Part shown: positions 1 through 64,000 of the stretch, in pieces
How the letters are laid out: every line of letters starts with the position of its first letter
How positions within the stretch are numbered: the stretch's first letter is position 1
From: Loktanella sp. D2R18
GTDB lineage: Bacteria; Pseudomonadota; Alphaproteobacteria; Rhodobacterales; Rhodobacteraceae
Direction of reading: 5' to 3'
Assembly (NCBI RefSeq): GCF_003318235.1
Contig: NZ_QOCG01000030.1
Span: 62,001-126,000 of the forward strand
Length of the DNA: 64,000 nt
Position numbers and translations under genes: made by a program
Notes under the pieces: model-generated
Told to the model about the DNA's origin: nothing
What the model saw: the letters and a program-made list of their open reading frames with translations, nothing else
Databases searched by the model: none

Positions 1-387
1 GGCCCTGAAGTGTTCAACTGCGTGCTCGTCGACCGCCGCCCAGAGGTCAAAGATAAGCCGATGGATAAGATCATTGCCGCCTTGGACGAAGGGGCGTCGT
101 TGATCATCTTTCCCGAAGGCAATCGCAACATGACCGATGAGCCGCTTTTGCCGTTTAAGGCGGGGCTATATAACATGGGGCTGGCCCGGCCTGATATTGA
201 TTTGGTGCCCACGTGGGTCGCCAATCTCAATACGATCATGCCCAAAGGCGAGGTGATCCCACTGCCGCTGATTTGCACCGTCACATTTGGTACGCCAATC
301 CATGTCAAAGCCGACGAAGACAAGGACGCATTTTTGGCCCGCGCGTCAGACGCATTGGTCGCGCTGGCACCTGAGGTGACACAATGA
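1..387 (+). CDS. Lysophospholipid (1-acylglycerol-3-phosphate) acyltransferase family, 3' part only
   Basis: The reading frame is open from base 1, so the 5' end lies outside the window; the last 128 residues are visible. The segment FPEGNRN matches acyltransferase motif III (FPEGTRS type) of the PlsC family, followed by the KAG element and a VP-containing strand typical of motif IV. The HX4D motif would be upstream of the window. Family members acylate lysophosphatidate at the inner face of the cytoplasmic membrane. The stop codon overlaps the next gene by 4 bases (ATGA), so it is translationally coupled to a CdsA-like gene that would use its product. The pairing fits phospholipid synthesis, but the exact acceptor is not shown by the sequence. 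Confidence 0.8.
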   Translation, partial: GPEVFNCVLVDRRPEVKDKPMDKIIAALDEGASLIIFPEGNRNMTDEPLLPFKAGLYNMGLARPDIDLVPTWVANLNTIMPKGEVIPLPLICTVTFGTPIHVKADEDKDAFLARASDALVALAPEVTQ

Positions 388-1325
388 GCCCCACAACGGT
401 TGATATTTTGCTGCTGGCCTTTGGCAGTTTTGGCATTCTGATTGGGCTCACATTTATAGGTGAAGTCCTGCGCGCCCGCCAAACCCCTGGCACGCTAAAC
501 CCTGTGCTTGAAACATTCATGACCCGCATCCAAAGCTGGTGGGGCATGGTCGCATTTGTCGGCGGCGCGCTTCTAATGGGAAAATTCGGGGTGATGGTGC
601 TGTTCGCATTTTGCTCATTCGCGGCATTGCGCGAATTTCTGACGCTGACGGCCAAAGCACAGGCTGACCACAAATCGCTCGCGCTCGCATTTTTCGTGGT
701 GCTGCCGTTGCAATATGTCTTTGTCGGCATGGGCTGGACCGGAATGTATACCGTTTTCATTCCGGTTTACGCGTTTTTACTTCTGCCAATCATGTCAGCA
801 TTGCGCGGCAATGCTGATCGGTTTCTTGTGCGCGTGGCCGAAACCCAATGGGCGCTGATGATTGCGGTTTTTTGCGTCAGCCACGTACCCGCATTGATCA
901 ATCTAGACCTAGGACAAAGCAGCGACCGTTCCGTCCTAATGATCGCCTTTTTGGTCATGGTCGTGCAGTTTGGTGATTTGCTCGAATATTTCTTTGGGCG
1001 TCGGATCGGGCGTCACAAAATCGCCCCCGGGCTGTCGCCTAAAACCCGCGAAGGTGTGCTCTGCGGTGTCATTTCCGCAATGTGTATCGGCGCGTTGCTG
1101 CATTGGATCACCCCATTTGGTATCTTAGGTGCAGCGGGCATGGCGGCGATCGCATCGTTTGTAGGCATGTTAGGCAGTCTTGTGTTTGCCGCCATCAAAC
1201 GCGACCGCGGCGTCAAGGATTGGTCACATCTGATCCCCGGCCAAGGCGGGTTTGTTGATCAATTGGACAGCGTGATTTTTGCCGCTCCGATCTTTTATCA
1301 TCTGACCGCATATTTCTATGGGTGA
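384..1325 (+). CDS. Phosphatidate cytidylyltransferase, CdsA/YnbB-like
   Basis: 313-residue integral membrane protein with about eight hydrophobic segments. The C-terminal part has the CdsA signature region, with an acidic residue pair followed by LSPKTREG (residues about 214-221), like the SPKKTWEG element of CDP-diglyceride synthases. The family makes CDP-diacylglycerol from phosphatidate and CTP. It overlaps the acyltransferase gene by 4 bases, as in acyltransferase/CdsA paralogue pairs, so it may be a second copy and not the housekeeping cdsA usually found near uppS and dxr. It ends tail to tail with the minus-strand glycosyltransferase gene, overlapping it by 10 bases. Confidence 0.85.
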   Translation: MSPTTVDILLLAFGSFGILIGLTFIGEVLRARQTPGTLNPVLETFMTRIQSWWGMVAFVGGALLMGKFGVMVLFAFCSFAALREFLTLTAKAQADHKSLALAFFVVLPLQYVFVGMGWTGMYTVFIPVYAFLLLPIMSALRGNADRFLVRVAETQWALMIAVFCVSHVPALINLDLGQSSDRSVLMIAFLVMVVQFGDLLEYFFGRRIGRHKIAPGLSPKTREGVLCGVISAMCIGALLHWITPFGILGAAGMAAIASFVGMLGSLVFAAIKRDRGVKDWSHLIPGQGGFVDQLDSVIFAAPIFYHLTAYFYG

Positions 1326-2062
1326 CGCAAAAACTGCGGCAGTTTCGATAAGTTCTTTGCAACCAACGTGCCTGCCCCGCCGATACGGTGTCGGCGGATT
1401 GCACGGTAATCTTCGCGACTTTTACGGATGAGCAGTTTGAGCGAGCCATTGCTGACCCCGCCGACCTGCATCTGCACCATCACTTGCGGCAAATAGGCCA
1501 ACCGCACATCTGCTGACAGATAGCGCAACATCGCCTCGTAATCGCCGGAAATACGAAACCTGGCGTCATAGGCTCCCATATTTTCAAACACTTGACGGCG
1601 CAGATACAGCGTTGGGTGCGGCGGCATCCACCCCCATTTCAGGCGGGTATTACAATAGGGCCCCGCCGTCCAATGCCGCACCACCCGGCCCGACCCATCT
1701 GCCGCCACATATTGCAAATCACCGTAAACGCCATCGATCGCCGGATCCGCAAGCGCCTTGGCCACAGCCGCCAGCACATTCGGCCCCGCGAGCTGATCAT
1801 CAGCATGCAGCACCCCCACGACATCCCCCGTTACGCGCGCAATCCCTGCGTTGATTGCTTCGTAAATCCCACCATCAGGGGCCGAAACAACTTTAGGGGT
1901 GATGCGGCGCTTTGCCCATAGAATGTCTAAAGTGCCATCGGTCGATCCGCCATCTTGCACCAGGTGTTCGATGTCAGGGTAGGTCTGCTGCGCAAGGCTA
2001 TCGAGCATCCGTGACAAGGTCTGCGCGCCAGTCATCACGGCTGTCACGACCGATATCTTCAT
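1316..2062 (-). CDS. Family 2 glycosyltransferase (WcaA-like), last gene of the EPS operon
   Basis: 248 residues with a GT-A fold start: MKISVVTAVMTG, then QDGGSTDGT (nucleotide binding) and a HADD acidic motif (about residue 86), the DXD-like metal site. No membrane span is evident, so it probably works at the cytoplasmic face on a lipid-linked oligosaccharide. Its start overlaps the stop of the upstream glycosyltransferase gene by 4 bases. It is the most distal gene of a seven-gene minus-strand polysaccharide operon running from 7722. The sugar donor and acceptor cannot be told from sequence. Confidence 0.88.
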   Translation of the reverse strand: MKISVVTAVMTGAQTLSRMLDSLAQQTYPDIEHLVQDGGSTDGTLDILWAKRRITPKVVSAPDGGIYEAINAGIARVTGDVVGVLHADDQLAGPNVLAAVAKALADPAIDGVYGDLQYVAADGSGRVVRHWTAGPYCNTRLKWGWMPPHPTLYLRRQVFENMGAYDARFRISGDYEAMLRYLSADVRLAYLPQVMVQMQVGGVSNGSLKLLIRKSREDYRAIRRHRIGGAGTLVAKNLSKLPQFLRHP

Positions 2063-2961
2063 GACGTCCCCGCCCCAAGATCAATGCCGAGCGCCGCCTG
2101 AATTGCGGCCTTGGGATCATCTCCTGTGATCGTCATATGGCGGCGAACCTCGACTAGTTTTGCGTCGACCAAATAGCGATACCAAAACCCTTGCAGCACA
2201 TGAAATGCGCGGGCTTGCCGCCCGTCCAAAAAACCAAGCCGCAGGATATACCGGTAAAAGAAATACAAACCTGCACGCAACCCACCCGGCAAACGCCCGT
2301 AAATCCGATCTTTAATCCAGCGCTTCACCGCTGCCTGTTTTCCTCCGCGCAATGTCCCGATGGTGTCTTGCGGCATAAAGCGATGCTTGCGGTTCAAGAT
2401 ATCGACGACCTCGCGGCTGGCATATGCATTGTGTTTGGCGATCCACCAATCAAGGTTTTTACGGTTGTCGTCGATGATCAAGCCCGGCAATGATTCCGTA
2501 GGCCCTGACACCACGATATGCTCATCCATCCACCGGTTTTCACAATGCCCTTTCCCATTGCGAAACAACCGCAGCACGCGGATTGGAAACACCCCGCCCC
2601 AGCGCACAGGCTGGCCCAGAAAATGCATCGCACGCCCGACATAAACGCCATCCACATCCGGCAGCCCCGCGCTGATTTGGGCAGCCAGTTCCGCAGTGAC
2701 CACCTCATCCGCATCAAGGCGTAGCACCCAGCCCGGCGCATTAGATAGTTGCTGTAGCGCCCAGTTAAACTGCGTCGCATAATTGGTCCAAGCATGGCAC
2801 AATACCTCTGCCCCAGCTTCACGCGCCAATTCCACCGTATTATCTGTCGACCCGCTATCGACAACGATAATCTTTGTCGCAATCGCCTGCACCGATGCAA
2901 TTGCCCGCACGATGTGCAGGCTTTCGTCTTTGGTTAAGATAATGACGGTGAGCGGGGTCAT
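2059..2961 (-). CDS. Family 2 glycosyltransferase, WaaE/KdtX-like
   Basis: 300 residues when started at the ATG at 2961, which overlaps the previous gene's stop as ATGA; an open frame further upstream to 3102 only shadows that gene. The N-terminus has LTKDES, then VDSGSTDNT and LRLDADE (DXD motif, about residue 88), the hallmarks of the WaaE/KdtX branch of GT2 enzymes. The C-terminal third carries hydrophobic and aromatic stretches (YFFYRYILRLG) that may touch the membrane. It lies within the EPS operon and probably adds one sugar of the repeat unit. Confidence 0.87.
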   Translation of the reverse strand: MTPLTVIILTKDESLHIVRAIASVQAIATKIIVVDSGSTDNTVELAREAGAEVLCHAWTNYATQFNWALQQLSNAPGWVLRLDADEVVTAELAAQISAGLPDVDGVYVGRAMHFLGQPVRWGGVFPIRVLRLFRNGKGHCENRWMDEHIVVSGPTESLPGLIIDDNRKNLDWWIAKHNAYASREVVDILNRKHRFMPQDTIGTLRGGKQAAVKRWIKDRIYGRLPGGLRAGLYFFYRYILRLGFLDGRQARAFHVLQGFWYRYLVDAKLVEVRRHMTITGDDPKAAIQAALGIDLGAGTS

Positions 2962-3500
2962 TTCATTGGCCTGATTTGCAAGGGGTTTCCCACTCCTATA
3001 TGGCCCGTCGGCAAATTTTTCATGGCCACGGCCCGCGCGCCCAAAATGGCCCGCGCGCCAATCCGCACCCCCGGCCCGACAAAGGCGTCCGCGCAAACCC
3101 AAACGTCATCATCTATCCAAATTTTCGGGGTGACCAAGGGGCGCTGCGGCTGACGCCAATCATGGCTGCCCGCACATAGATGCGCATATTGCGAGACCGT
3201 CGCACGTGCACCGATGTGAATCTCACCCAAAGCATACAGAATGGCGTGCGCACCAACAGCCGCCTGATCGTCGATCCGCAGATGCCAAGGCATGGTGATC
3301 CGCACGCTTGGGTAAATATGCACGCAGCGCCCGATCTGCGCCCCAAAGACCCGCAAAAGCCAAACCCGCCATGCCCAAAGCGGCCGGGGGCTCCACCGAA
3401 ACAACGGCCAGACCAGCACCCATATCACGCGGCGCAGCTGGGTGGTAAATCCGTATTTTTGCGCGCTGCGATTTGCGCTGACGTCAACATGGGTCATCAT
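2958..3500 (-). CDS. WcaF-type hexapeptide-repeat acetyltransferase
   Basis: 180 residues from the ATG at 3500, chosen because it overlaps the upstream stop by 4 bases (ATGA); the longer frame to 3596 lies inside the neighbour. The protein has a left-handed beta-helix built of hexapeptide repeats (for example IGRCVHIYPSVRI, IGARAILGARAV) and the WcaF-like N-terminal WSPRPLWAWR region. This family O-acetylates sugars with acetyl-CoA during colanic-acid-like polysaccharide synthesis. It sits between two glycosyltransferase genes of the EPS operon, consistent with acetylation of the repeat unit. Confidence 0.85.
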   Translation of the reverse strand: MMTHVDVSANRSAQKYGFTTQLRRVIWVLVWPLFRWSPRPLWAWRVWLLRVFGAQIGRCVHIYPSVRITMPWHLRIDDQAAVGAHAILYALGEIHIGARATVSQYAHLCAGSHDWRQPQRPLVTPKIWIDDDVWVCADAFVGPGVRIGARAILGARAVAMKNLPTGHIGVGNPLQIRPMK

Positions 3501-4618
3501 ACGGGCACCGCCGTGGTGCGCCGAGCGGCGACCTCTTGATACAATTCCACAAAACGCGCGGTCATGGCTGTGGATGAAAACTCTTGCTGCATCCACCTGC
3601 GGCCGCGTCCCCCCATCACCCCAAGATCACGCCCCAATAATCCGTTAATTTCTTGTGCTAAATCAGAGGTCTTCAAATCAATACAGGCCCCACACCCGAT
3701 GCTATCAAGCCGCTGCCACGGTGTTTGGGTTGTGGTCAAAACGGGCACGCCGTGGGCCAGCGCTTCGGCAATGGCGATGCCAAAGTTTTCGGAATGGCTA
3801 GGCAGCACAAATAGGTCAGCATCGGCAAACGCTCGCTCTTTTGCAACGCCATCCGCATGCCCGTGAAAGTGGATGCGTGGGCCACATTCCTGCTTGAGCT
3901 GCGCGATATAGGCGGCATCCCCCGTGCCATAAACATCCAAATGGACATGCGCAGGCAGCCCTGCCATCGCCGCGCACAGCAGGTCCAACCCTTTTTTGGG
4001 ATGCAGCCGCCCCAAAAACAAGAGCCTGCTTGGCCTGCGGGTCGACCGCGGCGCGGCTGGTGGGATCGCGACGCTATTGGGGATCATCACCGTACGTATC
4101 GCCCCCAAGCGCTGCGTGCTTTGGCGCGCCTCTGCGTCGCTGGTCACATGTAGCGTCACATCTGCACCGCGCAAAAATTGCGCCAGATGTTCAAACAGCT
4201 GTTTTGTGTGGCGGCGGGGCGCGTCGGACCAATCAGCGGTGGCTTGCAACGCGCCACGCGGCGACCAGATCAACGGTTTGCCTAGCGCGCGGGCGCAGGC
4301 CAAGGCAGGCAATGTCGGGAAACTATAGGTTCCAGTTAGATGCACGATGTCAGCCCAAGCGACCGCCTGCGGCAAGCGTGCCAACAGCCCCGGCGCAATC
4401 GCATGACCCGCAATCCGGCGCGTATATCTGACCGGATATGGCAGCGGTTCGGGCGTCACACGCGCTTGCCGGTCGGGCCCAGCCGCATCAGTTGTCAGCG
4501 CCTGCAATGCGAACCCCGGCTGCTGTGCAACCCCATCACAGATCGCCTTTGTTGACCAAATGGGGCCACCCCAATAGGTCGCGGGGTAAAAGGACGGGCT
4601 GATATGCAAAATCTTCAT
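3497..4618 (-). CDS. Family 4 glycosyltransferase
   Basis: 373 residues with two Rossmann-like domains (GT-B). The N-terminal domain opens with MKILHISPSFYPATYWGGP. The C-terminal domain has LLFLGRLHPKKGLDLL and the EX7E-like donor site in PSHSENFGIAIAEALAHG (about residues 283-300). It is a retaining glycosyltransferase of the GT4 group using a nucleotide sugar. Its start overlaps the preceding acyltransferase stop by 4 bases and its stop overlaps the WcaF-like gene, so it belongs to the same operon. Substrate unknown. Confidence 0.88.
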   Translation of the reverse strand: MKILHISPSFYPATYWGGPIWSTKAICDGVAQQPGFALQALTTDAAGPDRQARVTPEPLPYPVRYTRRIAGHAIAPGLLARLPQAVAWADIVHLTGTYSFPTLPALACARALGKPLIWSPRGALQATADWSDAPRRHTKQLFEHLAQFLRGADVTLHVTSDAEARQSTQRLGAIRTVMIPNSVAIPPAAPRSTRRPSRLLFLGRLHPKKGLDLLCAAMAGLPAHVHLDVYGTGDAAYIAQLKQECGPRIHFHGHADGVAKERAFADADLFVLPSHSENFGIAIAEALAHGVPVLTTTQTPWQRLDSIGCGACIDLKTSDLAQEINGLLGRDLGVMGGRGRRWMQQEFSSTAMTARFVELYQEVAARRTTAVPV

Positions 4619-5199
4619 TCTGCTGCCTGCGCCATTGGAAGCCGCTGCCCGATCACACGGGCCGGATTACCTGCGACCACGGTATTTGCAGCCACATTTG
4701 TGGCCACCACCGCACCGGCACCGATCACCGCGCCGCGCCCAATCTGGGTACATTGCGGCAAGATCACTGCCCGCATCCCAATCCAAACATCGGCACCAAT
4801 TTCCTTGGCGCGCGGCTGTGGAGGGGAGTGCGGGTCAAGCCCATGGTCATGTGTATAGATCACCGCATCTTCGGAAATCATAGATCCATCGCCAATACGC
4901 AACCCGCCGGTGATGTCCAAATGCACGTTGCGGTTCACCTGCACTTGATCGCCGATATGCAGGCTTGTGCCCGACACTTCGGAGGAGGCGTTGCAGCCTT
5001 TCCAAAAATAGCAGTTCTTGCCAACCCGGACGCTGCGCGGGTCGGCGAAGCGAACACCGGGCTGAAACCGCGATCCTTTGCCAACAGATTTTAACGTCGC
5101 GACGTGTATCTGTGTCGCGCAGATGATCCCGAAGCGGCGATAAACTGCGCCCGCTGCGCGGCCAAACCAATAAGCTGCAATCAATGGGTTAAGCCGCAT
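4615..5199 (-). CDS. Hexapeptide-repeat acyltransferase of the EPS operon
   Basis: 194 residues from the ATG at 5199, which overlaps the polymerase stop by 11 bases; an alternative start at 5256 lies deeper inside that gene. Hexapeptide repeats run through the second half (IGDGSMISEDAVIY, IGADVWIGMRAVI, IGRGAVIGAGAVV), and the loop TYDHD-like segment YTHDHGLDPHSPPQ holds the usual catalytic histidine of maltose/galactoside-type O-acetyltransferases. It is the second sugar O-acyltransferase in the locus, so the polymer is probably modified at two positions or on two sugars. Confidence 0.82.
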   Translation of the reverse strand: MRLNPLIAAYWFGRAAGAVYRRFGIICATQIHVATLKSVGKGSRFQPGVRFADPRSVRVGKNCYFWKGCNASSEVSGTSLHIGDQVQVNRNVHLDITGGLRIGDGSMISEDAVIYTHDHGLDPHSPPQPRAKEIGADVWIGMRAVILPQCTQIGRGAVIGAGAVVATNVAANTVVAGNPARVIGQRLPMAQAAE

Positions 5200-6532
5200 A
5201 ACACACCCCAGATTTGGGCAGAAGGCAGGGCCTGAAGCAGGGCACAAACAGCGCAAGCATCAAGAGCAACAAGACAGATTGCGCCGCCGCCCCGACGATA
5301 AATGCGCTAAACGACGACTGCAGCGTGGCCTGTACGAAGGGATAAAATAGCATCGGATACAGCAGGTATGATCCGTGGCGCAAAACCTGCGTGGCGTTTA
5401 GCAGAATTTCTTCACCCTTGCGGTAAATCGCCCCCAACACAGGCGCGACCCCCAACCCGAACCAACCAAAGTTGATAAACGCCTCACCCGGGCCGGTCAC
5501 GTTAAACGCGCCGCCGGTGAAAGTTTGCATAATTTCGCGCTTGAAATAGACGCCCAAATCAATGGCAGGCTTTTCCAGCCAAATCGCGCGTGGCACCCAG
5601 CCGAACAGCCACCACGTATAACTTTCACCATGAAGAAGCTGTTCAAATTCAGTGCGGTCCGTGACCATCACTGCAACGTTCAAATCCAGAAAATAGGTCG
5701 ATCCGACAATCTGTTGAAACAATGACACCTGCGCCCCGTGAAACCGCAATTGGGTCATGTAGGCCGATACCACCATCACCGCAAATAGGCCCAAAATGGT
5801 TAAGAAAACCGTCCGCGCGGCGATCTGCCCGCCCAGTATCGCATAGGTCGCAAACGCGTAGACAAGCAGCTCTATCAGCTCAAATCTGTCGCCAGAAATC
5901 ACAGCAATGCCAATAAGCAAAACACCCACAATGGCGGCCTGCGCTATCACCCGGCGCGCGCGCAGCACGATGCCATTGGCGAGCAGCAGCACAAAGGCAA
6001 ATTTGGGGATGATAAAGAACGTCTTAATCCCCGCCAGTGTGGCCCCCACGCCTGCGTCATTCACATTGATCTGCTTTGTCGCGTTCAACCCGGCAAGCAA
6101 TGCGGGATCAAACACTCCGACCCCGCGCGCGCGCAAGACAAGCGCAAATGTTATTGCCGCAAATGTAAATGCCCCGGTAAAAAGCCAGTCGCGGCGGCAG
6201 ATTTGTGATGCAATTAAACGCGCGGCTTCTTGAGACTGCGCATGGCTTACGGGACGAGCAAAGGCGATGTATCCGACGCAAATCAGTATGATAAACAGGC
6301 TCAGGTAAAGCGCACCACGCAATTGGGCTGAGGGCGAGGGCGTAAACTGTTGAAAGAACGCCAATTCGGGGACGACCGCATAGGCTGCTGCCTTGAGGAA
6401 GAAACCAAGCCCGCAAAAATATCCTAGAAAATACATCGGCGACACATAGGGAGCACAGCCCATCCGCTGCCCGATGACCAAAGGCAGCAGGGTGCAGATC
6501 AGCGCGAGGGCGATGATCAGGACGGTTTCCAT
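5189..6532 (-). CDS. Oligosaccharide repeat-unit polymerase-like membrane protein (Wzy/O-antigen polymerase type)
   Basis: 447 residues from the ATG at 6532, which overlaps the flippase gene by 16 bases. About ten or more transmembrane segments are visible, with a large loop (around residues 270-360) rich in W, F and charged residues, the common Wzy-like topology. Wzy proteins are poorly conserved, so the call rests on topology, length and position between a flippase and glycosyltransferases. It would join lipid-linked repeat units at the periplasmic face in a Wzx/Wzy pathway. Confidence 0.72.
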   Translation of the reverse strand: METVLIIALALICTLLPLVIGQRMGCAPYVSPMYFLGYFCGLGFFLKAAAYAVVPELAFFQQFTPSPSAQLRGALYLSLFIILICVGYIAFARPVSHAQSQEAARLIASQICRRDWLFTGAFTFAAITFALVLRARGVGVFDPALLAGLNATKQINVNDAGVGATLAGIKTFFIIPKFAFVLLLANGIVLRARRVIAQAAIVGVLLIGIAVISGDRFELIELLVYAFATYAILGGQIAARTVFLTILGLFAVMVVSAYMTQLRFHGAQVSLFQQIVGSTYFLDLNVAVMVTDRTEFEQLLHGESYTWWLFGWVPRAIWLEKPAIDLGVYFKREIMQTFTGGAFNVTGPGEAFINFGWFGLGVAPVLGAIYRKGEEILLNATQVLRHGSYLLYPMLFYPFVQATLQSSFSAFIVGAAAQSVLLLLMLALFVPCFRPCLLPKSGVCYAA

Positions 6533-7722
6533 CGGCGTCCCAATACGAATGCGGAGGTGTCGACGCCGACCCGCTGCCAAATCATCCACCACAATAGCGC
6601 GCTGCCGCATGTGATCGCGCCGACATAGGCCAAAGCATTTTCAAGCGGGCCCGCAACAAATGTGGCCAAACCAAGATAGGCAAGCAAGCCCGCTGCGCGC
6701 GAAATGGCAGATAGGTGCGCCATGCCACAAAGTGTGGCGACGGTGAAACCTGATGCAAACACAACCTGCAAAACTGCACCGCAAAGAAGTACCGCAAAGA
6801 CCGCAGGCGCCTCCGCGGGCAAGAAAGGCAGCGCCATAATCCCCAAAAGAAACAAAGCAAACCCCGGTAAAAGCGCAACCCGGTTGCCCAGCTTACTAGC
6901 CGCACGCAACCCAACAGTATCGCGCGCTGCATAACTTTTTGACACCGCATTTGCGCTGACCCAAGTCGCCACACTGACAGGAAGCGCCCCCAGGTTGGCC
7001 ACACGGCGCAACACCACGTAGGTCCCAATTTGTGCTGGCGAAAGTATCGCCCCGCCGACAATAATATCGACCTGCGACAACCCAACCCCCAAGACCGATG
7101 TCCCCCAAAGCGAGAGCGATACGACCGGTGTGGGGTGGGACGCATTGATAATTTCGCCCCGGTGCCGGCGTTGCCAAGCCCAGATTATGGCAACAATCGC
7201 AAAGCCCCCCAACCAGACCACGGCAAACGATAAGTACTGATCTGTCGTCAATGCGGCCAAGCCAAGACCAACTTGCGGGCCGCAATCCCGGAGTACCATC
7301 GACATGTTGACGCTGCCTAAGGCGCGCATCAGACTTGCCAGACAGGTCAACAGGTTGATGGCGAACGCCGCCCAAAAAATGGAAGCCCAAGGTAGCAAAG
7401 GTAAAAACAGCGGGCAAATCATAACGCCGATTACGGCCACTGCTGCGGGCAAAGTGACCATATGCAACAGCAGACCTGCGGGCGACACCCCGCCACCATC
7501 CGTTAAGGCACGCAACAAAAGAAGCGGGCCGCCCAATGACACGACCGGCGCGGCAACAAGAGCAATCCCCCAAACGACCGCAAGTGACCCAAATGCATCG
7601 AACCCAAGCCAGTAGGCCAACCAAATCATAACGCCGAAATTGACTGCAACAATCGCGGCACGCGCGGCCATTGGTAATGTGGCCTTTGCACTGATCAGCC
7701 TGCTCAACTTTGTCCCAAACAT
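6517..7722 (-). CDS. Oligosaccharide flippase (Wzx/MOP superfamily), first gene of the EPS operon
   Basis: 401 residues with about twelve hydrophobic segments and the MOP-type start (FGTKLSRLI, then an ARAAIVAVNFGVMIW first span). It would flip undecaprenyl-linked repeat units to the periplasm. It is the first gene of the minus-strand operon of seven genes down to 1316, each overlapping or abutting the next. The divergent gene on the other side encodes a Wzz-like protein, and a CtrA-type box lies in the intergenic region (7786-7801), 64 bases upstream of this start. Confidence 0.8.
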   Translation of the reverse strand: MFGTKLSRLISAKATLPMAARAAIVAVNFGVMIWLAYWLGFDAFGSLAVVWGIALVAAPVVSLGGPLLLLRALTDGGGVSPAGLLLHMVTLPAAVAVIGVMICPLFLPLLPWASIFWAAFAINLLTCLASLMRALGSVNMSMVLRDCGPQVGLGLAALTTDQYLSFAVVWLGGFAIVAIIWAWQRRHRGEIINASHPTPVVSLSLWGTSVLGVGLSQVDIIVGGAILSPAQIGTYVVLRRVANLGALPVSVATWVSANAVSKSYAARDTVGLRAASKLGNRVALLPGFALFLLGIMALPFLPAEAPAVFAVLLCGAVLQVVFASGFTVATLCGMAHLSAISRAAGLLAYLGLATFVAGPLENALAYVGAITCGSALLWWMIWQRVGVDTSAFVLGRRWKPS

Positions 7723-7785
7723 ATACGCACCCCATCGCGGCCCGTTAACTTCGCCGTCCTCTCGCTTAGTCGTCGTTCATTGAGA

Positions 7786-7801
7786 TTAATTTTCGGTTAA
7801 C
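7786..7801. promoter_or_regulatory. CtrA-type box (TTAA-N7-TTAAC) in the EPS divergent promoter
   Basis: The bases read TTAA, seven others, then TTAAC, an exact match to the full CtrA binding consensus known in Alphaproteobacteria. The site lies between the divergent flippase (start 7722) and Wzz-like (start 7855) genes and could serve either. A second exact box lies upstream of the sugar transferase/ghsA/ghsB unit. Binding itself is inferred. Confidence 0.55.
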
Positions 7802-7854
7802 CCTGATGTGATCAATTGGTGCCTATCGTTGCAGGACAAAAGGCGCTGACATTC

Positions 7855-9666
7855 ATGACGAATCGTAGTTTTGACAGGGTCGCGGGCCGGGCTGATCTTC
7901 GCTTAGGTGCCTATCAACCCGTTGCGCCGATTGACGTCGCGGGCCTGTTGCTTGGCCTTTGGCGCGGAAAATGGATCATTATTTTTACGGTGATCTGCGC
8001 CGTTGTCCTGGCGGGATATTATGCGTTTGCGCGCGCAGTTCCTTCCTATGCGGCGACCGCAACGATTAAACTCGAACTACCGGATCCACAGCTTAGTGAT
8101 CCCGCATTTTCGGAAATCAGCCCGACGCGCCTAAACACCGAAGCGGCCGTTTTGCAGTCCCGGCATATTCTTGAACAGGTTATCGACACGCTGGAACTTG
8201 AAAGCGATCCCGAGTTCAATCGCTACCTGTTGCCCGCCACCCCCTGGTCGGTCAACGGAATCTGTGATCGTGCCCGCGCGCTGATCTTGGGGCAACCCGC
8301 GCCCGAAATTTCACAAAGCGATCTGCGCGACAAGACGATTGAAAACCTGTCAAACATGCTGCGGACAGGACCAGAACGCGGCACCTATCTATTGACGGTA
8401 ACCGCCACGACAACAAGCCCGCTCAAATCCCAAACCATCGCCAACGCAGTCGCCCAAGCATATCTCGCGGATCAGCTGCGCGCCCGTGTTGCCGAAACAG
8501 ATGCCTCTGTCGCACGGTTAACGCAGCGTGTTTCACAATTGCAGCAAGACTTGCAGGCCAAAGAAGCCGCGATCAATGCAATGCTCTCGGCCGGGCAGAT
8601 GACGGATGAAACCCTTTTTGATCGGCTCAGCCATCAGGTCAACGATGCCAATCAGCGTCTGAACGAAGCCCAAAACTCCCCCGATAATGCCACGCAAATC
8701 GCCGCATTACAGGCGCTTCAAGATCGGCTAGGTGCGGAGTTAGCAATACAATCCGAAGGGCTTATCCAACTGCAACAGTTGCGCCGCGAAGCACAAAGTA
8801 CCCGCGTGCTTTATACAACGCTTTTAGCGCAATTGCAGCAGGTCCAAATTGCCCATGACAGCGACACGCCAACGGCCCGCGTCCTATCTGCGGCCACACC
8901 GGGGCGCTATGTGGCGCCGCGCAAGACCTATATCCTCGCGATTGCCGCATTGCTGGGGGCGGCTTTGGGTACTGCATATGTGCTTTTGCAAAGGCAGCGC
9001 CATATCCAAAGCGATACCCTTGCGGGTCAGGCGGATTGGCCTGTTGTCGCGCATCTGCCCGCGACTGCTGCCCCCAAATTCGACGGATCTGCGCTGCCTT
9101 GCCCAGCGCAAAACGCAGCAAACCAATTGCGCACAGCCGTTCTATCAAGCAAATCAGCCGCCCCCCCGCAGGTCATTATGGTTACATCGTGCCGGGCCGA
9201 CGATGGGCATACCCAAGCCGCAGATGCTCTGGCGCAATCGCTTGCGCGGCTCGAACGATCAGTGCTGCTAATCGCGGCTGAGAGCATGCCGCAATCAAGC
9301 CCGTGCAATAACACCCCGACCATCGGGGATATCATTGCATCAGGCGACCCAATGGCAACGCCAGACCATAAAGAAGGGATCACACGCATTCGCGCTTACG
9401 CCCCCTCAGAATGCCCGGCGGACGTGTTCACTAGGCCCACATTCATACAGTTCTTGAACGCTGCGCGCAGCCTCTACGACCATGTCATCATTGTTGCTGC
9501 GCCCATTTGTCGGTTTCCCGACGCGGCTATAATCGCCCCACAAAGCGACGCCGTGGTTATCACTCTGCGAGACCGCAAAACGCGCACCCGCGATTGGGAA
9601 ACTGCGCAAACCGCGCTTCGCCAAATTGCGGTGACACAACAGCCGTTGATTGTGCTCACCAACTGA
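7855..9666 (+). CDS. Wzz/BY-kinase-like polysaccharide co-polymerase with degenerate kinase domain
   Basis: 603 residues from the ATG at 7855 (AGG about 11 bases upstream); a TTG at 7816 is a weaker alternative. Layout: a membrane span at about 41-60, a periplasmic coiled-coil region at about 190-330, a second span at about 365-385, and a cytoplasmic Rossmann-like domain to the end. This is the usual order of Wzz-BYK (ExoP/Wzc) proteins that set chain length and drive polymerisation. The ATP site is broken: the Walker A region reads RADDGHT with no GKT, the A' strand reads LLIAAES without aspartates, and the Walker B strand VIIVAAP lacks its Asp. No terminal Tyr cluster is seen. It is probably a structural co-polymerase, not an active kinase. 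Confidence 0.8.
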   Translation: MTNRSFDRVAGRADLRLGAYQPVAPIDVAGLLLGLWRGKWIIIFTVICAVVLAGYYAFARAVPSYAATATIKLELPDPQLSDPAFSEISPTRLNTEAAVLQSRHILEQVIDTLELESDPEFNRYLLPATPWSVNGICDRARALILGQPAPEISQSDLRDKTIENLSNMLRTGPERGTYLLTVTATTTSPLKSQTIANAVAQAYLADQLRARVAETDASVARLTQRVSQLQQDLQAKEAAINAMLSAGQMTDETLFDRLSHQVNDANQRLNEAQNSPDNATQIAALQALQDRLGAELAIQSEGLIQLQQLRREAQSTRVLYTTLLAQLQQVQIAHDSDTPTARVLSAATPGRYVAPRKTYILAIAALLGAALGTAYVLLQRQRHIQSDTLAGQADWPVVAHLPATAAPKFDGSALPCPAQNAANQLRTAVLSSKSAAPPQVIMVTSCRADDGHTQAADALAQSLARLERSVLLIAAESMPQSSPCNNTPTIGDIIASGDPMATPDHKEGITRIRAYAPSECPADVFTRPTFIQFLNAARSLYDHVIIVAAPICRFPDAAIIAPQSDAVVITLRDRKTRTRDWETAQTALRQIAVTQQPLIVLTN

Positions 9667-9668
9667 AT

Positions 9669-11267
9669 TCAGTCAAACGTATAGAGCCGCCCATCAACAT
9701 GCACACGCGCACCGCCATCGCGGGTGACCGGGCGAATGGTTTGCGACAATGCCCCTGCCTCTACGAGCGGAATGGTAAACATGATCCCCTTGTCAAACGA
9801 TCCTTCACCAAATTCTGCAAATGAGATATCCGTCAGGGTCGCAAATGCGCCCACAGACCAGCCATTTTCGAACCGCCGCGAAAGGGTCAGCGTTCCGCCC
9901 CAGTCTTTGGCCAAATAGCGCCCTGCATCCACCTGCACATGATAACCGCCGCCCGCGTCCCAGTAAAATGATCCGTGCCCGCTCAGCACTTGATAATCGC
10001 GCAGCCGAAAATCGCTTTCGTAGCCGCGCTGTTGCAACGCATTCAATTCGACGCCTAAGGCAACCGCGCTACCGGGCGGTTGCCAAAGTGCCTCAGCAGA
10101 TGCGCCCGCATACATTTCTTCAAGCAAACCGAGCGTCAATCGCGTGGCGACGTTCGGATACGGCTGTTCATACCAAGCAAGCGTTAGGCTATTTAGGTCC
10201 AGATCACCCTCACGGCTGTATTTGGCAAAATCACTGCGGACATGTGGCAGCACACTATCGGATTCCCGGGTTATTCTATGCAAGTTGCCCGCAATATGTT
10301 GGCGCAATTCCCCACCCGCAGTGACACTCGGAGCAATCCGCCATTCCCCTGTCAACGCGAGACCAAAATCGGCGCGCAGCGGCGCATCAGGGTCAAACAG
10401 GCTTGGTGCAATATAGGGTTTAATTTGCCAGTCAAAGGGCCCCGTATGTTGCACCGAAGGCGGGCGGGTAACAGGTGCTGATTTTAGATTGTATCCATAA
10501 CTCGCGCTAAGGCCAAATTCGTTGCCGTAAAGATATTGCGCCGATAGCTGAAGATCAGGGCGCGGCCAATAGATCAGCCCAAGGTTCCATGGGCTTTGAT
10601 GGTCGAACGCGCTGCCATTTTCAGCCCTATACCCATCAGATGAATATTCAAGAATGACCTTCACATCATCATGCGGCTGGTATGTTAGCCCACCAAACAC
10701 CGCTGTATCACCATGAAACAGCGCAGCGGTGGTGACAGCCCCACCCTCTCCGATTGGGGCATCAGGGCGATCGCCCAGCGCACCCCCAAGCGGATGGGGA
10801 AAACCGCCGTGGCTTGCCAACCGTCCCCAGCCGAGCCCAAGCGTGCCGCTGATCTGAGGCGAGAGTGCTTTGGTTGCCACAATATATTCACCCGCATAGA
10901 TCCCCGTGCCGACAAAATCATTCACCCCAATCGCAACTGCAGGCCGGTGCGTCGTTTCGTCAAACAGTCGATAATGCAGCCCAAAACTGCGGTCAAAAAT
11001 CTGATCGTAGGGGCGGCCATCGGCATCATGCAGGTTCCTTAACTGGGCATACCGTAAGCTGACTGACATCCGATCAGACAGCTGAAATGTCGCGCTGCCC
11101 CGCGTTCGGCTGGCAAACGTCGCAACGGAAAAAGCCAGCTCTGCATCGGGGGCAGAGCTGGCCACCGACATGTCGATCAGACCCGGCATACCGTAAGTAT
11201 TATAGTGTTGCGCCTGTCCGGCGATTGGCCAAGTGGCCATCAAAACCCATAAAACAAAATACCGCAT
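9669..11267 (-). CDS. YjbH-like outer-membrane exopolysaccharide protein
   Basis: 532 residues with a signal peptide (MRYFVLWVLMATWPIAGQAQ, cleavage after AQA) and then the YjbH-type start YNTYGMPGLIDMSVASSAPDAEL. The rest alternates polar and aromatic residues as expected for a beta-barrel (many strands ending in aromatic residues). YjbH proteins are outer-membrane components tied to exopolysaccharide production; many are near 700 residues, so this is a short version. It follows ghsB by 34 bases on the same strand and is probably the last gene of the sugar transferase-ghsA-ghsB unit. It ends tail to tail with the Wzz-like gene. Confidence 0.75.
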   Translation of the reverse strand: MRYFVLWVLMATWPIAGQAQHYNTYGMPGLIDMSVASSAPDAELAFSVATFASRTRGSATFQLSDRMSVSLRYAQLRNLHDADGRPYDQIFDRSFGLHYRLFDETTHRPAVAIGVNDFVGTGIYAGEYIVATKALSPQISGTLGLGWGRLASHGGFPHPLGGALGDRPDAPIGEGGAVTTAALFHGDTAVFGGLTYQPHDDVKVILEYSSDGYRAENGSAFDHQSPWNLGLIYWPRPDLQLSAQYLYGNEFGLSASYGYNLKSAPVTRPPSVQHTGPFDWQIKPYIAPSLFDPDAPLRADFGLALTGEWRIAPSVTAGGELRQHIAGNLHRITRESDSVLPHVRSDFAKYSREGDLDLNSLTLAWYEQPYPNVATRLTLGLLEEMYAGASAEALWQPPGSAVALGVELNALQQRGYESDFRLRDYQVLSGHGSFYWDAGGGYHVQVDAGRYLAKDWGGTLTLSRRFENGWSVGAFATLTDISFAEFGEGSFDKGIMFTIPLVEAGALSQTIRPVTRDGGARVHVDGRLYTFD

Positions 11268-11301
11268 AAGCCACCGCTTTCACCAATGGCGATGGCCTAC
11301 C

Positions 11302-12888
11302 CTAGGGCACGCGCAGAACATGCCGGCTGTAAAAGCCCAAGGCATCCCCCGTTCCAAAAGAAAACGAGCCCGCATTTACATAGGTCTTTGCCATCCAATC
11401 CAACCCGCCGCTTGCGGTGCTGGCGTCCAGATTAGGCCGCAAAATAGTGTCAAAACCATTAAGCACGTTGCCCGTCACAGCCGTTGACCCGGCTTCGATG
11501 CCATATGAGACTGAATTTGAGCCCAATTCCCCGGTGGTCCCAACCCGCGAAACACCCGCGATATCAATATTCGCAGGGTTCACGCCATCGTAGACATGCA
11601 GGTCAATGGCCGTGGTCCCGGCTGGTAAAACCTGTTCGAAGACAAGGTTTTGGCTTTCACCGTCCCAATGTACAAATGGCGCCATTCCAACATAGGCCCA
11701 CGCGAAACTTGCTTGGGCCCCCGTGCCAATCACGGTGACATCATGGCGGGCCTCGCCGGGCGTGATACGACGGAGCAATTGACATTCACCGATATCGCCG
11801 CCTTCGGCCCGCTGCCATGTCGTGTTTTCAGTGATTGTGACAGTAGTGCCGACTGACAGTCCGTTTGTACCCTGCGCAGGTGTCCATACCGCACCATCAA
11901 GCAAGATGCTCCGCGAGATCAGGCTTTCATTGCCGTGCGTTTGCCCACCCAAAATAGTGGTATTACCCGCGATCGAAAATTCGGCCGCATATTCACGTTC
12001 TGACGCATAATCAATTGCAACGAACTTTGGATAGCTCGGGCGATTATCTGCGCGCCAATCCAACGCCCCATCTGAAGCAATGCCCCCGGAGTGCGAAGGT
12101 GCGGTAATGCCGCTGGTCCCCGTCGCGCGCACCGTATAAAAAACCCCGCCGTGCTGGACTTCATCGCCCATTGTATAGGCCGTTGATGCCATCCAAGAAG
12201 GCGGTAAAACACGCGGATCGTCTAAGCTGCCTGTGATCCCAACGGCCTCGATCATCAAGTTATCGCCGCCGGGGCTGGCTGCACCGCCATTGGAAAGGCT
12301 CACCACATGGCTACCGGTCAAGCCGCTGGCGACTTTGACTGCCTGCCTGCGGTCCAAATCGACGGCCGTGTAAGTCGAGAACGCTTTAAACCCCAGCCCT
12401 GCCGGGTCAACAATTTCATTGACTAAGCTTTGTTCTCCGTCAATGTCCACGCGACAATAACCGCCGCCTGTGCGCCCGGTGAAATAGACCCAAAGATCAT
12501 AGGGGGCCGCACGGTCTACCGTCACCGATGCTGTAGATGTCTGCGACGAAGTACTGATCGCGCGATTGCCTGTGTAGCTTCCCTGCAAGCCTGAACCAGA
12601 GGATTGCAACTGCGACCATGATCCGGTCAGTACAAGATCGCCAATCGGGTAGATATTGTGCAGCTCTGTCAGTAACGTTTCACGCCATGAATAACGGTTG
12701 CCCGGATCGGTTGCATCCAATCGCATCGCGGCGGCGACACCTAGGCCGACCTCGGTCCAGATTGTCAGCCCGCCTGCGGGCGCCTGTGCAAGTGCCACAT
12801 GCGCCCCCTCTCCGCGTGCAAATAACCCCGCCAGGGGCTGTGAAGGTGCGGATGCGGTAGAAGCGGGCGAAAGTTCAAGACCGATCAA
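11302..12888 (-). CDS. ghsB: GTA head-spike fibre protein, GhsB-like
   Basis: 528 residues, acidic, without signal peptide or membrane span, rich in G, S and T like a fibre or receptor-binding protein. Residues about 231-280 (SWMASTAYTMGDEV..GGVFYTVRATGTSG) look like a small carbohydrate-binding fold (ChtBD/CBM5-like) used in phage tail fibres. The start is TTG at 12888, one base beyond the ghsA stop, implying translational coupling; no ATG or GTG is available in frame. The assignment rests on the adjacent ghsA-like gene and the EPS location: in Rhodobacter capsulatus ghsA and ghsB encode GTA head spikes that bind the capsule. The individual sequence is too divergent for me to recognise with certainty. 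Confidence 0.65.
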   Translation of the reverse strand: MIGLELSPASTASAPSQPLAGLFARGEGAHVALAQAPAGGLTIWTEVGLGVAAAMRLDATDPGNRYSWRETLLTELHNIYPIGDLVLTGSWSQLQSSGSGLQGSYTGNRAISTSSQTSTASVTVDRAAPYDLWVYFTGRTGGGYCRVDIDGEQSLVNEIVDPAGLGFKAFSTYTAVDLDRRQAVKVASGLTGSHVVSLSNGGAASPGGDNLMIEAVGITGSLDDPRVLPPSWMASTAYTMGDEVQHGGVFYTVRATGTSGITAPSHSGGIASDGALDWRADNRPSYPKFVAIDYASEREYAAEFSIAGNTTILGGQTHGNESLISRSILLDGAVWTPAQGTNGLSVGTTVTITENTTWQRAEGGDIGECQLLRRITPGEARHDVTVIGTGAQASFAWAYVGMAPFVHWDGESQNLVFEQVLPAGTTAIDLHVYDGVNPANIDIAGVSRVGTTGELGSNSVSYGIEAGSTAVTGNVLNGFDTILRPNLDASTASGGLDWMAKTYVNAGSFSFGTGDALGFYSRHVLRVP

Positions 12889-12889
12889 G

Positions 12890-13147
12890 TCAGTACCACG
12901 CGATCAACTGGGCGGTTGTGCCCGTGGCCAGTACCCGCAGGGGCCGGATGCTCAGCACCGCGCCCGCTGTCAGATCATAGCTAACGACCACGCCGTCTTT
13001 GTCCTGCAGTACCGCCGTACCGCCCGCGTTCACAAAAATCGCGCGGGGGCGCACTGGCAGGTCAGCCGCGTCATCCGGGGAGATTGGGAAATGTGACACC
13101 GCAGGCGATGTCAGGTTGACGTAATCAGAATCAAATGGGTCAGACAT
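12890..13147 (-). CDS. ghsA: GTA spike base protein, GhsA (RCAP_rcc01079) family
   Basis: 85 residues, starting MSDPFDSDYVNLTSPAVSHFP and ending in an RVLATGTTA segment. These, with the DDAADLPVRPRAIFVNAGGTAVL middle, are the conserved parts of the small spike base protein first defined in R. capsulatus GTA. It forms the base on which the spike fibre sits. It is followed immediately by the fibre-like gene and preceded on the same strand by a sugar transferase gene with a CtrA-type box upstream. The main GTA head-tail cluster is not in this window, as expected for this separate locus. Confidence 0.78.
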   Translation of the reverse strand: MSDPFDSDYVNLTSPAVSHFPISPDDAADLPVRPRAIFVNAGGTAVLQDKDGVVVSYDLTAGAVLSIRPLRVLATGTTAQLIAWY

Positions 13148-13237
13148 GGAATGCTCCGGTTAATAAGACCCAACCATGCCTAGACAGGGAACCTTACCAA
13201 GCCGTGCGCCCACCGCACGTTGCGTGCCATAACGGCG

Positions 13238-13876
13238 CTACGCCCCGCGTCGTGCCGCGACCACCGCCAAGGTGCGCCAAGCAATGCGCAGATCAAAGCC
13301 AAAGCTCGCATGATCCAGATAGTACAGATCTGCCGCGACACGGCGGCGCATCGCATCTGCATCGTCGATATAGCCCAATTCGGTTTGTGCGTAGCCGCTG
13401 ATCCCTGGCAACACAGCTTGGCGTGCCGCATAGCCAGGGATCACATTTATATAGACCCGCGCATGATCATAACAGTCAGGGCGCGGCCCGATCAGGCTCA
13501 TCTCAGCGCGCAAAACATTGATGATCTGCGGCAGCTCATCAATGCGGGAAGACCTTAGAAACCGCCCCAAGGGCGTCACGCGATCCGTATCGAGCGGGTC
13601 AAAAGCGCCGCGTGTCTGATCCGCCACGCGCATTGTCCGGAACTTAATCATCGTAAAAGGTTTACAGCCCTGCCCCATGCGTTCTTGCACAAAAAAAAGT
13701 GGCCCCGCGTTAAGAAATGGGTTCAGCAATAAAAGGACCCCCGCGCAAACGGCAAGCGGCCCCAAAAGCAGCAACGCACCCGTGCGGTCGAAGATGAATT
13801 TTGTGCGGGGAATAGCGGCTCTATTAGGCCGATCAGCCCTTGCAACAAAGGCTGTGTCATTGTGAAAATCGAACAT
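13238..13876 (-). CDS. Undecaprenyl-phosphate sugar transferase (priming glycosyltransferase, ExoY/WcaJ C-terminal type)
   Basis: 212 residues with one hydrophobic segment (about 31-52) and the conserved bacterial sugar transferase blocks: KFRTM (about 79-83), the TPLGRFLRSSRIDELPQ block, and EMSLIGPRP (about 128-136), then PGISGYAQ. The enzyme transfers a sugar-1-phosphate to undecaprenyl phosphate and so starts the repeat unit made by the neighbouring operon. It is the first gene of the minus-strand unit containing ghsA, ghsB and probably the yjbH-like gene. A CtrA-type box lies 66 bases upstream of its ATG. Confidence 0.88.
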   Translation of the reverse strand: MFDFHNDTAFVARADRPNRAAIPRTKFIFDRTGALLLLGPLAVCAGVLLLLNPFLNAGPLFFVQERMGQGCKPFTMIKFRTMRVADQTRGAFDPLDTDRVTPLGRFLRSSRIDELPQIINVLRAEMSLIGPRPDCYDHARVYINVIPGYAARQAVLPGISGYAQTELGYIDDADAMRRRVAADLYYLDHASFGFDLRIAWRTLAVVAARRGA

Positions 13877-14109
13877 CGCGGCTCACCATTTACCAAGTGC
13901 AGTTTTGCAACCGCTTCGAGAGTAAACCTGCGGGTTCATAGTTAAGCATTGTTTAATGCCAGCCGCAAAAACTGTGTGTTTTGTTTGGGGCGAGGCGAAA
14001 TACAGGTCTTTTCTGTTAACCACCCCGCATATTGGGCTCTAGAGGGCGCAATCAGTCCTTAACCTTTATGCGTTTAATTCTAATGGTCGCCCCAAGCCAT
14101 GGAGCCCCA
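13877..14109. promoter_or_regulatory. Divergent promoter region with CtrA-type box at 13942-13956
   Basis: This 233-base intergenic stretch separates the minus-strand sugar transferase/ghs unit from a plus-strand secreted-protein gene. At 13942-13956 it reads TTAA, seven bases, TTAA, a full CtrA-type box. CtrA controls GTA genes in Rhodobacterales, so the site fits co-control of head spikes and the polysaccharide they bind. No convincing -35/-10 pair could be assigned by eye. Confidence 0.55.
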
Positions 14110-14565
14110 ATGCCCAAATTCTTGCATGCCGTTCAATTCATAAAGACCGCGATTGTCGTCTTGGTGATTGGCGGCGGGTCCGTTCAGGCACAAGACCGCG
14201 CGGCTTTGATCATCCAAAATGATCGCGGGGGCGCAATTGGGGAACGTCTGCTGGCGGTTGCGCAGGCCAATGCCGACCGCACCCGTATCGAACTGCGCGG
14301 CCGTATTTGTTATTCATCCTGTACTTTGTATCTGGGGGCCGACAATCTTTGCATCAGCGCCGACACCGTGTTTGGGTTTCATGGCCCCAGCCGCCACGGG
14401 CGCCCCTTGCCACCAGATGAATTTGAACATTGGTCACAGGTAATGGCCGCACAATACCGTGTCCCGCTGCGCGAATGGTTCTTGGAAACGGCGCGACACC
14501 GGATCACGGGATATTACCGATTGTCCGGTACCCAGCTGATCAACATGGGCTACGCCCCCTGCTAG
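14110..14565 (+). CDS. Secreted ClpP-like protein of unknown function
   Basis: 151 residues from the ATG at 14110, preceded by GGAG eight bases upstream; earlier in-frame starts lack a ribosome site. An N-terminal signal peptide (hydrophobic about 10-24, ending VQAQ) points to the periplasm. The middle segment RGRICYSSCTLYLGADNLCISADTVFGFHGPS resembles the crotonase/ClpP-like fold of predicted periplasmic proteins in which a Ser follows a Cys in a turn and the FGFHG strand comes after. Protease activity is not established. It stands alone, facing away from the EPS unit, and overlaps the next gene tail to tail. Confidence 0.65.
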   Translation: MPKFLHAVQFIKTAIVVLVIGGGSVQAQDRAALIIQNDRGGAIGERLLAVAQANADRTRIELRGRICYSSCTLYLGADNLCISADTVFGFHGPSRHGRPLPPDEFEHWSQVMAAQYRVPLREWFLETARHRITGYYRLSGTQLINMGYAPC

Positions 14566-14840
14566 TGCGTATGCGGCGTCGTATTCCCCGCGACCACCAT
14601 AGAGGCAACGAGGCTCAGCACTGGACCAAGCCCACCCAGCGCAGGCACGAAAGCGGTCGCATCTTCATTGCACGTCACCACAATCCGGCCCTGCCCATCA
14701 TAGGCAGCATTTGCAACGCCATAAGGCGTGCAGGCCGCCTGTACCTGCGGAATTGCGATCAGGTCATCGCGCGTATCCGCAATACCTGCCCCAGCAAAGA
14801 AGGTCACACAGCATGCGCCCAAAACGAATAAAATTCTCAT
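14562..14840 (-). CDS. Small secreted hypothetical protein
   Basis: 92 residues with a signal peptide (MRILFVLGACCVTFFAGAGIAD). The mature part has two cysteines (QAACTPYG and VTCNEDA) that could form a disulphide, and ends in a hydrophobic stretch (VLSLVASMVVAG) followed by TPHTH. I do not recognise the family. It ends by overlapping the stop of the ClpP-like gene on the other strand and is 74 bases downstream of the endonuclease/phosphatase gene on the same strand only in the opposite order (it is upstream of nothing else), so it is probably its own unit. Confidence 0.5.
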   Translation of the reverse strand: MRILFVLGACCVTFFAGAGIADTRDDLIAIPQVQAACTPYGVANAAYDGQGRIVVTCNEDATAFVPALGGLGPVLSLVASMVVAGNTTPHTH

Positions 14841-14914
14841 AAATTTTCCCCTTAATTACGGCCAGTTAGACCACCACACCGGGGAAAAGTTCTATTGCAT
14901 GAGCCTTTAATATT

Positions 14915-15925
14915 TCATGAAACGGGGGCGGTCAGCTGAAAAGAGGCAAGCACCGCGTCGTGATCTGACAGCGGCCGCCCATTTGTATCAAGGCTCGATA
15001 GGATTTGCGCATCATAACCGGTGACACCCCGGCAACAGAACCAATCAAGCTTCATCGTTCGTTCAGGGTGCGGGGTGATCAGGCTGGGACGGGTCGTGAA
15101 CCCGTCAGCGTTTGCGTCCCAATGATAGCCACGCGCCCGCGCTGTCGCGAACAAGGTTTCTGCGCGCCAATCAAAATCGGGCGGAATGTGATTGCCCGTG
15201 TTCAGATCCCCGCCGATCACCACAGGAAGCCCCAGTGCAAAATCATCAATCGCGTCCAAGAGCCGGATCATCTGCATATCGCGGTGCGCGGGGGTGGCGT
15301 TGCTTTCAAGATGCGTTGAGACAAAACAGATGTCTTCACCATCAACTTTAATCACAGCAGCAATCGCCATCCGCCCGCCAAGCCGTGGCTGGCCCGGATC
15401 AGCAGCGTTTTTGTCTGGTGCAAACCAATGCCCATGATCGTCAAGCCGGATCAGTTTCAGGCGCTCGAACGAAGCCGATGACATAATGCCATTGCCATGC
15501 CAGCCATCGGCGTTGAAATCATCCGTGCAATAGGCGCGTTCGGTGGCACCCCCAAGATCGAGTTCGTGAAACTCGACACCGTAAGCATAGACCATCCCCA
15601 AATGTCCGGCCATGTCGGCCATCGTGTTGCGCTGCTCTGTCCGCGCCATGCCGTTATCCGCTTCGGAAATCAGAATGACCTGTGGCGCAAATGGCCGTAA
15701 ATGTTCAGCGGTTGGTTCCGGAAACAGGCAACGCTCAACGTTCCACGCAGCGACCGTCACGGGGCCGATGATCTGGTCCGCGGCTTGACCGCCTACTTCG
15801 ATCTGGTTCATCGCGGGGATCGCGCCCATCAATGCGCGATGTGCTTCGGGCGTGGAGGGTGCACTTAGAATTTGCACGCGCTCTTCAGCCGTGACGCGGG
15901 TGAGATTGGGCAGCATTTTTGTCAT
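14915..15925 (-). CDS. Endonuclease/exonuclease/phosphatase-family hydrolase coupled to the ugp operon
   Basis: 336 residues with the EEP fold motifs in order: AAWNVER (about 60-66), ISEADNG, the STHLES strand, GGDLNTGN (metal-binding Asp and Asn) and the terminal SDHDAV with the catalytic His. No signal peptide is seen, so it is probably cytoplasmic. It overlaps the stop of ugpC by 4 bases and so is the last gene of the glycerol-3-phosphate transporter operon. The classic ugp operon ends with the phosphodiesterase ugpQ; here a different fold occupies that position, so a phosphodiesterase role on glycerophosphodiesters or phospholipid head groups is a reasonable guess, not shown. Confidence 0.8.
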
Positions 15926-16959
15926 AGGCGCTGCCCAGTCAGCGCATCGAACAAGTGCAAAGCATCGAGTCCGAAATCAAGTAGCAGATCATCCGCCAGC
16001 GCCGCATCATCATTTGGCGTATTCACCACAAAATCTTGCCCCGCGATTTTACCGTGCAAAAGACGGCTCGCACCCAGTTCTTCAACTAACGTCAACTTAA
16101 ACGGGATCGTACCGGTATCAGACAGCGTGACTTGTTCGGGGCGAATGCCCAATGTCACGTCGCCGTCAGCACAAGGATGCGAGATTGCGCTGTCGCCGAT
16201 CAACACCTGCCTGCCCACCCCCTTTGCTGACACAAGGTTCATCGGGGGCGCCCCCATGAAGGACGCAACAAACGTCGATGCCGGGGTTCGGTAAATTTCG
16301 GACGGCGTGCCGATCTGTTCGATTTTTCCGGCATTCAGCACAAAGATGCGGTCCGCCATTGTCATAGCTTCGACCTGATCATGTGTCACATACATGGCCG
16401 TCACGTTCAAACGACGTTGCAAATTGCGAATTTCAACACGCATTTGATGGCGCAGCTTGGCGTCAAGGTTCGACAAAGGTTCGTCAAACAAGAACAACGC
16501 CGGATCACGTACGATCGCCCGACCCATTGCGACACGTTGGCGTTGGCCGCCCGACAGTTGGCTTGGACGGCGGTCAAGCAAGGGTGTCAAGCTAAGCATC
16601 TTCGCCGCTTCATCCACCTTCGCCGCGATTTGATCCTTGGTGGCCCCACGGTTTTTCAACCCATACGCCATGTTTTTGGCCACGCTCATATGCGGATAAA
16701 GCGCGTAGTTTTGGAACACCATCGCGATGTCGCGCTCTGCCGGATCAAGGTTATTCACCACCCTATCGCCAATGCGCAGATCACCGGTTGTGATGTCCTC
16801 TAACCCTGCGACCATGCGCAGCAAAGTTGATTTGCCGCAACCCGACGGGCCGACAAGCACGATCAATTCGCCATCGGCGATATCAAAGCTGGCAGGGTGC
16901 ACAGCCTGCGCGCCATTTGGGTATGTTTTCGAAATATCGGTAACGCTTACGGTTGCCAT
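15922..16959 (-). CDS. ugpC: sn-Glycerol-3-phosphate ABC transporter ATP-binding protein
   Basis: 345 residues. Walker A is GPSGCGKST (about 38-46), the signature [14 protein letters not shown] (about 134-147) and Walker [14 protein letters not shown] follow, with the switch His in YVTHDQVEA. The C-terminal TOBE-type regulatory domain (IRPEQVTL) places it in the MalK/UgpC group of carbohydrate importers. It energises import through UgpA and UgpE. It is 10 bases downstream of ugpE and overlaps the EEP gene. Confidence 0.9.
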
Positions 16960-16969
16960 CTTGGTCTTC

Positions 16970-17845
16970 CTACTTCTCGGATTCGACGAGGCCCTTAACG
17001 AACCAGCTTTGGAAAAAAATCACGATCAACACGGGCGGCAACATTGCAATAATCGCAAGCGCCCATGCCTGACCGTATTCGGGGATATCATTGCCTTCGT
17101 AGATGGATTGGGTGATCTGCTTGATCCCGCGCACCAGGGTAAACAGGCTTTCATCAGTCGTGATCAGGGTCGGCCACAGGTATTGGTTCCACCCGTAAAC
17201 AAACATGATGATAAAGATCGCCGCAATCATCGTGCGCGAAAGCGGCACAAGGATGTCGATAAAAAACTTGCCCGGCCCTGCCCCATCGATGCGGGCTGCT
17301 TCGACCAGTTCTTCGGGGACCGACAAAAAGAACTGCCGGAAAAAGAAAGTACCCGTTGCAGAGGCCAAAAGCGGCACGATCAACCCAGTATAGGTGTTTG
17401 CCATGCCAAGCCCTGTGACGACCTCGTAAGACGGCAGAATGCGGACCTCAAGCGGCAGCAGGATCGTTGTGAAGATCACCCAAAATGCGAACGTTGCGAA
17501 CCGCAGCCGGAAATAGACAATCGCGTAGGCAGCAGCCATCGAAAGCACGATCTTGCCAAATGCAAACCCAATCCCCAGGATCAGTGAATTCAGTAACATC
17601 GACGTCCCGTCGATCTGTTCGCTAAACCCGCCCTTTTCAAACATCGCTGCGTAAAAATTCGCGCCCATCTGATCGCCAAAGCCAAATTGCAGCCCTTCGC
17701 GCGCCAAGGTGATGTTGTCATGGCTCGTCGTGGTAAACGCCAGATAGACGGGGAACAGCATCAGCAGTGCGCCCGCGATCAAGATCGCATGATCGGCCAG
17801 ATCACTGACGCGGATGGGCTTCTTATTGTGTGTGATTTTGGTCAT
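16970..17845 (-). CDS. ugpE: Glycerol-3-phosphate ABC transporter permease
   Basis: 291 residues, six membrane spans, with the EAA coupling loop [18 protein letters not shown] (about 187-204) that contacts the ATPase. The FRQFFLSVP lead into that loop is typical of UgpE-type permeases. It lies between ugpA (9 bases upstream) and ugpC in transcription order. Substrate assignment comes from the operon as a whole, especially the UgpB-like binding protein. Confidence 0.9.
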
Positions 17846-17854
17846 TTCAGCCCC

Positions 17855-18736
17855 TCAAGTATAATGAATGCGGCGTTCAAGCATACGGAACTGCATCACC
17901 GTAAGCGCCAAAACAAGGACCATTAGAACGACCGATTGGGCCGATGATCCGCCAAGATCGCTGCCCCGAAAACCGTCTGTATAGACCTTGTAAACAAGGG
18001 TAATTGGATTGGACGCGGGGTTCCCTTTGACCATGATGTCGATCACGCCAAAGGTATCAAAAAGTGCATAGGTGATATTGATGATCAACAAGAAAAATGC
18101 AGTCGGCGCAAGCAATGGAAACGTAATGTCCCAAAACCGCCGCGTGCCTGATTTGTTGTCAATCAGCGCAGCTTCACGCACGGCTACCGGAATCGACTGA
18201 AGTCCCGAGAGCAAAAAGATAAAGTTCACCGGGATTTGTTTCCAAACCGAAACGACAATCATCGCAAATGCGGTGTCGTTATAATTCAGGCCGATTTGCA
18301 GGTTATAGCCGAAATAGGCGAACAGATCGGTAATCGGTCCGATGTTCTGGTCAAACAACAACGCGCCCAGAAAACCAGCAACAGGCGGCGCGACGGCGTA
18401 GACCCACATTAACAACGTGCGATAGGTCTTGGCGCCGCGAATGACCTTGTCGGCCTTCACCGCCAGCAACAATGCAATGCCAAGCGACAGAAACGTTACA
18501 AGGACCGTAAAGAACAACGTGAAACCCGCGACCTTGGCGTATTCAGACGATTTTGCCAGACGGGTGTAATTGTCCGCACCGACGTAATTTGACCCAAAAC
18601 CAAAGGGGTCCTGCAAGAAAAACGATGAATAGATCGCCTCCCCTGCAGGCCAGTAGAAGAAAACAGCGATGATGATCAACTGTGGCAACAACAGTGCCAC
18701 GGGCATCAAAGGCTGCGAGAACGCCGCGCGCTTCAT
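17855..18736 (-). CDS. ugpA: Glycerol-3-phosphate ABC transporter permease
   Basis: 293 residues, six predicted spans, starting with the LLPQLIIIAVFFYWPAGEAIYSS segment found in UgpA-type permeases. The EAA loop is VREAALIDNKSGTRRFWDITFPLLAP (about 184-209, key residues EAA..D..G). It heads the permease pair and follows ugpB by 72 bases. Confidence 0.9.
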   Translation of the reverse strand: MKRAAFSQPLMPVALLLPQLIIIAVFFYWPAGEAIYSSFFLQDPFGFGSNYVGADNYTRLAKSSEYAKVAGFTLFFTVLVTFLSLGIALLLAVKADKVIRGAKTYRTLLMWVYAVAPPVAGFLGALLFDQNIGPITDLFAYFGYNLQIGLNYNDTAFAMIVVSVWKQIPVNFIFLLSGLQSIPVAVREAALIDNKSGTRRFWDITFPLLAPTAFFLLIINITYALFDTFGVIDIMVKGNPASNPITLVYKVYTDGFRGSDLGGSSAQSVVLMVLVLALTVMQFRMLERRIHYT

Positions 18737-18808
18737 GTCGAATTCCTGATATGCGAGAATGCAAATAGCGGCCGCATCACTGCGACCGCCGACGGTTATC
18801 TGATTTGC

Positions 18809-20110
18809 TTAGTTTTGCGTTTGTGCAAAACGTGACAGCAATACGTCGGATTCTTCCTTGATCGCTGTGAACGCATCATCCAGTGATGTTTCACCAGTCA
18901 GATACCGTGTGTATTCACGGTTCATTACGTCACGGATTTGAACGTAGAAGCCCATGCGATAGCCGCGTGTCCATTCGCCTGCTGGCAATGACAGTTGCTG
19001 AATACCAACTTCGGCAGCTGGGAAGCGGTCATAGTGACCATCAGCTTTTGCAACTTCGTAAGCCGCTTCAGTGATCGGCACATAGCCAGTTTCCTGGTGC
19101 CACATGTATTGTACTTCTGGTGATGTCAGGAAGCGGAAGAATTCAGCGGTTGCTTTGTTTTCTTCTTCAGGCTGACCAGACATCGCGAATAGGGCCGCAC
19201 CACCGATAAAGGTTTGTGTTGGCTCTGTTGTGATCGCTTCCCAATATGGCAGGTAAGTTGCTGAGAATTCGAATTCAGCAGTCTTTTGCAAGCCACCAAA
19301 CGACCCCGAAGACCCGAGCCACAGGCCGACTTCGCCTTGTTGGAATGGTGTCGCGTTGTCGTCCCAGCTTGCGCCGTAGAAGCCCGCATAACCGTTGTCG
19401 ATCCAACCTTTGAAAGCTTCAAAGTGATCGCGAATTTCTGGGGCGTCCATGTTGATTGTCACGTCAGCGGAATCGTAGCCGTTGTTTGCAGATGCAAACG
19501 GCAGGTTGTGACGCGAAAAGAAGTTCTCAGTGAAAATCCAAGGCATGTGTGATTGCGACATCGGCACGTAGCCGGCTTCGACCAGTGCAGGCGCTGTCAC
19601 GTCTTGGAATTCTTCCCAAGTTACAGGTGCAGTCACGCCAGCAGCTTCGAGCGCGTCAACGTTGAAATACATGATGGGCGAAGATGAATTGAACGGCATG
19701 CCGATCATTTTGCCATCGCTGTCAGCATAGAAATAACGAACGCCAGAGATGTAGTCCTCGATGTCGAACGCAATGCCATTATCAACCAGCAGGTCTTGGA
19801 CTGGGATCGTCGCACCTTGCGCGCCGATCACGGTTGCGGCGCCCGCGTCAAACACCTGCAAGATGTTTGGCTGTTCACCCGCGCGGAACGCGGCGATACC
19901 AGCAGTCAACGTTTCTTCGTAGCTGCCCTTGAAGACAGGTGTGATGACATAGTCGCTTTGGCTCGCGTTGAACTCTGTCGCGATCTTGTTCACGGTTTCG
20001 CCCAGGCTGCCGCCCATAGCGTGCCACCATTCGATTTCAGTTTGGGCCGCGACCGGGCCTGCCATCGCAGCGGTCATCGCACCAGCGATCATTACGGATG
20101 TCGTTTTCAT
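18809..20110 (-). CDS. ugpB: Glycerol-3-phosphate-binding periplasmic protein
   Basis: 433 residues from the ATG at 20110, preceded by GGGAAG; a longer open frame to 20230 lacks a ribosome site. A signal peptide ends at VAAQ. The mature start TEIEWWHAMGG and the segments EFNASQSDYVITPVFKGSYEETL and FNSSSPIMYFN are UgpB hallmarks (family 1 solute-binding protein). It captures sn-glycerol-3-phosphate or glycerophosphodiesters in the periplasm for UgpAEC. It is the first gene of the operon; Pho-box-like repeats lie upstream. Confidence 0.9.
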   Translation of the reverse strand: MKTTSVMIAGAMTAAMAGPVAAQTEIEWWHAMGGSLGETVNKIATEFNASQSDYVITPVFKGSYEETLTAGIAAFRAGEQPNILQVFDAGAATVIGAQGATIPVQDLLVDNGIAFDIEDYISGVRYFYADSDGKMIGMPFNSSSPIMYFNVDALEAAGVTAPVTWEEFQDVTAPALVEAGYVPMSQSHMPWIFTENFFSRHNLPFASANNGYDSADVTINMDAPEIRDHFEAFKGWIDNGYAGFYGASWDDNATPFQQGEVGLWLGSSGSFGGLQKTAEFEFSATYLPYWEAITTEPTQTFIGGAALFAMSGQPEEENKATAEFFRFLTSPEVQYMWHQETGYVPITEAAYEVAKADGHYDRFPAAEVGIQQLSLPAGEWTRGYRMGFYVQIRDVMNREYTRYLTGETSLDDAFTAIKEESDVLLSRFAQTQN

Positions 20111-20186
20111 TCTTTGCTTCCCTATTCTTAAAGGGCGCAGTAGCCCTTTATCAGCAAGGGTCACGTATGAGAACTGACACACAGTT

Positions 20187-20215
20187 TTGTGCAAATTCTG
20201 TGAACTATTTGTAAA
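20187..20215 (+). promoter_or_regulatory. Pho-box-like triple repeat upstream of ugpB
   Basis: Three 7-mers, TTGTGCA, CTGTGAA and TTGTAAA, start at 20187, 20198 and 20209, each separated by 4 bases, giving the 11-base period of PhoB sites (consensus CTGTCAT-N4 repeats). They lie 77-105 bases upstream of the ugpB ATG. The repeats read on the plus strand, opposite to ugpB, which is unusual, so the call is tentative. PhoB control of ugp genes is well known in other bacteria. Confidence 0.3.
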
Positions 20216-20277
20216 TAAATATAAAACCATACCGCGTGCGCCCGACCAGCCGTGAAGTCAGAATTGCTAACGCAGCG

Positions 20278-21636
20278 CTAGTGGCGCTTTCCCCGCGGCA
20301 CCCAATCCAGAACACCGCGCGTTGCGCTGCCTTCTTGGGCGACAGCCTTTAGTGTTTGCGCCTCTGCTTCTTGCACACGCATCGCCTCTTGTGCGGCCTC
20401 TTGTGCAACCCGCGCTTCTTCGGCCAAACGCGCCTCTTCCGCCATGCGCGCGGCCTCTGCGGCTGCGCGCGCCTCTTCTTCGCGCTGGAGTTCATCGGCT
20501 TCGCGGCTTTCGCGATTGAATTCTTCAATCCACTCTGGACGTGAAACTTTTTTCACTGGGGTTGTGCCGGGCAGCACAGGCTTTTCACGGCTCTTTTTAG
20601 GCGCACTATAAACGTGCTTGTTGGTTTCCGCGATCAGTTCGGTCAAGGTCTTGCTAAGACTGCGGGCTTCGGGGATTTTGACGAATTTGACCTTACTGTC
20701 GTCACGTTCAATTAGCTTGAGCCATTCCGACGCCGATTGCACGCGGTCCTTTGGCGCGACCTGCATGGCTTTATCGATGGCCTCAAGAAAGGCTCGATCG
20801 TATTGCGGAAACCGCCCGGCAAGTGGATCGCACGGATCGGGGTCGTTATTGGTCAACGCGGCGACGCGGGTCTGGCTATTGGGCGGAGATTCACCAGAAA
20901 TCAGATGATACATCGTGGCACCCAGTGCATACAGGTCGCTGGACGGCCCCTGCTTGCCACCCGCGATGTAAAACTCATGCGGTGAATATCCGTCTTTAAC
21001 CACGAGCATTGTCGACGCTTTGGTCGATGTCTTGCTTGCATCTTCACGAGCAGCCCCAAAGTCGATCAACGTAGGGCTGCCCCATTTATCGAGCAAGATA
21101 TTATCGGGCGAAATATCACGGTGTAGCAGATCGTTACGGTGTACAAGATCCATTGCATCCAGCATTTTCACAACGATTTCGCGCACTTGATCGGGGCTTA
21201 GCAGCGCGCTGTCATCATCGTCATCAATGATATCCATCAAGTCGCGCCCATGGATCAGGTCAAGCACCATATAGGCGGTTTCATTTTCCTCAAACACTTG
21301 GTGCACGCTGACAATATTGGGATGGCGTAGCTTTGCGATGCTGCGCGCCTCGCGCATGAACATTTTTACGCTCTTTTGATAATGCTCCGCAAAACGAGGG
21401 GAGTTCACACGAACCTGGTTCCCAAAACGGAAACTCACCGCGTCTGGAAAGCATTCCTTAATGACGACGCCACGTTCCAGATAGATATCGCGGACCAAAT
21501 AGGTAATGCCGAACCCGCCACTGCCAATCTGCCGGTCGATTTTAAACTTGCCGCCAAGCAAATCAGTACCAACAGGCAAAGCTTGCCCTTGGTCTTCATA
21601 GACCTCTGCAGAATCGATGATGCGGGTTTCTTCCAT
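20278..21636 (-). CDS. Serine/threonine protein kinase with Ala/Glu-rich C-terminal helix
   Basis: 452 residues. The kinase domain spans about 27-310: glycine loop IGSGGFGITY, lysine in VVIKECFP, catalytic loop HRDISPDN, DFG in LIDFGAAR, and the APE-region equivalent GYSPHEFY. The catalytic Asp and Asn are present although the usual HRDLK is HRDIS, as in many bacterial kinases. The C-terminus (about 365-440) is a charged Ala/Glu/Arg-rich helix, probably coiled coil; no membrane span is seen, so it is a soluble kinase. It lies upstream of ugpB on the same strand, but a 167-base gap with its own likely promoter separates them. Substrates unknown. Confidence 0.88.
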   Translation of the reverse strand: MEETRIIDSAEVYEDQGQALPVGTDLLGGKFKIDRQIGSGGFGITYLVRDIYLERGVVIKECFPDAVSFRFGNQVRVNSPRFAEHYQKSVKMFMREARSIAKLRHPNIVSVHQVFEENETAYMVLDLIHGRDLMDIIDDDDDSALLSPDQVREIVVKMLDAMDLVHRNDLLHRDISPDNILLDKWGSPTLIDFGAAREDASKTSTKASTMLVVKDGYSPHEFYIAGGKQGPSSDLYALGATMYHLISGESPPNSQTRVAALTNNDPDPCDPLAGRFPQYDRAFLEAIDKAMQVAPKDRVQSASEWLKLIERDDSKVKFVKIPEARSLSKTLTELIAETNKHVYSAPKKSREKPVLPGTTPVKKVSRPEWIEEFNRESREADELQREEEARAAAEAARMAEEARLAEEARVAQEAAQEAMRVQEAEAQTLKAVAQEGSATRGVLDWVPRGKRH

Positions 21637-22209
21637 AGGGAGTCCTAGGCTTCAGCGGGTAAAGAGAAACAAAGTACTAGGTCATGGAAACTTGCGTTTC
21701 ATTGGAACAGTTTATCCAACAATGTCAAGGCGCTCATGCCGGACAAGCGGTGCAACCCACCGCAACCATGCCCTTATTTTTCAACGCCACGCCACCGTTT
21801 CGCGGCAAATCCCTGTCCGAACAATGCCCTAGCCAGAAGCAAAAGGTCATAAATTAAGGTGTTCCGCCGTGCCCGGCTGCCGTAACGTCATATTTGATGG
21901 GCATCAAAATTCTTACAGATATCAATGGGGCAAAATATTTAATGTTTTCTATACATCCGCGCGATCACCGGGGGCTAATCTAGAACTAGAACCGCAATGT
22001 TTACATTCTCTGCGAAAGAATCAGCGCAGTTTCGTGACGCCGGATATCTAAAGACCGTCTTGAAAAATTAAAAATCGTTTAAATACAATAATTTATTTCC
22101 GAATAGGCATTCCAGAACCTGCGCGCGGACACCCAGAAACCGCCTTAGTTAGACCGAAATCCGACTTGCTACGGTAATCCCTCCTAAAATTAGTGGTGTT
22201 CAAAAGTAG
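21637..22209. other. Gene-free, AT-richer stretch at the probable left edge of an accessory island
   Basis: No supported gene was found in these 573 bases. Base composition becomes more AT-rich from about 21840. The short open frames do not resemble proteins and lack ribosome sites. The stretch separates core-type genes from the truncated DUF3800 gene and the phage remnants, so it may contain the old left junction of the island; I found no copy of the tRNA-Arg 3' end here. Confidence 0.4.
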
Positions 22210-22692
22210 AGTTTTCTCGGCAAGATATCTGAGGAGGTTTACGAAGAAGAACGGACGGTTTTCTTCGACGAAGGGCTATTTAGTTCAGCAGCGGCAGGTC
22301 AAGACATCGCTAACATGAAGAGCGTTCCACTAAATTGCTCCATTCACTTCGAACAAGACTCCAAACAAGTCCTTGGCATCCAATTAGCAGATTTGGCGGC
22401 GCACACTTGTGCAATGATGCTTCTAGATACATTGGGTAAGCCTAAGAAGTTAGTCGATTGGCCTGACAGCGGTTACGGTGACGACGTGGATGTCGATTTG
22501 CCGTTTGAACTGTGGGCCTATTTCCGAAATTCCTTTCTTTCCATTCAAACTCACGAGGATAACGCCGATTTCGACCCAGCAATTGTGGATGTCGCGGAAC
22601 ATGGGCTTCATATAGACCCAAGAGTTAACGAAGTCCTGGCAGAAGCTGCGCTTCGACGCTTCGGCGAGATGTATCTCGGTTGCGCACACTGA
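22210..22692 (+). pseudogene. DUF3800-domain protein, 5'-truncated remnant
   Basis: The open frame from 22210 (just after an in-frame TAG at 22207) to 22692 encodes about 160 residues that match only the C-terminal half of DUF3800 proteins. In it, a strand with an F-D-E motif (VFFDEG) is followed by HFEQDSKQVLGIQLADLAAHTC, the QLADL signature of the family. No upstream start codon or N-terminal half with the usual first catalytic Asp is present in any frame. An ATG at 22315 would give only 125 residues. DUF3800 proteins are nuclease-like and frequent in phage and defence regions. It sits next to the broken DUF262 gene, so this looks like a decaying defence area. Confidence 0.6.
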
Positions 22693-23060
22693 TTTCGCTG
22701 ATCCGCAAAACGGCCCTAAGCCGACCTTGCCCCAACCTTATAGATGCTGATGTGCATCCCGCTTAAGGAGACGTTCGCTACAAAAGACCAATGGGGGCGA
22801 ACTGAAAGAATACGAGCGCATCCGTCAACTATCTCTAGTTGCATAATCAAAGCGAGAATGTTTCTATGAGGTCATGGAGCAAGTACAGAATTTTACTCCC
22901 GTCGCATTTGTCATACTCATTTTGATCTTGGCGCTTTCGTCGCCGTTCTTCTACATTCAATTATTTCGCGCGGTTGGGAAAAGCGCGCGCTCCACCATGA
23001 ATCCAAGAAACAATCATACCACAAACGCGAAACGCGTTTTACCAATTCAGAGGAAAAGAC
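22693..23060. other. Intergenic region before the DUF262 gene
   Basis: These 368 bases hold no gene I can support. A frame at 22874-23089 would encode 71 residues with one hydrophobic segment (FVILILILALSSPFFYIQLF), but it runs into the DUF262 gene, has no good ribosome site and has an unlikely tail. Confidence 0.35.
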
Positions 23061-24799
23061 ATGAACGACGCCTCACAGCTTCGGATTGAAGCTGCCCACA
23101 AGAAGATTTCGGACGTTTTTTTTCCAAGGACTATGCCTTTACGATCCCCGCCTACCAGCGCCCCTACGCATGGGAAACGACGCAGGTCGAAGAGTTGTTG
23201 GCCGACCTGACTGATGCCATGGCACCGACCTCAAAGTCAGATGGGTTTTATTTTCTAGGCAGCATTGTTCTGGTAAAAAAGCACGGCAGCCCGGACTCGC
23301 GCGTTGTGGACGGACAGCAGCGTTTGACTACGCTGACGATCCTGTTCAGCGTGATCCGCGACCTGACCGAAGACGCTATAAAGCAAGCCAACCGCGAAAA
23401 ATACGTCAAGCAGGTGGCCAACGAAGATGAAGGCATCCCCGAAGCGCTTCGACTTCAATTGCGTCAGAAGGATCAGGCCTATTTTGAGAAACATGTTCAG
23501 GCTGGCGGCGCAACTGACAACCTTCCGACGATAGACGGGTTGTCGGGTGCCAAGGCCCGTATCATTCAGAACGCAGGGACCATCCGCCGCAAGCTGGAAA
23601 ATATGGGGGAAGAGACGCGCAGTGCGCTTTTGAAATTCCTTCTGCAGAGTTGTTATCTGGTTGTGGTTGAGGTGCCAACGCAAACGGCGGCTCGCCGAAT
23701 TTTCACGGTCCTAAACGCGCGCGGCATGGACTTGTCTGCCACAGATATCTTGAAGGCTGACCTTCTGGAACGTGCTGGCGAGGACAAGGAAGACAACCTT
23801 TCTCAACGATGGGAAGACGTCGAAGTCAGCCTTGAACGCGGTAAGTTCAGTGATCTGTTCACGCATATTCGGATGATTTTTGAGCGGGACGAGCCACGGT
23901 CAGCGCTCGAAAACGGATTCCCCGAACAAGTCCCGATTTTTCGCGATAATCCGATGAAATTTATGGATACGGTTCTCGAACCGTTCGCGGACTCATTCTT
24001 GCTGTCTATGGACGATGCTGAACTAAGGAGCCGTTTTGGCCACAAAACCGCTGATCTTGTGCGCTCTCTCGAGCGCTTGGACAACAAGGATTGGCTCCCG
24101 CCACTTCTTCTTTGCCTTCAGCAGAGCAGTACCGACACCAAAGACGACGTTGCAGACTTTGTCTTCGAGCTTGAGCGGCTGGCATATTACCTGTTCATGG
24201 TTCGCGCTGACGTGAATGCCCGTATGAGCCGCTATGCAGATGTACTCGACAAGCTGGAACCGCAAGTTGATCGCAAGCTCCGGGCAGGCGCAAAGGAGCG
24301 TTCAACAGCGCTGGAATTGACCCAAGATGAAGTGTTTGCGCTATTTGATGCGCTTGATGGGAATGTTTACTTGGTTACACGGGTCGTCAAACCCCTACTA
24401 TTGCGGCTCGAGCAGGCATCTCATGATGGATCTGCAAATTACGATTTTCCGACCATTTCAGTGGAACATGTTTGTCCACAAACCTTGGAAGAGGGCTCCC
24501 AGTGGGCAGAGTGGTATGCTGACGGTGAAGATCACAGCATTTGGCTGCATACCATTGGCAACCTTGTTCTTTTAAATTTTCGGAAAAACTCGGCTGCCAG
24601 AAATTACGATTTCGGCAAGAAGAAGACGAAATATTTTGCTGCTGGTGACACAAGTCCATTCACTCTGACCAATGAGGTCCGTGAATTCGGTTCTTGGAAG
24701 CCAGAGGATATCGAAGGGCGCAGAAAAGCACTGTTGAAGCGGTTGGCTAAAGACTGGGGCCTGAAAGACACCTTCAAGAAATGGTGGGAAAACGAATGA
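23061..24799 (+). pseudogene. GmrSD-like DUF262/DUF1524 nuclease gene with frameshift in an 8-T run
   Basis: Reading from the ATG at 23061 gives MNDASQLRIEAAHKKISDV and then runs out of frame at a run of eight T (23116-23123), stopping at 23208-23210. The other frame takes up exactly there with KDYAFTIPAYQRPYAWE and continues to 24799. That part has the DUF262 core VVDGQQRLTTLTIL and a C-terminal DUF1524 His-Asn nuclease site (VEHVCPQ ... HTIGNLVLL ... NSAARNYDFGKKK). Adding one T or removing two restores one reading frame of about 580 residues. DUF262/DUF1524 proteins are type IV-like restriction enzymes that attack modified phage DNA. It may be a real mutation, a sequence error or a slip-prone on/off switch. 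Confidence 0.75.
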
Positions 24800-24959
24800 C
24801 AAATGAATATTTCGCATCCAAAGCCTCATGCGTTGATGGGCAGCAATGGGCATACTGCTGATCAGATCGCCAGGAGAGATTCGTAAAGCGTTTACATCCA
24901 GATAGAATGGGAATGGCACAGCGAATGTCTCATTCCTCCCATAAAGCTGAACAGCCCCA

Positions 24960-25190
24960 TCATCCTCCCCTCTCACATTCCCGATCCCAGCTGATATTTG
25001 TCTTAAAATCCCTGCGCAGGTTCCAGGGCGCGTTGGCTGCCCGCCAATCGAGCTCTTCTTGCGTGAACCGCCGCGGCTCTTCGATGTCGCAGAAGTCTGC
25101 AGCACCGTCTGGCACCAGAACCGGTTCAGGGGCGCAGCCAGTGATCAGGCACAACGATAAGATCGGTATCAGGCATTTGGTCAACGGCAT
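24960..25190 (-). CDS. Small lipoprotein, probable outer-membrane spanin (Rz1-like)
   Basis: 76 residues from the ATG at 25190, giving a lipoprotein signal peptide with lipobox LITGC (Cys about residue 18). The mature part is short and charged (PRRFTQEELDWRAANAPWNLRRD). The gene overlaps the upstream small membrane-protein gene by 65 bases in another frame, the arrangement of overlapping Rz/Rz1 spanin genes, and lies next to a tape-measure remnant. In phages such pairs fuse inner and outer membranes at lysis. Spanins diverge fast, so the assignment rests on architecture. Confidence 0.55.
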   Translation of the reverse strand: MPLTKCLIPILSLCLITGCAPEPVLVPDGAADFCDIEEPRRFTQEELDWRAANAPWNLRRDFKTNISWDRECERGG

Positions 25191-25386
25191 GGTCAGACCC
25201 CTTATCATCAAGAACTGTTTGTAGCCGCCCGCCGCATGCGGAGAGCTGAAGTTGAAGGGCAGCGAGGTCACGTCGCAAATAGGCCGTGGTTTCACTCCCC
25301 TCCCAGCCGCCGATAAAGTTTATGGCCAGCGCCAGTGCTGCTGCGGATCCGGCGATGCCGCCGGCAGCCTCGCTGCGGGCGCTCAT
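25126..25386 (-). CDS. Small inner-membrane protein, probable i-spanin (Rz-like)
   Basis: 86 residues from the ATG at 25386, which overlaps the tape-measure frame stop as ATGA. One hydrophobic segment near the N-terminus (GGIAGSAAALALAINFIGGW) is followed by a helix-prone stretch (LRRDLAALQLQLSACGGRLQTVL) that would reach into the periplasm. The following lipoprotein gene begins inside its 3' part. Topology and overlap match an Rz-like inner-membrane spanin subunit. No close relative is recognised. Confidence 0.5.
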   Translation of the reverse strand: MSARSEAAGGIAGSAAALALAINFIGGWEGSETTAYLRRDLAALQLQLSACGGRLQTVLDDKGSDHAVDQMPDTDLIVVPDHWLRP

Positions 25387-26383
25387 GCTTGAGCCTCTGT
25401 CTTTGGCTGCATCAGTACACGCGCAACCGCGCCACATGCCGCTGCGATGAGCGACAGCACTGTCATCACGCCATCACTGGGCTGCAGGTCTGGGGCCAAC
25501 ACACCGTCGCGGATCTGATCGATCAGTGAGGTGCCGACTGCTTCCGCTTCGTCTTGGGTATTCCAGCCCAGCACGATGGCGGCCATTTCATCACCAAGCC
25601 CCTCCAGCGCCTCCGTGAACGCGGCCTCTTTGGCAGCATCATCCAAGCCTTTGAGCGAGACCTTGAACTTATGGGTAAACCCGTCAAACACATCGCTAGA
25701 AATGCCGAGCGCTGCGGTGGCTGCAACCACGCCCTCTTGTACCGACAGCACCGCCTGATTGATCGGATCACTCTCAGCCGCTGACAGTGCGCTGTATTTA
25801 TAGCTGGTCTTTTTGGAGAGGCCCCAGAATTTGCTTTTCTGGATCTTTTCAAAGCTCTCATACATGGCGTCTTCCATGTTGATCGTCGCGCGGATGCCGC
25901 TATCCAGCAATGTGGTTTTGGTCTTGAAGAATGACACCGCAGCCGCAGCGATCCCGATGACGGGCAGCGCGGCACCAATGCTCGACATCAGACCAGCACC
26001 GCCACCAATGCTGCTGAACAAGCCGCCAATGCCGCCGCCTGCCCCAAACGTGCCGGCTAATGTGTTGCCAAGCCCACCCAGCAAGCCGCTCCCGCCCGCA
26101 AGCCCGCTAAAGCCAGCAGCCAATCCACTGCCCCCGGTAAACGCGCCCAAAATACCGCCGGACCCGCCCATGCTGCCCATTAACCCAGACAGCAGCCCGC
26201 CAGAGCCACCCAAAGCAGAGCTGACGCCACCAGTGGCCGCATTAGCCACGCTCCCGCAGAGATCGCCATGAACTGTCTGCGCATCTGCCGCAGCGGCGCA
26301 TCCATACGCTTGGCACCGCGCTCAAACTGCGCGCTGTCCAAGCCAAGGTTCACCCGCAGGCTACCAATCACCGATGATGACAT
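25383..26383 (-). pseudogene. Phage tail tape-measure gene, internally deleted and frameshifted
   Basis: The 5' part (ATG at 26383) encodes MSSSVIGSLRVNLGLDSAQFERGAKR and QMRRQFMAISAG, the conserved start of tape-measure proteins of alphaproteobacterial siphophages. Near 26250 the frame changes and a second open frame (to 25383) encodes a Gly-rich stretch and the typical C-terminal region (KTSYKYSAL to GLDDAAKEAAFTEALEGLGDEMAAIV). A whole gene would be far longer than the roughly 330 codons left, so a large central piece has been lost and the two ends joined out of frame. It marks a degraded prophage. Confidence 0.7.
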
Positions 26384-26403
26384 TGTAAAAACTCCAATTC
26401 AAG

Positions 26404-26703
26404 ATGTGGGGGGTGCGCATGGCAATGGGCGCGAAGCGGGAGGCCGTCGCGGGATGGGGAAGGATGGGGAATGTTGGGGGGTTAGCTGACGGCATCGACA
26501 ACCTTGATGCCCGTGACGCGGAAATAGAAATTCGCAAAGCCGTAGTCACGCACGGCGGAACGCTGATCGAACCGACGATGCAGTGGGGGCCGCTCGAAGT
26601 GCAGCTATCGTTGATTGGTGTCAGCGCATCAGGCGCAACCATCGCCGAAGCGGGACGCCAGTGGGTCAAGGCCGTCAGCCGTATGACGAAAGCTGCGGCC
26701 TAA
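26404..26703 (+). CDS. Small phage-type hypothetical protein
   Basis: Up to 99 residues; the start is uncertain because the first 27 codons are G-rich and unlike protein. The later part (IDNLDARDAEIEIRKAVVTHGGTLIEPTMQWGPLEVQLSLIGVSASG) looks coding and ends with QWVKAVSRMTKAAA. No family is recognised. It heads a row of small tightly packed genes leading into the integrase, so it is probably part of the same integrated element. Confidence 0.4.
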   Translation: MWGVRMAMGAKREAVAGWGRMGNVGGLADGIDNLDARDAEIEIRKAVVTHGGTLIEPTMQWGPLEVQLSLIGVSASGATIAEAGRQWVKAVSRMTKAAA

Positions 26704-26704
26704 T

Positions 26705-26926
26705 ATGAATGCTGCACACCGCCCTGCCCGCACCACGCACACAACGCAGGCAGACACGCGCTTGGGCTGGGCGCGCAGCATTCTAGCCGACATCGAAGTT
26801 CACTCAGACGCCCGCATCCGACGCGCCTGTAAAACAATCCTAACGCACAGCCGCGACCACGCAGAACGTCAGCTTGCAACGGATCTGCTCACAATGCTCG
26901 CGGCCAGCGCCACAGAGGACAAATGA
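26705..26926 (+). CDS. Small hypothetical protein of the integrated element
   Basis: 73 residues, basic and helical, with RLGWARSILADIEVHSDARIRRACKTIL in the middle. It starts 2 bases after the previous stop and its own stop overlaps the next start by 4 bases, supporting a real co-transcribed gene. Function unknown. Confidence 0.5.
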   Translation: MNAAHRPARTTHTTQADTRLGWARSILADIEVHSDARIRRACKTILTHSRDHAERQLATDLLTMLAASATEDK

Positions 26927-27192
26927 CGATGCAACAACTTGATCCTTGTACAGCGCCCCTCGCTACACAAACGCCGCCCACCATAGGCCACAACAGCCAA
27001 GAAGCCGATGAACCGTTCGGCCTACGCGCAGCATGGCTGCATTTTGCAAACATGATCGAACTGCGCCGCCTGGCCCAACTTCATGGGCGGATCAACCGTC
27101 GCAAACAAAGTCTCGATGAACTCGTGGCCGAACGCCAACGCATCATGAACCGCTGCATCCGACGCATGCGCCGACAGCAAGGAAAGAATTAG
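26923..27192 (+). CDS. Small hypothetical phage-type protein with IGHNS motif
   Basis: 89 residues. The segment PPTIGHNSQEADEP matches the IGHN-type N-terminal motif seen in many small phage and island proteins of Rhodobacterales and Rhizobiales. The rest is a basic helical region (LHGRINRRKQSLDELVAERQRIM). It overlaps its upstream neighbour by 4 bases and abuts the next gene. Function unknown. Confidence 0.5.
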   Translation: MTMQQLDPCTAPLATQTPPTIGHNSQEADEPFGLRAAWLHFANMIELRRLAQLHGRINRRKQSLDELVAERQRIMNRCIRRMRRQQGKN

Positions 27193-27399
27193 ATGATAGC
27201 GTCACGCACCACAGTTAAGTCAATTGAACGGGCTGTATCAGGCGTCCGTGCGGCAGGCATAGAAGTAGGCCGCGTCATAGTTCATGCAGGCGGGGTTGTG
27301 GAAATTGTTGCAGCTGACAGCGCTGCCAGCGTGACACTCACCAAACCGGAGACAATAACGTGCGACGATGTATTCAACAAAAGGGCCCTACGGTCGTGA
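27193..27399 (+). CDS. Small hypothetical protein preceding the integrase
   Basis: 68 residues starting directly after the previous stop and overlapping the integrase start as GTGA. The segment SIERAVSGVRAAGIEVGRVIVHAGGVVEIV resembles small proteins placed before tyrosine integrases in alphaproteobacterial elements. It has no recognised domain and may regulate or assist the recombinase, which is a guess from position only. Confidence 0.5.
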   Translation: MIASRTTVKSIERAVSGVRAAGIEVGRVIVHAGGVVEIVAADSAASVTLTKPETITCDDVFNKRALRS

Positions 27400-28478
27400 G
27401 ATTAAAGGGCATCAAGAAAGTTAGGTCCGCAGGCGGCAAGACATATCTCTACGTTCGTCGAACAGATGGACCCGATATCCGCCTGCCCGATCTACCAACA
27501 AGCGACCCAGAATTTCTAAGGGCCTACACAGACGCTCGCGAAACACCCAAACGGCTAGGCGGCGCGTTCAAGGCTGGAAGCATTGGTGCAGTGTTTACCG
27601 CGGTGATTGCGAGCGAAGACATGCACACGATAAGCCCAGGTTATAGGGCAATGATCCGTCGTCACGCTGACGATATACGCACAAACTACGGCGCAGCCCC
27701 CATACACGGACTTGAGCGCAGGCACATCCAACAAGACGTAGACAGCTCAAGCGCACCCAGCCACAGGCGCAAGGTGTGGCGGTGGGCCGCAAAGTGGGCG
27801 ATCCGCAACGGCTTTATTGAGAACAATCCAGCCGAAAGCCTCAGCTTACCCCGCAGAGCGCCAACAAAGGGGCATCCAGCATGGACATCTGACGATGTGA
27901 ATAAATTCCGTAATCATTGGGCCATTGGATCACGCCAACGGCTAATTATGGAGGTTCTGCAATGGACGGGCGCAAGGATAAGCGATGCCGTCTTGCTTGG
28001 GCCTCAGCATATCGGCGCTGACGGCGTTATCGCCTACGAGCAGCAAAAAACAGGAGGCATGGCTTACTGTCCTTGGTTCTGCGACCTACCAACCTATGCC
28101 GACGAAATGGAGACAGACCGGGCCTCAATGCATCGCACACTTGATGCGAGATCTAGCAAGCACCTGACGTTTCTAGCAACAGAGCACAGCATATCAAGAT
28201 CGGCAAAATCAATCGGCGGCGTTGTTAGGAAAGCGGCCCACGACGCCGGGATACCCAAAAGCGCCCATGGATTGCGGAAATACCGCGCTACCCGACTGGC
28301 ACATGCTGGCGCGACACCACACCAGATTGGCGCGTGGACAGGTCACGAATCTCTGAAAGAAATAGAACACTACACTAAGTCGATGGATCGTCGCGCAGCC
28401 GTATCAGGAACGCCCAGTGAACAGAGAAATGGCAAAGTGACTGAATTTTTGCCAAAAAATCCTATAAAATCGTTATAA
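27396..28478 (+). CDS. Tyrosine recombinase (phage-type integrase)
   Basis: 360 residues from the GTG at 27396, whose overlap with the previous stop supports it; another GTG lies at 27360. The catalytic domain has the first Arg in WTGARISDA (about 198-206), the HGLRKYRAT box with His and Arg (about 303-311), and GHESLKEIEHYTKS with the second His and the nucleophilic Tyr. The N-terminal part is a SAM-like core-binding domain. It ends 21 bases from the CCA end of tRNA-Arg on the opposite strand, the usual layout for an element inserted at a tRNA 3' end. Confidence 0.9.
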   Translation: MRLKGIKKVRSAGGKTYLYVRRTDGPDIRLPDLPTSDPEFLRAYTDARETPKRLGGAFKAGSIGAVFTAVIASEDMHTISPGYRAMIRRHADDIRTNYGAAPIHGLERRHIQQDVDSSSAPSHRRKVWRWAAKWAIRNGFIENNPAESLSLPRRAPTKGHPAWTSDDVNKFRNHWAIGSRQRLIMEVLQWTGARISDAVLLGPQHIGADGVIAYEQQKTGGMAYCPWFCDLPTYADEMETDRASMHRTLDARSSKHLTFLATEHSISRSAKSIGGVVRKAAHDAGIPKSAHGLRKYRATRLAHAGATPHQIGAWTGHESLKEIEHYTKSMDRRAAVSGTPSEQRNGKVTEFLPKNPIKSL

Positions 28479-28499
28479 AGCAAATGGTTATTATAGATA

Positions 28500-28577
28500 T
28501 GGCGAGCCGTGGAGGACTCGAACCCCCGACCTGAGAATTAGAAGTTCCCTGCTCTAATCCAGCTGAGCTAACGGCCC
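28500..28577 (-). tRNA. tRNA-Arg (anticodon UCU), island attachment site
   Basis: Read on the minus strand it begins GGGCCGTTAGCTCAG, has the anticodon loop CTTCTAA (anticodon TCT, reading AGA), a T arm with TTCGAGT and ends in discriminator G plus an encoded CCA at 28502-28500. The acceptor, D, anticodon and T stems all pair (one G-U in the acceptor stem and one in the anticodon stem). An integrase gene lies just beyond the 3' end, so this is the probable attachment site of the island at lower coordinates. Confidence 0.93.
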
Positions 28578-28670
28578 GCACTTAAGAGCGTTGTATCGGT
28601 CAATTCCCCTAGCTTTGTCAACGTGGTAACGGCAAGGATATCGGTCAATAACCGGCACAGGCGAAGACTG

Positions 28671-29588
28671 CTATTTTGCTTCGTCAACCGCGATTTGCGC
28701 CATCGCCAAAATCGCATCGCGCGAGGACGCGACAGCAATAAAGCGGCCGTTATGGCAAAATTTTGCGCCCGGAACGCCGCTCGCATCCTCAAGCGCCTTA
28801 TCCGTCAACCCCGCCCATGCAGCAGGCAGATCAGCGCGTTGGTCAAACGTGTCGTTCGACAGCTTGATCCCACCAAGCGTCCAGTCGCCGCCGCGCGGTG
28901 TCACAACGAACAACATATGGTCAGCGCCAGCCGCATCCAATGCTGACCGGTAGGGCATCCCCATCGGCAGTTCCAAGATCGGCGAGGTCCCCGCAGTTTC
29001 GATCGCTGCAGTGACCAGCGCCCGGGCCCGCGCCTTGGCAGCGAGGTTACGAATTGTCGCTTCGACAAATGCGCCCGCGACGGGGAGCGCGGCGATAAAT
29101 GCATCATCGTCAGCCGTTGGCGACGGATCGTCAAAGACGGGTTTCAGGCTTCCCAGCAATGACGGCAGCGTCAGTATCGATAAAGGTCCTGCAACCGAAG
29201 GTTCCATGGCACCATTGTCCAACAGGTCAATTGGTAGCACAAATTTGCTATCGAATGCGGCATGTACTTCGGCGATATCATCGGTCGGAACATTGAACGT
29301 CGCCAGATACGCGTGCCCATAGTGCGCCCAAATCAGACCAAAAGAGCTATAGGGCTGGTCATCTTCGCGCAGGGGATTGGGACGTTGGTGATGGTCGAAG
29401 ATTTGACGGTCAGGATCATAATCGCCACCAACGTCATAGATAATTTTATTGGCGGCGGGCGTCAGCATCTGCTTGTCCCGGCTACGCACGATCTGCGCGT
29501 CGGGGAACAGTCGGGATAAGACGACCGACGACAGCAATTCATCCGCGTGAAAACCACCGGAATGGGTGATAAGTTGAGTAATCGTCAT
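28671..29588 (-). CDS. MYG1/UPF0160 family protein (DHH-type hydrolase/exonuclease)
   Basis: 305 residues. The N-terminus THSGGFHADELLS and the later FDHHQ and VLPIDLLDN segments are the metal-binding motifs of the MYG1 family, distant relatives of DHH phosphoesterases; eukaryotic MYG1 is a 3'-5' RNA exonuclease. A bacterial substrate is not known to me. It is the first core-type gene right of tRNA-Arg, with its own promoter region; no partner gene is obvious. Confidence 0.85.
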   Translation of the reverse strand: MTITQLITHSGGFHADELLSSVVLSRLFPDAQIVRSRDKQMLTPAANKIIYDVGGDYDPDRQIFDHHQRPNPLREDDQPYSSFGLIWAHYGHAYLATFNVPTDDIAEVHAAFDSKFVLPIDLLDNGAMEPSVAGPLSILTLPSLLGSLKPVFDDPSPTADDDAFIAALPVAGAFVEATIRNLAAKARARALVTAAIETAGTSPILELPMGMPYRSALDAAGADHMLFVVTPRGGDWTLGGIKLSNDTFDQRADLPAAWAGLTDKALEDASGVPGAKFCHNGRFIAVASSRDAILAMAQIAVDEAK

Positions 29589-29660
29589 GCGAGAAGGCTC
29601 CGGGGCGTCAGAAATCTGTGATGCAGGGGCGAAGGAAAGCGCGGGTGTGCAAAAGCGTGC

Positions 29661-29972
29661 CTAATGCGTCCAAGCACCGCGACGGTTCGTCGCGAAATTC
29701 TCGGCGTAGCCGCTTGCGCGGATATTCATCTTACGCGGCTTGGGGTCCTGTACGACAGCATCAATCCCATGCTCTTGTGCATAGGCAAGCGCGGCTTCTT
29801 TCGTATCAAATGTCAGACGCACTTGTGCTTGCGTATCAGACGATGACGTCCAGCCCATCAGCGGATCAACCTCGCGCGCGCTTTCGGCGACATGTTCAAG
29901 CACCCACGACTTAGTCTTGGCTGTGCCCGAAGACATTGCGGTTTTGGCTGGTCGAAAAATACGTGCGCGCAT
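29661..29972 (-). CDS. NADH dehydrogenase accessory subunit, NDUFS4-like (ETC complex I subunit)
   Basis: 103 residues covering the conserved core of the 18-kDa complex I subunit: RIFRPAKTAMSSGTAKTKSWVLE, PLMGWTSSSDTQAQVRLTFDTKEAALAYA and the KMNIRASGYAENF region. Alphaproteobacteria share this accessory subunit with mitochondria, where it stabilises the NADH-oxidising arm. It is separate from the nuo operon, as usual. Confidence 0.9.
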   Translation of the reverse strand: MRARIFRPAKTAMSSGTAKTKSWVLEHVAESAREVDPLMGWTSSSDTQAQVRLTFDTKEAALAYAQEHGIDAVVQDPKPRKMNIRASGYAENFATNRRGAWTH

Positions 29973-30238
29973 TGTGAAACTCCTTGCGTGGCACTTATCC
30001 CGAAACTGGTCGACCTTGGCAAGATCGTTGCACGAGAATTTCCGCCTTTGACGGGGCTAATTGCACGTTCGCACGTAAATGCAACGGGGGGCTGGTCGTA
30101 ATCTCAACTGCGTCACGCCTTCGCGCCCGAAATCACCACGCCAAATAAGTGTACAAAACGTAAACATTTTATCGATCAGGGTTGAAAACAGTGTCAAAAA
30201 GATCGACTTATGATGAGTAAAACCGAGGTGATAAAACC

Positions 30239-32443
30239 GTGACCACGCAAGCATCCGAACCACAGCCAGCCGTGTTTTTGGCCAACCCAGCACCCGATGT
30301 GAAAACCCGCGAAAAGCTGGAAGGCGGTCAACGCTTTGTACTACATACGGAATTTGAACCTGCCGGCGATCAGCCCACCGCAATCAAAGAGCTATCGCAA
30401 GGCATCTTAGACGGCGAACGTGATCAGGTCCTGCTGGGCGCAACCGGCACCGGCAAGACCTTTACGATGGCAAAGCTGATCGAAGAAACGCAGCGGCCCG
30501 CCATCATTCTGGCCCCGAACAAGACGCTCGCTGCACAGCTCTATGGCGAATTCAAAGGCTTTTTCCCGGACAATGCGGTCGAATATTTCGTCAGCTACTA
30601 CGACTATTACCAACCCGAGGCCTATGTCGCCCGGTCCGATACATTCATCGAAAAAGAAAGCCAGATCAACGAACAGATCGACCGGATGCGCCACTCAGCC
30701 ACGCGCGCACTTTTGGAACGCGATGATGTGATCATCGTGGCCTCCGTGTCGTGTATTTACGGCATCGGATCCGTCGAAACCTATGGGGCGATGACCCAAG
30801 ATATTCATGTTGGTAACATGTACGACCAGCGCCAGATCATCGCCGATTTGATTGCACAGCAGTATCGCCGCAATGACGCAGCATTTCAGCGCGGCACATT
30901 CCGGGTGCGCGGTGACAGTCTTGAAATCTGGCCCGCCCACCTAGACGATTGCGCGTGGAAGCTATCGTTTTTTGGCGAAGAACTGGAAAGTATCACCGCC
31001 TTTGACCCGCTGACGGGCACGAAAACAGACACGCTTGATCAGGTCCGTATCTATGCCAACAGCCACTATGTGACGCCCAAACCGACGATGCAGCAGGCAA
31101 TTATCGGGATCAAAAAGGAACTGCGTTTACAGCTTGATCGGCTCACCGCCAACGGAAAGCTGCTCGAAGCGCAGCGGTTGGAACAGCGCTGCAACTTTGA
31201 TCTTGAAATGCTCGAGGCCACCGGCGTTTGCAACGGAATCGAAAACTATTCGCGCTACCTGACCGGCCGCGCGCCCGGCGAACCACCGCCCACATTGTTC
31301 GAATTCATCCCCGACAATGCGATTGTTTTCGCCGATGAAAGCCACGTTTCTGTGCCGCAAATTGGTGGCATGTATAAGGGTGACTTTCGACGTAAATCCG
31401 TCTTGGCCGAACATGGGTTCCGGCTGCCGTCTTGCATGGATAACCGCCCGCTTAAGTTCGAAGAATGGGACGCCATGCGCCCGCAATCGGTGTTTGTTTC
31501 GGCCACCCCCGCCGCTTGGGAAATGGAACAGACGGGCGGCGTGTTTACCGAACAGATCATCCGGCCAACGGGGCTCATCGACCCAGTAATCGAAATTCGA
31601 CCTGTTGAGATGCAGGTTGATGACCTGCTGGACGAGGTCCGCAAAGTATCTGGCGCTGGCTTCCGTACGCTGTGCACCACGCTCACCAAACGCATGGCCG
31701 AAGACCTGACCGAATATATGCACGAACAAGGCATTCGCGTGCGCTATATGCATTCGGATATTGATACGATTGAACGGATCGAGATCCTGCGCGACCTGCG
31801 TTTGGGGGCGTTTGATGTCCTGATCGGCATTAACCTTTTGCGCGAAGGATTGGACATCCCTGAATGTGGGCTCGTCGCGATTTTGGACGCGGATAAGGAA
31901 GGGTTTCTGCGATCAGAAACCAGCCTTGTGCAAACCATCGGCCGCGCCGCGCGTAACGCCGAAGGGCGCGTGATCATGTACGCGGATAAAATCACCGGAT
32001 CGATGAAGCGCGCGATGGATGAAACCGAACGTCGCCGCGCCAAGCAGATGGCCTATAATGTTGAACATGGGATCACGCCAACCACGGTAAAAAAGAACGT
32101 CGAGGACATTCTTGCCGGGCTTTATAAAGGTGATGTGGACATGAACAGGGTCACGGCCAAGGTCGACAACCCCGCGCATGGTGGCAACCTAGAGGCCGTG
32201 CTGGATGGGCTGCGCGCGGATATGCGCAAAGCCGCCGAGAACCTCGAATTCGAAGAGGCCGCCCGCCTACGCGATGAGGTCAAGCGCCTTGAAACGGTTG
32301 AACTGACCATCGCCGACGACCCGCTGGCGCGGCAACAAGCGGTGGATAAGGCCGTCGACGACGCGCAAGCCGCATCTGGGCGCAGCACAGGCGGGCGCCC
32401 CGGGCAGCGTGGTGGGAAATCCGGTTATGGAGGGAAACGATAG
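30239..32443 (+). CDS. uvrB: Excinuclease ABC subunit B
   Basis: 734 residues starting with GTG at 30239. Visible are Walker [10 protein letters not shown], the damage-verifying beta-hairpin [14 protein letters not shown], helicase motifs such as [11 protein letters not shown] (DEAD-like) and GRAARN, and a C-terminal UVR domain ([18 protein letters not shown]) that binds UvrC. It checks and unwinds damaged DNA handed over by UvrA in nucleotide excision repair. The Gly/Arg-rich tail ([15 protein letters not shown]) is an extra. I see no clear SOS box upstream. Confidence 0.97.
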
Positions 32444-32478
32444 TAATGCTATTGACTCCCCCTTAAGAGCGAGCTCAC

Positions 32479-32505
32479 GTTAACCTTTATTAATGAAAGG
32501 TTAAC
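32479..32505 (+). promoter_or_regulatory. Perfect inverted repeat enclosing the ribosome site (and a CtrA-type box)
   Basis: GTTAACCTTT (32479-32488) and AAAGGTTAAC (32496-32505) pair perfectly over 10 bases with a 7-base loop. The AAAGG in the 3' arm is the best Shine-Dalgarno element for the GTG start at 32508, so folding would hide it. The same bases include TTAA-N7-TTAAC at 32490-32505, an exact CtrA-type box. Either reading suggests control of the downstream secreted protein gene. Confidence 0.5.
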
Positions 32506-32507
32506 AA

Positions 32508-32747
32508 GTGAATTTAAAACGCCCCATATATGCAATTGCGCTTCTGTATGCGATTATCCCCGCCTCAGCTTCAGCGCAGGAATGCGACCCAAATTACACC
32601 GGAGCTTGCGTCCCTATAGCGAGCGATGTTGATTGCGCCGGAGGCAATGGAAATGGACCCGCCTATGTACGTGGCCCCGTGCGTGTCATAGGCAGAGATA
32701 TTTATGGGCTTGATCGCGACGGCGACGGGATCGGATGTGATCGATAG
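32508..32747 (+). CDS. Secreted excalibur-type calcium-binding protein
   Basis: 79 residues with a signal peptide (MNLKRPIYAIALLYAIIPASASAQ) and a mature part ending in LDRDGDGIGCDR, the Dx-DxDGxxC motif of excalibur domains, which bind calcium like an EF-hand loop. Four cysteines may pair. The start is GTG, and its ribosome site lies in an inverted repeat. It follows uvrB but is probably a separate gene. Role unknown; excalibur proteins are often extracellular or cell-surface. Confidence 0.75.
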   Translation: MNLKRPIYAIALLYAIIPASASAQECDPNYTGACVPIASDVDCAGGNGNGPAYVRGPVRVIGRDIYGLDRDGDGIGCDR

Positions 32748-32765
32748 AGACAATGCATTAGGTGC

Positions 32766-33383
32766 CTAACGCCCCAGCCCCAGCAAGATCACGCTGCCCT
32801 GCTGCCAGCGGCCTTTGACCAGAAAGCCTTTGTCGCCGATCTTGGGGAAATCTTGTTTCCAGTCGAGGAAGCGGTCGTTTGTGACGACCCGCATGTCATC
32901 CTCGACTGCGTGTTTGAGCAAGATTGGATCGGCGGGTGTGCCGCTGGGCACGAGCGTGACATCATCTTTGGGTAGCCCCAATTCCGCAGCCATAGCGTGA
33001 TCGTTCACGTGTTTTTTCGACAGTTTATAGCCCACGTTTGCGTCAAAATAGACGATAGGTTCATACCCTCGGTTTTTGAGCGCCCCAATCACTCGTTTCA
33101 GCACTACCAGTGACGGATCGCCGCCCCAATGCATCACATTTGACCCATCAACGACAATCGGTTTACCGACGCGTGCGCGCGGTGTTGGTTCTGTTGGCGT
33201 GCCGCGCCGGAACCATTTGCGCAACTGCCACATATAGCCAAGTGCGAGCGCGGCAAAGGCTCCGAAGATCAGCTTCCCAAGCCCATCCATCACACGCGTC
33301 TTGTCGCCCCCTTCGGGCAATACAACCGCGCAAGCAACCAATGCAATCAGCGCGCAAATCAATAAACCTCGGAGGAACCACAT
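32766..33383 (-). CDS. Membrane-anchored NYN/PIN-domain ribonuclease-like protein
   Basis: 205 residues from the ATG at 33383; an upstream ATG at 33434 is possible. Two hydrophobic segments near the N-terminus (LLICALIALVACAVVL and LIFGAFAALALGYMWQL) anchor a cytoplasmic domain that starts PIVVDGSNVMHWGGDPS, the first Asp motif of Zc3h12a/NYN PIN-like RNases. Later acidic positions (YFDANVGY, VEDDMRVVTNDRFLDW) complete the usual metal site. It probably cuts RNA near the membrane; targets are unknown. It stands alone between the excalibur gene and the copper operon. Confidence 0.72.
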   Translation of the reverse strand: MWFLRGLLICALIALVACAVVLPEGGDKTRVMDGLGKLIFGAFAALALGYMWQLRKWFRRGTPTEPTPRARVGKPIVVDGSNVMHWGGDPSLVVLKRVIGALKNRGYEPIVYFDANVGYKLSKKHVNDHAMAAELGLPKDDVTLVPSGTPADPILLKHAVEDDMRVVTNDRFLDWKQDFPKIGDKGFLVKGRWQQGSVILLGLGR

Positions 33384-33458
33384 AGAATCGCCTTTATTTT
33401 CGTGCCTTCTGTGTATCGGGGGCAATTTCCACAACCAAAAGGCAACATCGGGACGATT

Positions 33459-33845
33459 TTATGACCCGGCCAACCCTTTCAGGATCGGGCAGTCGGGGCG
33501 GTTGTCGCCCGCACAGTCTTTTACCAATTCGGCCAATGTATCCCGCATCCCCATCAACCCGGCGATTTTCGCATCAATCGCGGCAAGGTGTTCACCTGCG
33601 ATCGCGCGCACGTCTGCGCTGGCGCGCGTCTTATCTTCCCACAGTGTCATAAGATTGCGGCAATCTTCGATCGCAAAGCCCAAGGCCCGCGCCCGCCCCA
33701 AAAACGCCAGTTTATGCGCATCGGCCTGCGCAAAATCTCGGTACCCGTTCGTCTTGCGTGCGGGGATCACCAGCCGGATATCCTCATAGTAGCGGATCGT
33801 TTTCGCGGGCAGCCCAGTTTGTGTCGCGACCTCAGAAATATTCAT
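33459..33845 (-). CDS. cueR: Cu(I)-responsive MerR-family regulator
   Basis: 128 residues: MerR winged helix (MNISEVATQTGLPAKTIRYYEDIRLV), a dimerisation helix, and the metal loop CAGDNRPDC (two Cys spaced as in CueR). It starts directly after the copA stop, so both genes form one copper-induced unit. It would bind the 19-base-spacer promoter at 36097-36127 and switch it on with Cu(I). Confidence 0.9.
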   Translation of the reverse strand: MNISEVATQTGLPAKTIRYYEDIRLVIPARKTNGYRDFAQADAHKLAFLGRARALGFAIEDCRNLMTLWEDKTRASADVRAIAGEHLAAIDAKIAGLMGMRDTLAELVKDCAGDNRPDCPILKGLAGS

Positions 33846-36068
33846 CTATGCACCTTTCACCCCGCGCAACCTCAGCGCGTTTGTCACCACTAGAACGCTT
33901 GATAAAGCCATAGCCCCCGCCGCAAGCCCCGGCGAAAGAAGTACCCCGAAAATCGGGAAAAATGCCCCTGCCGCGATCGGCACCAACAGCACATTATACC
34001 CAAACGCCCAAAGCAGGTTCTGTTTGATGTTCGCCATTGTCGCCGCGCTGACCACGAGCCCGTTAAGCACCCCCGTCGGGTCCCCCGACATCAAAACGAC
34101 ATCTGCGCTTTGCACCGCGACATCGGTACCCGTGCCAATTGCGATTCCAACCTGCGCTGCGGCCAAGGCGGGCGCGTCATTGATTCCATCCCCGACAAAG
34201 ACCACCTTTGCACCACCCGTCTGCAATTGCCTGACGACGTCAACTTTGCCAGCGGGAAGAACCTCGGCGAAGATATCCATGATGCCCAGTTGCACGCCAA
34301 TGGCCTCGGCTGTGCGCTCCGCATCCCCGGTGATCAGCACGACCCGTTTTCCCATCGCTTGCAGGCGTGCGACCGTGGTCTTTGCAGCTGGACGCAGCTG
34401 ATCGGACACGGCGATAACGCCTGCTGCTTTGCCATCAATCGCCACCATGATAGGTGTTTTGCCTGCCTGCGCGTGGCCCTGCGCAATGGCGACAAGCGCC
34501 GAAGGATCGACCCCTTCGGCGTCAAGCAACCGCTGCGCCCCAACCAAGATAACCTGCCCGTCAACCAAGCCACGTAGCCCGTGGCCTGGGACAGCGCGAA
34601 AATCAGTAACATGCGGGAATGGTGCCTGCGCGGCGGCAGTCATTGCAGAAGCCAGCGGATGTTCCGACAGCGCCTCAAGAGCGGCGATTTTGCGCAGAAA
34701 CTGATCCTTATCGCCGGTCAAATCGTCGACATCCGTTACGCTAGGACGTCCCAATGTCAGTGTGCCCGTCTTATCAAAGGCTACGGTATCAATCCTCGCA
34801 AGCGCCTGAAGCGCATCACCTTGCCGAAACAAGACCCCTAGATCCGCGGCACGCCCAGTGCCAACCATGATCGACATCGGCACCGCCAACCCCATCGCGC
34901 AGGGGCATGCAATGATGAGCACGCTGACCCCGGCAACCAATGCATGTGCGAGCACAGGCGCGGGTCCAAACACCAGCCAAAGCAGAACTGTCACCGCTGC
35001 GATGCCCATGATCGCGGGCACAAACCAAACCGTGATTTTGGTCACCAAATCTTGGACCGGTAGCCGCGCGTCTTGTGCATCTGCAACCATCGCGATGATC
35101 CGCGACAACATTGTGTCTGCCCCGATTGCCGTGGCCCGGACTTGCAGCGCCCCATTGCCGTTAATGGTACCACCAACGACGGTGTCGCCTTCAGATTTTG
35201 CGACGGGTACGGGCTCGCCCGTCACCATGCTTTCATCAATATACGACGCACCTTGCGTCACAACACCATCGGTAGGGATCTGCGTGCCGGGGCGCAATAT
35301 GATAATATCCCCGGTGACAACTTCCGACAAAGACAGTGTTATTTCTTCGCCTGCCCGCACCACGGTTGCCGTATCAGGGCGCAAGGCGATCAGCCGCTCA
35401 ATCGCCGCACCTGTCTGCCCTTTTGCTCGCGCTTCGAGCCAGCGGCCTAGCAAGATCAACGTCACAATCACGGCTGCTGCCTCAAAGTAGACGGCGCGTG
35501 CCGCCGTGGGTAAAAGCCCCGGCGCAAATAGGGCGAAGGTGGAATAAGTCCACGCCGCCCCTGCCCCCATCACAACAAGCGCATTCATATCAGGCGCGCG
35601 CCGCCAAAGCGCAGGCAAGCCTTTGGTGAAAAACACCCGGCCCGGGCCGATCAAAACCAATGTTGCAAGCACAAACTGAATGACCCAGCTTGCCTGTATT
35701 CCAATCGTCCTCCCGATAAGATGGTGCAGTGCGGGGACGAGATGCCCCCCCATTTCAAGCATGAAAACTGGGGCGGTCAGACATGCCGCAATCACAAACT
35801 GTCGAAAAATATCCTGCGCGGCTTGCCCGTGATCAGGCACAATACGTGTTTGATCAATTATCGGCTCCGCCGGATAGCCCGCTTTGGTAATCACTGCGGC
35901 GATGGAATCAGGGGCAAGTGCGCTTGCGACTGTCGCGGTGCTTGTCGCCAAATTGACATGCACTGCGGTGATCCCATCTGCCCGGGCGAGCGCGGTTTCC
36001 ACCCGCCCCGCGCAGCCTGCGCAGCTCATCCCACTGATTTGGAATTTTTGCTCTGCCACCTGCCCCAT
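33846..36068 (-). CDS. copA: Copper-exporting P1B-type ATPase
   Basis: 740 residues. One N-terminal heavy-metal domain (MSCAGCAGRVE, about 14-24), eight membrane spans, the CPC metal site in IIACPCAMGLAVP, the phosphorylation site DKTGTLT, the HP motif in SEHPLAS, and the hinge GDGINDAPAL. It pumps Cu(I) out of the cytoplasm. AAGG lies about 8 bases before the ATG. It is the first gene of copA-cueR under a MerR-type promoter. Confidence 0.95.
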   Translation of the reverse strand: MGQVAEQKFQISGMSCAGCAGRVETALARADGITAVHVNLATSTATVASALAPDSIAAVITKAGYPAEPIIDQTRIVPDHGQAAQDIFRQFVIAACLTAPVFMLEMGGHLVPALHHLIGRTIGIQASWVIQFVLATLVLIGPGRVFFTKGLPALWRRAPDMNALVVMGAGAAWTYSTFALFAPGLLPTAARAVYFEAAAVIVTLILLGRWLEARAKGQTGAAIERLIALRPDTATVVRAGEEITLSLSEVVTGDIIILRPGTQIPTDGVVTQGASYIDESMVTGEPVPVAKSEGDTVVGGTINGNGALQVRATAIGADTMLSRIIAMVADAQDARLPVQDLVTKITVWFVPAIMGIAAVTVLLWLVFGPAPVLAHALVAGVSVLIIACPCAMGLAVPMSIMVGTGRAADLGVLFRQGDALQALARIDTVAFDKTGTLTLGRPSVTDVDDLTGDKDQFLRKIAALEALSEHPLASAMTAAAQAPFPHVTDFRAVPGHGLRGLVDGQVILVGAQRLLDAEGVDPSALVAIAQGHAQAGKTPIMVAIDGKAAGVIAVSDQLRPAAKTTVARLQAMGKRVVLITGDAERTAEAIGVQLGIMDIFAEVLPAGKVDVVRQLQTGGAKVVFVGDGINDAPALAAAQVGIAIGTGTDVAVQSADVVLMSGDPTGVLNGLVVSAATMANIKQNLLWAFGYNVLLVPIAAGAFFPIFGVLLSPGLAAGAMALSSVLVVTNALRLRGVKGA

Positions 36069-36096
36069 AGTACACCTTTTGATTGCTCTCGGGTGT

Positions 36097-36127
36097 CACA
36101 TAGGGGTTCCAGTGACAGGAAGGTCAA
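36097..36127 (-). promoter_or_regulatory. CueR-type promoter with 19-base spacer
   Basis: On the minus strand TTGACC (36127-36122) and TATGTG (36102-36097) are separated by exactly 19 bases, the overlong spacing that MerR-family activators correct by DNA distortion. The spacer carries the interrupted palindrome TTCC...GGAA. It lies 29 bases upstream of copA, and its -35 overlaps the stop codon of the hpsN-like gene. Confidence 0.8.
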
Positions 36128-37422
36128 GCACCTAATTCAAAAACCTCATCGGGGAAGTACTTCGCAAGTCGGATGTCTGCCGTGCGGGCGTGCCCTTCCA
36201 TGCCTTCGATCCGCGAAATCCGTGCCGTAGCTTCGGCGACAGGGCGCGCTGCATTGCGGGTTGCGCGTTGCCACGTCACTGTTTTCATAAATTTCCCAAC
36301 GGACAGCCCGCCCGTATAACGCGCCGCCCCCGAAGTGGGCAGCACATGGTTCGGCCCGGCGGCTTTATCCCCGAATGCAACGGTCGTTTCTTCGCCTAAG
36401 AACAACGAGCCATAGGTTGTCAGCTGGTTCAGCCACCAGTCAAGATCGGTGCATTGCACTGTCAGGTGCTCGGGCGCATATTCATCCGATAAGGCAGCCA
36501 TCTCTGCGCGGTCGGCGCAAAGAACCACCTCTGCATAATCGCGCCATGCGGCTTCTGCGCTTGCGCTGTTAATTTCAGGCAAGGCAGCGATCAATGCGGG
36601 GATGCGTGCGATCACGTCTTCGGCCAACGCACGGCAATCTGTGACTAACCATACGGGGGAATTCGGCCCATGCTCGGCCTGTCCGACCAAATCGGCCGCG
36701 ACAATTGCAGGGTCCGCTGTTTCGTCCGCCAGAACAAGTGAATCGGTCGGCCCGGCGACCATATCAATGCCAACCTCGCCAAATAATATCCTTTTGGCTT
36801 CTGCAACAAAGTGGTTTCCCGGCCCAACCAGAACATCGGCACGCGGCAAGCCAAACAAACCTTTGGCCATTGCAGCAACCGCCTGTACCCCGCCCATATT
36901 CAAGATCACATCAGCACCGCAAAGGTCCATCGCAAACAAGATTGCAGGTGGAATGCCATCCGCCTCTGACGGCGGCGAACAGGCCGTGACATGTTTCACC
37001 CCAGCGGCCTTGGCCGTTGTGATCGTCATCATCGCACTGGCGATATGCGCATAGCGTCCACCGGGCACATAACACCCGGCAGCCCCCACGGGAATTTGCC
37101 GTTGTCCAGCAACAAGACCGGGCAGAATTTCTATCTCCGTATCGACAATCGTCTCGCGTTGGGCCTGCGCAAATTTCAAGATATTCGCATGTGCAAAACG
37201 GATATCGGCCTTTGTCTGTTTCGGCACAAGTGCGATGGCGCGGTCCAACTCTGCGCGCGTGACAATGACGTCGCCATCCCATTTATCAAAACGCTTGGCC
37301 ATCGCGATGGCGGCCTCTTCGCCACCTGTCGCGATCTCGTCCAACAATGCCTGCACGATAGGTGTCACATCAGCATGATCAGATTGTGCGGTATGCGTTG
37401 CGCGTTTGAGATACTCGGCCAT
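36124..37422 (-). CDS. hpsN: Histidinol dehydrogenase-family enzyme, probable sulfopropanediol 3-dehydrogenase (HpsN-like)
   Basis: 432 residues with the HisD fold: GCYVPGGRYAH, GPGNHFVAEAKR, and the zinc ligand motif GQAEHGPNSP (Gln and His) with a further Asp/Glu and C-terminal His region (MEGHARTAD). True HisD and HpsN (2,3-dihydroxypropane-1-sulfonate to sulfolactate, NAD-linked) look alike. I prefer HpsN because the gene lies directly downstream of tauABC in a sulfonate regulon and no other his gene is near. Start and spacing to tauC (117 bases, including a terminator) suggest partly separate expression. Confidence 0.65.
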   Translation of the reverse strand: MAEYLKRATHTAQSDHADVTPIVQALLDEIATGGEEAAIAMAKRFDKWDGDVIVTRAELDRAIALVPKQTKADIRFAHANILKFAQAQRETIVDTEIEILPGLVAGQRQIPVGAAGCYVPGGRYAHIASAMMTITTAKAAGVKHVTACSPPSEADGIPPAILFAMDLCGADVILNMGGVQAVAAMAKGLFGLPRADVLVGPGNHFVAEAKRILFGEVGIDMVAGPTDSLVLADETADPAIVAADLVGQAEHGPNSPVWLVTDCRALAEDVIARIPALIAALPEINSASAEAAWRDYAEVVLCADRAEMAALSDEYAPEHLTVQCTDLDWWLNQLTTYGSLFLGEETTVAFGDKAAGPNHVLPTSGAARYTGGLSVGKFMKTVTWQRATRNAARPVAEATARISRIEGMEGHARTADIRLAKYFPDEVFELGA

Positions 37423-37471
37423 ATCAATTCCCTTTGAAAACGTTGCATTGATTTGGCGCTACAAAAGGCAA

Positions 37472-37500
37472 AAGGCAAAGGACGATCTGCCCTTTGCCTT
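37472..37500 (-). terminator. Hairpin terminator after tauC
   Basis: AAGGCAAAGG (37472-37481) and CCTTTGCCTT (37491-37500) pair perfectly over 10 bases with a 9-base loop. On the minus strand the stem is followed by a T-rich run (TTGCCTTTTG), giving a likely factor-independent terminator or attenuator between tauC and the hpsN-like gene. Confidence 0.65.
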
Positions 37501-37538
37501 CCTTGTTTTACTTCGCTGAAATGCCCGTTCGGAAAGGC

Positions 37539-38873
37539 TTAACCTTTGCCCTTCCACGGCACCAGAACACGTTCGACCCAGCGCATCAGCATGTCGATGC
37601 TAAAGCCAATGACGCCGATCAGAATGATCCCCATCAGAACGATGTCGGTGTTTTGGAATTTTGAGGCGACCATGATCATCATACCAGCACCTTTTTCCGC
37701 CGCGACAAGTTCGGCCGCAACAACCGTCCCCCAGCAAACCCCCATCGCAACGCGGGCACCGGTAAAGATTTCGGGCAACGAGTTGGGGATAATCACGTGA
37801 CGCATAATCTGCCACTTAGAGGCGCCCAAGCTATAGGCGGCATGTACCTTTGAGATACGCACGCCAGAAACGCCGGACCGGGCCGCGATCGCCATGATCC
37901 AAAGCGCAGCGAGGAACAGCAGGATAATCTTACCAACTTCGCCAATACCGGCCCAGATGATGACCAAGGGGATCAACGCAAGCGGTGGAACCGGGCGCAT
38001 GAATTCAACGATCGGATCGAACCAACCCCGGAACCAATTTGACAGCCCCATCGCATACCCAAGCGGAATACCGACCAGCGCACCAAGGAAGAAGCCGACG
38101 ACAACCCGGAACAATGAATAACCCAAATGCTCCATCAAGGTTGAGTTGCGGAACCCATCGGTCGCAATTTCGGTCATCCGTGACCAGACGGCCTCTGGTG
38201 AAGGGAGCCAAATCGGCTCCATCTGAATGCCTGTCGATGGGATAATGTTCAAAGTTCCCTTTGCAGACATCGCTACGGTGCCAAAACCAACATCGACCGA
38301 CCCTTCTGGGGCGATGTTTTCGCCGTTGACAGCGGTGATAAATGTTTCCTCGTCACGGCCCATTTCGTCATTTTCATCGACCCGGAACAAGGCGCTGCGA
38401 TAGCTGGCAATCGCGATTGAATCGTTCTTGGCGATACCGTCACCCGGCGTAACTTCGGGGGCAGCAACATCTTCGGTCGCCGGATGCACGACAACAGATA
38501 CCGTCGCGTCGTCCGTCTGGCCGTCAGGGGTTGTGATAGTATAGGTAAATGACCCCTCACCCGTAAACGCGCCGGGTGCGTGCATGAATCCGGGCAAAAG
38601 CTTGGAACCCGTAAATGCGCCCCAAAACACAAAGATCAAAACAACTGAGACAACCGACGCAACGGTGTTAGACGTCACCGCGCTTTCATCCCCAAAGGTC
38701 ACGGTCTTAAGCGATCCATAGTCGTGTTTGGGTGTCAAAAGCCGTTTGATCCCGCTCCAAATGAACATCGTGATCAAAATCAACAGCACATAAGCAAAGA
38801 TATAGGGGGCGGCCTTAAAAAGGGTCGTCAAAACGGCCCAGAGTTCACCGCCGAGATCTGCAAGTAGGTTCAT
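37539..38873 (-). CDS. tauC: Taurine ABC transporter permease with an inserted periplasmic domain
   Basis: 444 residues from the ATG at 38873, which overlaps the tauB stop by 4 bases. The C-terminal 220 residues are a normal TauC/SsuC permease: LPSPEAVW, several spans, and the EAA loop HAAYSLGASKWQIMRHVIIPNSLPEIF. The N-terminal half is unusual. It has an extra span (about 22-40), a second span (69-86) and a 130-residue periplasmic stretch with GSFTYTITTPDGQTDDATV, like a cadherin/VCBS-type beta-sandwich strand pair. Common TauC proteins are near 280 residues and lack this. Taurine specificity comes from the context (tpa, xsc, tauR). Confidence 0.85.
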   Translation of the reverse strand: MNLLADLGGELWAVLTTLFKAAPYIFAYVLLILITMFIWSGIKRLLTPKHDYGSLKTVTFGDESAVTSNTVASVVSVVLIFVFWGAFTGSKLLPGFMHAPGAFTGEGSFTYTITTPDGQTDDATVSVVVHPATEDVAAPEVTPGDGIAKNDSIAIASYRSALFRVDENDEMGRDEETFITAVNGENIAPEGSVDVGFGTVAMSAKGTLNIIPSTGIQMEPIWLPSPEAVWSRMTEIATDGFRNSTLMEHLGYSLFRVVVGFFLGALVGIPLGYAMGLSNWFRGWFDPIVEFMRPVPPLALIPLVIIWAGIGEVGKIILLFLAALWIMAIAARSGVSGVRISKVHAAYSLGASKWQIMRHVIIPNSLPEIFTGARVAMGVCWGTVVAAELVAAEKGAGMMIMVASKFQNTDIVLMGIILIGVIGFSIDMLMRWVERVLVPWKGKG

Positions 38874-39676
38874 TGTGCGTCCTCCGTCCGGCCCATAATT
38901 TCTTCTTCCATATCCCAAATCATGCTCAGAATTTCTTCGCGGGTTTCACCAAACTTTGGGTCTTTTTTGACCTCACGCAGGTCTTGGTTCACGCCCATTT
39001 CGGCAAACGGTAAGTTATATTCACGGTGAATACGTCCCGGACGTGGGGCCATCACGATCAAACGCTCGCCCAGCAGCAATGCTTCTTCAACAGAGTGGGT
39101 AATCAAAATGATGGTCTTGCCTGTCTCTTTCCAAAGCTTCAGGACAAGGCCCTGCATTTTTTCGCGGGTCAATGCGTCAAGCGCACCCAGCGGCTCATCC
39201 ATCAAAATCACATCCGGATCATTGGCCAAACAACGCGCCAAAGAAACACGTTGTTGCATACCACCTGACAGCTCGTAGACAGCTTTCTCTTTGAAATCCT
39301 GCAGCCCGACCACGTCAAGCAGGTGATCTACGATTTCTGCTTTTTCAGCCTTTGGCATCCCCTTCATTGACGGACCAAAACCGACGTTTTCACGTACGTT
39401 CATCCATTCAAATAGTGCGCCTTGCTGAAACACCATACCGCGTTCGGCACCCGGTCCGGTGACCGTATTGCCATTCAAAACAATCTTTCCGTCAGTTGGG
39501 GCTAAAAACCCAGCAACGATATTCAGCAGTGTCGTCTTTCCACAGCCCGAAGGCCCAAGGACCGACAAAAGTTCGCCCGCCTTAAGGTCAAGCGACACAT
39601 CTTTCAGCGCCTGCACCGATGATCCGTTAGGCAGATCAAAGCGCATTGACAGCTTATCTATTTGTAACCCCGACAT
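38870..39676 (-). CDS. tauB: Taurine ABC transporter ATP-binding protein
   Basis: 268 residues: Walker A GPSGCGKTT (about 40-48), signature LSGGMQQRVSLARCLA, Walker B VILMDEPLGALDA and the switch His in LITHSVEEA. It belongs to the nitrate/sulfonate/taurine ATPase group. It overlaps tauC by 4 bases and follows tauA after a 113-base gap that holds two hairpins. Confidence 0.9.
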   Translation of the reverse strand: MSGLQIDKLSMRFDLPNGSSVQALKDVSLDLKAGELLSVLGPSGCGKTTLLNIVAGFLAPTDGKIVLNGNTVTGPGAERGMVFQQGALFEWMNVRENVGFGPSMKGMPKAEKAEIVDHLLDVVGLQDFKEKAVYELSGGMQQRVSLARCLANDPDVILMDEPLGALDALTREKMQGLVLKLWKETGKTIILITHSVEEALLLGERLIVMAPRPGRIHREYNLPFAEMGVNQDLREVKKDPKFGETREEILSMIWDMEEEIMGRTEDAQ

Positions 39677-39690
39677 GTCTTACTCCAATA

Positions 39691-39745
39691 GTTTTCAAAA
39701 AAACGAGCGACCTGCCGCAGCAAAATCCCTCGTTTTCTTGAAAAC
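39691..39745 (-). terminator. Long hairpin between tauA and tauB
   Basis: Arms at 39691-39707 and 39729-39745 are 17 bases each and pair at 16 of 17 positions around a 21-base loop. With the neighbouring second hairpin it probably ends part of the tauA transcripts or shields the tauA 3' end, so that more binding protein than membrane parts is made. Confidence 0.55.
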
Positions 39746-39751
39746 GATTGC

Positions 39752-39780
39752 CCCGGCGCACGTATGATACGCGCGCCGGG
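39752..39780 (-). terminator. GC-rich hairpin just after the tauA stop
   Basis: CCCGGCGC (39752-39759) pairs perfectly with GCGCCGGG (39773-39780). It lies 9 bases beyond the tauA stop. No T run follows directly, so it is more likely an mRNA-protecting or partial-termination structure than a full terminator. Confidence 0.55.
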
Positions 39781-39789
39781 ATCAAAGGA

Positions 39790-40797
39790 TTACATGTCGT
39801 TGGCTGCTGACAATGGGCCAATGTTGACGTTGCCCGCATAGCTATCAAGCGCGCTGTCGATTGAACCGGATGCCACGAATACATCCGCAACACCTTTCAT
39901 GTACGCAGGTGCCGCTGCACCAAACCATGCGTCAGACAGTTGTTCTTCCACAGATGGGAACACGAATGTTGCCATTGTTTCGGCAGTTGCGTCTACGTCC
40001 ATACCCGCATCACTCGCGATGACAGGCAGCATTTCTTCAACACCTGACCCATCGTTCCACGCTGCGTTTGCTTCGGCTGTGACAGCCAAGAATTTCGCAA
40101 CCAGCTCTGGGTTTTCAGCGACAAAGCTTGCCGGGGCAGATGTGACATCAAACACCAAAATGCCTAGCGCTTCTTTTTCCGCGCCTGTCAGCAATACGTT
40201 CCCGTATTCTGTCATGCGGCGCAGTGAGCCACCCCAACCGCAGGCCATATCAACGGCACCTTGTGCCAATGCGGCCGCGCCATCCGGCGGCGCCATGTCA
40301 ACGATATCAACAGAGGCGACATCAACGCCAAAGTGTTCCATCTGAAGCAAGAAGCCGTAGTGCGCCGCTGTGCCCAATGGGACCGCAACTTTCTTACCGG
40401 CAAGCTCGTCCGCGCTGTCTTTGTCAATTTCAAGACCTGACGCGACAACACAGTTGTCGTTTTCAGCATAAGACACGGCGACATCCAGTATTTGCAAGTC
40501 TTGTCCGGCAGAGGCCGCAACAACGAACGGCGGCACACCTTGGCTCACGGACAGTTGCACGTCACCTGACGCCATCGCCGCAGACATTGCGGTCCCGGAA
40601 TCAAAGCTGACCCAGTTGACAGTCATACCCAACGCTTCGTCGTAGGTGCCGTTTACCTTTGCGTATTGGAAAGGCATCGGCCATTCGAGAAAATAGCCAA
40701 CAGTAATTTCCTCATGACCGGCTGCAAACGTGCTTGTCGCGCCCATCATCAATGTGGCGCCAGCAGCGGCCCCCATCAGTGCAGTTTTAAGATTCAT
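39790..40797 (-). CDS. tauA: Taurine-binding periplasmic protein
   Basis: 335 residues from the ATG at 40797; a longer frame to 40845 would spoil the signal peptide. The signal peptide ends at ATSTFAAG. The mature start EEITVGYFLEWPMPFQYAKVNGTYDEALG and the GSLRRMTEYG and VLLTGAEKEALGI segments are those of TauA-type proteins (NMT1/SsuA-like fold). It captures taurine for TauBC. First gene of tauABC, divergent from tpa. Confidence 0.9.
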   Translation of the reverse strand: MNLKTALMGAAAGATLMMGATSTFAAGHEEITVGYFLEWPMPFQYAKVNGTYDEALGMTVNWVSFDSGTAMSAAMASGDVQLSVSQGVPPFVVAASAGQDLQILDVAVSYAENDNCVVASGLEIDKDSADELAGKKVAVPLGTAAHYGFLLQMEHFGVDVASVDIVDMAPPDGAAALAQGAVDMACGWGGSLRRMTEYGNVLLTGAEKEALGILVFDVTSAPASFVAENPELVAKFLAVTAEANAAWNDGSGVEEMLPVIASDAGMDVDATAETMATFVFPSVEEQLSDAWFGAAAPAYMKGVADVFVASGSIDSALDSYAGNVNIGPLSAANDM

Positions 40798-41264
40798 AAT
40801 CGTCTCCCGTGTTGCGACCCGTATATCGGGCCATACGTTGGGCAAGGTTGTCCCTGCCTCGATTGGTTGAACTGAACATGTTTCGCGCCGGGTTCCTACC
40901 CCAGCGCATCAGCTCTTTGTCTTGACCAAGTTTGGCCGCATGAACCCCACCGCCTAAAAAAACCGCGGTAGGTTAAGCAAAGCCAAAGAAATTCATGTCC
41001 TCACGTCAACTAAAACAAGCTTCAAAAATATTTACCAATCAGTCAATAAAATGGACGATCAGTCGAAGATTATATAATAATTTCAACTCAATAAACTTTA
41101 CCAACACCAATCATCGCACCCACATCACAGCCTCTTTGGACCTACGCATCTGCGTATATTGGACCTATCTCCGCAATACATCCTGTTGAAAAACTGCACT
41201 TAATTGCAGCAGTATCCTACAAGATTCGGCCTGCGCATTCCCTTACACAAATGGAGCCTCCGAC
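40798..41264. promoter_or_regulatory. Divergent tauA/tpa control region with paired TauR-like repeats
   Basis: This 467-base gene-free stretch is AT-rich between 40980 and 41130. TTGGACCTA occurs twice in the same orientation at 41136-41144 and 41159-41167 (23 bases apart). A possible tpa promoter follows: TTGAAA (41186-41191), 18 bases, CAGTAT (41210-41215). The repeats therefore sit just upstream of the -35, where an activator would bind. Similar pairs lie upstream of xsc and tauR. Confidence 0.6.
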
Positions 41265-42647
41265 ATGGACACTAGTAATTTCACGAACGATCCCGGCCAT
41301 GTAATCGAGGCTGACCGCGCTCATGTTTGGCATCACCTGAGCCAAAACAAAGTCTATGAAACCATCGAACCGCGCATCATTGTTGAAGGCAAAGGCCTCA
41401 ACGTTTGGGACATCACCGGAAAAGAATATGTCGATGCCGTCTCTGGTGGTGTTTGGACAACCAACGTGGGCTACGGCCGCGAACGGATCGGCAAGGCTGT
41501 CGGCGACGCAATTACAAAGATGTGTTTCTTTAGCGGGGGTGCTGGAACAATTCCGGGCGCGCAATTTGCTGAAATGCTGATCGCGAAAATGCCCGGACTT
41601 GACCGCGTTTACTATGCCAACTCGGGGTCTGAGGCGAATGAAAAAGCGTTCAAAATGGTCCGCCAGATCAGCCACAAACACCACGGCGGCAAGAAATACA
41701 AGATTCTGTATCGCGACCGCGATTATCATGGAACCACACTTGGCGCGTTGTCGGCAGGTGGCCAAGATGAGCGCAACGCGCAATATGGCCCCTTCGCACC
41801 GGGCTTTGTGCGCGTACCACATTGTCTTGAATATCGCGCTGAAAACGGCTTGACGGGCGAAGCTTATGGCATCGCCGCCGCCCAAGCCATTGAAGACGTG
41901 ATTTTGCGCGAAGGTGCAGACACCGTTGGTGCGCTTTGCCTTGAACCGATCACCGCTGGCGGCGGCATCATCGTGCCCCCCAAAGGCTATTGGGACCGTG
42001 TGCAAGAGATTTGCAAAAAATACGACATCTTGCTGCACATCGACGAGGTCGTCTGCGGCATCGGTCGGACAGGAAAATGGTTTGGATATCAACAATTTGG
42101 CGTGAAACCCGACATCGTGACAATGGCCAAAGGTGTGGCCTCTGGCTATGCGGCGATTTCCTGTTGTGTCACCACGAATGCCGTCTTTGATCAATTCAAA
42201 GACGACACCGACAAAATGAGCTACTTCCGCGATATTTCGACATTTGGCGGCTGTACGGGCGGTCCCGCCGCTGCGATCGAAAACATGAAAATCATCGAAG
42301 AAGAAGACCTGCTTGGGAATTCCGCCGCTATGGGCGAACATTTTCGGGACAATCTGAACGGGCTGATGGAAACGCACAAATGGATCGGGGACGTGCGCGG
42401 TATGGGGCTATTTGCCGGGATCGAACTGGTCACCGACCGCGACACCAAAGAACCCGTCGGCGAGCCTGAAATCGGGGCCATCGTGGCTGATTGCATCAAT
42501 CAAGGCGTGATGATCGGCAACACAAACCGTTCAGTGCCGGGGTACAACAACGCACTTTTGTTTGCGCCAGCGTTGATCGCTACCAAAGACGATCTGAACC
42601 GCATCTCCGAGGCCGTCGGCCACGCGATCAAGCGCGTCTTGGGGTAA
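41265..42647 (+). CDS. tpa: Taurine--pyruvate aminotransferase
   Basis: 460 residues, class III PLP aminotransferase: YYANSGSEANEKAFK (cofactor phosphate), DRDYHGTT, IDEVVCGIGRTG with the PLP-binding Asp, and the lysine in TMAKGVASGY. The long N-terminus EADRAHVWHHLSQNKVYE and the GVWTTNVGYGRERI stretch are typical of Tpa. It moves the amino group of taurine to pyruvate, giving sulfoacetaldehyde and alanine. It stands divergent from tauABC with a TauR-type site in between, and a strong hairpin ends it. Confidence 0.92.
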   Translation: MDTSNFTNDPGHVIEADRAHVWHHLSQNKVYETIEPRIIVEGKGLNVWDITGKEYVDAVSGGVWTTNVGYGRERIGKAVGDAITKMCFFSGGAGTIPGAQFAEMLIAKMPGLDRVYYANSGSEANEKAFKMVRQISHKHHGGKKYKILYRDRDYHGTTLGALSAGGQDERNAQYGPFAPGFVRVPHCLEYRAENGLTGEAYGIAAAQAIEDVILREGADTVGALCLEPITAGGGIIVPPKGYWDRVQEICKKYDILLHIDEVVCGIGRTGKWFGYQQFGVKPDIVTMAKGVASGYAAISCCVTTNAVFDQFKDDTDKMSYFRDISTFGGCTGGPAAAIENMKIIEEEDLLGNSAAMGEHFRDNLNGLMETHKWIGDVRGMGLFAGIELVTDRDTKEPVGEPEIGAIVADCINQGVMIGNTNRSVPGYNNALLFAPALIATKDDLNRISEAVGHAIKRVLG

Positions 42648-42652
42648 ATAGA

Positions 42653-42681
42653 AAGGCCCGGAGCAATATACTCCGGGCCTT
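42653..42681. terminator. Bidirectional hairpin terminator between tpa and the convergent small gene
   Basis: AAGGCCCGGAG (42653-42663) and CTCCGGGCCTT (42671-42681) pair perfectly over 11 bases with a 7-base loop. It lies 6 bases after the tpa stop and 41 bases beyond the stop of the minus-strand gene; a short T-rich tail exists only on the minus strand (TTTCTATTT), so it can serve both. Confidence 0.75.
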
Positions 42682-42721
42682 ACCACCGTAACAGTCGTTA
42701 TTTCCGTGAGTGGTGTGACTG

Positions 42722-43054
42722 TTATCCGCGGTCGGGCGCGGCAGGGCGGTATTTCTGCATGACTTCTTCGAGAGATTCTGGCGTAACCGACAAACAGCTG
42801 GCCATTTCAGCCAAGCGTGCTTCATGTTCTTCGCGGCTTGGACGTTCAGGTTGTTCACCATCTGCCGGGCGCTCGCCACCAGCTGCCCCCCTGTCTGGTG
42901 AACAGACTTCAAGTTGTTCAGCCGTGACACCAAGATCCGATGCCATTTCAGCAATCGGTGGTCCGCGACGGTCGCCCCCTTCTTGTGCCGTCACGACTGT
43001 CGGGGCAATGAGACTAAGTGCGACAATCACTGTGGCTTTCGATAGAATTTTCAT
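42722..43054 (-). CDS. Small secreted protein with a repeated MASxLxVTxxxLE motif
   Basis: 110 residues from the ATG at 43054. The signal peptide MKILSKATVIVALSLIAPTVVTAQ is clear. The mature part has two related helices, MASDLGVTAEQLEVC (about 38-52) and MASCLSVTPESLEEVM (about 84-99), joined by a Pro/Glu/Gly-rich linker; the first ends in Cys and the second has a Cys after MAS. I do not recognise a named family. It is divergent from tauR, and the paired TauR-like repeats between them point toward it in the same sense as at tpa and xsc, so it may belong to the taurine regulon. Confidence 0.65.
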   Translation of the reverse strand: MKILSKATVIVALSLIAPTVVTAQEGGDRRGPPIAEMASDLGVTAEQLEVCSPDRGAAGGERPADGEQPERPSREEHEARLAEMASCLSVTPESLEEVMQKYRPAAPDRG

Positions 43055-43187
43055 CACGTTCTCCGCTTTGGTTAGGCTTCTAAAACGCATGGTCGAATTG
43101 TTTCCGTCGCAGAAAAATTTTTAAGCGTTAGTTTTTTGACAGGCCTTTTTCGGCTTTTCCAAAACCTCCTTGTGTTCCTGTGCTAAG

Positions 43188-43218
43188 TAGGTCCAATTAA
43201 GTTCAACCTTAGGACCAA
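43188..43218 (-). promoter_or_regulatory. Paired TauR-like repeats between tauR and the small secreted gene
   Basis: On the minus strand TTGGTCCTA (43218-43210) and TTGGACCTA (43196-43188) form a direct repeat with 22-base spacing. They point toward the minus-strand gene at 43054 as the tpa and xsc copies point toward theirs. The first copy overlaps the tauR ribosome site (AGGA, ATG at 43221), which would suit autorepression. Confidence 0.55.
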
Positions 43219-43220
43219 TC

Positions 43221-44681
43221 ATGCCAATTTCTGTCGAAACCTTCTTTCTTGACCCATCCTCTGTTGGAACACTGCAAGCGCGTGTGCAGCAGATGGTTGC
43301 GCAGGGCATCCTTGCTGGACGATTTCGGGCCGGTGAACGGTTGCCCTCGTCCCGAAAGATGGCCACGCATTTGGGCGTCAGCCGGATCACCGTGACTTTG
43401 GCCTATACCGAATTGGTCGCGGATGATTACCTGACATCGCGGGGGCGGTCTGGGTATTTTGTGTCGGATAATGCGCCCGACCCCCCTGCATTTCCTGCCA
43501 AACGCGCGCAGGTCGGCACTGTCGATTGGAACCGGGCAATCGGCCAGAAATTCACCCCCGGCTTAAACCTTGATAAGCCAAGCGACTGGGCCAAATACCG
43601 CTATCCATTTATCTACGGCCAAGCTGATAAGACGCTGTTTGATGCGGCCAATTGGCGGTTGTGTGCGTTGCGCGCATTGGGAATGCGCGATTTTAGCGCC
43701 CTGACAGCTGACTACTATGATGGTGATGATCCGCAATTGGTCGAATTCATTGCCCGTCAGACGTTACCCCGCCGTGGCATTCTGGCAAATAACGATGAAA
43801 TTCTGGTAACCATGGGCGCGCAAAATGCGCTTTGGCTCGCGGCGCAAGTGCTTTTGAATAGCCGCCGTTTGGCCGCGATTGAGGACCCCTGCTATCCCGC
43901 CCTGCGCAATATTCTGGACCAGTCGCGGTGCCAATACACTGCCGTTCCTGTGGACGGCGACGGGCTGCCCCCTGATGTGCTCCCGCCGGAGACAGATGTA
44001 GTTTTTGCGACACCTAGCCACCAATGCCCGACGACATCAACCATGTCGGTGGACCGGCGCAAAGCATTGCTGCGCAAAGCAGAAGAAGATGACTTCTTGA
44101 TCGTCGAGGATGACTATGAATTTGAGATGTCTTTCCTCAAACCGGCCTCCCCCTCGCTCAAATCGCTTGATCAGAATGGGCGCGTGATTTACGTCGGATC
44201 ATTCTCAAAATCGCTCTTTCCGGGGCTGCGTTTGGGGTATCTTGTTGGCCCGGCACCATTCATCCGCGAAGCACGCGCCCTGCGCGCTACTGTGCTGCGC
44301 CACCCCCCCGGCCACATCCAGCGCACGGTCAGTTACTACCTGTCGCTTGGGCATTACGATGCGTTGATCAGGCGCATGGGCAAGGCCTATCACCATCGAC
44401 GCGAGGTCATGGATGTGGCGCTCAAAAACCACGGGCTTACGGTTGCCGGGCACGGCACCTACGGTGGGTCAGCAGTTTGGCTGCGCACCCCCAACGGGCT
44501 TGATACAACGCAATTGGCGCATCAATTGCGTGATGACAGCGTGTTGATTGAACCGGGGGCAGCCTTTTTCGCATCGGACACCCCGCCGACTGACTATTTC
44601 CGTCTTGCCTATTCATCCATTCCCGCCGCGCAAATTGCGCCCGGCGTCGCGCTGATTGCGCAGGCCATCGCCAATGCATAG
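43221..44681 (+). CDS. tauR: MocR-family (GntR/aminotransferase) taurine regulator
   Basis: 486 residues. A GntR-type winged helix (about 15-80, GERLPSSRKMATHLGVSRITVTLAYTELVADDYL) is joined to a fold type I aminotransferase-like domain with VEDDYEFEMS and the PLP lysine region YVGSFSKSLFPGLRLGY. TauR in Rhodobacter capsulatus, of this family, activates tpa for taurine use. Its location between tpa and xsc, and the shared repeats, support this name. The aminotransferase-like half is expected to sense PLP or a PLP-taurine adduct. Confidence 0.85.
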   Translation: MPISVETFFLDPSSVGTLQARVQQMVAQGILAGRFRAGERLPSSRKMATHLGVSRITVTLAYTELVADDYLTSRGRSGYFVSDNAPDPPAFPAKRAQVGTVDWNRAIGQKFTPGLNLDKPSDWAKYRYPFIYGQADKTLFDAANWRLCALRALGMRDFSALTADYYDGDDPQLVEFIARQTLPRRGILANNDEILVTMGAQNALWLAAQVLLNSRRLAAIEDPCYPALRNILDQSRCQYTAVPVDGDGLPPDVLPPETDVVFATPSHQCPTTSTMSVDRRKALLRKAEEDDFLIVEDDYEFEMSFLKPASPSLKSLDQNGRVIYVGSFSKSLFPGLRLGYLVGPAPFIREARALRATVLRHPPGHIQRTVSYYLSLGHYDALIRRMGKAYHHRREVMDVALKNHGLTVAGHGTYGGSAVWLRTPNGLDTTQLAHQLRDDSVLIEPGAAFFASDTPPTDYFRLAYSSIPAAQIAPGVALIAQAIANA

Positions 44682-44697
44682 CGCCAATGCCACCAAT

Positions 44698-44729
44698 TTG
44701 GCACTAAGAACCCAAACCAACTGGCCCTA
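44698..44729 (+). promoter_or_regulatory. Paired TauR-like repeats upstream of xsc
   Basis: TTGGCACTA (44698-44706) and CTGGCCCTA (44721-44729) form a degenerate direct repeat with the same 23-base spacing as the TTGGACCTA pair before tpa. They lie 79 bases upstream of the xsc ATG. The start of the long xsc-soeC operon would therefore also answer to TauR; binding is inferred. Confidence 0.5.
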
Positions 44730-44807
44730 CTGAAATGTCAGGCCAGTTTCTAATGTGGCGCAAGAATATCGCGCGCGCAAAGCCCAAAACCCAAAGGACA
44801 AATCCCT

Positions 44808-46580
44808 ATGAAAATGACCACCGAAGAAGCATTCGTCAAAACCCTGCAAATGCACGGGATACAACATGCTTTTGGGATCATCGGCTCTGCAATGATGCCC
44901 ATTTCGGATATTTTTCCCAAAGCGGGAATCATGTTCTGGGATTGCGCCCATGAAGGATCAGCCGGGATGATGGCCGATGGGTACACCCGCGTGACTGGCG
45001 AAATGTCGATGATGATCGCGCAAAACGGCCCCGGCATTACCAACTTTGTGACTGCTGTAAAAACCGCCTATTGGAACCACACGCCGTTGTTGTTGGTCAC
45101 GCCGCAAGCCGCCAATAAAACCATTGGTCAGGGTGGTTTCCAAGAAGTCGAGCAAATGAAACTGTTCGAAGATATGGTCGCCTACCAAGAAGAAGTCCGC
45201 GACCCGACACGTATTGCCGAAGTGCTCAGCCGTGTGATCATGAAAGCCAAGCGTGCCTCTGCGCCTGCGCAAATCAACGTGCCGCGTGATTTCTGGACCC
45301 AAGTGGTCGATATCGACCTGCCGATGATCGTTGATTTTGAACGCCCTGCTGGCGGCGAAACGGCAATTGAAAACGCGGCTGAACTGTTGTCCAACGCAAA
45401 ATTCCCTGTGATCCTCAATGGAGCGGGCGTTGTTCTTGCCGAAGGTGGTATCGACGCATCCAAAGCACTGGCCGAGCGGCTCGACGCGCCTGTGTGTGTT
45501 GGTTACCAACACAATGACGCCTTCCCCGGCACACACCCGCTGTTTGCAGGGCCTTTGGGCTACAACGGGTCCAAGGCCGGCATGGAGCTAATCAGCAAGG
45601 CTGACGTCGTGCTCGCACTTGGTACCCGATTGAACCCATTTTCAACCCTGCCCGGTTACGGGATCGATTACTGGCCCAGAGATGCCAAAGTCATCCAAGT
45701 CGATATCAACCCTGACCGCATTGGCCTGACCAAAACCGTCAGTGTTGGCATCGTGGCTGATGCTGCCAAAGCCGCAAACGGCATCTTGGCGCAGCTTTCT
45801 GACGATGCGGGTGATGCAGGGCGTGCAGACCGCAAGGCGCTGATCGGCAACCTGAAATCCGCGTGGGCGCAAGAGCTGACCAGCCTTGACCATGAACAGG
45901 ATGATCCGGGTACGACCTGGAACGAACGCGCCCGCGCTGCTCGCCCTGATTGGATGAGCCCGCGCAAAGCATGGCGCGCGATCCAAGCAGCAATGCCCGA
46001 AAATGCGATCATCAGCTCTGATATCGGAAACAATTGCGCGATCGGCAATGCCTATCCTTCGTTCCCAACAGGCCGTAAATATCTTGCACCGGGTCTCTTC
46101 GGGCCATGTGGGTATGGGCTTCCTGCAATTGTTGGCGCAAAAATCGGCCAACCTGATGTGCCAGTGATTGGCTTTGCGGGTGACGGCGCATTCGGGATTT
46201 CGGTCAACGAATTGACAGCGATTGGCCGTGACGAATGGCCAGCCATCACCCAAATCGTGTTCCGCAACTACCAATGGGGCGCGGAAAAGCGGAACTCGAC
46301 CCTATGGTTCGACGATAACTTTGTTGGCACTGAACTCGACATGAAGGTTTCTTATGCGGGCATCGCACAGGCCTGCGGCCTTAAAGGTGTGCAAGCCAAA
46401 ACCATGGACGAGCTGACCGAAATCTTGAACCAAGCCATCAAAGATCAGATGGAAAACAACGAAACGACGTTGATCGAAGTCATCTTGAACCAAGAGTTGG
46501 GCGAGCCATTCCGCCGCGACGCAATGAAGAAACCAGTGCGCGTCGCGGGCGTCTCCTCCGACGATATGGCATCCGGGTAG
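44808..46580 (+). CDS. xsc: Sulfoacetaldehyde acetyltransferase
   Basis: 590 residues, thiamine-diphosphate enzyme of the acetolactate synthase fold: N-terminal PYR domain (EEAFVKTLQMHGIQHAFGIIGSAMMPISDIFP), and C-terminal PP domain with GDGAFGISVNELTAIGR and RNYQWGAEKRN. It cleaves sulfoacetaldehyde with phosphate into acetyl phosphate and sulfite. It follows tauR with a separate promoter region and starts the run xsc-tauE-pta-ackA-soeA..soeC. Confidence 0.95.
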   Translation: MKMTTEEAFVKTLQMHGIQHAFGIIGSAMMPISDIFPKAGIMFWDCAHEGSAGMMADGYTRVTGEMSMMIAQNGPGITNFVTAVKTAYWNHTPLLLVTPQAANKTIGQGGFQEVEQMKLFEDMVAYQEEVRDPTRIAEVLSRVIMKAKRASAPAQINVPRDFWTQVVDIDLPMIVDFERPAGGETAIENAAELLSNAKFPVILNGAGVVLAEGGIDASKALAERLDAPVCVGYQHNDAFPGTHPLFAGPLGYNGSKAGMELISKADVVLALGTRLNPFSTLPGYGIDYWPRDAKVIQVDINPDRIGLTKTVSVGIVADAAKAANGILAQLSDDAGDAGRADRKALIGNLKSAWAQELTSLDHEQDDPGTTWNERARAARPDWMSPRKAWRAIQAAMPENAIISSDIGNNCAIGNAYPSFPTGRKYLAPGLFGPCGYGLPAIVGAKIGQPDVPVIGFAGDGAFGISVNELTAIGRDEWPAITQIVFRNYQWGAEKRNSTLWFDDNFVGTELDMKVSYAGIAQACGLKGVQAKTMDELTEILNQAIKDQMENNETTLIEVILNQELGEPFRRDAMKKPVRVAGVSSDDMASG

Positions 46581-46583
46581 GAT

Positions 46584-47327
46584 TTGCCATTTGACCTAAG
46601 CCTTGCCACAGTGGCGGCCCTTGCAATCGCATTGTTGGGGGCCGCCTATGTGCGCGGCTATTCGGGGTTTGGCTTTTCAGCCATTTTCATTGCCTTTGCG
46701 GCACTCTTGACCAACCCGCTACCTTTGATCCCTGTAGTTTTTGCGAGCGAAATCGTGATGACATCTTTTCAGGCACGCGGCATTCGCGGGCAGGTCGATT
46801 GGCGCAGGGTTTTCCCCCTGCTCATTGGGGCTGGCGTCATTCTCCCTTTTGCGATTAGGGCGATGATTGCATTTGATGTGGCAACCGTACGCTTGACGGT
46901 ATCTGGGATCATTTTTGTTCTCGCGCTCGTACTTTTTTCTGGGTTTACGCTGCGCAAGCCTGTCGGCGTGGCGGGACATGGTGTCGTTGGTCTGGTGTCC
47001 GGCATCTGCAACAGCGCGGGCGTCGGCGGTCTGCCCGTTGCCACGTTTCTAACCGCGCAACCAATCACCGCACCACATTTTCGGGCGACAATGATCGTCT
47101 ACTTGACCGGGCTAGACCTCATCACTCTGCCGCTGATGTGGCATGGCGGATTGATCAGTGGTGACAGTTTTTGGGCCCTTGCACTCGCATTACCGGTGCT
47201 CGGATTGGGCGTCTGGCTAGGTGGACGGCGATTTATGTCCTCGAGCGCCGACAGCTTTCGCAGATTTGCGGTTTTTCTCTTGCTGATTTTATCCGCGCTT
47301 GGCCTACTGCGACCATTATTGACATAA
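46584..47327 (+). CDS. tauE: TauE/SafE (TSUP) family sulfite/sulfonate exporter
   Basis: 247 residues with about eight spans, starting at TTG (46584) three bases after the xsc stop. The YVRGYSGFGFSAIFIAFAALLTNPLPLIPVVF segment and the later GLVSGICNSAGVGGLPVATFL are the two repeated motifs of the TSUP family. In taurine users such proteins export sulfite or related anions made by Xsc. Placed between xsc and pta, it probably relieves sulfite load alongside SoeABC. Confidence 0.83.
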   Translation: MPFDLSLATVAALAIALLGAAYVRGYSGFGFSAIFIAFAALLTNPLPLIPVVFASEIVMTSFQARGIRGQVDWRRVFPLLIGAGVILPFAIRAMIAFDVATVRLTVSGIIFVLALVLFSGFTLRKPVGVAGHGVVGLVSGICNSAGVGGLPVATFLTAQPITAPHFRATMIVYLTGLDLITLPLMWHGGLISGDSFWALALALPVLGLGVWLGGRRFMSSSADSFRRFAVFLLLILSALGLLRPLLT

Positions 47328-47340
47328 AGGCATCCTCCCA

Positions 47341-48276
47341 ATGACCCTTCCTTTTCCATTTCTTGCCCCTGAAAACGCGCCCTGCCCCACTGGACTGCTG
47401 GCCAAGGCACAGGCCTTACCCGCGCCGAAAGTGGCACTTGTGAACGCAGGATCCCTGAACCCGCTGCAAGGCATCCGCGAGGCTGTAGAGCTTGGACTTG
47501 CTGATCCGATTTTGATCGGTGACATCGATAAAATAAAACGCACTGCCGATGACATCGGCTGGGATATCAGCGCTTACCGTATCGAAGACGCACCGCATGA
47601 AACCGCCGCAGGGCGCGCCGCTGATCTTGCGCGCAGTGGCGAAGCCGACAGCATCATGAAGGGGCAAATTCATACTTCCACATTTTTAAAAGGATTGCTG
47701 CCATCCGCCGCTGGATTGCGCGAAAAAGGGACCCGTTGTGGCCATGTGTTTTACATCACCCGCGCGGGATCAGAGCGGCCGTTGTTCCTGACGGATGCCG
47801 CGTTGAACGTGAACCCAAGCGTCGCGACCCGCAAAGCCTGCTTAAGCCACGCTGTGCGGCTCGCGGAAATCTTAGGAAACCCACATGCAAAGGCGGGGAT
47901 ATTATCACCGACCGAGGACACGATCCCATCAATACCAAACACCGTCGAAGCCGCTGAAATCGCCGCTTGGGCCAAGGATGCGCTGCCAAATGCAACGGTT
48001 CAGGGACCGATGGCGCTTGATTTGATTTTCAGCGCGGCAGCGGCGGAGGCTAAAAACTACGCATCCGAAGTATCTGGCGATGCCGACATCATGCTTGCAC
48101 CTAACATCACCTCGGGCAACGCGCTCTTTAAGATGATGGTTTTGGGCATGGGCTGCTGTGCGGGTGGGCTGGTCATGGGACTGAAGGTGCCAATCTTATT
48201 GACCTCGCGCAGCCAGCAAGCCCCAGCGCGCATTTGTTCTGCCGCGCTTGGTGCAATTGTGGCGGCCGCAGCATGA
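47341..48276 (+). CDS. pta: Phosphate acetyltransferase
   Basis: 311 residues with the short, catalytic-domain-only form of the PTA_PTB family: PKVALVNAGSLNPLQGIREAVELGLADPILIG at the start, then SIMKGQIHTSTFLKGLLP and QGPMALDLIFSAAAAEAK near the end. It converts acetyl phosphate from Xsc to acetyl-CoA. It starts 13 bases after tauE and overlaps ackA by 4 bases. Confidence 0.9.
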   Translation: MTLPFPFLAPENAPCPTGLLAKAQALPAPKVALVNAGSLNPLQGIREAVELGLADPILIGDIDKIKRTADDIGWDISAYRIEDAPHETAAGRAADLARSGEADSIMKGQIHTSTFLKGLLPSAAGLREKGTRCGHVFYITRAGSERPLFLTDAALNVNPSVATRKACLSHAVRLAEILGNPHAKAGILSPTEDTIPSIPNTVEAAEIAAWAKDALPNATVQGPMALDLIFSAAAAEAKNYASEVSGDADIMLAPNITSGNALFKMMVLGMGCCAGGLVMGLKVPILLTSRSQQAPARICSAALGAIVAAAA

Positions 48277-49331
48277 TCCTTGTTATTAATGCTGGTTCAT
48301 CGTCGTTAAAGGTCAGCCTGTTTCAAACTGATCTGACGCAAATCGCCGATGGAATGGTCAGTGACATTGGTGCAAATGCGTCGCTCAAGCTGAACAAGCA
48401 ATCGACACTTTTGGATGCTCCTGACCACGCCGTTGCATTGGCGCAGATGATGACAGCGCTAGATGATGCAGGTCATAAAATCACAGATATTACCGCCGTT
48501 GCGCATCGCGTTGTACATGGTGGCACATATTTTTCTGCGCCTGCCCGCGTTAGCCCAGAAGTAATCAAAGCAATCCAAGACTGCATCCCGCTTGCCCCGC
48601 TGCATAACCCCGTAAACCTGATCGGGATCGAAGCGCTGGCCAAATCCCATCCGCATTTGCCGCAATTCGCGAGCTTTGATACCGCGTTTCATGCAACAAA
48701 CCCGGCTATCGCGACCCGCTATGCGATCCCCGACGCACAATTTGCAGCCGGGATTCAACGCTATGGCTTTCATGGGTCGTCTTATGCCAGCATGGTCACG
48801 GAATTTGGCGCGGACCTGCCAAGCCGTCTTTTGGCCCTGCATTTGGGAAATGGCGCAAGCCTTTGCGCGATAAAGGACGGCAAATCCGTTGCCAGTTCTA
48901 TGGGCTATTCGCCGATGTCTGGGCTGGTCATGGGGACACGCTGTGGTGACATCGATGGTGCCGCAGTCTTGCGGATCGCAGATGATCTTGGGATCGCGGC
49001 TGCGGATCAACTGCTAAACAAACAAAGCGGGCTGAAAGGCCTTGCTGGCGACAACAATATGAAGACCTTGATGGAACGCGATGACGAATCCGCGCGTTTT
49101 GCAGTGGATCATTTTTGCTATTGGGCCGCGCGCCAAGTCGGGTCAGCAATTATCGCAATGGACGGTTTGGACGCGGTCGCGTTCACCGGGGGGATCGGCG
49201 AAAACGCCGCACCCATTCGCGACAAAATCATGGCGCATCTAACCTGCTTTGGGGACGTGCCTGTGCATGTGATTGCAGCCGACGAGGAAAAACAAATCGC
49301 GCGTGATGCGCGATTACTTATGGGGGAGTAG
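48273..49331 (+). CDS. ackA: Acetate kinase
   Basis: 352 residues from the ATG at 48273 (ATGA overlap with pta); the earlier frame start is inside pta. Motifs: ILVINAGSSSLKVSLF, AVAHRVVHGG, FHGSSYASM, GNGASLCAI, MGYSPMSGLVMGTRCGDID and FTGGIGENAA, as in AckA. It is shorter than the E. coli enzyme (400). With Pta it lets acetyl phosphate from taurine yield ATP plus acetate. An ackA inside an xsc-pta run is a useful distinguishing point of this operon. Confidence 0.92.
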   Translation: MILVINAGSSSLKVSLFQTDLTQIADGMVSDIGANASLKLNKQSTLLDAPDHAVALAQMMTALDDAGHKITDITAVAHRVVHGGTYFSAPARVSPEVIKAIQDCIPLAPLHNPVNLIGIEALAKSHPHLPQFASFDTAFHATNPAIATRYAIPDAQFAAGIQRYGFHGSSYASMVTEFGADLPSRLLALHLGNGASLCAIKDGKSVASSMGYSPMSGLVMGTRCGDIDGAAVLRIADDLGIAAADQLLNKQSGLKGLAGDNNMKTLMERDDESARFAVDHFCYWAARQVGSAIIAMDGLDAVAFTGGIGENAAPIRDKIMAHLTCFGDVPVHVIAADEEKQIARDARLLMGE

Positions 49332-49336
49332 CCGAA

Positions 49337-52144
49337 ATGCCAAAAGACCAACCCAACCTTGATACATCGCTGAAGGTATCAGATGAGGTCCGTCAAACGA
49401 CCTGTTACATGTGCGCCTGCCGCTGCGGCATCAACGTGCACATGAAGGGTGGGAAGGTCGCCTATATCGAAGGCAACAAGGATCACCCGGTCAACAAAGG
49501 TGTGCTTTGCGCCAAAGGGTCTGCCGGGATCATGCAGCACAACGCGCCGTCACGGCTGCGGGCCCCATTAAAACGTGTAGGCCCGCGCGGGTCAGGTGAA
49601 TATGAAGAAATCAGCTGGGAAGAGGCGCTGGAAACCGCCGTCTCTTGGCTCAAGCCGATCCGCGACACAGCACCTGAGAAGCTCGCCTTCTTTACCGGGC
49701 GCGATCAATCGCAAAGCTTCACCAGCTTCTGGGCGCAAGGCTTTGGCACCCCCAATTACGCAGCCCACGGCGGGTTTTGTTCGGTCAATATGGCGGCCGC
49801 TGGCATCTATACGATGGGCGGCGCGTTTTGGGAGTTTGGTCAACCAGATTGGGATCACACCAAACTGTTTATGCTGTTTGGCGTTGCCGAAGATCACGAC
49901 AGCAATCCGATTAAAATGGGCATTGGCAAGATCAAAGAACGTGGCGCACGTATGGTCAGCGTGAACCCGATCCGTACCGGCTATAACGCCGTGGCGGATG
50001 ATTGGATTGGGATCACACCGGGGACAGACGGGCTGTTTATTCTGGCACTTGTGCATTGCTTGCTGAAGGCGGGTAAGGTCGATCTGGACTATCTCGCCCG
50101 CTTCACAAATGCATCCGTGCTGATCGACCAAGACCCCAAGTCGGAACAATACGGGCTATTCTTGCGCGACAAAGACGGGCAACCGCAAGTCATCGACCGC
50201 CGCACCGGCAAACTCGCGCCGTGGAACGGGCAAGGCGTTGACCCCGATCTGGCAGGCAGTCACCGCGCGCGCGGCGTCACCCACCGCCCAGTCTTTCACA
50301 TGATGGCGGATCGCTATCTTTCGGATGAATACGCCCCCGAAGCGGTGGCGGAACGTTGCGGCATCTCTGCCCAGCGCATCCATGCAATCGCCGCTGATCT
50401 GGCGCGTGTGGCATTTGATGAGGCGATTTCATTTGACCGCGAATGGACCGATTTCCGGGGCGTCACCCATAGCAAAATGATCGGGCGCCCGGTGTCATTC
50501 CACGCAATGCGCGGGATTTCAGCCCATGCCAACGGGTTCCAGACCTGCCGCGCACTCCACATGTTGCAAATCATCCTTGGCACAGTGGAAACACCGGGCG
50601 GGATGCGCTTCAAACCACCTTACCCCAAACCCGCGACAGCCCACCCTAAACCGCATTGCCGGGTTACACCGGGCCAACCGCTTGACGGGCCGCATCTGGG
50701 TTATGTGCAGGGCCCCGAGGATCTGTGCCTGAACGATGCGGGTGATCCGATCCGCATCGACAAAGCCTATACTTGGGAAAACCCAATGTCCGCCCACGGG
50801 CTGATGCACATGGTGATTTCCAATGCCCATGCGGGCGATCCCTATAAGATCGACACGCTGTTTATGTATATGGCCAATATGGCGTGGAACTCTTCGATGA
50901 ATGTGGGCGGCGTGCATGACATGCTGACCGACACAGATGAGAACGGCGATTACGTGATCCCGCGGATCATTTATTCAGATGCCTATTCATCCGAAATGGT
51001 CGCCTACGCCGATCTGATTTTGCCGGACACAACCTATCTGGAACGCCACGATTGCATTTCGTTGCTGGACCGCCCGATTTGCGAGGCAGACGGCATCGCC
51101 GACGCAATCCGTTGGCCGGTGGTCGCACCTGACCGCGATGTGCGTGGATTCCAATCTGTGCTGTGTGATCTTGGCGCGCGGCTGGACTTGCCGGGGTTCG
51201 TGAATGAAGACGGCAGCGCGAAGTACAAAGACTACGCCGACTATATCACCAACCACATCCGGCGCCCCGGCATTGGCCCGCTTGCCGGGTTCCGCGATGG
51301 TGGCGATGGGCGCGGTGATGCGAACCCGGATCAACTTCAGAACTACATCGACAATGGCGGCTATTGGCTGAGCCACGTGCCCGAAGACGCTGCCTATTAT
51401 AAGCCATTTAACATGGGCTATCAGGACTGGGCCGTGAAAATGGGCTGTTATGATGTCGTGCAGCCTTATATTTTCCAACTTTACGTCGAACCGATGCGCA
51501 AATTCCAAGCCGCCGCCGAAGGCACCGGGTTGCGCCAGCCCCCCGATCACCTGCGCGCACAAGTTCAAAAAACGATGGACCCGCTGCCAATTTGGTACCC
51601 ATCCGCCGATGACGAGGCCGAGGAATACCCCGTCCACGCGCTCACCCAGCGCCCGATGGCGATGTATCATTCATGGGGGTCGCAGAACGCGTGGCTGCGT
51701 CAAATCCACGGGGTGAACCCGCTTTATGTGCCGACCAAAATTTGGGAGGCGAACGGGTTTGCGGACGGCGAATGGGCCAAGGTCACATCACCGCATGGCA
51801 CCATCACCGTCCCCGTCGCACATCAGGCCAGCCTCAACGAAAACACGGTCTGGACCTGGAACGCGATTGGCAAACGCAAAGGGGCTTGGGCGCTGGACAA
51901 CGACGCGCCCGAAGCCACCAAAGGGTTCTTGCTCAACCACCTGATCAACGAATTGATGCCCCCTAAAGGTGACGGGCTACGATGGACCAATTCGGACCCG
52001 ATCACAGGCCAAGCCGCATGGTTCGACCTGCGCGTGAAAATCGAAAGAGCGCCGGCGCCCAAAGAGGTACAGCCAGAAATGCCACCGATAAAATCAGCGG
52101 TGCCTAAGGCACCAAAGATTTTACGTTGGAAGGTGGGAAAATGA
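49337..52144 (+). CDS. soeA: SoeA-type molybdoprotein subunit of cytoplasmic sulfite dehydrogenase
   Basis: 935 residues, DMSO-reductase-family molybdopterin oxidoreductase. A 4Fe-4S site lies at the N-terminus (C23, C26, C30 and C58: TTCYMCACRC ... GVLCAKG), no Tat signal is present (so cytoplasmic), and GGFCSVNMAAAG (about 150) may contain the Mo-ligating Cys. The C-terminus has a molybdopterin-dinucleotide-binding domain. The set of molybdoprotein, four-cluster ferredoxin-like protein and DmsC-like anchor next to xsc fits SoeABC, which oxidises sulfite to sulfate and passes electrons to quinone. Confidence 0.83.
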   Translation: MPKDQPNLDTSLKVSDEVRQTTCYMCACRCGINVHMKGGKVAYIEGNKDHPVNKGVLCAKGSAGIMQHNAPSRLRAPLKRVGPRGSGEYEEISWEEALETAVSWLKPIRDTAPEKLAFFTGRDQSQSFTSFWAQGFGTPNYAAHGGFCSVNMAAAGIYTMGGAFWEFGQPDWDHTKLFMLFGVAEDHDSNPIKMGIGKIKERGARMVSVNPIRTGYNAVADDWIGITPGTDGLFILALVHCLLKAGKVDLDYLARFTNASVLIDQDPKSEQYGLFLRDKDGQPQVIDRRTGKLAPWNGQGVDPDLAGSHRARGVTHRPVFHMMADRYLSDEYAPEAVAERCGISAQRIHAIAADLARVAFDEAISFDREWTDFRGVTHSKMIGRPVSFHAMRGISAHANGFQTCRALHMLQIILGTVETPGGMRFKPPYPKPATAHPKPHCRVTPGQPLDGPHLGYVQGPEDLCLNDAGDPIRIDKAYTWENPMSAHGLMHMVISNAHAGDPYKIDTLFMYMANMAWNSSMNVGGVHDMLTDTDENGDYVIPRIIYSDAYSSEMVAYADLILPDTTYLERHDCISLLDRPICEADGIADAIRWPVVAPDRDVRGFQSVLCDLGARLDLPGFVNEDGSAKYKDYADYITNHIRRPGIGPLAGFRDGGDGRGDANPDQLQNYIDNGGYWLSHVPEDAAYYKPFNMGYQDWAVKMGCYDVVQPYIFQLYVEPMRKFQAAAEGTGLRQPPDHLRAQVQKTMDPLPIWYPSADDEAEEYPVHALTQRPMAMYHSWGSQNAWLRQIHGVNPLYVPTKIWEANGFADGEWAKVTSPHGTITVPVAHQASLNENTVWTWNAIGKRKGAWALDNDAPEATKGFLLNHLINELMPPKGDGLRWTNSDPITGQAAWFDLRVKIERAPAPKEVQPEMPPIKSAVPKAPKILRWKVGK

Positions 52145-52761
52145 CCCGTTGGAATCCCGTGCACTGGTTCAAACCCCAAACCCCACCCGTCGAGGCAGTA
52201 AACGATGCCTGCAAAAACTGGGGTGAATACAAAGGAACCGGCATTTGGTGGATATGCCCAGACTGCAACGCCCCGCATGAGGTCGTGGACCAAGCCTTTT
52301 TCGACGAGGTCCAGAACGCCTGCGCCGACATTTCTGGATCGACACAAAAGATGTATGACGATTTCCACTTTAATAGCGATAGTGGACGATGGGATGTCGA
52401 TCCCGACAACGGGCTTTTTATCAAGACCGCACCGGATGGCCGCAAGGCCAGTGGGCGCTACGCAGTCGTTGGCTCTTGGAATGAAAAGACGCATTCTTGG
52501 CTATGGTCTTGGGAAATGGACGAAAGCTGGATACCGCGCGCCGCTATTGAGCAAGCGCACCCCCTGTTGGATGCGGGTCGCGAACAAGAGTGGGAGATCA
52601 CCTCGGCCAAACATTTGCTGGTGAATGCGCATGAAACATGGCACCTGACTAACCTCGCCGCAAAAATCGCAGGTTTTCAGGGCACCTATCGCGCCAAGGT
52701 GAATGATCTCAATTATCACTATTTCATAATTGACCAGCTTGCGTGGGATCCGCTGCAATGA
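52141..52761 (+). CDS. Accessory protein of unknown function within the soe operon (DUF6882-like)
   Basis: 206 residues from the ATG at 52141, overlapping the soeA stop by 4 bases. It is Trp-rich (WNEKTHSWLWSWEMDESW, ALEWD-like positions), with a CPDC pair (WWICPDCNAPHEV, about 45-57) that could bind a metal. It resembles the DUF6882-type family only by general pattern. No signal peptide or span is seen. Its stop overlaps the next small ORF, itself overlapping soeB, so it is firmly embedded in the operon. A chaperone or extra subunit of sulfite dehydrogenase is possible but unproven. Confidence 0.65.
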   Translation: MTRWNPVHWFKPQTPPVEAVNDACKNWGEYKGTGIWWICPDCNAPHEVVDQAFFDEVQNACADISGSTQKMYDDFHFNSDSGRWDVDPDNGLFIKTAPDGRKASGRYAVVGSWNEKTHSWLWSWEMDESWIPRAAIEQAHPLLDAGREQEWEITSAKHLLVNAHETWHLTNLAAKIAGFQGTYRAKVNDLNYHYFIIDQLAWDPLQ

Positions 52762-52907
52762 GTAATGCGAAGGTTCTATTGATTATCGCTGCGTTCGTAG
52801 CTCTCACACTCGGCAGTTTCATCTGGTTCATCGTGACTTGGGATCCTGACAAAGAACAACCGATTGGCCAGCTGACGCCAGCACAGATCGAAAGGGCCAC
52901 AGCATGA
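52758..52907 (+). CDS. 49-residue single-span membrane peptide within the soe operon
   Basis: The frame encodes MSNAKVLLIIAAFVALTLG.., one N-terminal membrane span (about 5-28) and a short charged tail (DPDKEQPIGQLTPAQIERATA). It starts with an ATGA overlap to the gene before and ends with an ATGA overlap to soeB, so spacing supports real translation. Small proteins of this length may assist anchoring or assembly of respiratory enzymes. No relative is recognised. Confidence 0.6.
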   Translation: MSNAKVLLIIAAFVALTLGSFIWFIVTWDPDKEQPIGQLTPAQIERATA

Positions 52908-53653
52908 CCCAACTGCCCCCGCCATCCGCAAAAAAACTCGGCCTTGTGATCGACCTTGATACTTGCGTTGGTTGCCATGCCTGCGTGATTTCTTGCAAGG
53001 GGTGGAACACCGAAAACTACGGCGCGCCACTATCGGATCAAGACCCTTATGGCGCTGACCCGTCGGGCACATTCCTCAACCGCGTCCATTCGTTTGAGGT
53101 TCAGCCAAACGAGGCCCCCGCACAACTGATCCATTTTCCAAAATCCTGTCTGCACTGCGAAGACGCGCCTTGCGTCACCGTCTGCCCCACCGGCGCCAGT
53201 TACAAACGCGTCGAAGACGGGATCGTTCTGGTCAATGAAAGTGACTGTATTGGCTGCGGGCTGTGCGCTTGGGCCTGCCCGTATGGTGCACGCGAATTGG
53301 ATGCCGATGCGGGGGTGATGAAGAAATGCACGCTCTGTGTAGATCGGATTTACAATGAAAACCTCCCTGAAGAAGACCGCCAGCCTGCCTGTGTGCGCAC
53401 CTGTCCAGCAGGCGCGCGGCATTTCGGAGATTTGGGCGACGAAGATAGCGATGTTTCCAAGCTGGTCGCAGAACGCGGCGGCTTTGATCTGATGCCAGAG
53501 CTTGGCACAAAACCCGTCAACAAATACCTGCCACCGCGCCCCAAGGACGTGGCAACCCCCTGCGCACCGCTGGAAACCGTGGCAGAAGACGGCCACGGTT
53601 TCGCAGCCTGGCTTGACCGTGCGCTCTCAGCCCTACCCGGAGGTAAGTCCTAA
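52904..53653 (+). CDS. soeB: SoeB-type iron-sulfur subunit of sulfite dehydrogenase
   Basis: 249 residues with four Cys groups for four 4Fe-4S clusters: CVGCHACVISCK, CLHCEDAPCVTVCP, CIGCGLCAWACP and CTLCVDRIYNENL..CVRTCP, as in DmsB/PsrB-type subunits. It carries electrons from SoeA to the membrane anchor. It overlaps the preceding 49-residue ORF and its TAA stop overlaps the soeC ATG by 1 base. Confidence 0.88.
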   Translation: MTQLPPPSAKKLGLVIDLDTCVGCHACVISCKGWNTENYGAPLSDQDPYGADPSGTFLNRVHSFEVQPNEAPAQLIHFPKSCLHCEDAPCVTVCPTGASYKRVEDGIVLVNESDCIGCGLCAWACPYGARELDADAGVMKKCTLCVDRIYNENLPEEDRQPACVRTCPAGARHFGDLGDEDSDVSKLVAERGGFDLMPELGTKPVNKYLPPRPKDVATPCAPLETVAEDGHGFAAWLDRALSALPGGKS

Positions 53654-54525
53654 TGCATCCTGCACCTTCCGTTATCATCTTCACGACATTCTCTGGGCTC
53701 GGCTTTGGGTTGCTGTTTTGGCTTGGGCTTGGGGTGATCACACCAACTGGCATCTCAGCATTCATCTGGTTTGCGATTGCCTATATTTTTGCAGTCGGCG
53801 GGTTGCTCGCCTCGACCTTCCACCTTGGGCACCCCGAACGCGCGCTCAAGGCGTTTAGCCAATGGAAAACAAGTTGGCTGAGCCGTGAAGGCATCGCATC
53901 GGTTGTGACCCTGATCGTGATGGCGATTTATGGCGCGGGGCTGGTATTCGCGGACACACCGTATGCATTATTGGGTTGGATCGGCGCATTGGGCGCACTT
54001 GCCACGGTGTTCACGACATCAATGATCTACACGCAGCTTAAAACAGTGCCGCGTTGGCACCAGCCGACAACGCCGCTGCTGTTCCTTTTGCTCTCACTTG
54101 GAGGTGGGGCTTTGCTTGCAGGTCAAGTAACCCTCTGTGTCGTCCTTTTGATTGCGGCGGCAGCGGTGCAGCTTTTTGCTTGGTATACTGGGGACAAACG
54201 GTTTACGCAGTCTGGAACTGATATGCAAACAGCAACCGGGCTTGGCGACATTGGCACCGTGCGCGCGTTTGAACCGCCACATACTGGCACCAATTACCTG
54301 ATGCGTGAATTCATCTATGTTGTTGGCCGCAAACATGCGCAAAAACTGCAAGCGATCGCATTGGTCCTTGGGTGTATCATGCCGATCATTCTACTCTTGA
54401 TCCCGTTCAGCCATATCTTTGCCGCGCTCGCTGTGCTCAGCCATATTGCAGGTGTCCTGACACTGCGCTGGTTGTTCTTTGCACAGGCCGAACATGTGGT
54501 GGGGCTGTACTACGGGCAGCGCTGA
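53653..54525 (+). CDS. soeC: SoeC-type (DmsC family) membrane anchor
   Basis: 290 residues, about eight spans, with STFHLGHPERALKAFSQWKTSWLSREGI, the conserved DmsC segment, and MREFIYVVGRKHA later. It anchors SoeAB and reduces quinone. It overlaps soeB by one base and ends the operon that began at xsc; the next gene starts 69 bases further on. Confidence 0.88.
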   Translation: MHPAPSVIIFTTFSGLGFGLLFWLGLGVITPTGISAFIWFAIAYIFAVGGLLASTFHLGHPERALKAFSQWKTSWLSREGIASVVTLIVMAIYGAGLVFADTPYALLGWIGALGALATVFTTSMIYTQLKTVPRWHQPTTPLLFLLLSLGGGALLAGQVTLCVVLLIAAAAVQLFAWYTGDKRFTQSGTDMQTATGLGDIGTVRAFEPPHTGTNYLMREFIYVVGRKHAQKLQAIALVLGCIMPIILLLIPFSHIFAALAVLSHIAGVLTLRWLFFAQAEHVVGLYYGQR

Positions 54526-54594
54526 TGCAAACCGCGCTTTAACTTCATGCCCCCATGTTCTACCACCCATGCAACACATCAGGGAGGGCAAAGC

Positions 54595-55500
54595 ATGACC
54601 ATCAAAGCCGATTGGATCGCCGTTGATTGGGGTACCAGCAATATGCGCGCTTGGGCCATGTCTGGTTCAGGTACGGTATTGGATGAAGGGTCCAGCGACA
54701 AAGGCATGGGGCGGCTGACGCCCGCTGAATTTGAACCCACTTTGCTAGAGGTCGCGGGTGAGTGGATCAAAGGTCCAACACCCGTAATCGCCTGCGGCAT
54801 GGTCGGCGCAAAGCAAGGTTGGATCGAAGCCCCCTATGCCGCCGTTCCTTGTGCTGCGATGGGTGGTAACCTTGTAACAGCCCCGACACAAAACCCTGAT
54901 CTGTCTGTGCATATTGTTCCCGGCATTAAACAGGCGGCCCCTGCCGATGTGATGCGTGGCGAAGAAACGCAGATCGCAGGCTTTTTGGCCCGAAACCCAA
55001 GTTGGGACGGCGTGATCTGCCTGCCCGGCACCCATACGAAATGGGTCCACATCAGCGCCGCTGAAATCGTCAGTTTTCAAACCTTCATGACCGGGGAATT
55101 ATTTGAGGTCATCAGCAAACACACCGTGTTGCGCCATTCCGTGACCAGTGACGGCTGGGATCAGGCCGGTTTTGACGGCGGGTTGTCCGATGGTATGGCA
55201 CGGCCGGAACGGATCGCAGCGCAGCTATTTTCATTACGCGCCCAAGGGTTGCTTGACGGGCTTGGCAATGACGCCGCACGCGCGCGGCTCTCGGGGCTTT
55301 TAATTGGGGTCGAACTTGCTGCTGCCAAACCCTATTGGCTGGGCCAGCAGATTGCTGTGATTGGAGCTGGTAGCCTGTCGAAACTATATGTTGACGCTTT
55401 GGCCGCACAATCCGCCCCTGCAACCCAAGTCAATGGCAGCGCAATCACACTTGCCGGGCTGACCGCCGCCTACCGCGCGTACAAAAGTGATGGCATTTAG
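54595..55500 (+). CDS. dgoK: 2-dehydro-3-deoxygalactonokinase
   Basis: 301 residues from the ATG at 54595 with AGGGAGGG upstream; earlier in-frame starts have no ribosome site. It begins WIAVDWGTSNMRAWAM and has CGMVGAKQGW and CLPGTHTKWV, the marks of the DgoK family. It phosphorylates 2-keto-3-deoxygalactonate. Two further sugar genes follow at once (lactonase, epimerase), but the aldolase dgoA, a dehydratase and a dehydrogenase are not in the window. Confidence 0.88.
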   Translation: MTIKADWIAVDWGTSNMRAWAMSGSGTVLDEGSSDKGMGRLTPAEFEPTLLEVAGEWIKGPTPVIACGMVGAKQGWIEAPYAAVPCAAMGGNLVTAPTQNPDLSVHIVPGIKQAAPADVMRGEETQIAGFLARNPSWDGVICLPGTHTKWVHISAAEIVSFQTFMTGELFEVISKHTVLRHSVTSDGWDQAGFDGGLSDGMARPERIAAQLFSLRAQGLLDGLGNDAARARLSGLLIGVELAAAKPYWLGQQIAVIGAGSLSKLYVDALAAQSAPATQVNGSAITLAGLTAAYRAYKSDGI

Positions 55501-55512
55501 GGAGGTATAAAG

Positions 55513-56337
55513 ATGATTTTTGACGACACAAAATGCCAGCTTGGTGAAGGCTCGCTTTGGCATCCGACGCGCAACCAATTCTTTTGGTTCGATATTCTTA
55601 ATAACCGTATGCACACCAAGGGTCAGCATTGGGGTTTTGACACGTTCGTCAGTGCCGCAGGTTGGGTCGATAATGACACGCTGATGGTTGCTTCGGCCAA
55701 GGCGTTGCTGCGGCTTGACATAGCCACCGGCGCACATGCAGAAATTTGCACGCTTGAGGCCGACAACCCGATCACCCGCTCAAACGATGGGCGCGCCGAC
55801 CCGCAAGGCGGCTTCTGGATTGGGACGATGGGTATCAACGCCGAAGACAGTGCGGGCGCAATCTACCGCTATTACAAAGGCGAGTTGCGCCAAATCTTTG
55901 CGCCAATTTCGATTTCAAATTCCATCTGCTTTGCACCTGATGGCAAGACCGCCTATTTCACTGACACACCCACCCAATTGGTGATGCAGGTCAGTTTGGA
56001 CGCCGAGGGCTGGCCGAATGCAGAACCGACTGTCTATCTTGACCTGCAGGGCACGGATGAACGTCCCGATGGATCAGTCATCGATCAGGACGGCAATATG
56101 TGGAACGCGCAGTGGGGGTTGGGACGGGTGGCTGGCTACACAGCCGAGGGAACATTCATCAAAGCCTATGATTTCCCGGCCCCGCAAACCACCTGCCCTG
56201 CCTTTGGTGGCGCGGATCGCAATATTTTGTTCTGTACGTCGGCTGCGGTCGGATTGACTGAAGGGGCCGACAACGGAAAGACTTTTCAAATCACGACAGA
56301 TATGCGTGGCCAAGCAGAACACCGGGTGATCCTTTGA
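55513..56337 (+). CDS. SMP-30/gluconolactonase-family lactonase
   Basis: 274 residues, six-bladed propeller type: LGEGSLWHPTRNQFFWFDI at the start (Glu ligand), NDGRADPQGGFWIGTMG (Asn ligand) and RPDGSVIDQDGNMWNAQWG (Asp ligand near the end). It would open a sugar lactone, such as galactonolactone, made by a sugar dehydrogenase. It follows dgoK by 12 bases and overlaps the epimerase gene by 4 bases. Confidence 0.85.
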   Translation: MIFDDTKCQLGEGSLWHPTRNQFFWFDILNNRMHTKGQHWGFDTFVSAAGWVDNDTLMVASAKALLRLDIATGAHAEICTLEADNPITRSNDGRADPQGGFWIGTMGINAEDSAGAIYRYYKGELRQIFAPISISNSICFAPDGKTAYFTDTPTQLVMQVSLDAEGWPNAEPTVYLDLQGTDERPDGSVIDQDGNMWNAQWGLGRVAGYTAEGTFIKAYDFPAPQTTCPAFGGADRNILFCTSAAVGLTEGADNGKTFQITTDMRGQAEHRVIL

Positions 56338-57296
56338 TAACGCATTTTGGGACAACAAAGCGCGGCATTCCTGTCGAGAAAATCACGCTGCGCGCGGGCA
56401 GCTTACAGGTTAGCGTCCTCACGCTTGGCGCGATTTTGCAAGATGTGCGGCTAGACGGGGTTGATCACGAGCTGACGCTGGGATCGGGCACGCTGTCTGA
56501 TTATGAAACCAGCATGGGCTATCATGGCGCGCTTGTGGGCCCTATCGCGAACCGGATCAGCAATGGGCGCGTGCGCCTTGATGGGATGATGTACGAGCTT
56601 GAGCGCAACGACGGCGCTGGGCACCTGCATTCGGGCAGCGACGGAACGCATGCACAAATCTGGACTGTCAGTAAGCAAAGCGAGAACAGCGTGACACTGA
56701 CACTTGATCTTGCAGACGGGGTAAACGGCCTACCCGGACGCCGCCAGATAACCGCGACATTTACTGTGGCTGCGCCTGCAGGCCTGACGCTGGATATCAC
56801 CGGAACCACGGACACCAAAACGCTGATGAACTTTGCCAATCACAGCTATTGGAACTTGGACGGTGGCGACACTTGGGTAGGTCACAGGTTGCGGGTCGCA
56901 GCGGGTCACTATTTGCCCACGGATACGACAAGTGCGCCAACGGGCGAGATTTGTGACGTCAATGGCACCGATATGGATTTTCAGGCCGCGCGGGTCTTTG
57001 AAAAAAATGCCCCGGCGCTGGATCATAATTTCTGCCTCTCAAATGCGGCGCAACAGCAAGACGCGCTGACACTTACCGGCAAAAGCGGCGTCGCGATGAC
57101 GGTGGCAACAACGGCACCCGGCATTCAGGTCTATGATGGGCGCGGCGCAAACCGGCCCGGCAAAGCGACCTATGAAGGGCTCGCGATTGAACCCCAGCAC
57201 TGGCCGGACGCGCCAAACCATCGCGGTTTTCCAAGCATCGCGGTGACGCCAGATGCGCCCTACCACCAAACCTCACGTTGGACATTCACAGCTTAA
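56334..57296 (+). CDS. Aldose 1-epimerase (galactose mutarotase)
   Basis: 320 residues with GalM motifs: GALVGPIANRISNGRV (Asn and Arg of the sugar site), NFANHSYWNLDGG (catalytic His) and LAIEPQHWPDAPN (catalytic Glu). It interconverts sugar anomers before oxidation. Its start overlaps the lactonase stop, so dgoK, lactonase and epimerase are one unit for galactose or a related sugar. It ends by overlapping the minus-strand hiuH gene. Confidence 0.88.
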   Translation: MITHFGTTKRGIPVEKITLRAGSLQVSVLTLGAILQDVRLDGVDHELTLGSGTLSDYETSMGYHGALVGPIANRISNGRVRLDGMMYELERNDGAGHLHSGSDGTHAQIWTVSKQSENSVTLTLDLADGVNGLPGRRQITATFTVAAPAGLTLDITGTTDTKTLMNFANHSYWNLDGGDTWVGHRLRVAAGHYLPTDTTSAPTGEICDVNGTDMDFQAARVFEKNAPALDHNFCLSNAAQQQDALTLTGKSGVAMTVATTAPGIQVYDGRGANRPGKATYEGLAIEPQHWPDAPNHRGFPSIAVTPDAPYHQTSRWTFTA

Positions 57297-57637
57297 CTGC
57301 CGCGATAGGTTGAAAAGCTAAAGGGCGAAACCAAAAGCGGCACATGGTAATGTGACGCCGGGTCGTTGATGCCAAAACGAATAGGAATTTCGTCAAGAAA
57401 ACTTACGTCTTCTCCGCGCGCAAAATAAGCGCCCGCTTGAAACAGCAATTCATATTTCCCGATTGAAAATGCATCTGCAGGCAGGATCGGATTATCTGTG
57501 CGCCCGTCGTCATTTGTGACCATTGTGATCAAATGGTCGCGCGTGCCACCATCCAGCCGAAACAAATCAACGGTCATCCCCGCAGCAGGCAGTCCGCTGG
57601 CCGTATCAAGCACATGTGTTGTTAAGAATCCGGTCAT
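57293..57637 (-). CDS. hiuH: 5-Hydroxyisourate hydrolase (transthyretin-like)
   Basis: 114 residues from the ATG at 57637; the in-frame ATG at 57691 is too far upstream. It begins MTGFLTTHVLDTASGLPAAG (first catalytic His) and ends with the diagnostic YRGS tetrapeptide. It hydrolyses 5-hydroxyisourate in urate breakdown. No other purine catabolism gene is in the window; it overlaps the epimerase gene tail to tail by 4 bases. Confidence 0.93.
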   Translation of the reverse strand: MTGFLTTHVLDTASGLPAAGMTVDLFRLDGGTRDHLITMVTNDDGRTDNPILPADAFSIGKYELLFQAGAYFARGEDVSFLDEIPIRFGINDPASHYHVPLLVSPFSFSTYRGS

Positions 57638-57794
57638 AGCGTGCCTCGTGTTGTTGCCGCAGATGGTGCAAAAACCAATCCAGATTGTCACGCGGTTTTC
57701 ATGTGAAGTGGCAAGGATATCAGAAAACCCGAAAAACCGCCCAGAATCGGTTTGACACCCTGCGCCCCATTGCGTAATCGGTCCTTCGTGATCA

Positions 57795-57871
57795 GGCGCG
57801 GTAGCTCAGTTGGTTAGAGCGATCGACTCATAATCGATAGGTCGGGAGTTCAAGTCTCCCCCACGCCACCA
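57795..57871 (+). tRNA. tRNA with CAU anticodon, probably elongator tRNA-Met
   Basis: GGCGCGGTAGCTCAG starts the D arm, the anticodon loop is CTCATAA (CAT), the T arm GGGAG-TTCAAGT-CTCCC is perfect and CCA is encoded at 57869-57871. The acceptor stem has one C-A mismatch at the fifth pair (GGCGCGG against CCACGCC). A CAU anticodon can also belong to tRNA-Ile2 or initiator Met; the initiator-type anticodon stem GGG..CCC is absent, so elongator Met is favoured. Confidence 0.88.
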
Positions 57872-58073
57872 CACTTTCCGTTCATACAGACGAACTACTT
57901 TGAAGTTGTAGCGGGCATATAATTGATTATTGCATCCCGGAATATGACTATTACGTGGCGTCAGGAACGACAGACTGTACTAAAGTCCATGTTCACTCAT
58001 TGCGGTAGTTGAGGCAAAAGCAACACCAAGAAGTTGATTTTTGCGATTACATGTCGCCAAACCCTGAGAAAGA

Positions 58074-58244
58074 ATGACGACAATGTTAGACTTTTTATTG
58101 ATTGCCTTGTTAGTTTTAGGCGTTGTGGCTAACTCTAGCGCTGCAAACAACCGTGGAAAGCAAATAGTGAGTTTCTTGCGTAAGACGCTAAGAAACATTG
58201 CAAAACCGGGTTTCAAATCGCTGCAGAGAAAAACCACACCCTAA
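58074..58244 (+). CDS. Small single-span membrane protein
   Basis: 56 residues from the ATG at 58074 (GAGAAAG just upstream), or 53 from the ATG at 58083. One span (LDFLLIALLVLGVVANSS) is followed by a basic tail (NNRGKQIVSFLRKTLRNIAK..KSLQRK). The composition suggests an inner-membrane protein with cytoplasmic tail. The opposite strand also has an open frame, judged the shadow. Family unknown. Confidence 0.4.
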   Translation: MTTMLDFLLIALLVLGVVANSSAANNRGKQIVSFLRKTLRNIAKPGFKSLQRKTTP

Positions 58245-58342
58245 AGTTGCCATTCTTGACTAATAATCCATTAAGAGTTTAGATTGATAGGCGGATTACC
58301 GCTCCTATCGTCATTTTTCTTTTTAGTTAGTCGGGTCTCTGG

Positions 58343-58708
58343 ATGGAATATATTTCTTATATCGCGTGTACGACTGCTGGATTAATCCTCAGCGCCATAG
58401 CCTTTGTAGGATTATATGACATTTCGATCCAACCCATAGAGGCAGCAACAACCTTGTTACAGCCCTCTGGGCTTGGAGAGCTTTTTGACGACATCTATCT
58501 ATGGATAGACTTGGCGCTTGGTTTTTGGCTGATCCTTTATTTTTGGGTCCGCACTGCATCCGCAATTGCGCTGGCGTTGGTTTTGTTCAAAATAGTCCTG
58601 CTACACGGTTGGATACCTCTCATGCTAACGATTGGGTTATGTTTGCTTATGACATTGGTGATTGGGTTAGCCTATTTTCGCCAAAGCGAAACACCTTCGC
58701 ACCGCTGA
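58343..58708 (+). CDS. Hypothetical membrane protein
   Basis: 121 residues with about three to four spans (ISYIACTTAGLILSAIAFVGLY, IYLWIDLALGFWLILYFW, ASAIALALVLFKIVLLHGWIPLMLTIGLCLLMTLVIGLAYF). A Trp/Asp pair (LWIDL) lies in the second span. No family is recognised; it lies alone before the flavoprotein gene in a locally AT-richer stretch. Confidence 0.6.
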   Translation: MEYISYIACTTAGLILSAIAFVGLYDISIQPIEAATTLLQPSGLGELFDDIYLWIDLALGFWLILYFWVRTASAIALALVLFKIVLLHGWIPLMLTIGLCLLMTLVIGLAYFRQSETPSHR

Positions 58709-58780
58709 TGCGCGCGCCATCTTTTATCCCCTCAAAATTCGCGTTAGCAGTGTCGCGAACAATTATTAGGGAAAATTGTG

Positions 58781-60196
58781 ATGGGGATTTGCGACGATAT
58801 CGCCGCCGTGATCGGCAGTGATCGGGTATTGACGGGTCCGGATGCGGCCCCCTATGCGACAGATTGGACCGGCCAGTATAAAGGCGAACCTTTAGCGGTG
58901 CTGCGCCCCGCGAATACTGATGAAGTCTCTGAGATTATGAAAATTGCCTATGCGACAAATACGCCCGTTGTCCCGGTATCAGGGCATACCGGGCTGACAG
59001 GCGCGACATTGGCGACAAATGCGCTGGTGCTATCTGTAGACCGGTTAGACACGATCGACGCAATAGATGTCGCCGGGCGTTCAGCAACAGTTGGCGCGGG
59101 CGTCATCCTTTCGAAATTACATGACGCCGCTGATGCACATGATTTAATTTTCCCGTTGACGTTTGGCGCGCGCGGCTCTGCGATGATTGGTGGCGTCTTG
59201 TCGACAAACGCAGGCGGATCGAACGTCGTGCGTTACGGCAATACCCGCGATCTGTGTTTAGGGATAGAGGTCGTGATGGCCGACGGGCGGATAATGAACC
59301 TGATGAGCGCGCTGCACAAAGATAATTCCGGGCTGAACCTGCGCCATCTCATGATTGGGGCCGAAGGCACATTGGGCATTATCACCGCTGCTGTGATGAA
59401 GCTCAAACCCAAACCACGCGCCTATGCAACTGCGATGATCGCCCTGCCCTCGCTTGACGACGCGCTGTCGCTCTTGCACGAAATGCGAGACAGCACAGGC
59501 GGCGCAGTCGAAGCATTTGAATATATGCCGCGCAGCTATATCGATAAGCACATGTCGGTCATACCAGATGCAAAACCACCCTTTGAAGATGCTTATGACG
59601 TCAATATTTTGATCGAAGTCGGTGCAACGGCGCAGCGTGATGCGACTCCAGGGACCGACGGTCAGGTCCCTGTCGTGGCGCAGCTTGAAGAAACACTAGG
59701 GACGATGCTAGAAGAAGGCCGTGTATTGGACGCCGTGATTGCCCAGAACGAAGCCCAACGTACGCAGATGTGGCAACGCCGAGAAGACGCGGGCGAGGTT
59801 ATGACCCGCGGCACCCCATTCGTGAACACAGATGTAGCGGTGCCCTTGGACAAAGTCGCGACCTTTGAACGCGCGATCACCCCGCGCCTACAGGCAATCG
59901 ATCCAAATTGTTACGAGGTCATCGTTTCGCACCTTGGCGATGGAAATATTCACCACACAACATTTGTTGGCAAAAATGACCCCGATGCGATGAAGGCCAT
60001 GGTCGAAGCCGTCGAAGATGTGGTGCAAGAGCTTGGCGGATCATTTAGCGCCGAACACGGTGTAGGGATTTCCAAGCTTGATACGATGCGCCGCCGTAAA
60101 GACCCCGTTGCGCTTGATGCAATGCGCGCGATTAAGGCAGCGCTTGACCCGAAGAATATTCTGAACCCCGGCAAGGTTATTCCGGCAGCGGATTAA
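58781..60196 (+). CDS. FAD-binding (GlcD/D-2-hydroxyacid dehydrogenase type) oxidoreductase
   Basis: 471 residues from the ATG at 58781; a GTG three bases earlier is possible. The FAD domain (about 40-215) has VPVSGHTGLTGAT and the GGVLSTNAGGSNVVRYGNTRD loop of PCMH flavoproteins; the C-terminal half has SHLGDGNIHHTTF (metal/substrate His) and AEHGVGISK. The family oxidises D-2-hydroxy acids such as glycolate, D-lactate or D-2-hydroxyglutarate. It ends by overlapping hemC tail to tail. Confidence 0.9.
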   Translation: MGICDDIAAVIGSDRVLTGPDAAPYATDWTGQYKGEPLAVLRPANTDEVSEIMKIAYATNTPVVPVSGHTGLTGATLATNALVLSVDRLDTIDAIDVAGRSATVGAGVILSKLHDAADAHDLIFPLTFGARGSAMIGGVLSTNAGGSNVVRYGNTRDLCLGIEVVMADGRIMNLMSALHKDNSGLNLRHLMIGAEGTLGIITAAVMKLKPKPRAYATAMIALPSLDDALSLLHEMRDSTGGAVEAFEYMPRSYIDKHMSVIPDAKPPFEDAYDVNILIEVGATAQRDATPGTDGQVPVVAQLEETLGTMLEEGRVLDAVIAQNEAQRTQMWQRREDAGEVMTRGTPFVNTDVAVPLDKVATFERAITPRLQAIDPNCYEVIVSHLGDGNIHHTTFVGKNDPDAMKAMVEAVEDVVQELGGSFSAEHGVGISKLDTMRRRKDPVALDAMRAIKAALDPKNILNPGKVIPAAD

Positions 60197-61137
60197 GACG
60201 CGTCAAAGAACCCCGGTCCGGCGCGCGTCAACAAACGCAGCGCCATCGCGTTCCCCATATCTGGGCCGCTTGCGATGGGGCCTGTGGCCTCATCCGTCAG
60301 AACACGTGCACCGTCTTCGCTGAGGATTTCGCCGCGCAGCCGCAACTGATCCCCGTCAATTTCCGCGAGCGCCCCAATCGGCGTTTCGCATGATCCATCA
60401 AGGCGGCCCAAGAACGCGCGCTCTGCCGCGACGCGCGCGCCAGTCGGCGTATCATGGATCGCGGCCAGCAGCGCAGCGGCGCGAGTGTCATCGCCACGCC
60501 GTTCAATCCCAATCGCCCCTTGGGCAATCGCAGGTAACATATCATCTGCTGCGATCGGCGTATAAGGCACATCATCCATGCCCAACCGCCGTAGGCCTGC
60601 TGTCGCCAAAAACGTCGCATCTGCAACACCGTCCGCCAGTTTTTTCAGGCGTGTCTGTACGTTGCCGCGAAACTCAACGACCTTCAGCATCGGGAACCGC
60701 GCTGCAATTTGCGCACGCCGCCGTGTTGACGAAGTCCCAACAACCGCCCCGTCGGGCATATCAGCCAAGCTTTTGTATTTCAGCGATACAAAAGCATCGC
60801 GCACATCTTCGCGCGGTAAAAAGACATCCATCACTAGCCCCGCAGGGTGCACAACTGGCATGTCTTTGGTCGAATGAACCGCAATATCGATGCCGCCGCC
60901 GATCAGGGCTTCTTCGATCTCGCGGGTGAACAGGCCTTTACCATCAATTTCGCGCAGCGGCTTATCTTGGATCAGATCGCCGGTGACTTTGATCACGCAA
61001 ATGTCAAATGCGTCTTCCGGCAAATCCCAGGCCGCCATCAATCGATCACGTGTTTCATGGGCTTGCGCCAATGCAAGTGGCGAACCACGGGTTCCGATTT
61101 TAAAGCTCTGGGCGGGTGTGGGCATTTCAACTGTCAT
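60193..61137 (-). CDS. hemC: Hydroxymethylbilane synthase (porphobilinogen deaminase)
   Basis: 314 residues: [13 protein letters not shown] at the start, [12 protein letters not shown] (substrate-binding Arg cluster) and the cofactor Cys in [11 protein letters not shown] (about residue 240). It joins four porphobilinogen units to hydroxymethylbilane in haem and tetrapyrrole synthesis. It is divergent from hemE with an 81-base shared promoter region. Confidence 0.95.
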
Positions 61138-61218
61138 GCTGGTTTGTTAGCGACGGTGAACCCGCTTGACAATAAGCCATGCAATTGGGACCACCTTCCC
61201 AATCAAAAGGACGAGCCA

Positions 61219-62253
61219 ATGACGCAGCAAAAAACCATCCTTCGGGCCCTTGCCGGTGAAACATTACCAACCCCACCCATCTGGATGATGCGTCAGGCTG
61301 GTCGGTACCTGCCCGAATATAAAGCCACGCGCGCGCAGGCGGGTGACTTTTTGTCGCTGTGTTATAATCCTGAATTGGCAGCCGAGGTCACTTTGCAGCC
61401 TATTCGGCGCTACGGATTTGACGCGGCGATCCTTTTTGCGGATATTTTGCTACTTCCCCAAGCGCTTGGTGCGGATTTATGGTTTGTGACAGGCGAAGGG
61501 CCGCGGCTTTCGACCATCACCACCGCGGATGAACTGGCGAAGCTCAAACCACTGGATGCCATTCACGACACCCTGAACCCGATCTATGAGACCGTGAAAA
61601 TTCTCTCACAAGAGTTACCAAAGGAAACGACGTTGATCGGCTTCGCGGGTGCGCCTTGGACAGTCGCGACCTATATGATCGCGGGCAAAGGCACCCCTGA
61701 CCAAGGGCCAGCCCATGCGCTTTTGGCAGAAAACCGGCCCGTGTTTGAAGGGCTTATCGACCGGATTACTGAGGGCACGATTTCCTATCTTTCCAAGCAG
61801 ATCGACGCGGGCGCAGAGGTTGTCAAACTGTTCGATAGCTGGGCAGGGTCGCTGACAGATCAGGATTTCATCGATTTCTCGGTGAAGCCGATGCAACGGA
61901 TCATTGCCGCGCTTAAGGCAAAGCACCCGGATATTCCCATCATCGCCTTTCCACGCGGCGCGGGCACTCGTAACATCGGCATGCATGCGGCAACAGGTGC
62001 CGATTGTATCGCGCTTGATGATGGGGTTGATGCGGCATGGGCTGCGAAACATGTGCAGGTTGACGGCTGCGTCCAAGGCAATCTGAAATCGTCGCATATG
62101 GTGACGGGCGGTGCTGATTTGGTTTCTGAGACACAGCGTATTTGTGATGCCTTTGCCAATGGTCCACATATTTTCAACCTTGGGCATGGGATCACACCAG
62201 ACGCCAGCCCTGACAATGTGCAGCTGATGATCGATACTGTGCGCGGTGGCTAA
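61219..62253 (+). CDS. hemE: Uroporphyrinogen decarboxylase
   Basis: 344 residues from the ATG at 61219; a much longer frame to 60847 lies in hemC and is not used. It has the N-terminal [21 protein letters not shown] signature, [11 protein letters not shown], and [13 protein letters not shown]. It decarboxylates uroporphyrinogen III to coproporphyrinogen III. The following small gene overlaps its stop by 8 bases. Confidence 0.96.
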
Positions 62254-62629
62254 GTTACGCGCGCCTCTGACGCTGCGGTTGGCATTTCACGCCGTCCGTG
62301 CCGCTTGGGTCGGGTTGATCCTGTTCATTGTCGCTTGGATTTGGCTCGTGCCAGCGACACCGATGGAACGCGATGCGCTCTCTGCGCCAATTGGGATAAA
62401 CCGCCCCGAGGGGTTGACGGCAATGCGGATCGCGCGCGCGATGGTGCATTTCGCCCCGGAACGCGCGGCGAAACTGCTCAGCGACGCGTCAAACGGCGAT
62501 ATTTCTCCTGAACTGGCCGGGATGCTACTGCGGCAGGTCGCATCGGGTGCCCCGCAGCCGCCAGCAACCGCGCCACAACCCGCACTTGGCGACGACATTG
62601 ATGGACCAAAGTTTATCAGCCGGGACTAA
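62246..62629 (+). CDS. Hypothetical membrane-anchored protein coupled to hemE
   Basis: 127 residues from a GTG at 62246 that overlaps the hemE stop. One span (about 17-35, [20 protein letters not shown]) is followed by a soluble helical part and a Pro/Ala-rich tail. I do not recognise it. The overlap implies co-translation with hemE; whether it helps tetrapyrrole synthesis is not known. Confidence 0.6.
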
Positions 62630-63257
62630 ACGTTGTTGTCCACCCGAACCAAAGCGCAACTGCGACAAGGGCCAATGCCAAAGCGCGCCGGATTGTGCGG
62701 CTGTAGGTTTCGTTCTCAAGTAGGTTCTGCGCGGTCCCGGCAAGGGTGACGATCCCGGCGTGAATAGCCGTCGCCACCACGACAAAAACAGCAGATAGCG
62801 CAAGGGTTTGCGCCATGACGGGGGCATCCGTCTGGATAAAGCTTGGCAAGATTGCGACGTAAAATACCGCCGCCTTAGGGTTCAGCAAATTCGTGATCAG
62901 GCCGCGCCGAAAATACGTGCGCGCAGCCACACCGTTCGCGACTTTTTGTACGGGTTCTGCGGCGTCACGCCACCCGTCCCAAGCCAGCCATAACATATAG
63001 GCGACACCACCAAACCGCAGCGCTTGAAACAACAGAGGCGAGGCATTGATCGCAGCGGCCAATCCCAGTGCCGCTGCCACCCCGACCACGGCCAAGCCAA
63101 CCGCTACGCCAGCAACCGCCGCATAGCCGAGCCTGCGCCCTTGGCTCGCGGCGACAACAGCAAGGTAGACCATGTTCGGCCCCGGCGTCAGCTCGATCAG
63201 CATCGCCGTGCCTGCAAAGGCCAACAAGACCGCTGGGTCAATCGCAGCTAGACCCAT
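62616..63257 (-). CDS. LysE/RhtB-family amino-acid exporter
   Basis: 213 residues, six spans, with the family start PGPNMVYLAVVAASQGRRLGYAAVAGVAVG (GPN motif). The NLLNPKAAVFYVAILPSFI segment is the second conserved block. It exports small amino acids or related solutes. It overlaps the hemF stop by 10 bases and so is probably transcribed after hemF, though no functional link is apparent. Confidence 0.87.
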   Translation of the reverse strand: MGLAAIDPAVLLAFAGTAMLIELTPGPNMVYLAVVAASQGRRLGYAAVAGVAVGLAVVGVAAALGLAAAINASPLLFQALRFGGVAYMLWLAWDGWRDAAEPVQKVANGVAARTYFRRGLITNLLNPKAAVFYVAILPSFIQTDAPVMAQTLALSAVFVVVATAIHAGIVTLAGTAQNLLENETYSRTIRRALALALVAVALWFGWTTTFSPG

Positions 63258-64000
63258 TTGGCCATCGGCGGCAGGCTCATCAGTACCGCGTTTGCGTCAT
63301 GACCTGTCGCTAGTCCAAATTTGGTGCCACGGTCGTAGACAAGATTGTATTCAGCATAAAGCCCGCGATGCACCAACTGTGCATCTTTATCCGCGTCTGT
63401 CCAAACGGTGTTACGGCGCTTGTCGACAAGCGGCACATAGGCGGGCAGAAATGCGCGACCGATATCTTGGGTCAGCGCAAAATCGGCCTCCCAATCGCCG
63501 GTACAACGATCATCCATGAAGATCCCCCCAACGCCGCGTGCGCGGTGACGGTGCGGGATATAGAAATACTCATCCGCCCATGCTTTTAGCTCCGGGTAAA
63601 GATCAGCGCCATGTGGATCCAGATGCGCCTTTTGTTCGGCATGGAAATGCGCAGTATCTTCATCATATTCGATACAAGGGTTCAGATCAGACCCGCCGCC
63701 GAACCACCACGCATGCGGGGTCCAGAACATCCGTGTATTCATATGAACGGCAGGCGCATGCGGGTTTTGCATATGCGCCACGAGCGAAATGCCAGAGGCC
63801 CAAAAACGTGGATCACTATCCATGCCGGGGACGCCACGTGCGGCCATAGATTTTTGCGCGGCTTCGCCGAGCTGCCCATAGACGGTCGACACATTTACGC
63901 CGACTTTTTCAAACACGCGCCCGCCGCGCATGACCGACATCAACCCGCCGCCTGCATCCGCCCCATCATCAGAAGCGCGGGTGGTTTGCGTGACCTCAAA
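63248..64000 (-). CDS. hemF: Oxygen-dependent coproporphyrinogen III oxidase, 5' end outside window
   Basis: The frame is open to the last base, so about 250 C-terminal residues of a roughly 300-residue protein are visible. Hallmarks: GGRVFEKVGVNVSTV, NPHAPAVHMNTRMF, WWFGGGSDLNPCIEYDEDTAHFH, HRARGVGGIFMDD. It oxidatively decarboxylates coproporphyrinogen III to protoporphyrinogen IX. It completes a haem neighbourhood with hemC and hemE; it is followed by the overlapping LysE-type gene. Confidence 0.95.
   Translation of the reverse strand, partial: FEVTQTTRASDDGADAGGGLMSVMRGGRVFEKVGVNVSTVYGQLGEAAQKSMAARGVPGMDSDPRFWASGISLVAHMQNPHAPAVHMNTRMFWTPHAWWFGGGSDLNPCIEYDEDTAHFHAEQKAHLDPHGADLYPELKAWADEYFYIPHRHRARGVGGIFMDDRCTGDWEADFALTQDIGRAFLPAYVPLVDKRRNTVWTDADKDAQLVHRGLYAEYNLVYDRGTKFGLATGHDANAVLMSLPPMAKWV

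Follow-up and report, generated by a model that had tools for sequence, protein, structure and literature searches.

Candidate GTA head-spike genes in a Wzy-type polysaccharide locus of Loktanella sp. D2R18, and the closeness of spike-base and polysaccharide genes across the family

The closest described counterpart of the genes considered here is the head spike of the R. capsulatus GTA (RcGTA), with GhsA (rcc01079) as base and GhsB (rcc01080) as fibre. The R. capsulatus spike binds the capsule, and spike and capsule genes are adjacent and co-regulated, as reported in a part of PMC10218006 in which the capsule genes, rcc01081-01086, carry the locus numbers next after that of the fibre gene. 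The idea that spike genes lie beside capsule genes is thus already published for R. capsulatus and is not new, and earlier work (Hynes 2016, Brimacombe 2013, Westbye 2016) may cover part of the linkage that we describe; the advance here is one of breadth, linkage across the family, and among the matches listed in the open-licence literature, none was found to describe spike genes linked to polysaccharide genes in a species other than R. capsulatus. A second point of comparison is a set of CtrA-linked genes with a box similar to the one described below, namely gafA of R. capsulatus and the gafA, competence, flagella and c-di-GMP genes of Dinoroseobacter shibae; the gafA site usually lies 65-71 bases 5' of the start codon, according to the portion of PMC6363796 cited here. 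The CtrA targets in those species are the GTA activator or uptake genes, whereas the putative target here is a receptor-plus-spike unit. We consider it probable that ghsA and ghsB of this locus encode a GTA head spike that binds the polysaccharide of the surrounding locus, and that the priming transferase gene, ghsA and ghsB form one unit under a CtrA-type box.

Spike genes in a Wzy-type polysaccharide locus

The window, a 64,000-nt stretch of contig NZ_QOCG01000030.1 from Loktanella sp. D2R18, a Yoonia-like roseobacter, contains a Wzy-type polysaccharide locus that includes the spike genes. A preliminary description of this DNA had placed GTA head-spike genes at 11302-13956, inside a capsule or EPS locus. 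That span correctly covers fibre, base, transferase and box, and the Pfam and NCBIfam families of the surrounding genes bear out the placement; the locus itself is longer, extending from about 1316 to 13956. Its parts, in window coordinates, are:

1316..2062, minus strand: glycosyltransferase family 2
2059..3102, minus strand: glycosyltransferase family 2
3497..4618, minus strand: glycosyltransferase, GT4 type
4615..5256, minus strand: hexapeptide acetyltransferase
5189..6610, minus strand: oligosaccharide repeat unit polymerase, Wzy-like (TIGR04370 51.3 bits, cut-off 40)
6517..7722, minus strand: 401-aa protein, no family match
7786..7800, unstranded: second TTAA-N7-TTAA, between the divergent Wzc-like and 401-aa genes
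7816..9666, plus strand: Wzc/Wzz-like chain-length and kinase protein (Pfam Wzz and GNVR above cut-off; tyrosine kinase models score below cut-off)
9669..11267, minus strand: YjbH-family exopolysaccharide protein, 532 aa (Pfam YjbH 535.7 bits)
11302..12888, minus strand: ghsB, putative head-spike fibre, 528 aa, TTG start, adjoining ghsA
12890..13147, minus strand: ghsA, spike base protein, 85 aa
13238..13876, minus strand: priming sugar-phosphate transferase, 212 aa (Pfam Bac_transf 167.5 bits)
13942..13956, unstranded: TTAA-N7-TTAA motif, the CtrA-type box 5' of the transferase-ghsA-ghsB unit

The spike genes thus adjoin polysaccharide synthesis genes, as reported for RcGTA in the same part of PMC10218006. 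Here, unlike in R. capsulatus, the spike pair belongs to a Wzy-type locus and comes after its priming transferase; in R. capsulatus SP108 no polysaccharide gene was found with profiles in the 10 kb 5' of ghsA (10.8 kb examined, ending inside ghsB). The priming transferase lies 5' of ghsA in all 13 Yoonia-type loci (that of the window and 12 others), and the transferase-ghsA-ghsB order is kept in all 13, while YjbH and the outer genes vary: YjbH has a tblastn match in 7/12 other loci and the 401-aa gene is matched in 11/12, the sequence of one locus (L159) stopping short of the place for YjbH.

At the level of sequence, the membership of GhsA in the Rcc01079 family is established. The spike-base pattern noted in the preliminary description is confirmed by profile search: GhsA matches NCBIfam NF048002 ('spike base protein, RCAP_Rcc01079 family') at 91.7 bits against a curated cut-off of 28, and a 24-sequence profile that includes the GhsA of the window recovers the solved Rcc01079 (PDB 6tb9) at 97 bits. 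To the SP108 protein, 46/82 residues (56%) are identical, and among phage families GhsA matches PHROG 12296 tail fibre (6.7e-21).

The base-fibre order and the hydrophobic start of the fibre are also those of RcGTA. The ghsB start lies one base past the ghsA stop codon, and the N-terminus, MIGLELSP, alternates hydrophobic residues in a pattern, M-[IL]-G-[LF]-x-[LI], that recurs in 12/12 other Yoonia-type loci (one with a GTG start), although it has three hydrophobic positions compared to five in the RcGTA fibre. By analogy, a GhsA pentamer on the capsid vertices would hold one GhsB fibre via this start, which is predicted to bind the base pocket. The fibre body, however, differs: BLASTP against the first 187 residues of the SP108 fibre gives no match, the two being alike only in the short start. 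The proposal that both proteins would resemble GTA spike families therefore held for the base and failed for the fibre, as judged on those 187 residues. We do not take an Rcc01080-like fibre body as defining, because the genes at the ghsB position in a survey of 119 spike-base loci (described below) form several BLAST clusters, the largest with 9/119 loci.

Each of the 12 other Yoonia-type loci has a GhsB counterpart that aligns with the one described here along 505-506 residues (54-78%). Matches beyond the group are partial: a CBM_5_12-like stretch at residues 232-259 (22.3 bits, short of the 26.2 that Pfam sets as cut-off), PDB 7eea limited to residues 231-355 (E 1.7e-4), and a 308-residue stretch, residues 131-438, that resembles a protein of Pseudoalteromonas phage J2-1 (31.6%, 6e-22). 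An AlphaFold model of GhsB from 11 Yoonia-type rows had a mean pLDDT of 43.9, too poor for fold comparison. No hypervariable tip of the fibre was seen among the Yoonia-type sequences; invariant residues are spread along the whole length. By eye, the final third appears less conserved in this group.

The phage matches raise the alternative that ghsA and ghsB are what is left of a prophage tail, or of a tailocin-like adhesin, and no part of a GTA. GhsA has relatives in phages RcapNL, RcWaterboi and RcapMu (36-44% identity) and in P8625; the J2-1 stretch of the fibre points the same way, as do phage genes, detected with GTA-derived profiles, at 2/119 survey loci and 7/68 named non-Yoonia spike-base loci. 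Those relatives lie in phage genomes, whereas the 15 neighbours scanned here with Pfam and NCBIfam (1316-21636, ghsA and ghsB aside) include no phage structural family, and ghsA and ghsB themselves are intact and are conserved throughout the Yoonia group. The spike reading had presupposed a main GTA cluster elsewhere in the genome; indeed, an RcGTA-like structural cluster sits on another contig, the ten proteins scanned including terminase, portal, protease, capsid, connector, tail tube, DUF2460, hub and GTA_TIM megatron proteins and one protein with no Pfam match. We regard a phage remnant as very unlikely.

Among 296 genomes of the family, the spike base was found in 110 and GTA_TIM in 263. 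GTA_TIM is present in 106/110 genomes with the spike base versus 157/186 without it (Fisher p 0.001; genomes lacking GTA_TIM were deduced from their absence in the GTA_TIM list), and 157/263 GTA_TIM genomes have no recognisable spike base. The association argues against a spike pair that works for the cell in its own right, perhaps in binding polysaccharide, and has no tie to the GTA, as does the lack, by eye, of an export signal in either product. Such a role would fit one genome (L157) that retains ghsA, an open ghsB, the transferase and the box, yet in which no capsid was found and all that is left of the GTA cluster is the terminase start, next to the latter half of the megatron; this is a single genome, and the deletion may be recent or an assembly error. 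It would also fit two loci (L112, L124) in which a lone ghsA adjoins glycosyltransferases, the genome of L124 (G218) not being on the GTA_TIM list. We give a cell-serving role very little credence, and prefer incorporation of the pair into GTA particles as the probable reading.

A conserved box before the transferase gene

The preliminary description's CtrA-type box is present in the window and conserved: a TTAA-N7-TTAA precedes the transferase in 13/13 Yoonia-type loci, with ten different spacers. Its half-sites make up 8/9 invariant columns in the upstream alignment (11/13 loci aligned), so that, as for a CtrA site, the promoter motif is kept amid diverging flanks; binding of CtrA is predicted. 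The far end of the box lies 80 bp upstream of the transferase's first in-frame ATG, and 66-96 bases from the transferase start in the Yoonia group, compared with the 65-71 bases given for gafA in the cited portion of PMC6363796. The second box, before the 401-aa gene, recurs in 11/12 other loci, the sequence of the twelfth (L159) again stopping short. The window has four TTAA-N7-TTAA sites versus a mean of 0.34 in shuffles (0/100 reach four), while the whole genome has 32 compared to 81 of the reversed pattern; 14/20 other sites examined in the genome lie outside called ORFs.

The box is largely a Yoonia-group trait, because the strict form is scarce in the survey and absent from the SP108 stretch examined. 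Across whole survey loci (n=119) there is no enrichment (17 versus 14 for the reversed pattern); within 300 bp 5' of ghsA, the strict box occurs in 5/119 loci versus 1 for the reversed pattern, and a one-mismatch box in 25/119 versus 6.

The box would drive transferase, ghsA and ghsB, most likely as one transcription unit, and receptor and ligand would thus be made under the same regulator. The earlier claim of one unit is likely to be right for the window, but an opposite-strand gene lies between transferase and ghsA in 2/13 Yoonia-type loci, interrupting the unit behind its conserved predicted box. Since the unit is interrupted in these two loci and only 80/162 polysaccharide genes of the survey share the ghsA strand, joint transcription is not general.

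Polysaccharide genes near spike-base genes across the family

The survey comprised 119 spike-base loci, drawn from 105 further genomes of the family. A polysaccharide gene lies within ~8 kb in 72/119 loci versus 0/40 random regions; in the same 40 genomes, 29/40 spike loci are linked compared to 0/40 random regions. At least two such genes lie within ~8 kb in 46/119 loci, and 70/105 genomes have at least one linked spike locus. This closeness is established by the counts, and the many relatives with the same arrangement suggest that spike and coat genes are kept together.

Polysaccharide loci are variable islands, and spike genes might be mere passengers in them, close without function. As islands predict, 2061/2556 pairs of linked survey loci have no common neighbour cluster, their neighbours mostly differing; the other 47/119 loci have no polysaccharide gene detectable with the profiles used, the strand counts given above reveal no bias, and the linkage controls were random regions rather than other accessory genes. 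Among 132 neighbours of the unlinked loci, the 25 Pfam families listed out of 117 include epimerase (four), RTX (three), terminase (two), portal (one) and capsid (one), the last three adding to the phage genes noted above near some spike-base loci. A passenger role is harder to reconcile with the transferase-ghsA-ghsB order and box being kept in 13/13 Yoonia-type loci while the YjbH and outer genes vary, with a polysaccharide gene ≤1.7 kb from ghsA in 43/119 loci, and with the capsule-binding spike and adjacent, co-regulated genes reported in the cited part of PMC10218006. We consider it unlikely, and favour a spike that binds the polysaccharide of its own locus.

Divergence and a possible recognition cassette

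Spike and receptor had also been expected to co-evolve. In the Yoonia group, mean divergence is 32.5% for the fibre, 32.4% for the transferase and 34.4% for the polymerase, compared to 47.3% for the 401-aa gene, 49.6% for the Wzc-like gene and 12.2% for the capsid. A fibre evolving faster than the coat genes is thus rejected, and the divergences of fibre, transferase and polymerase also correlate with that of the capsid, which counts against the expectation. In its favour, partial correlations with the fibre given capsid are 0.85 for the 401-aa gene, 0.74 for the polymerase, 0.64 for the Wzc-like gene, 0.62 for the transferase and 0.42 for ghsA (calculated by hand from the matrix of these comparisons, 45 non-independent pairs from 10 genomes, without a significance figure). 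These values bear on spike-coat co-evolution only suggestively, physical linkage giving the same pattern, and the support that they lend to it is weak.

If the GhsB fibre grips the polysaccharide from the surrounding Wzy-type locus, the particle would first attach to sister cells bearing that coat. The transferase-ghsA-ghsB segment, at ~2.6 kb, is shorter than the fragments of roughly 4.5 kb carried by RcGTA (given in a part of PMC9690577), and a single GTA particle could therefore hold both, receptor and ligand. More tentatively, spike and receptor-synthesis genes may constitute a recognition cassette that is both moved and remodelled as one across the family, with the fibre matching the host locus, in a greenbeard-like choice of DNA partners; we think this possible but doubtful. 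If true, the cassette would work as a greenbeard that decides which cells exchange DNA, and would touch on two questions described as open in the cited part of PMC10883770, the recipients of GTA DNA and the upkeep of a suicidal trait. A spike gene in the locus of its receptor would couple the inheritance of particle specificity to that of coat type; gene exchange would then be restricted to cells that share a coat, and the fibre would predict the coat.

Identity and setting of the spike genes

The preliminary description had placed the small gene of the polysaccharide locus in the spike base family, and its membership is now firm. GhsA scores 91.7 bits against NF048002 (curated cut-off 28), a GhsA profile recovers the solved Rcc01079 at 97 bits, and 46 of 82 residues are identical to the protein of R. 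capsulatus SP108. The genome (3.65 Mb; window G000:C32:62001-126000) has one spike base. Its closest named relatives are those of Yoonia maritima (91%) and Y. tamlensis (88%) over 85 residues, and we therefore term the genome Yoonia-like. The 12 nearest spike-base loci (68-91%; L155-L166), 4 from Yoonia and 8 from uncultured Rhodobacteraceae, define the Yoonia-type group. The locus is laid out as follows.

Genes of the polysaccharide locus and its edge
13238-13876, minus strand: priming sugar-phosphate transferase, first in transcription order
12890-13147, minus strand: ghsA, second, after the transferase
11302-12888, minus strand: ghsB, third, directly after ghsA
9669-11267, minus strand: YjbH-family protein, fourth, after ghsB
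7816-9666, plus strand: Wzc/Wzz-like gene, beyond the YjbH gene
to 1316, divergent from the Wzc/Wzz-like gene: 401-aa gene, Wzy-like polymerase, acetyltransferase, three glycosyltransferases
from 14915: endonuclease/phosphatase-fold gene, Ugp-type transporter genes, kinase

In view of the genes from 14915 on, we set the edge of the locus there. A gene at 14032-14565 (plus strand), without a Pfam match and matched in 7 of the 12 other Yoonia-type loci, is divergent from the transferase across the CtrA-type box and would have a promoter region in common with it.

The fibre encoded by ghsB begins MIGLELSP, and a similar start is encoded in the other Yoonia-type loci; in RcGTA, a start of this kind is reported to be held by the base pentamer (PMC7296036). 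With the frame picked automatically, a reading frame lies behind ghsA in 153 of 200 loci (76 of these fit a loose hydrophobic motif) and in 85 of the 119 family survey loci (37 of 85 fit the motif). The likeness to the R. capsulatus spike fibre that had been looked for is not seen between the fibre body and the comparable part of that protein. A protein of Pseudoalteromonas phage J2-1 aligns with residues 131-438 (31.6%, 6e-22), and a CBM_5_12-like stretch within residues 231-279 falls under the Pfam cut-off.

The GTA cluster sought elsewhere in the genome is present on a separate contig (locus L135), with terminase, portal, protease, capsid, connector, tail tube, DUF2460, hub and megatron genes; one of ten cluster proteins scanned against Pfam had no match. 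The cluster of one Yoonia-type genome (G298; L314 8080-10553) is cut down to the opening portion of the terminase next to the second half of the megatron, and no capsid match was found in that genome; its spike locus (L157) keeps ghsA, ghsB, the transferase and the box. This reduction may be a recent loss or an assembly fault.

Linkage to polysaccharide genes across the family

Among 296 evenly drawn family genomes, the spike base is found in 110 and GTA_TIM in 263; when the two lists are compared, GTA_TIM is present in 106 of the 110 spike-base genomes compared to 157 of the 186 others (p 0.001). The survey took in 119 of the 128 spike-base places, spread over 105 genomes, mostly with ∼8 kb per side and some ended by the contig. 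Polysaccharide profiles, all seeded from seven window proteins and thus from one locus, match 72 of the 119 spike loci (46 have at least two matches) and 0 of 40 control regions, which were random 16.5 kb stretches, not accessory genes, from 40 of the same genomes and at least 30 kb off on the same contig. The spike loci of these 40 genomes matched in 29 cases; per genome, 70 of 105 have a linked locus, and 47 of the 119 loci had no polysaccharide profile match. The survey includes one Yoonia-type locus (L121, genome G261) and the 40 matched loci none; of the named loci from beyond the Yoonia group, a set that partly overlaps the survey, 38 of 68 are also linked.

The match rate peaks in the first kb before ghsA (0.17 per locus, versus 0.05-0.13 farther away, up to 8 kb), 80 of 162 matches are on the ghsA strand, and 43 of 119 loci have a polysaccharide gene within 1.7 kb of ghsA. 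The most widely shared neighbour cluster occurs in at most 11 of 119 loci, and 2061 of 2556 pairs of linked loci have no neighbour cluster in common; thus, spike genes occupy many different polysaccharide loci across the family. These varied settings may have arisen by repeated placement, or by spike genes staying while the surrounding locus was replaced.

Profiles of eight GTA structural proteins match 2 of the 119 survey loci and 7 of the 68 named loci, and a few other phage genes adjoin the unlinked loci among the matches listed. RTX calcium-binding repeats occur in at least 3 of 132 ghsA-neighbour proteins of loci without a polysaccharide match; PMC10218006 mentions an RTX-like protein in the context of RcGTA production. 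At L112 and L124, ghsA has glycosyltransferase genes beside it and lacks a fibre-like gene immediately downstream; the L124 genome (G218) is missing from the GTA_TIM list.

Gene order, divergence and the CtrA-type box in the Yoonia group

All 13 Yoonia-type loci retain the transferase together with ghsA and ghsB; what varies is the YjbH gene, the outer genes and their spacing. L158 and L166 have a gene on the opposite strand between the transferase and ghsA, and so ghsAB there need another promoter or read-through. The intervening frame (about 250-275 aa) has GDVHGR and GNHE, presumably a phosphatase-type motif.

Over 45 common pairs, mean divergence is 32.5% for the fibre, 32.4% for the transferase, 34.4% for the polymerase, 47.3% for the 401-aa gene, 49.6% for the Wzc-like gene, 24.5% for the base and 12.2% for the GTA capsid. 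Thus, the fibre keeps pace with the transferase and polymerase, at 2.7 times the capsid, and does not exceed the coat genes. The proposed co-evolution of spike and receptor is weakly supported: fibre divergence correlates with that of the coat genes (0.91-0.94) and with that of the capsid (0.91), and most of the correlation is therefore down to shared descent.

The genome has 32 strict TTAA-N7-TTAA sites and 81 of the reversed pattern. The window holds 4 strict sites versus 0.34 expected, a number reached in 0 of 100 shuffles. Two fall within the polysaccharide locus, one at each of its promoter regions (13942-13956 and 7786-7800); the others are at 22068-22082 and 32490-32504. All 13 Yoonia-type loci have the box before the transferase, with ten different spacers among them, and the first in-frame start codon follows its far end at a distance of 66 to 96 bp; in an upstream alignment of 11 of the 13, the half-sites make up 8 of 9 invariant columns. 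The strict box is rare beyond the Yoonia group: the 119 survey loci hold 17 strict boxes versus 14 reversed patterns in all, and in the 300 bp before ghsA a strict box is present at 5 loci versus 1 with the reversed pattern (25 versus 6 with one mismatch allowed). The CtrA-type box of the preliminary description is therefore conserved in this group and largely confined to it, and its assignment to CtrA is a prediction from sequence.

Fourteen of 20 other box sites examined in the genome lie outside called ORFs. Ten proteins adjoining nine of these sites comprise a GGDEF-EAL protein, two PAS proteins, a chemotaxis receptor, a DUF2793 tail fibre, a GDP-mannose dehydratase, a glycosyltransferase, an outer-membrane barrel, an esterase and one without a match; reported CtrA targets include c-di-GMP, motility and GTA genes (PMC6473078, PMC6363796). 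The DUF2793 gene (L241 2567-3331) is divergent from the GDP-mannose 4,6-dehydratase gene, with a box (G000:C11:76364-76378) between them; DUF2793 is named as the GTA tail fibre in PMC10883770. A search of 8 other Yoonia-type genomes placed the dehydratase next to the DUF2793 gene in 5 and a strict box between the two in 3; no dehydratase was found next to that gene in the stretch of R. capsulatus SP108.

A model for spike and receptor

The main idea of the preliminary description had already been published, for one species, R. capsulatus, in which the spike reportedly binds the capsule and the spike and capsule genes are reported as neighbours under common regulation (PMC10218006). As far as our searches of open-licence literature show, the family-wide linkage of spike and polysaccharide genes is the foremost novelty, and the Wzy-type locus with a priming transferase, the box conserved in the Yoonia group and the different fibre are also new. 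We suggest that GhsA pentamers on the capsid would hold GhsB, that GhsB would grip sister cells by the polysaccharide that this locus makes, and that CtrA would switch on receptor and spike together. If so, every cell that makes the coat would also make the spike, beyond the few that lyse.
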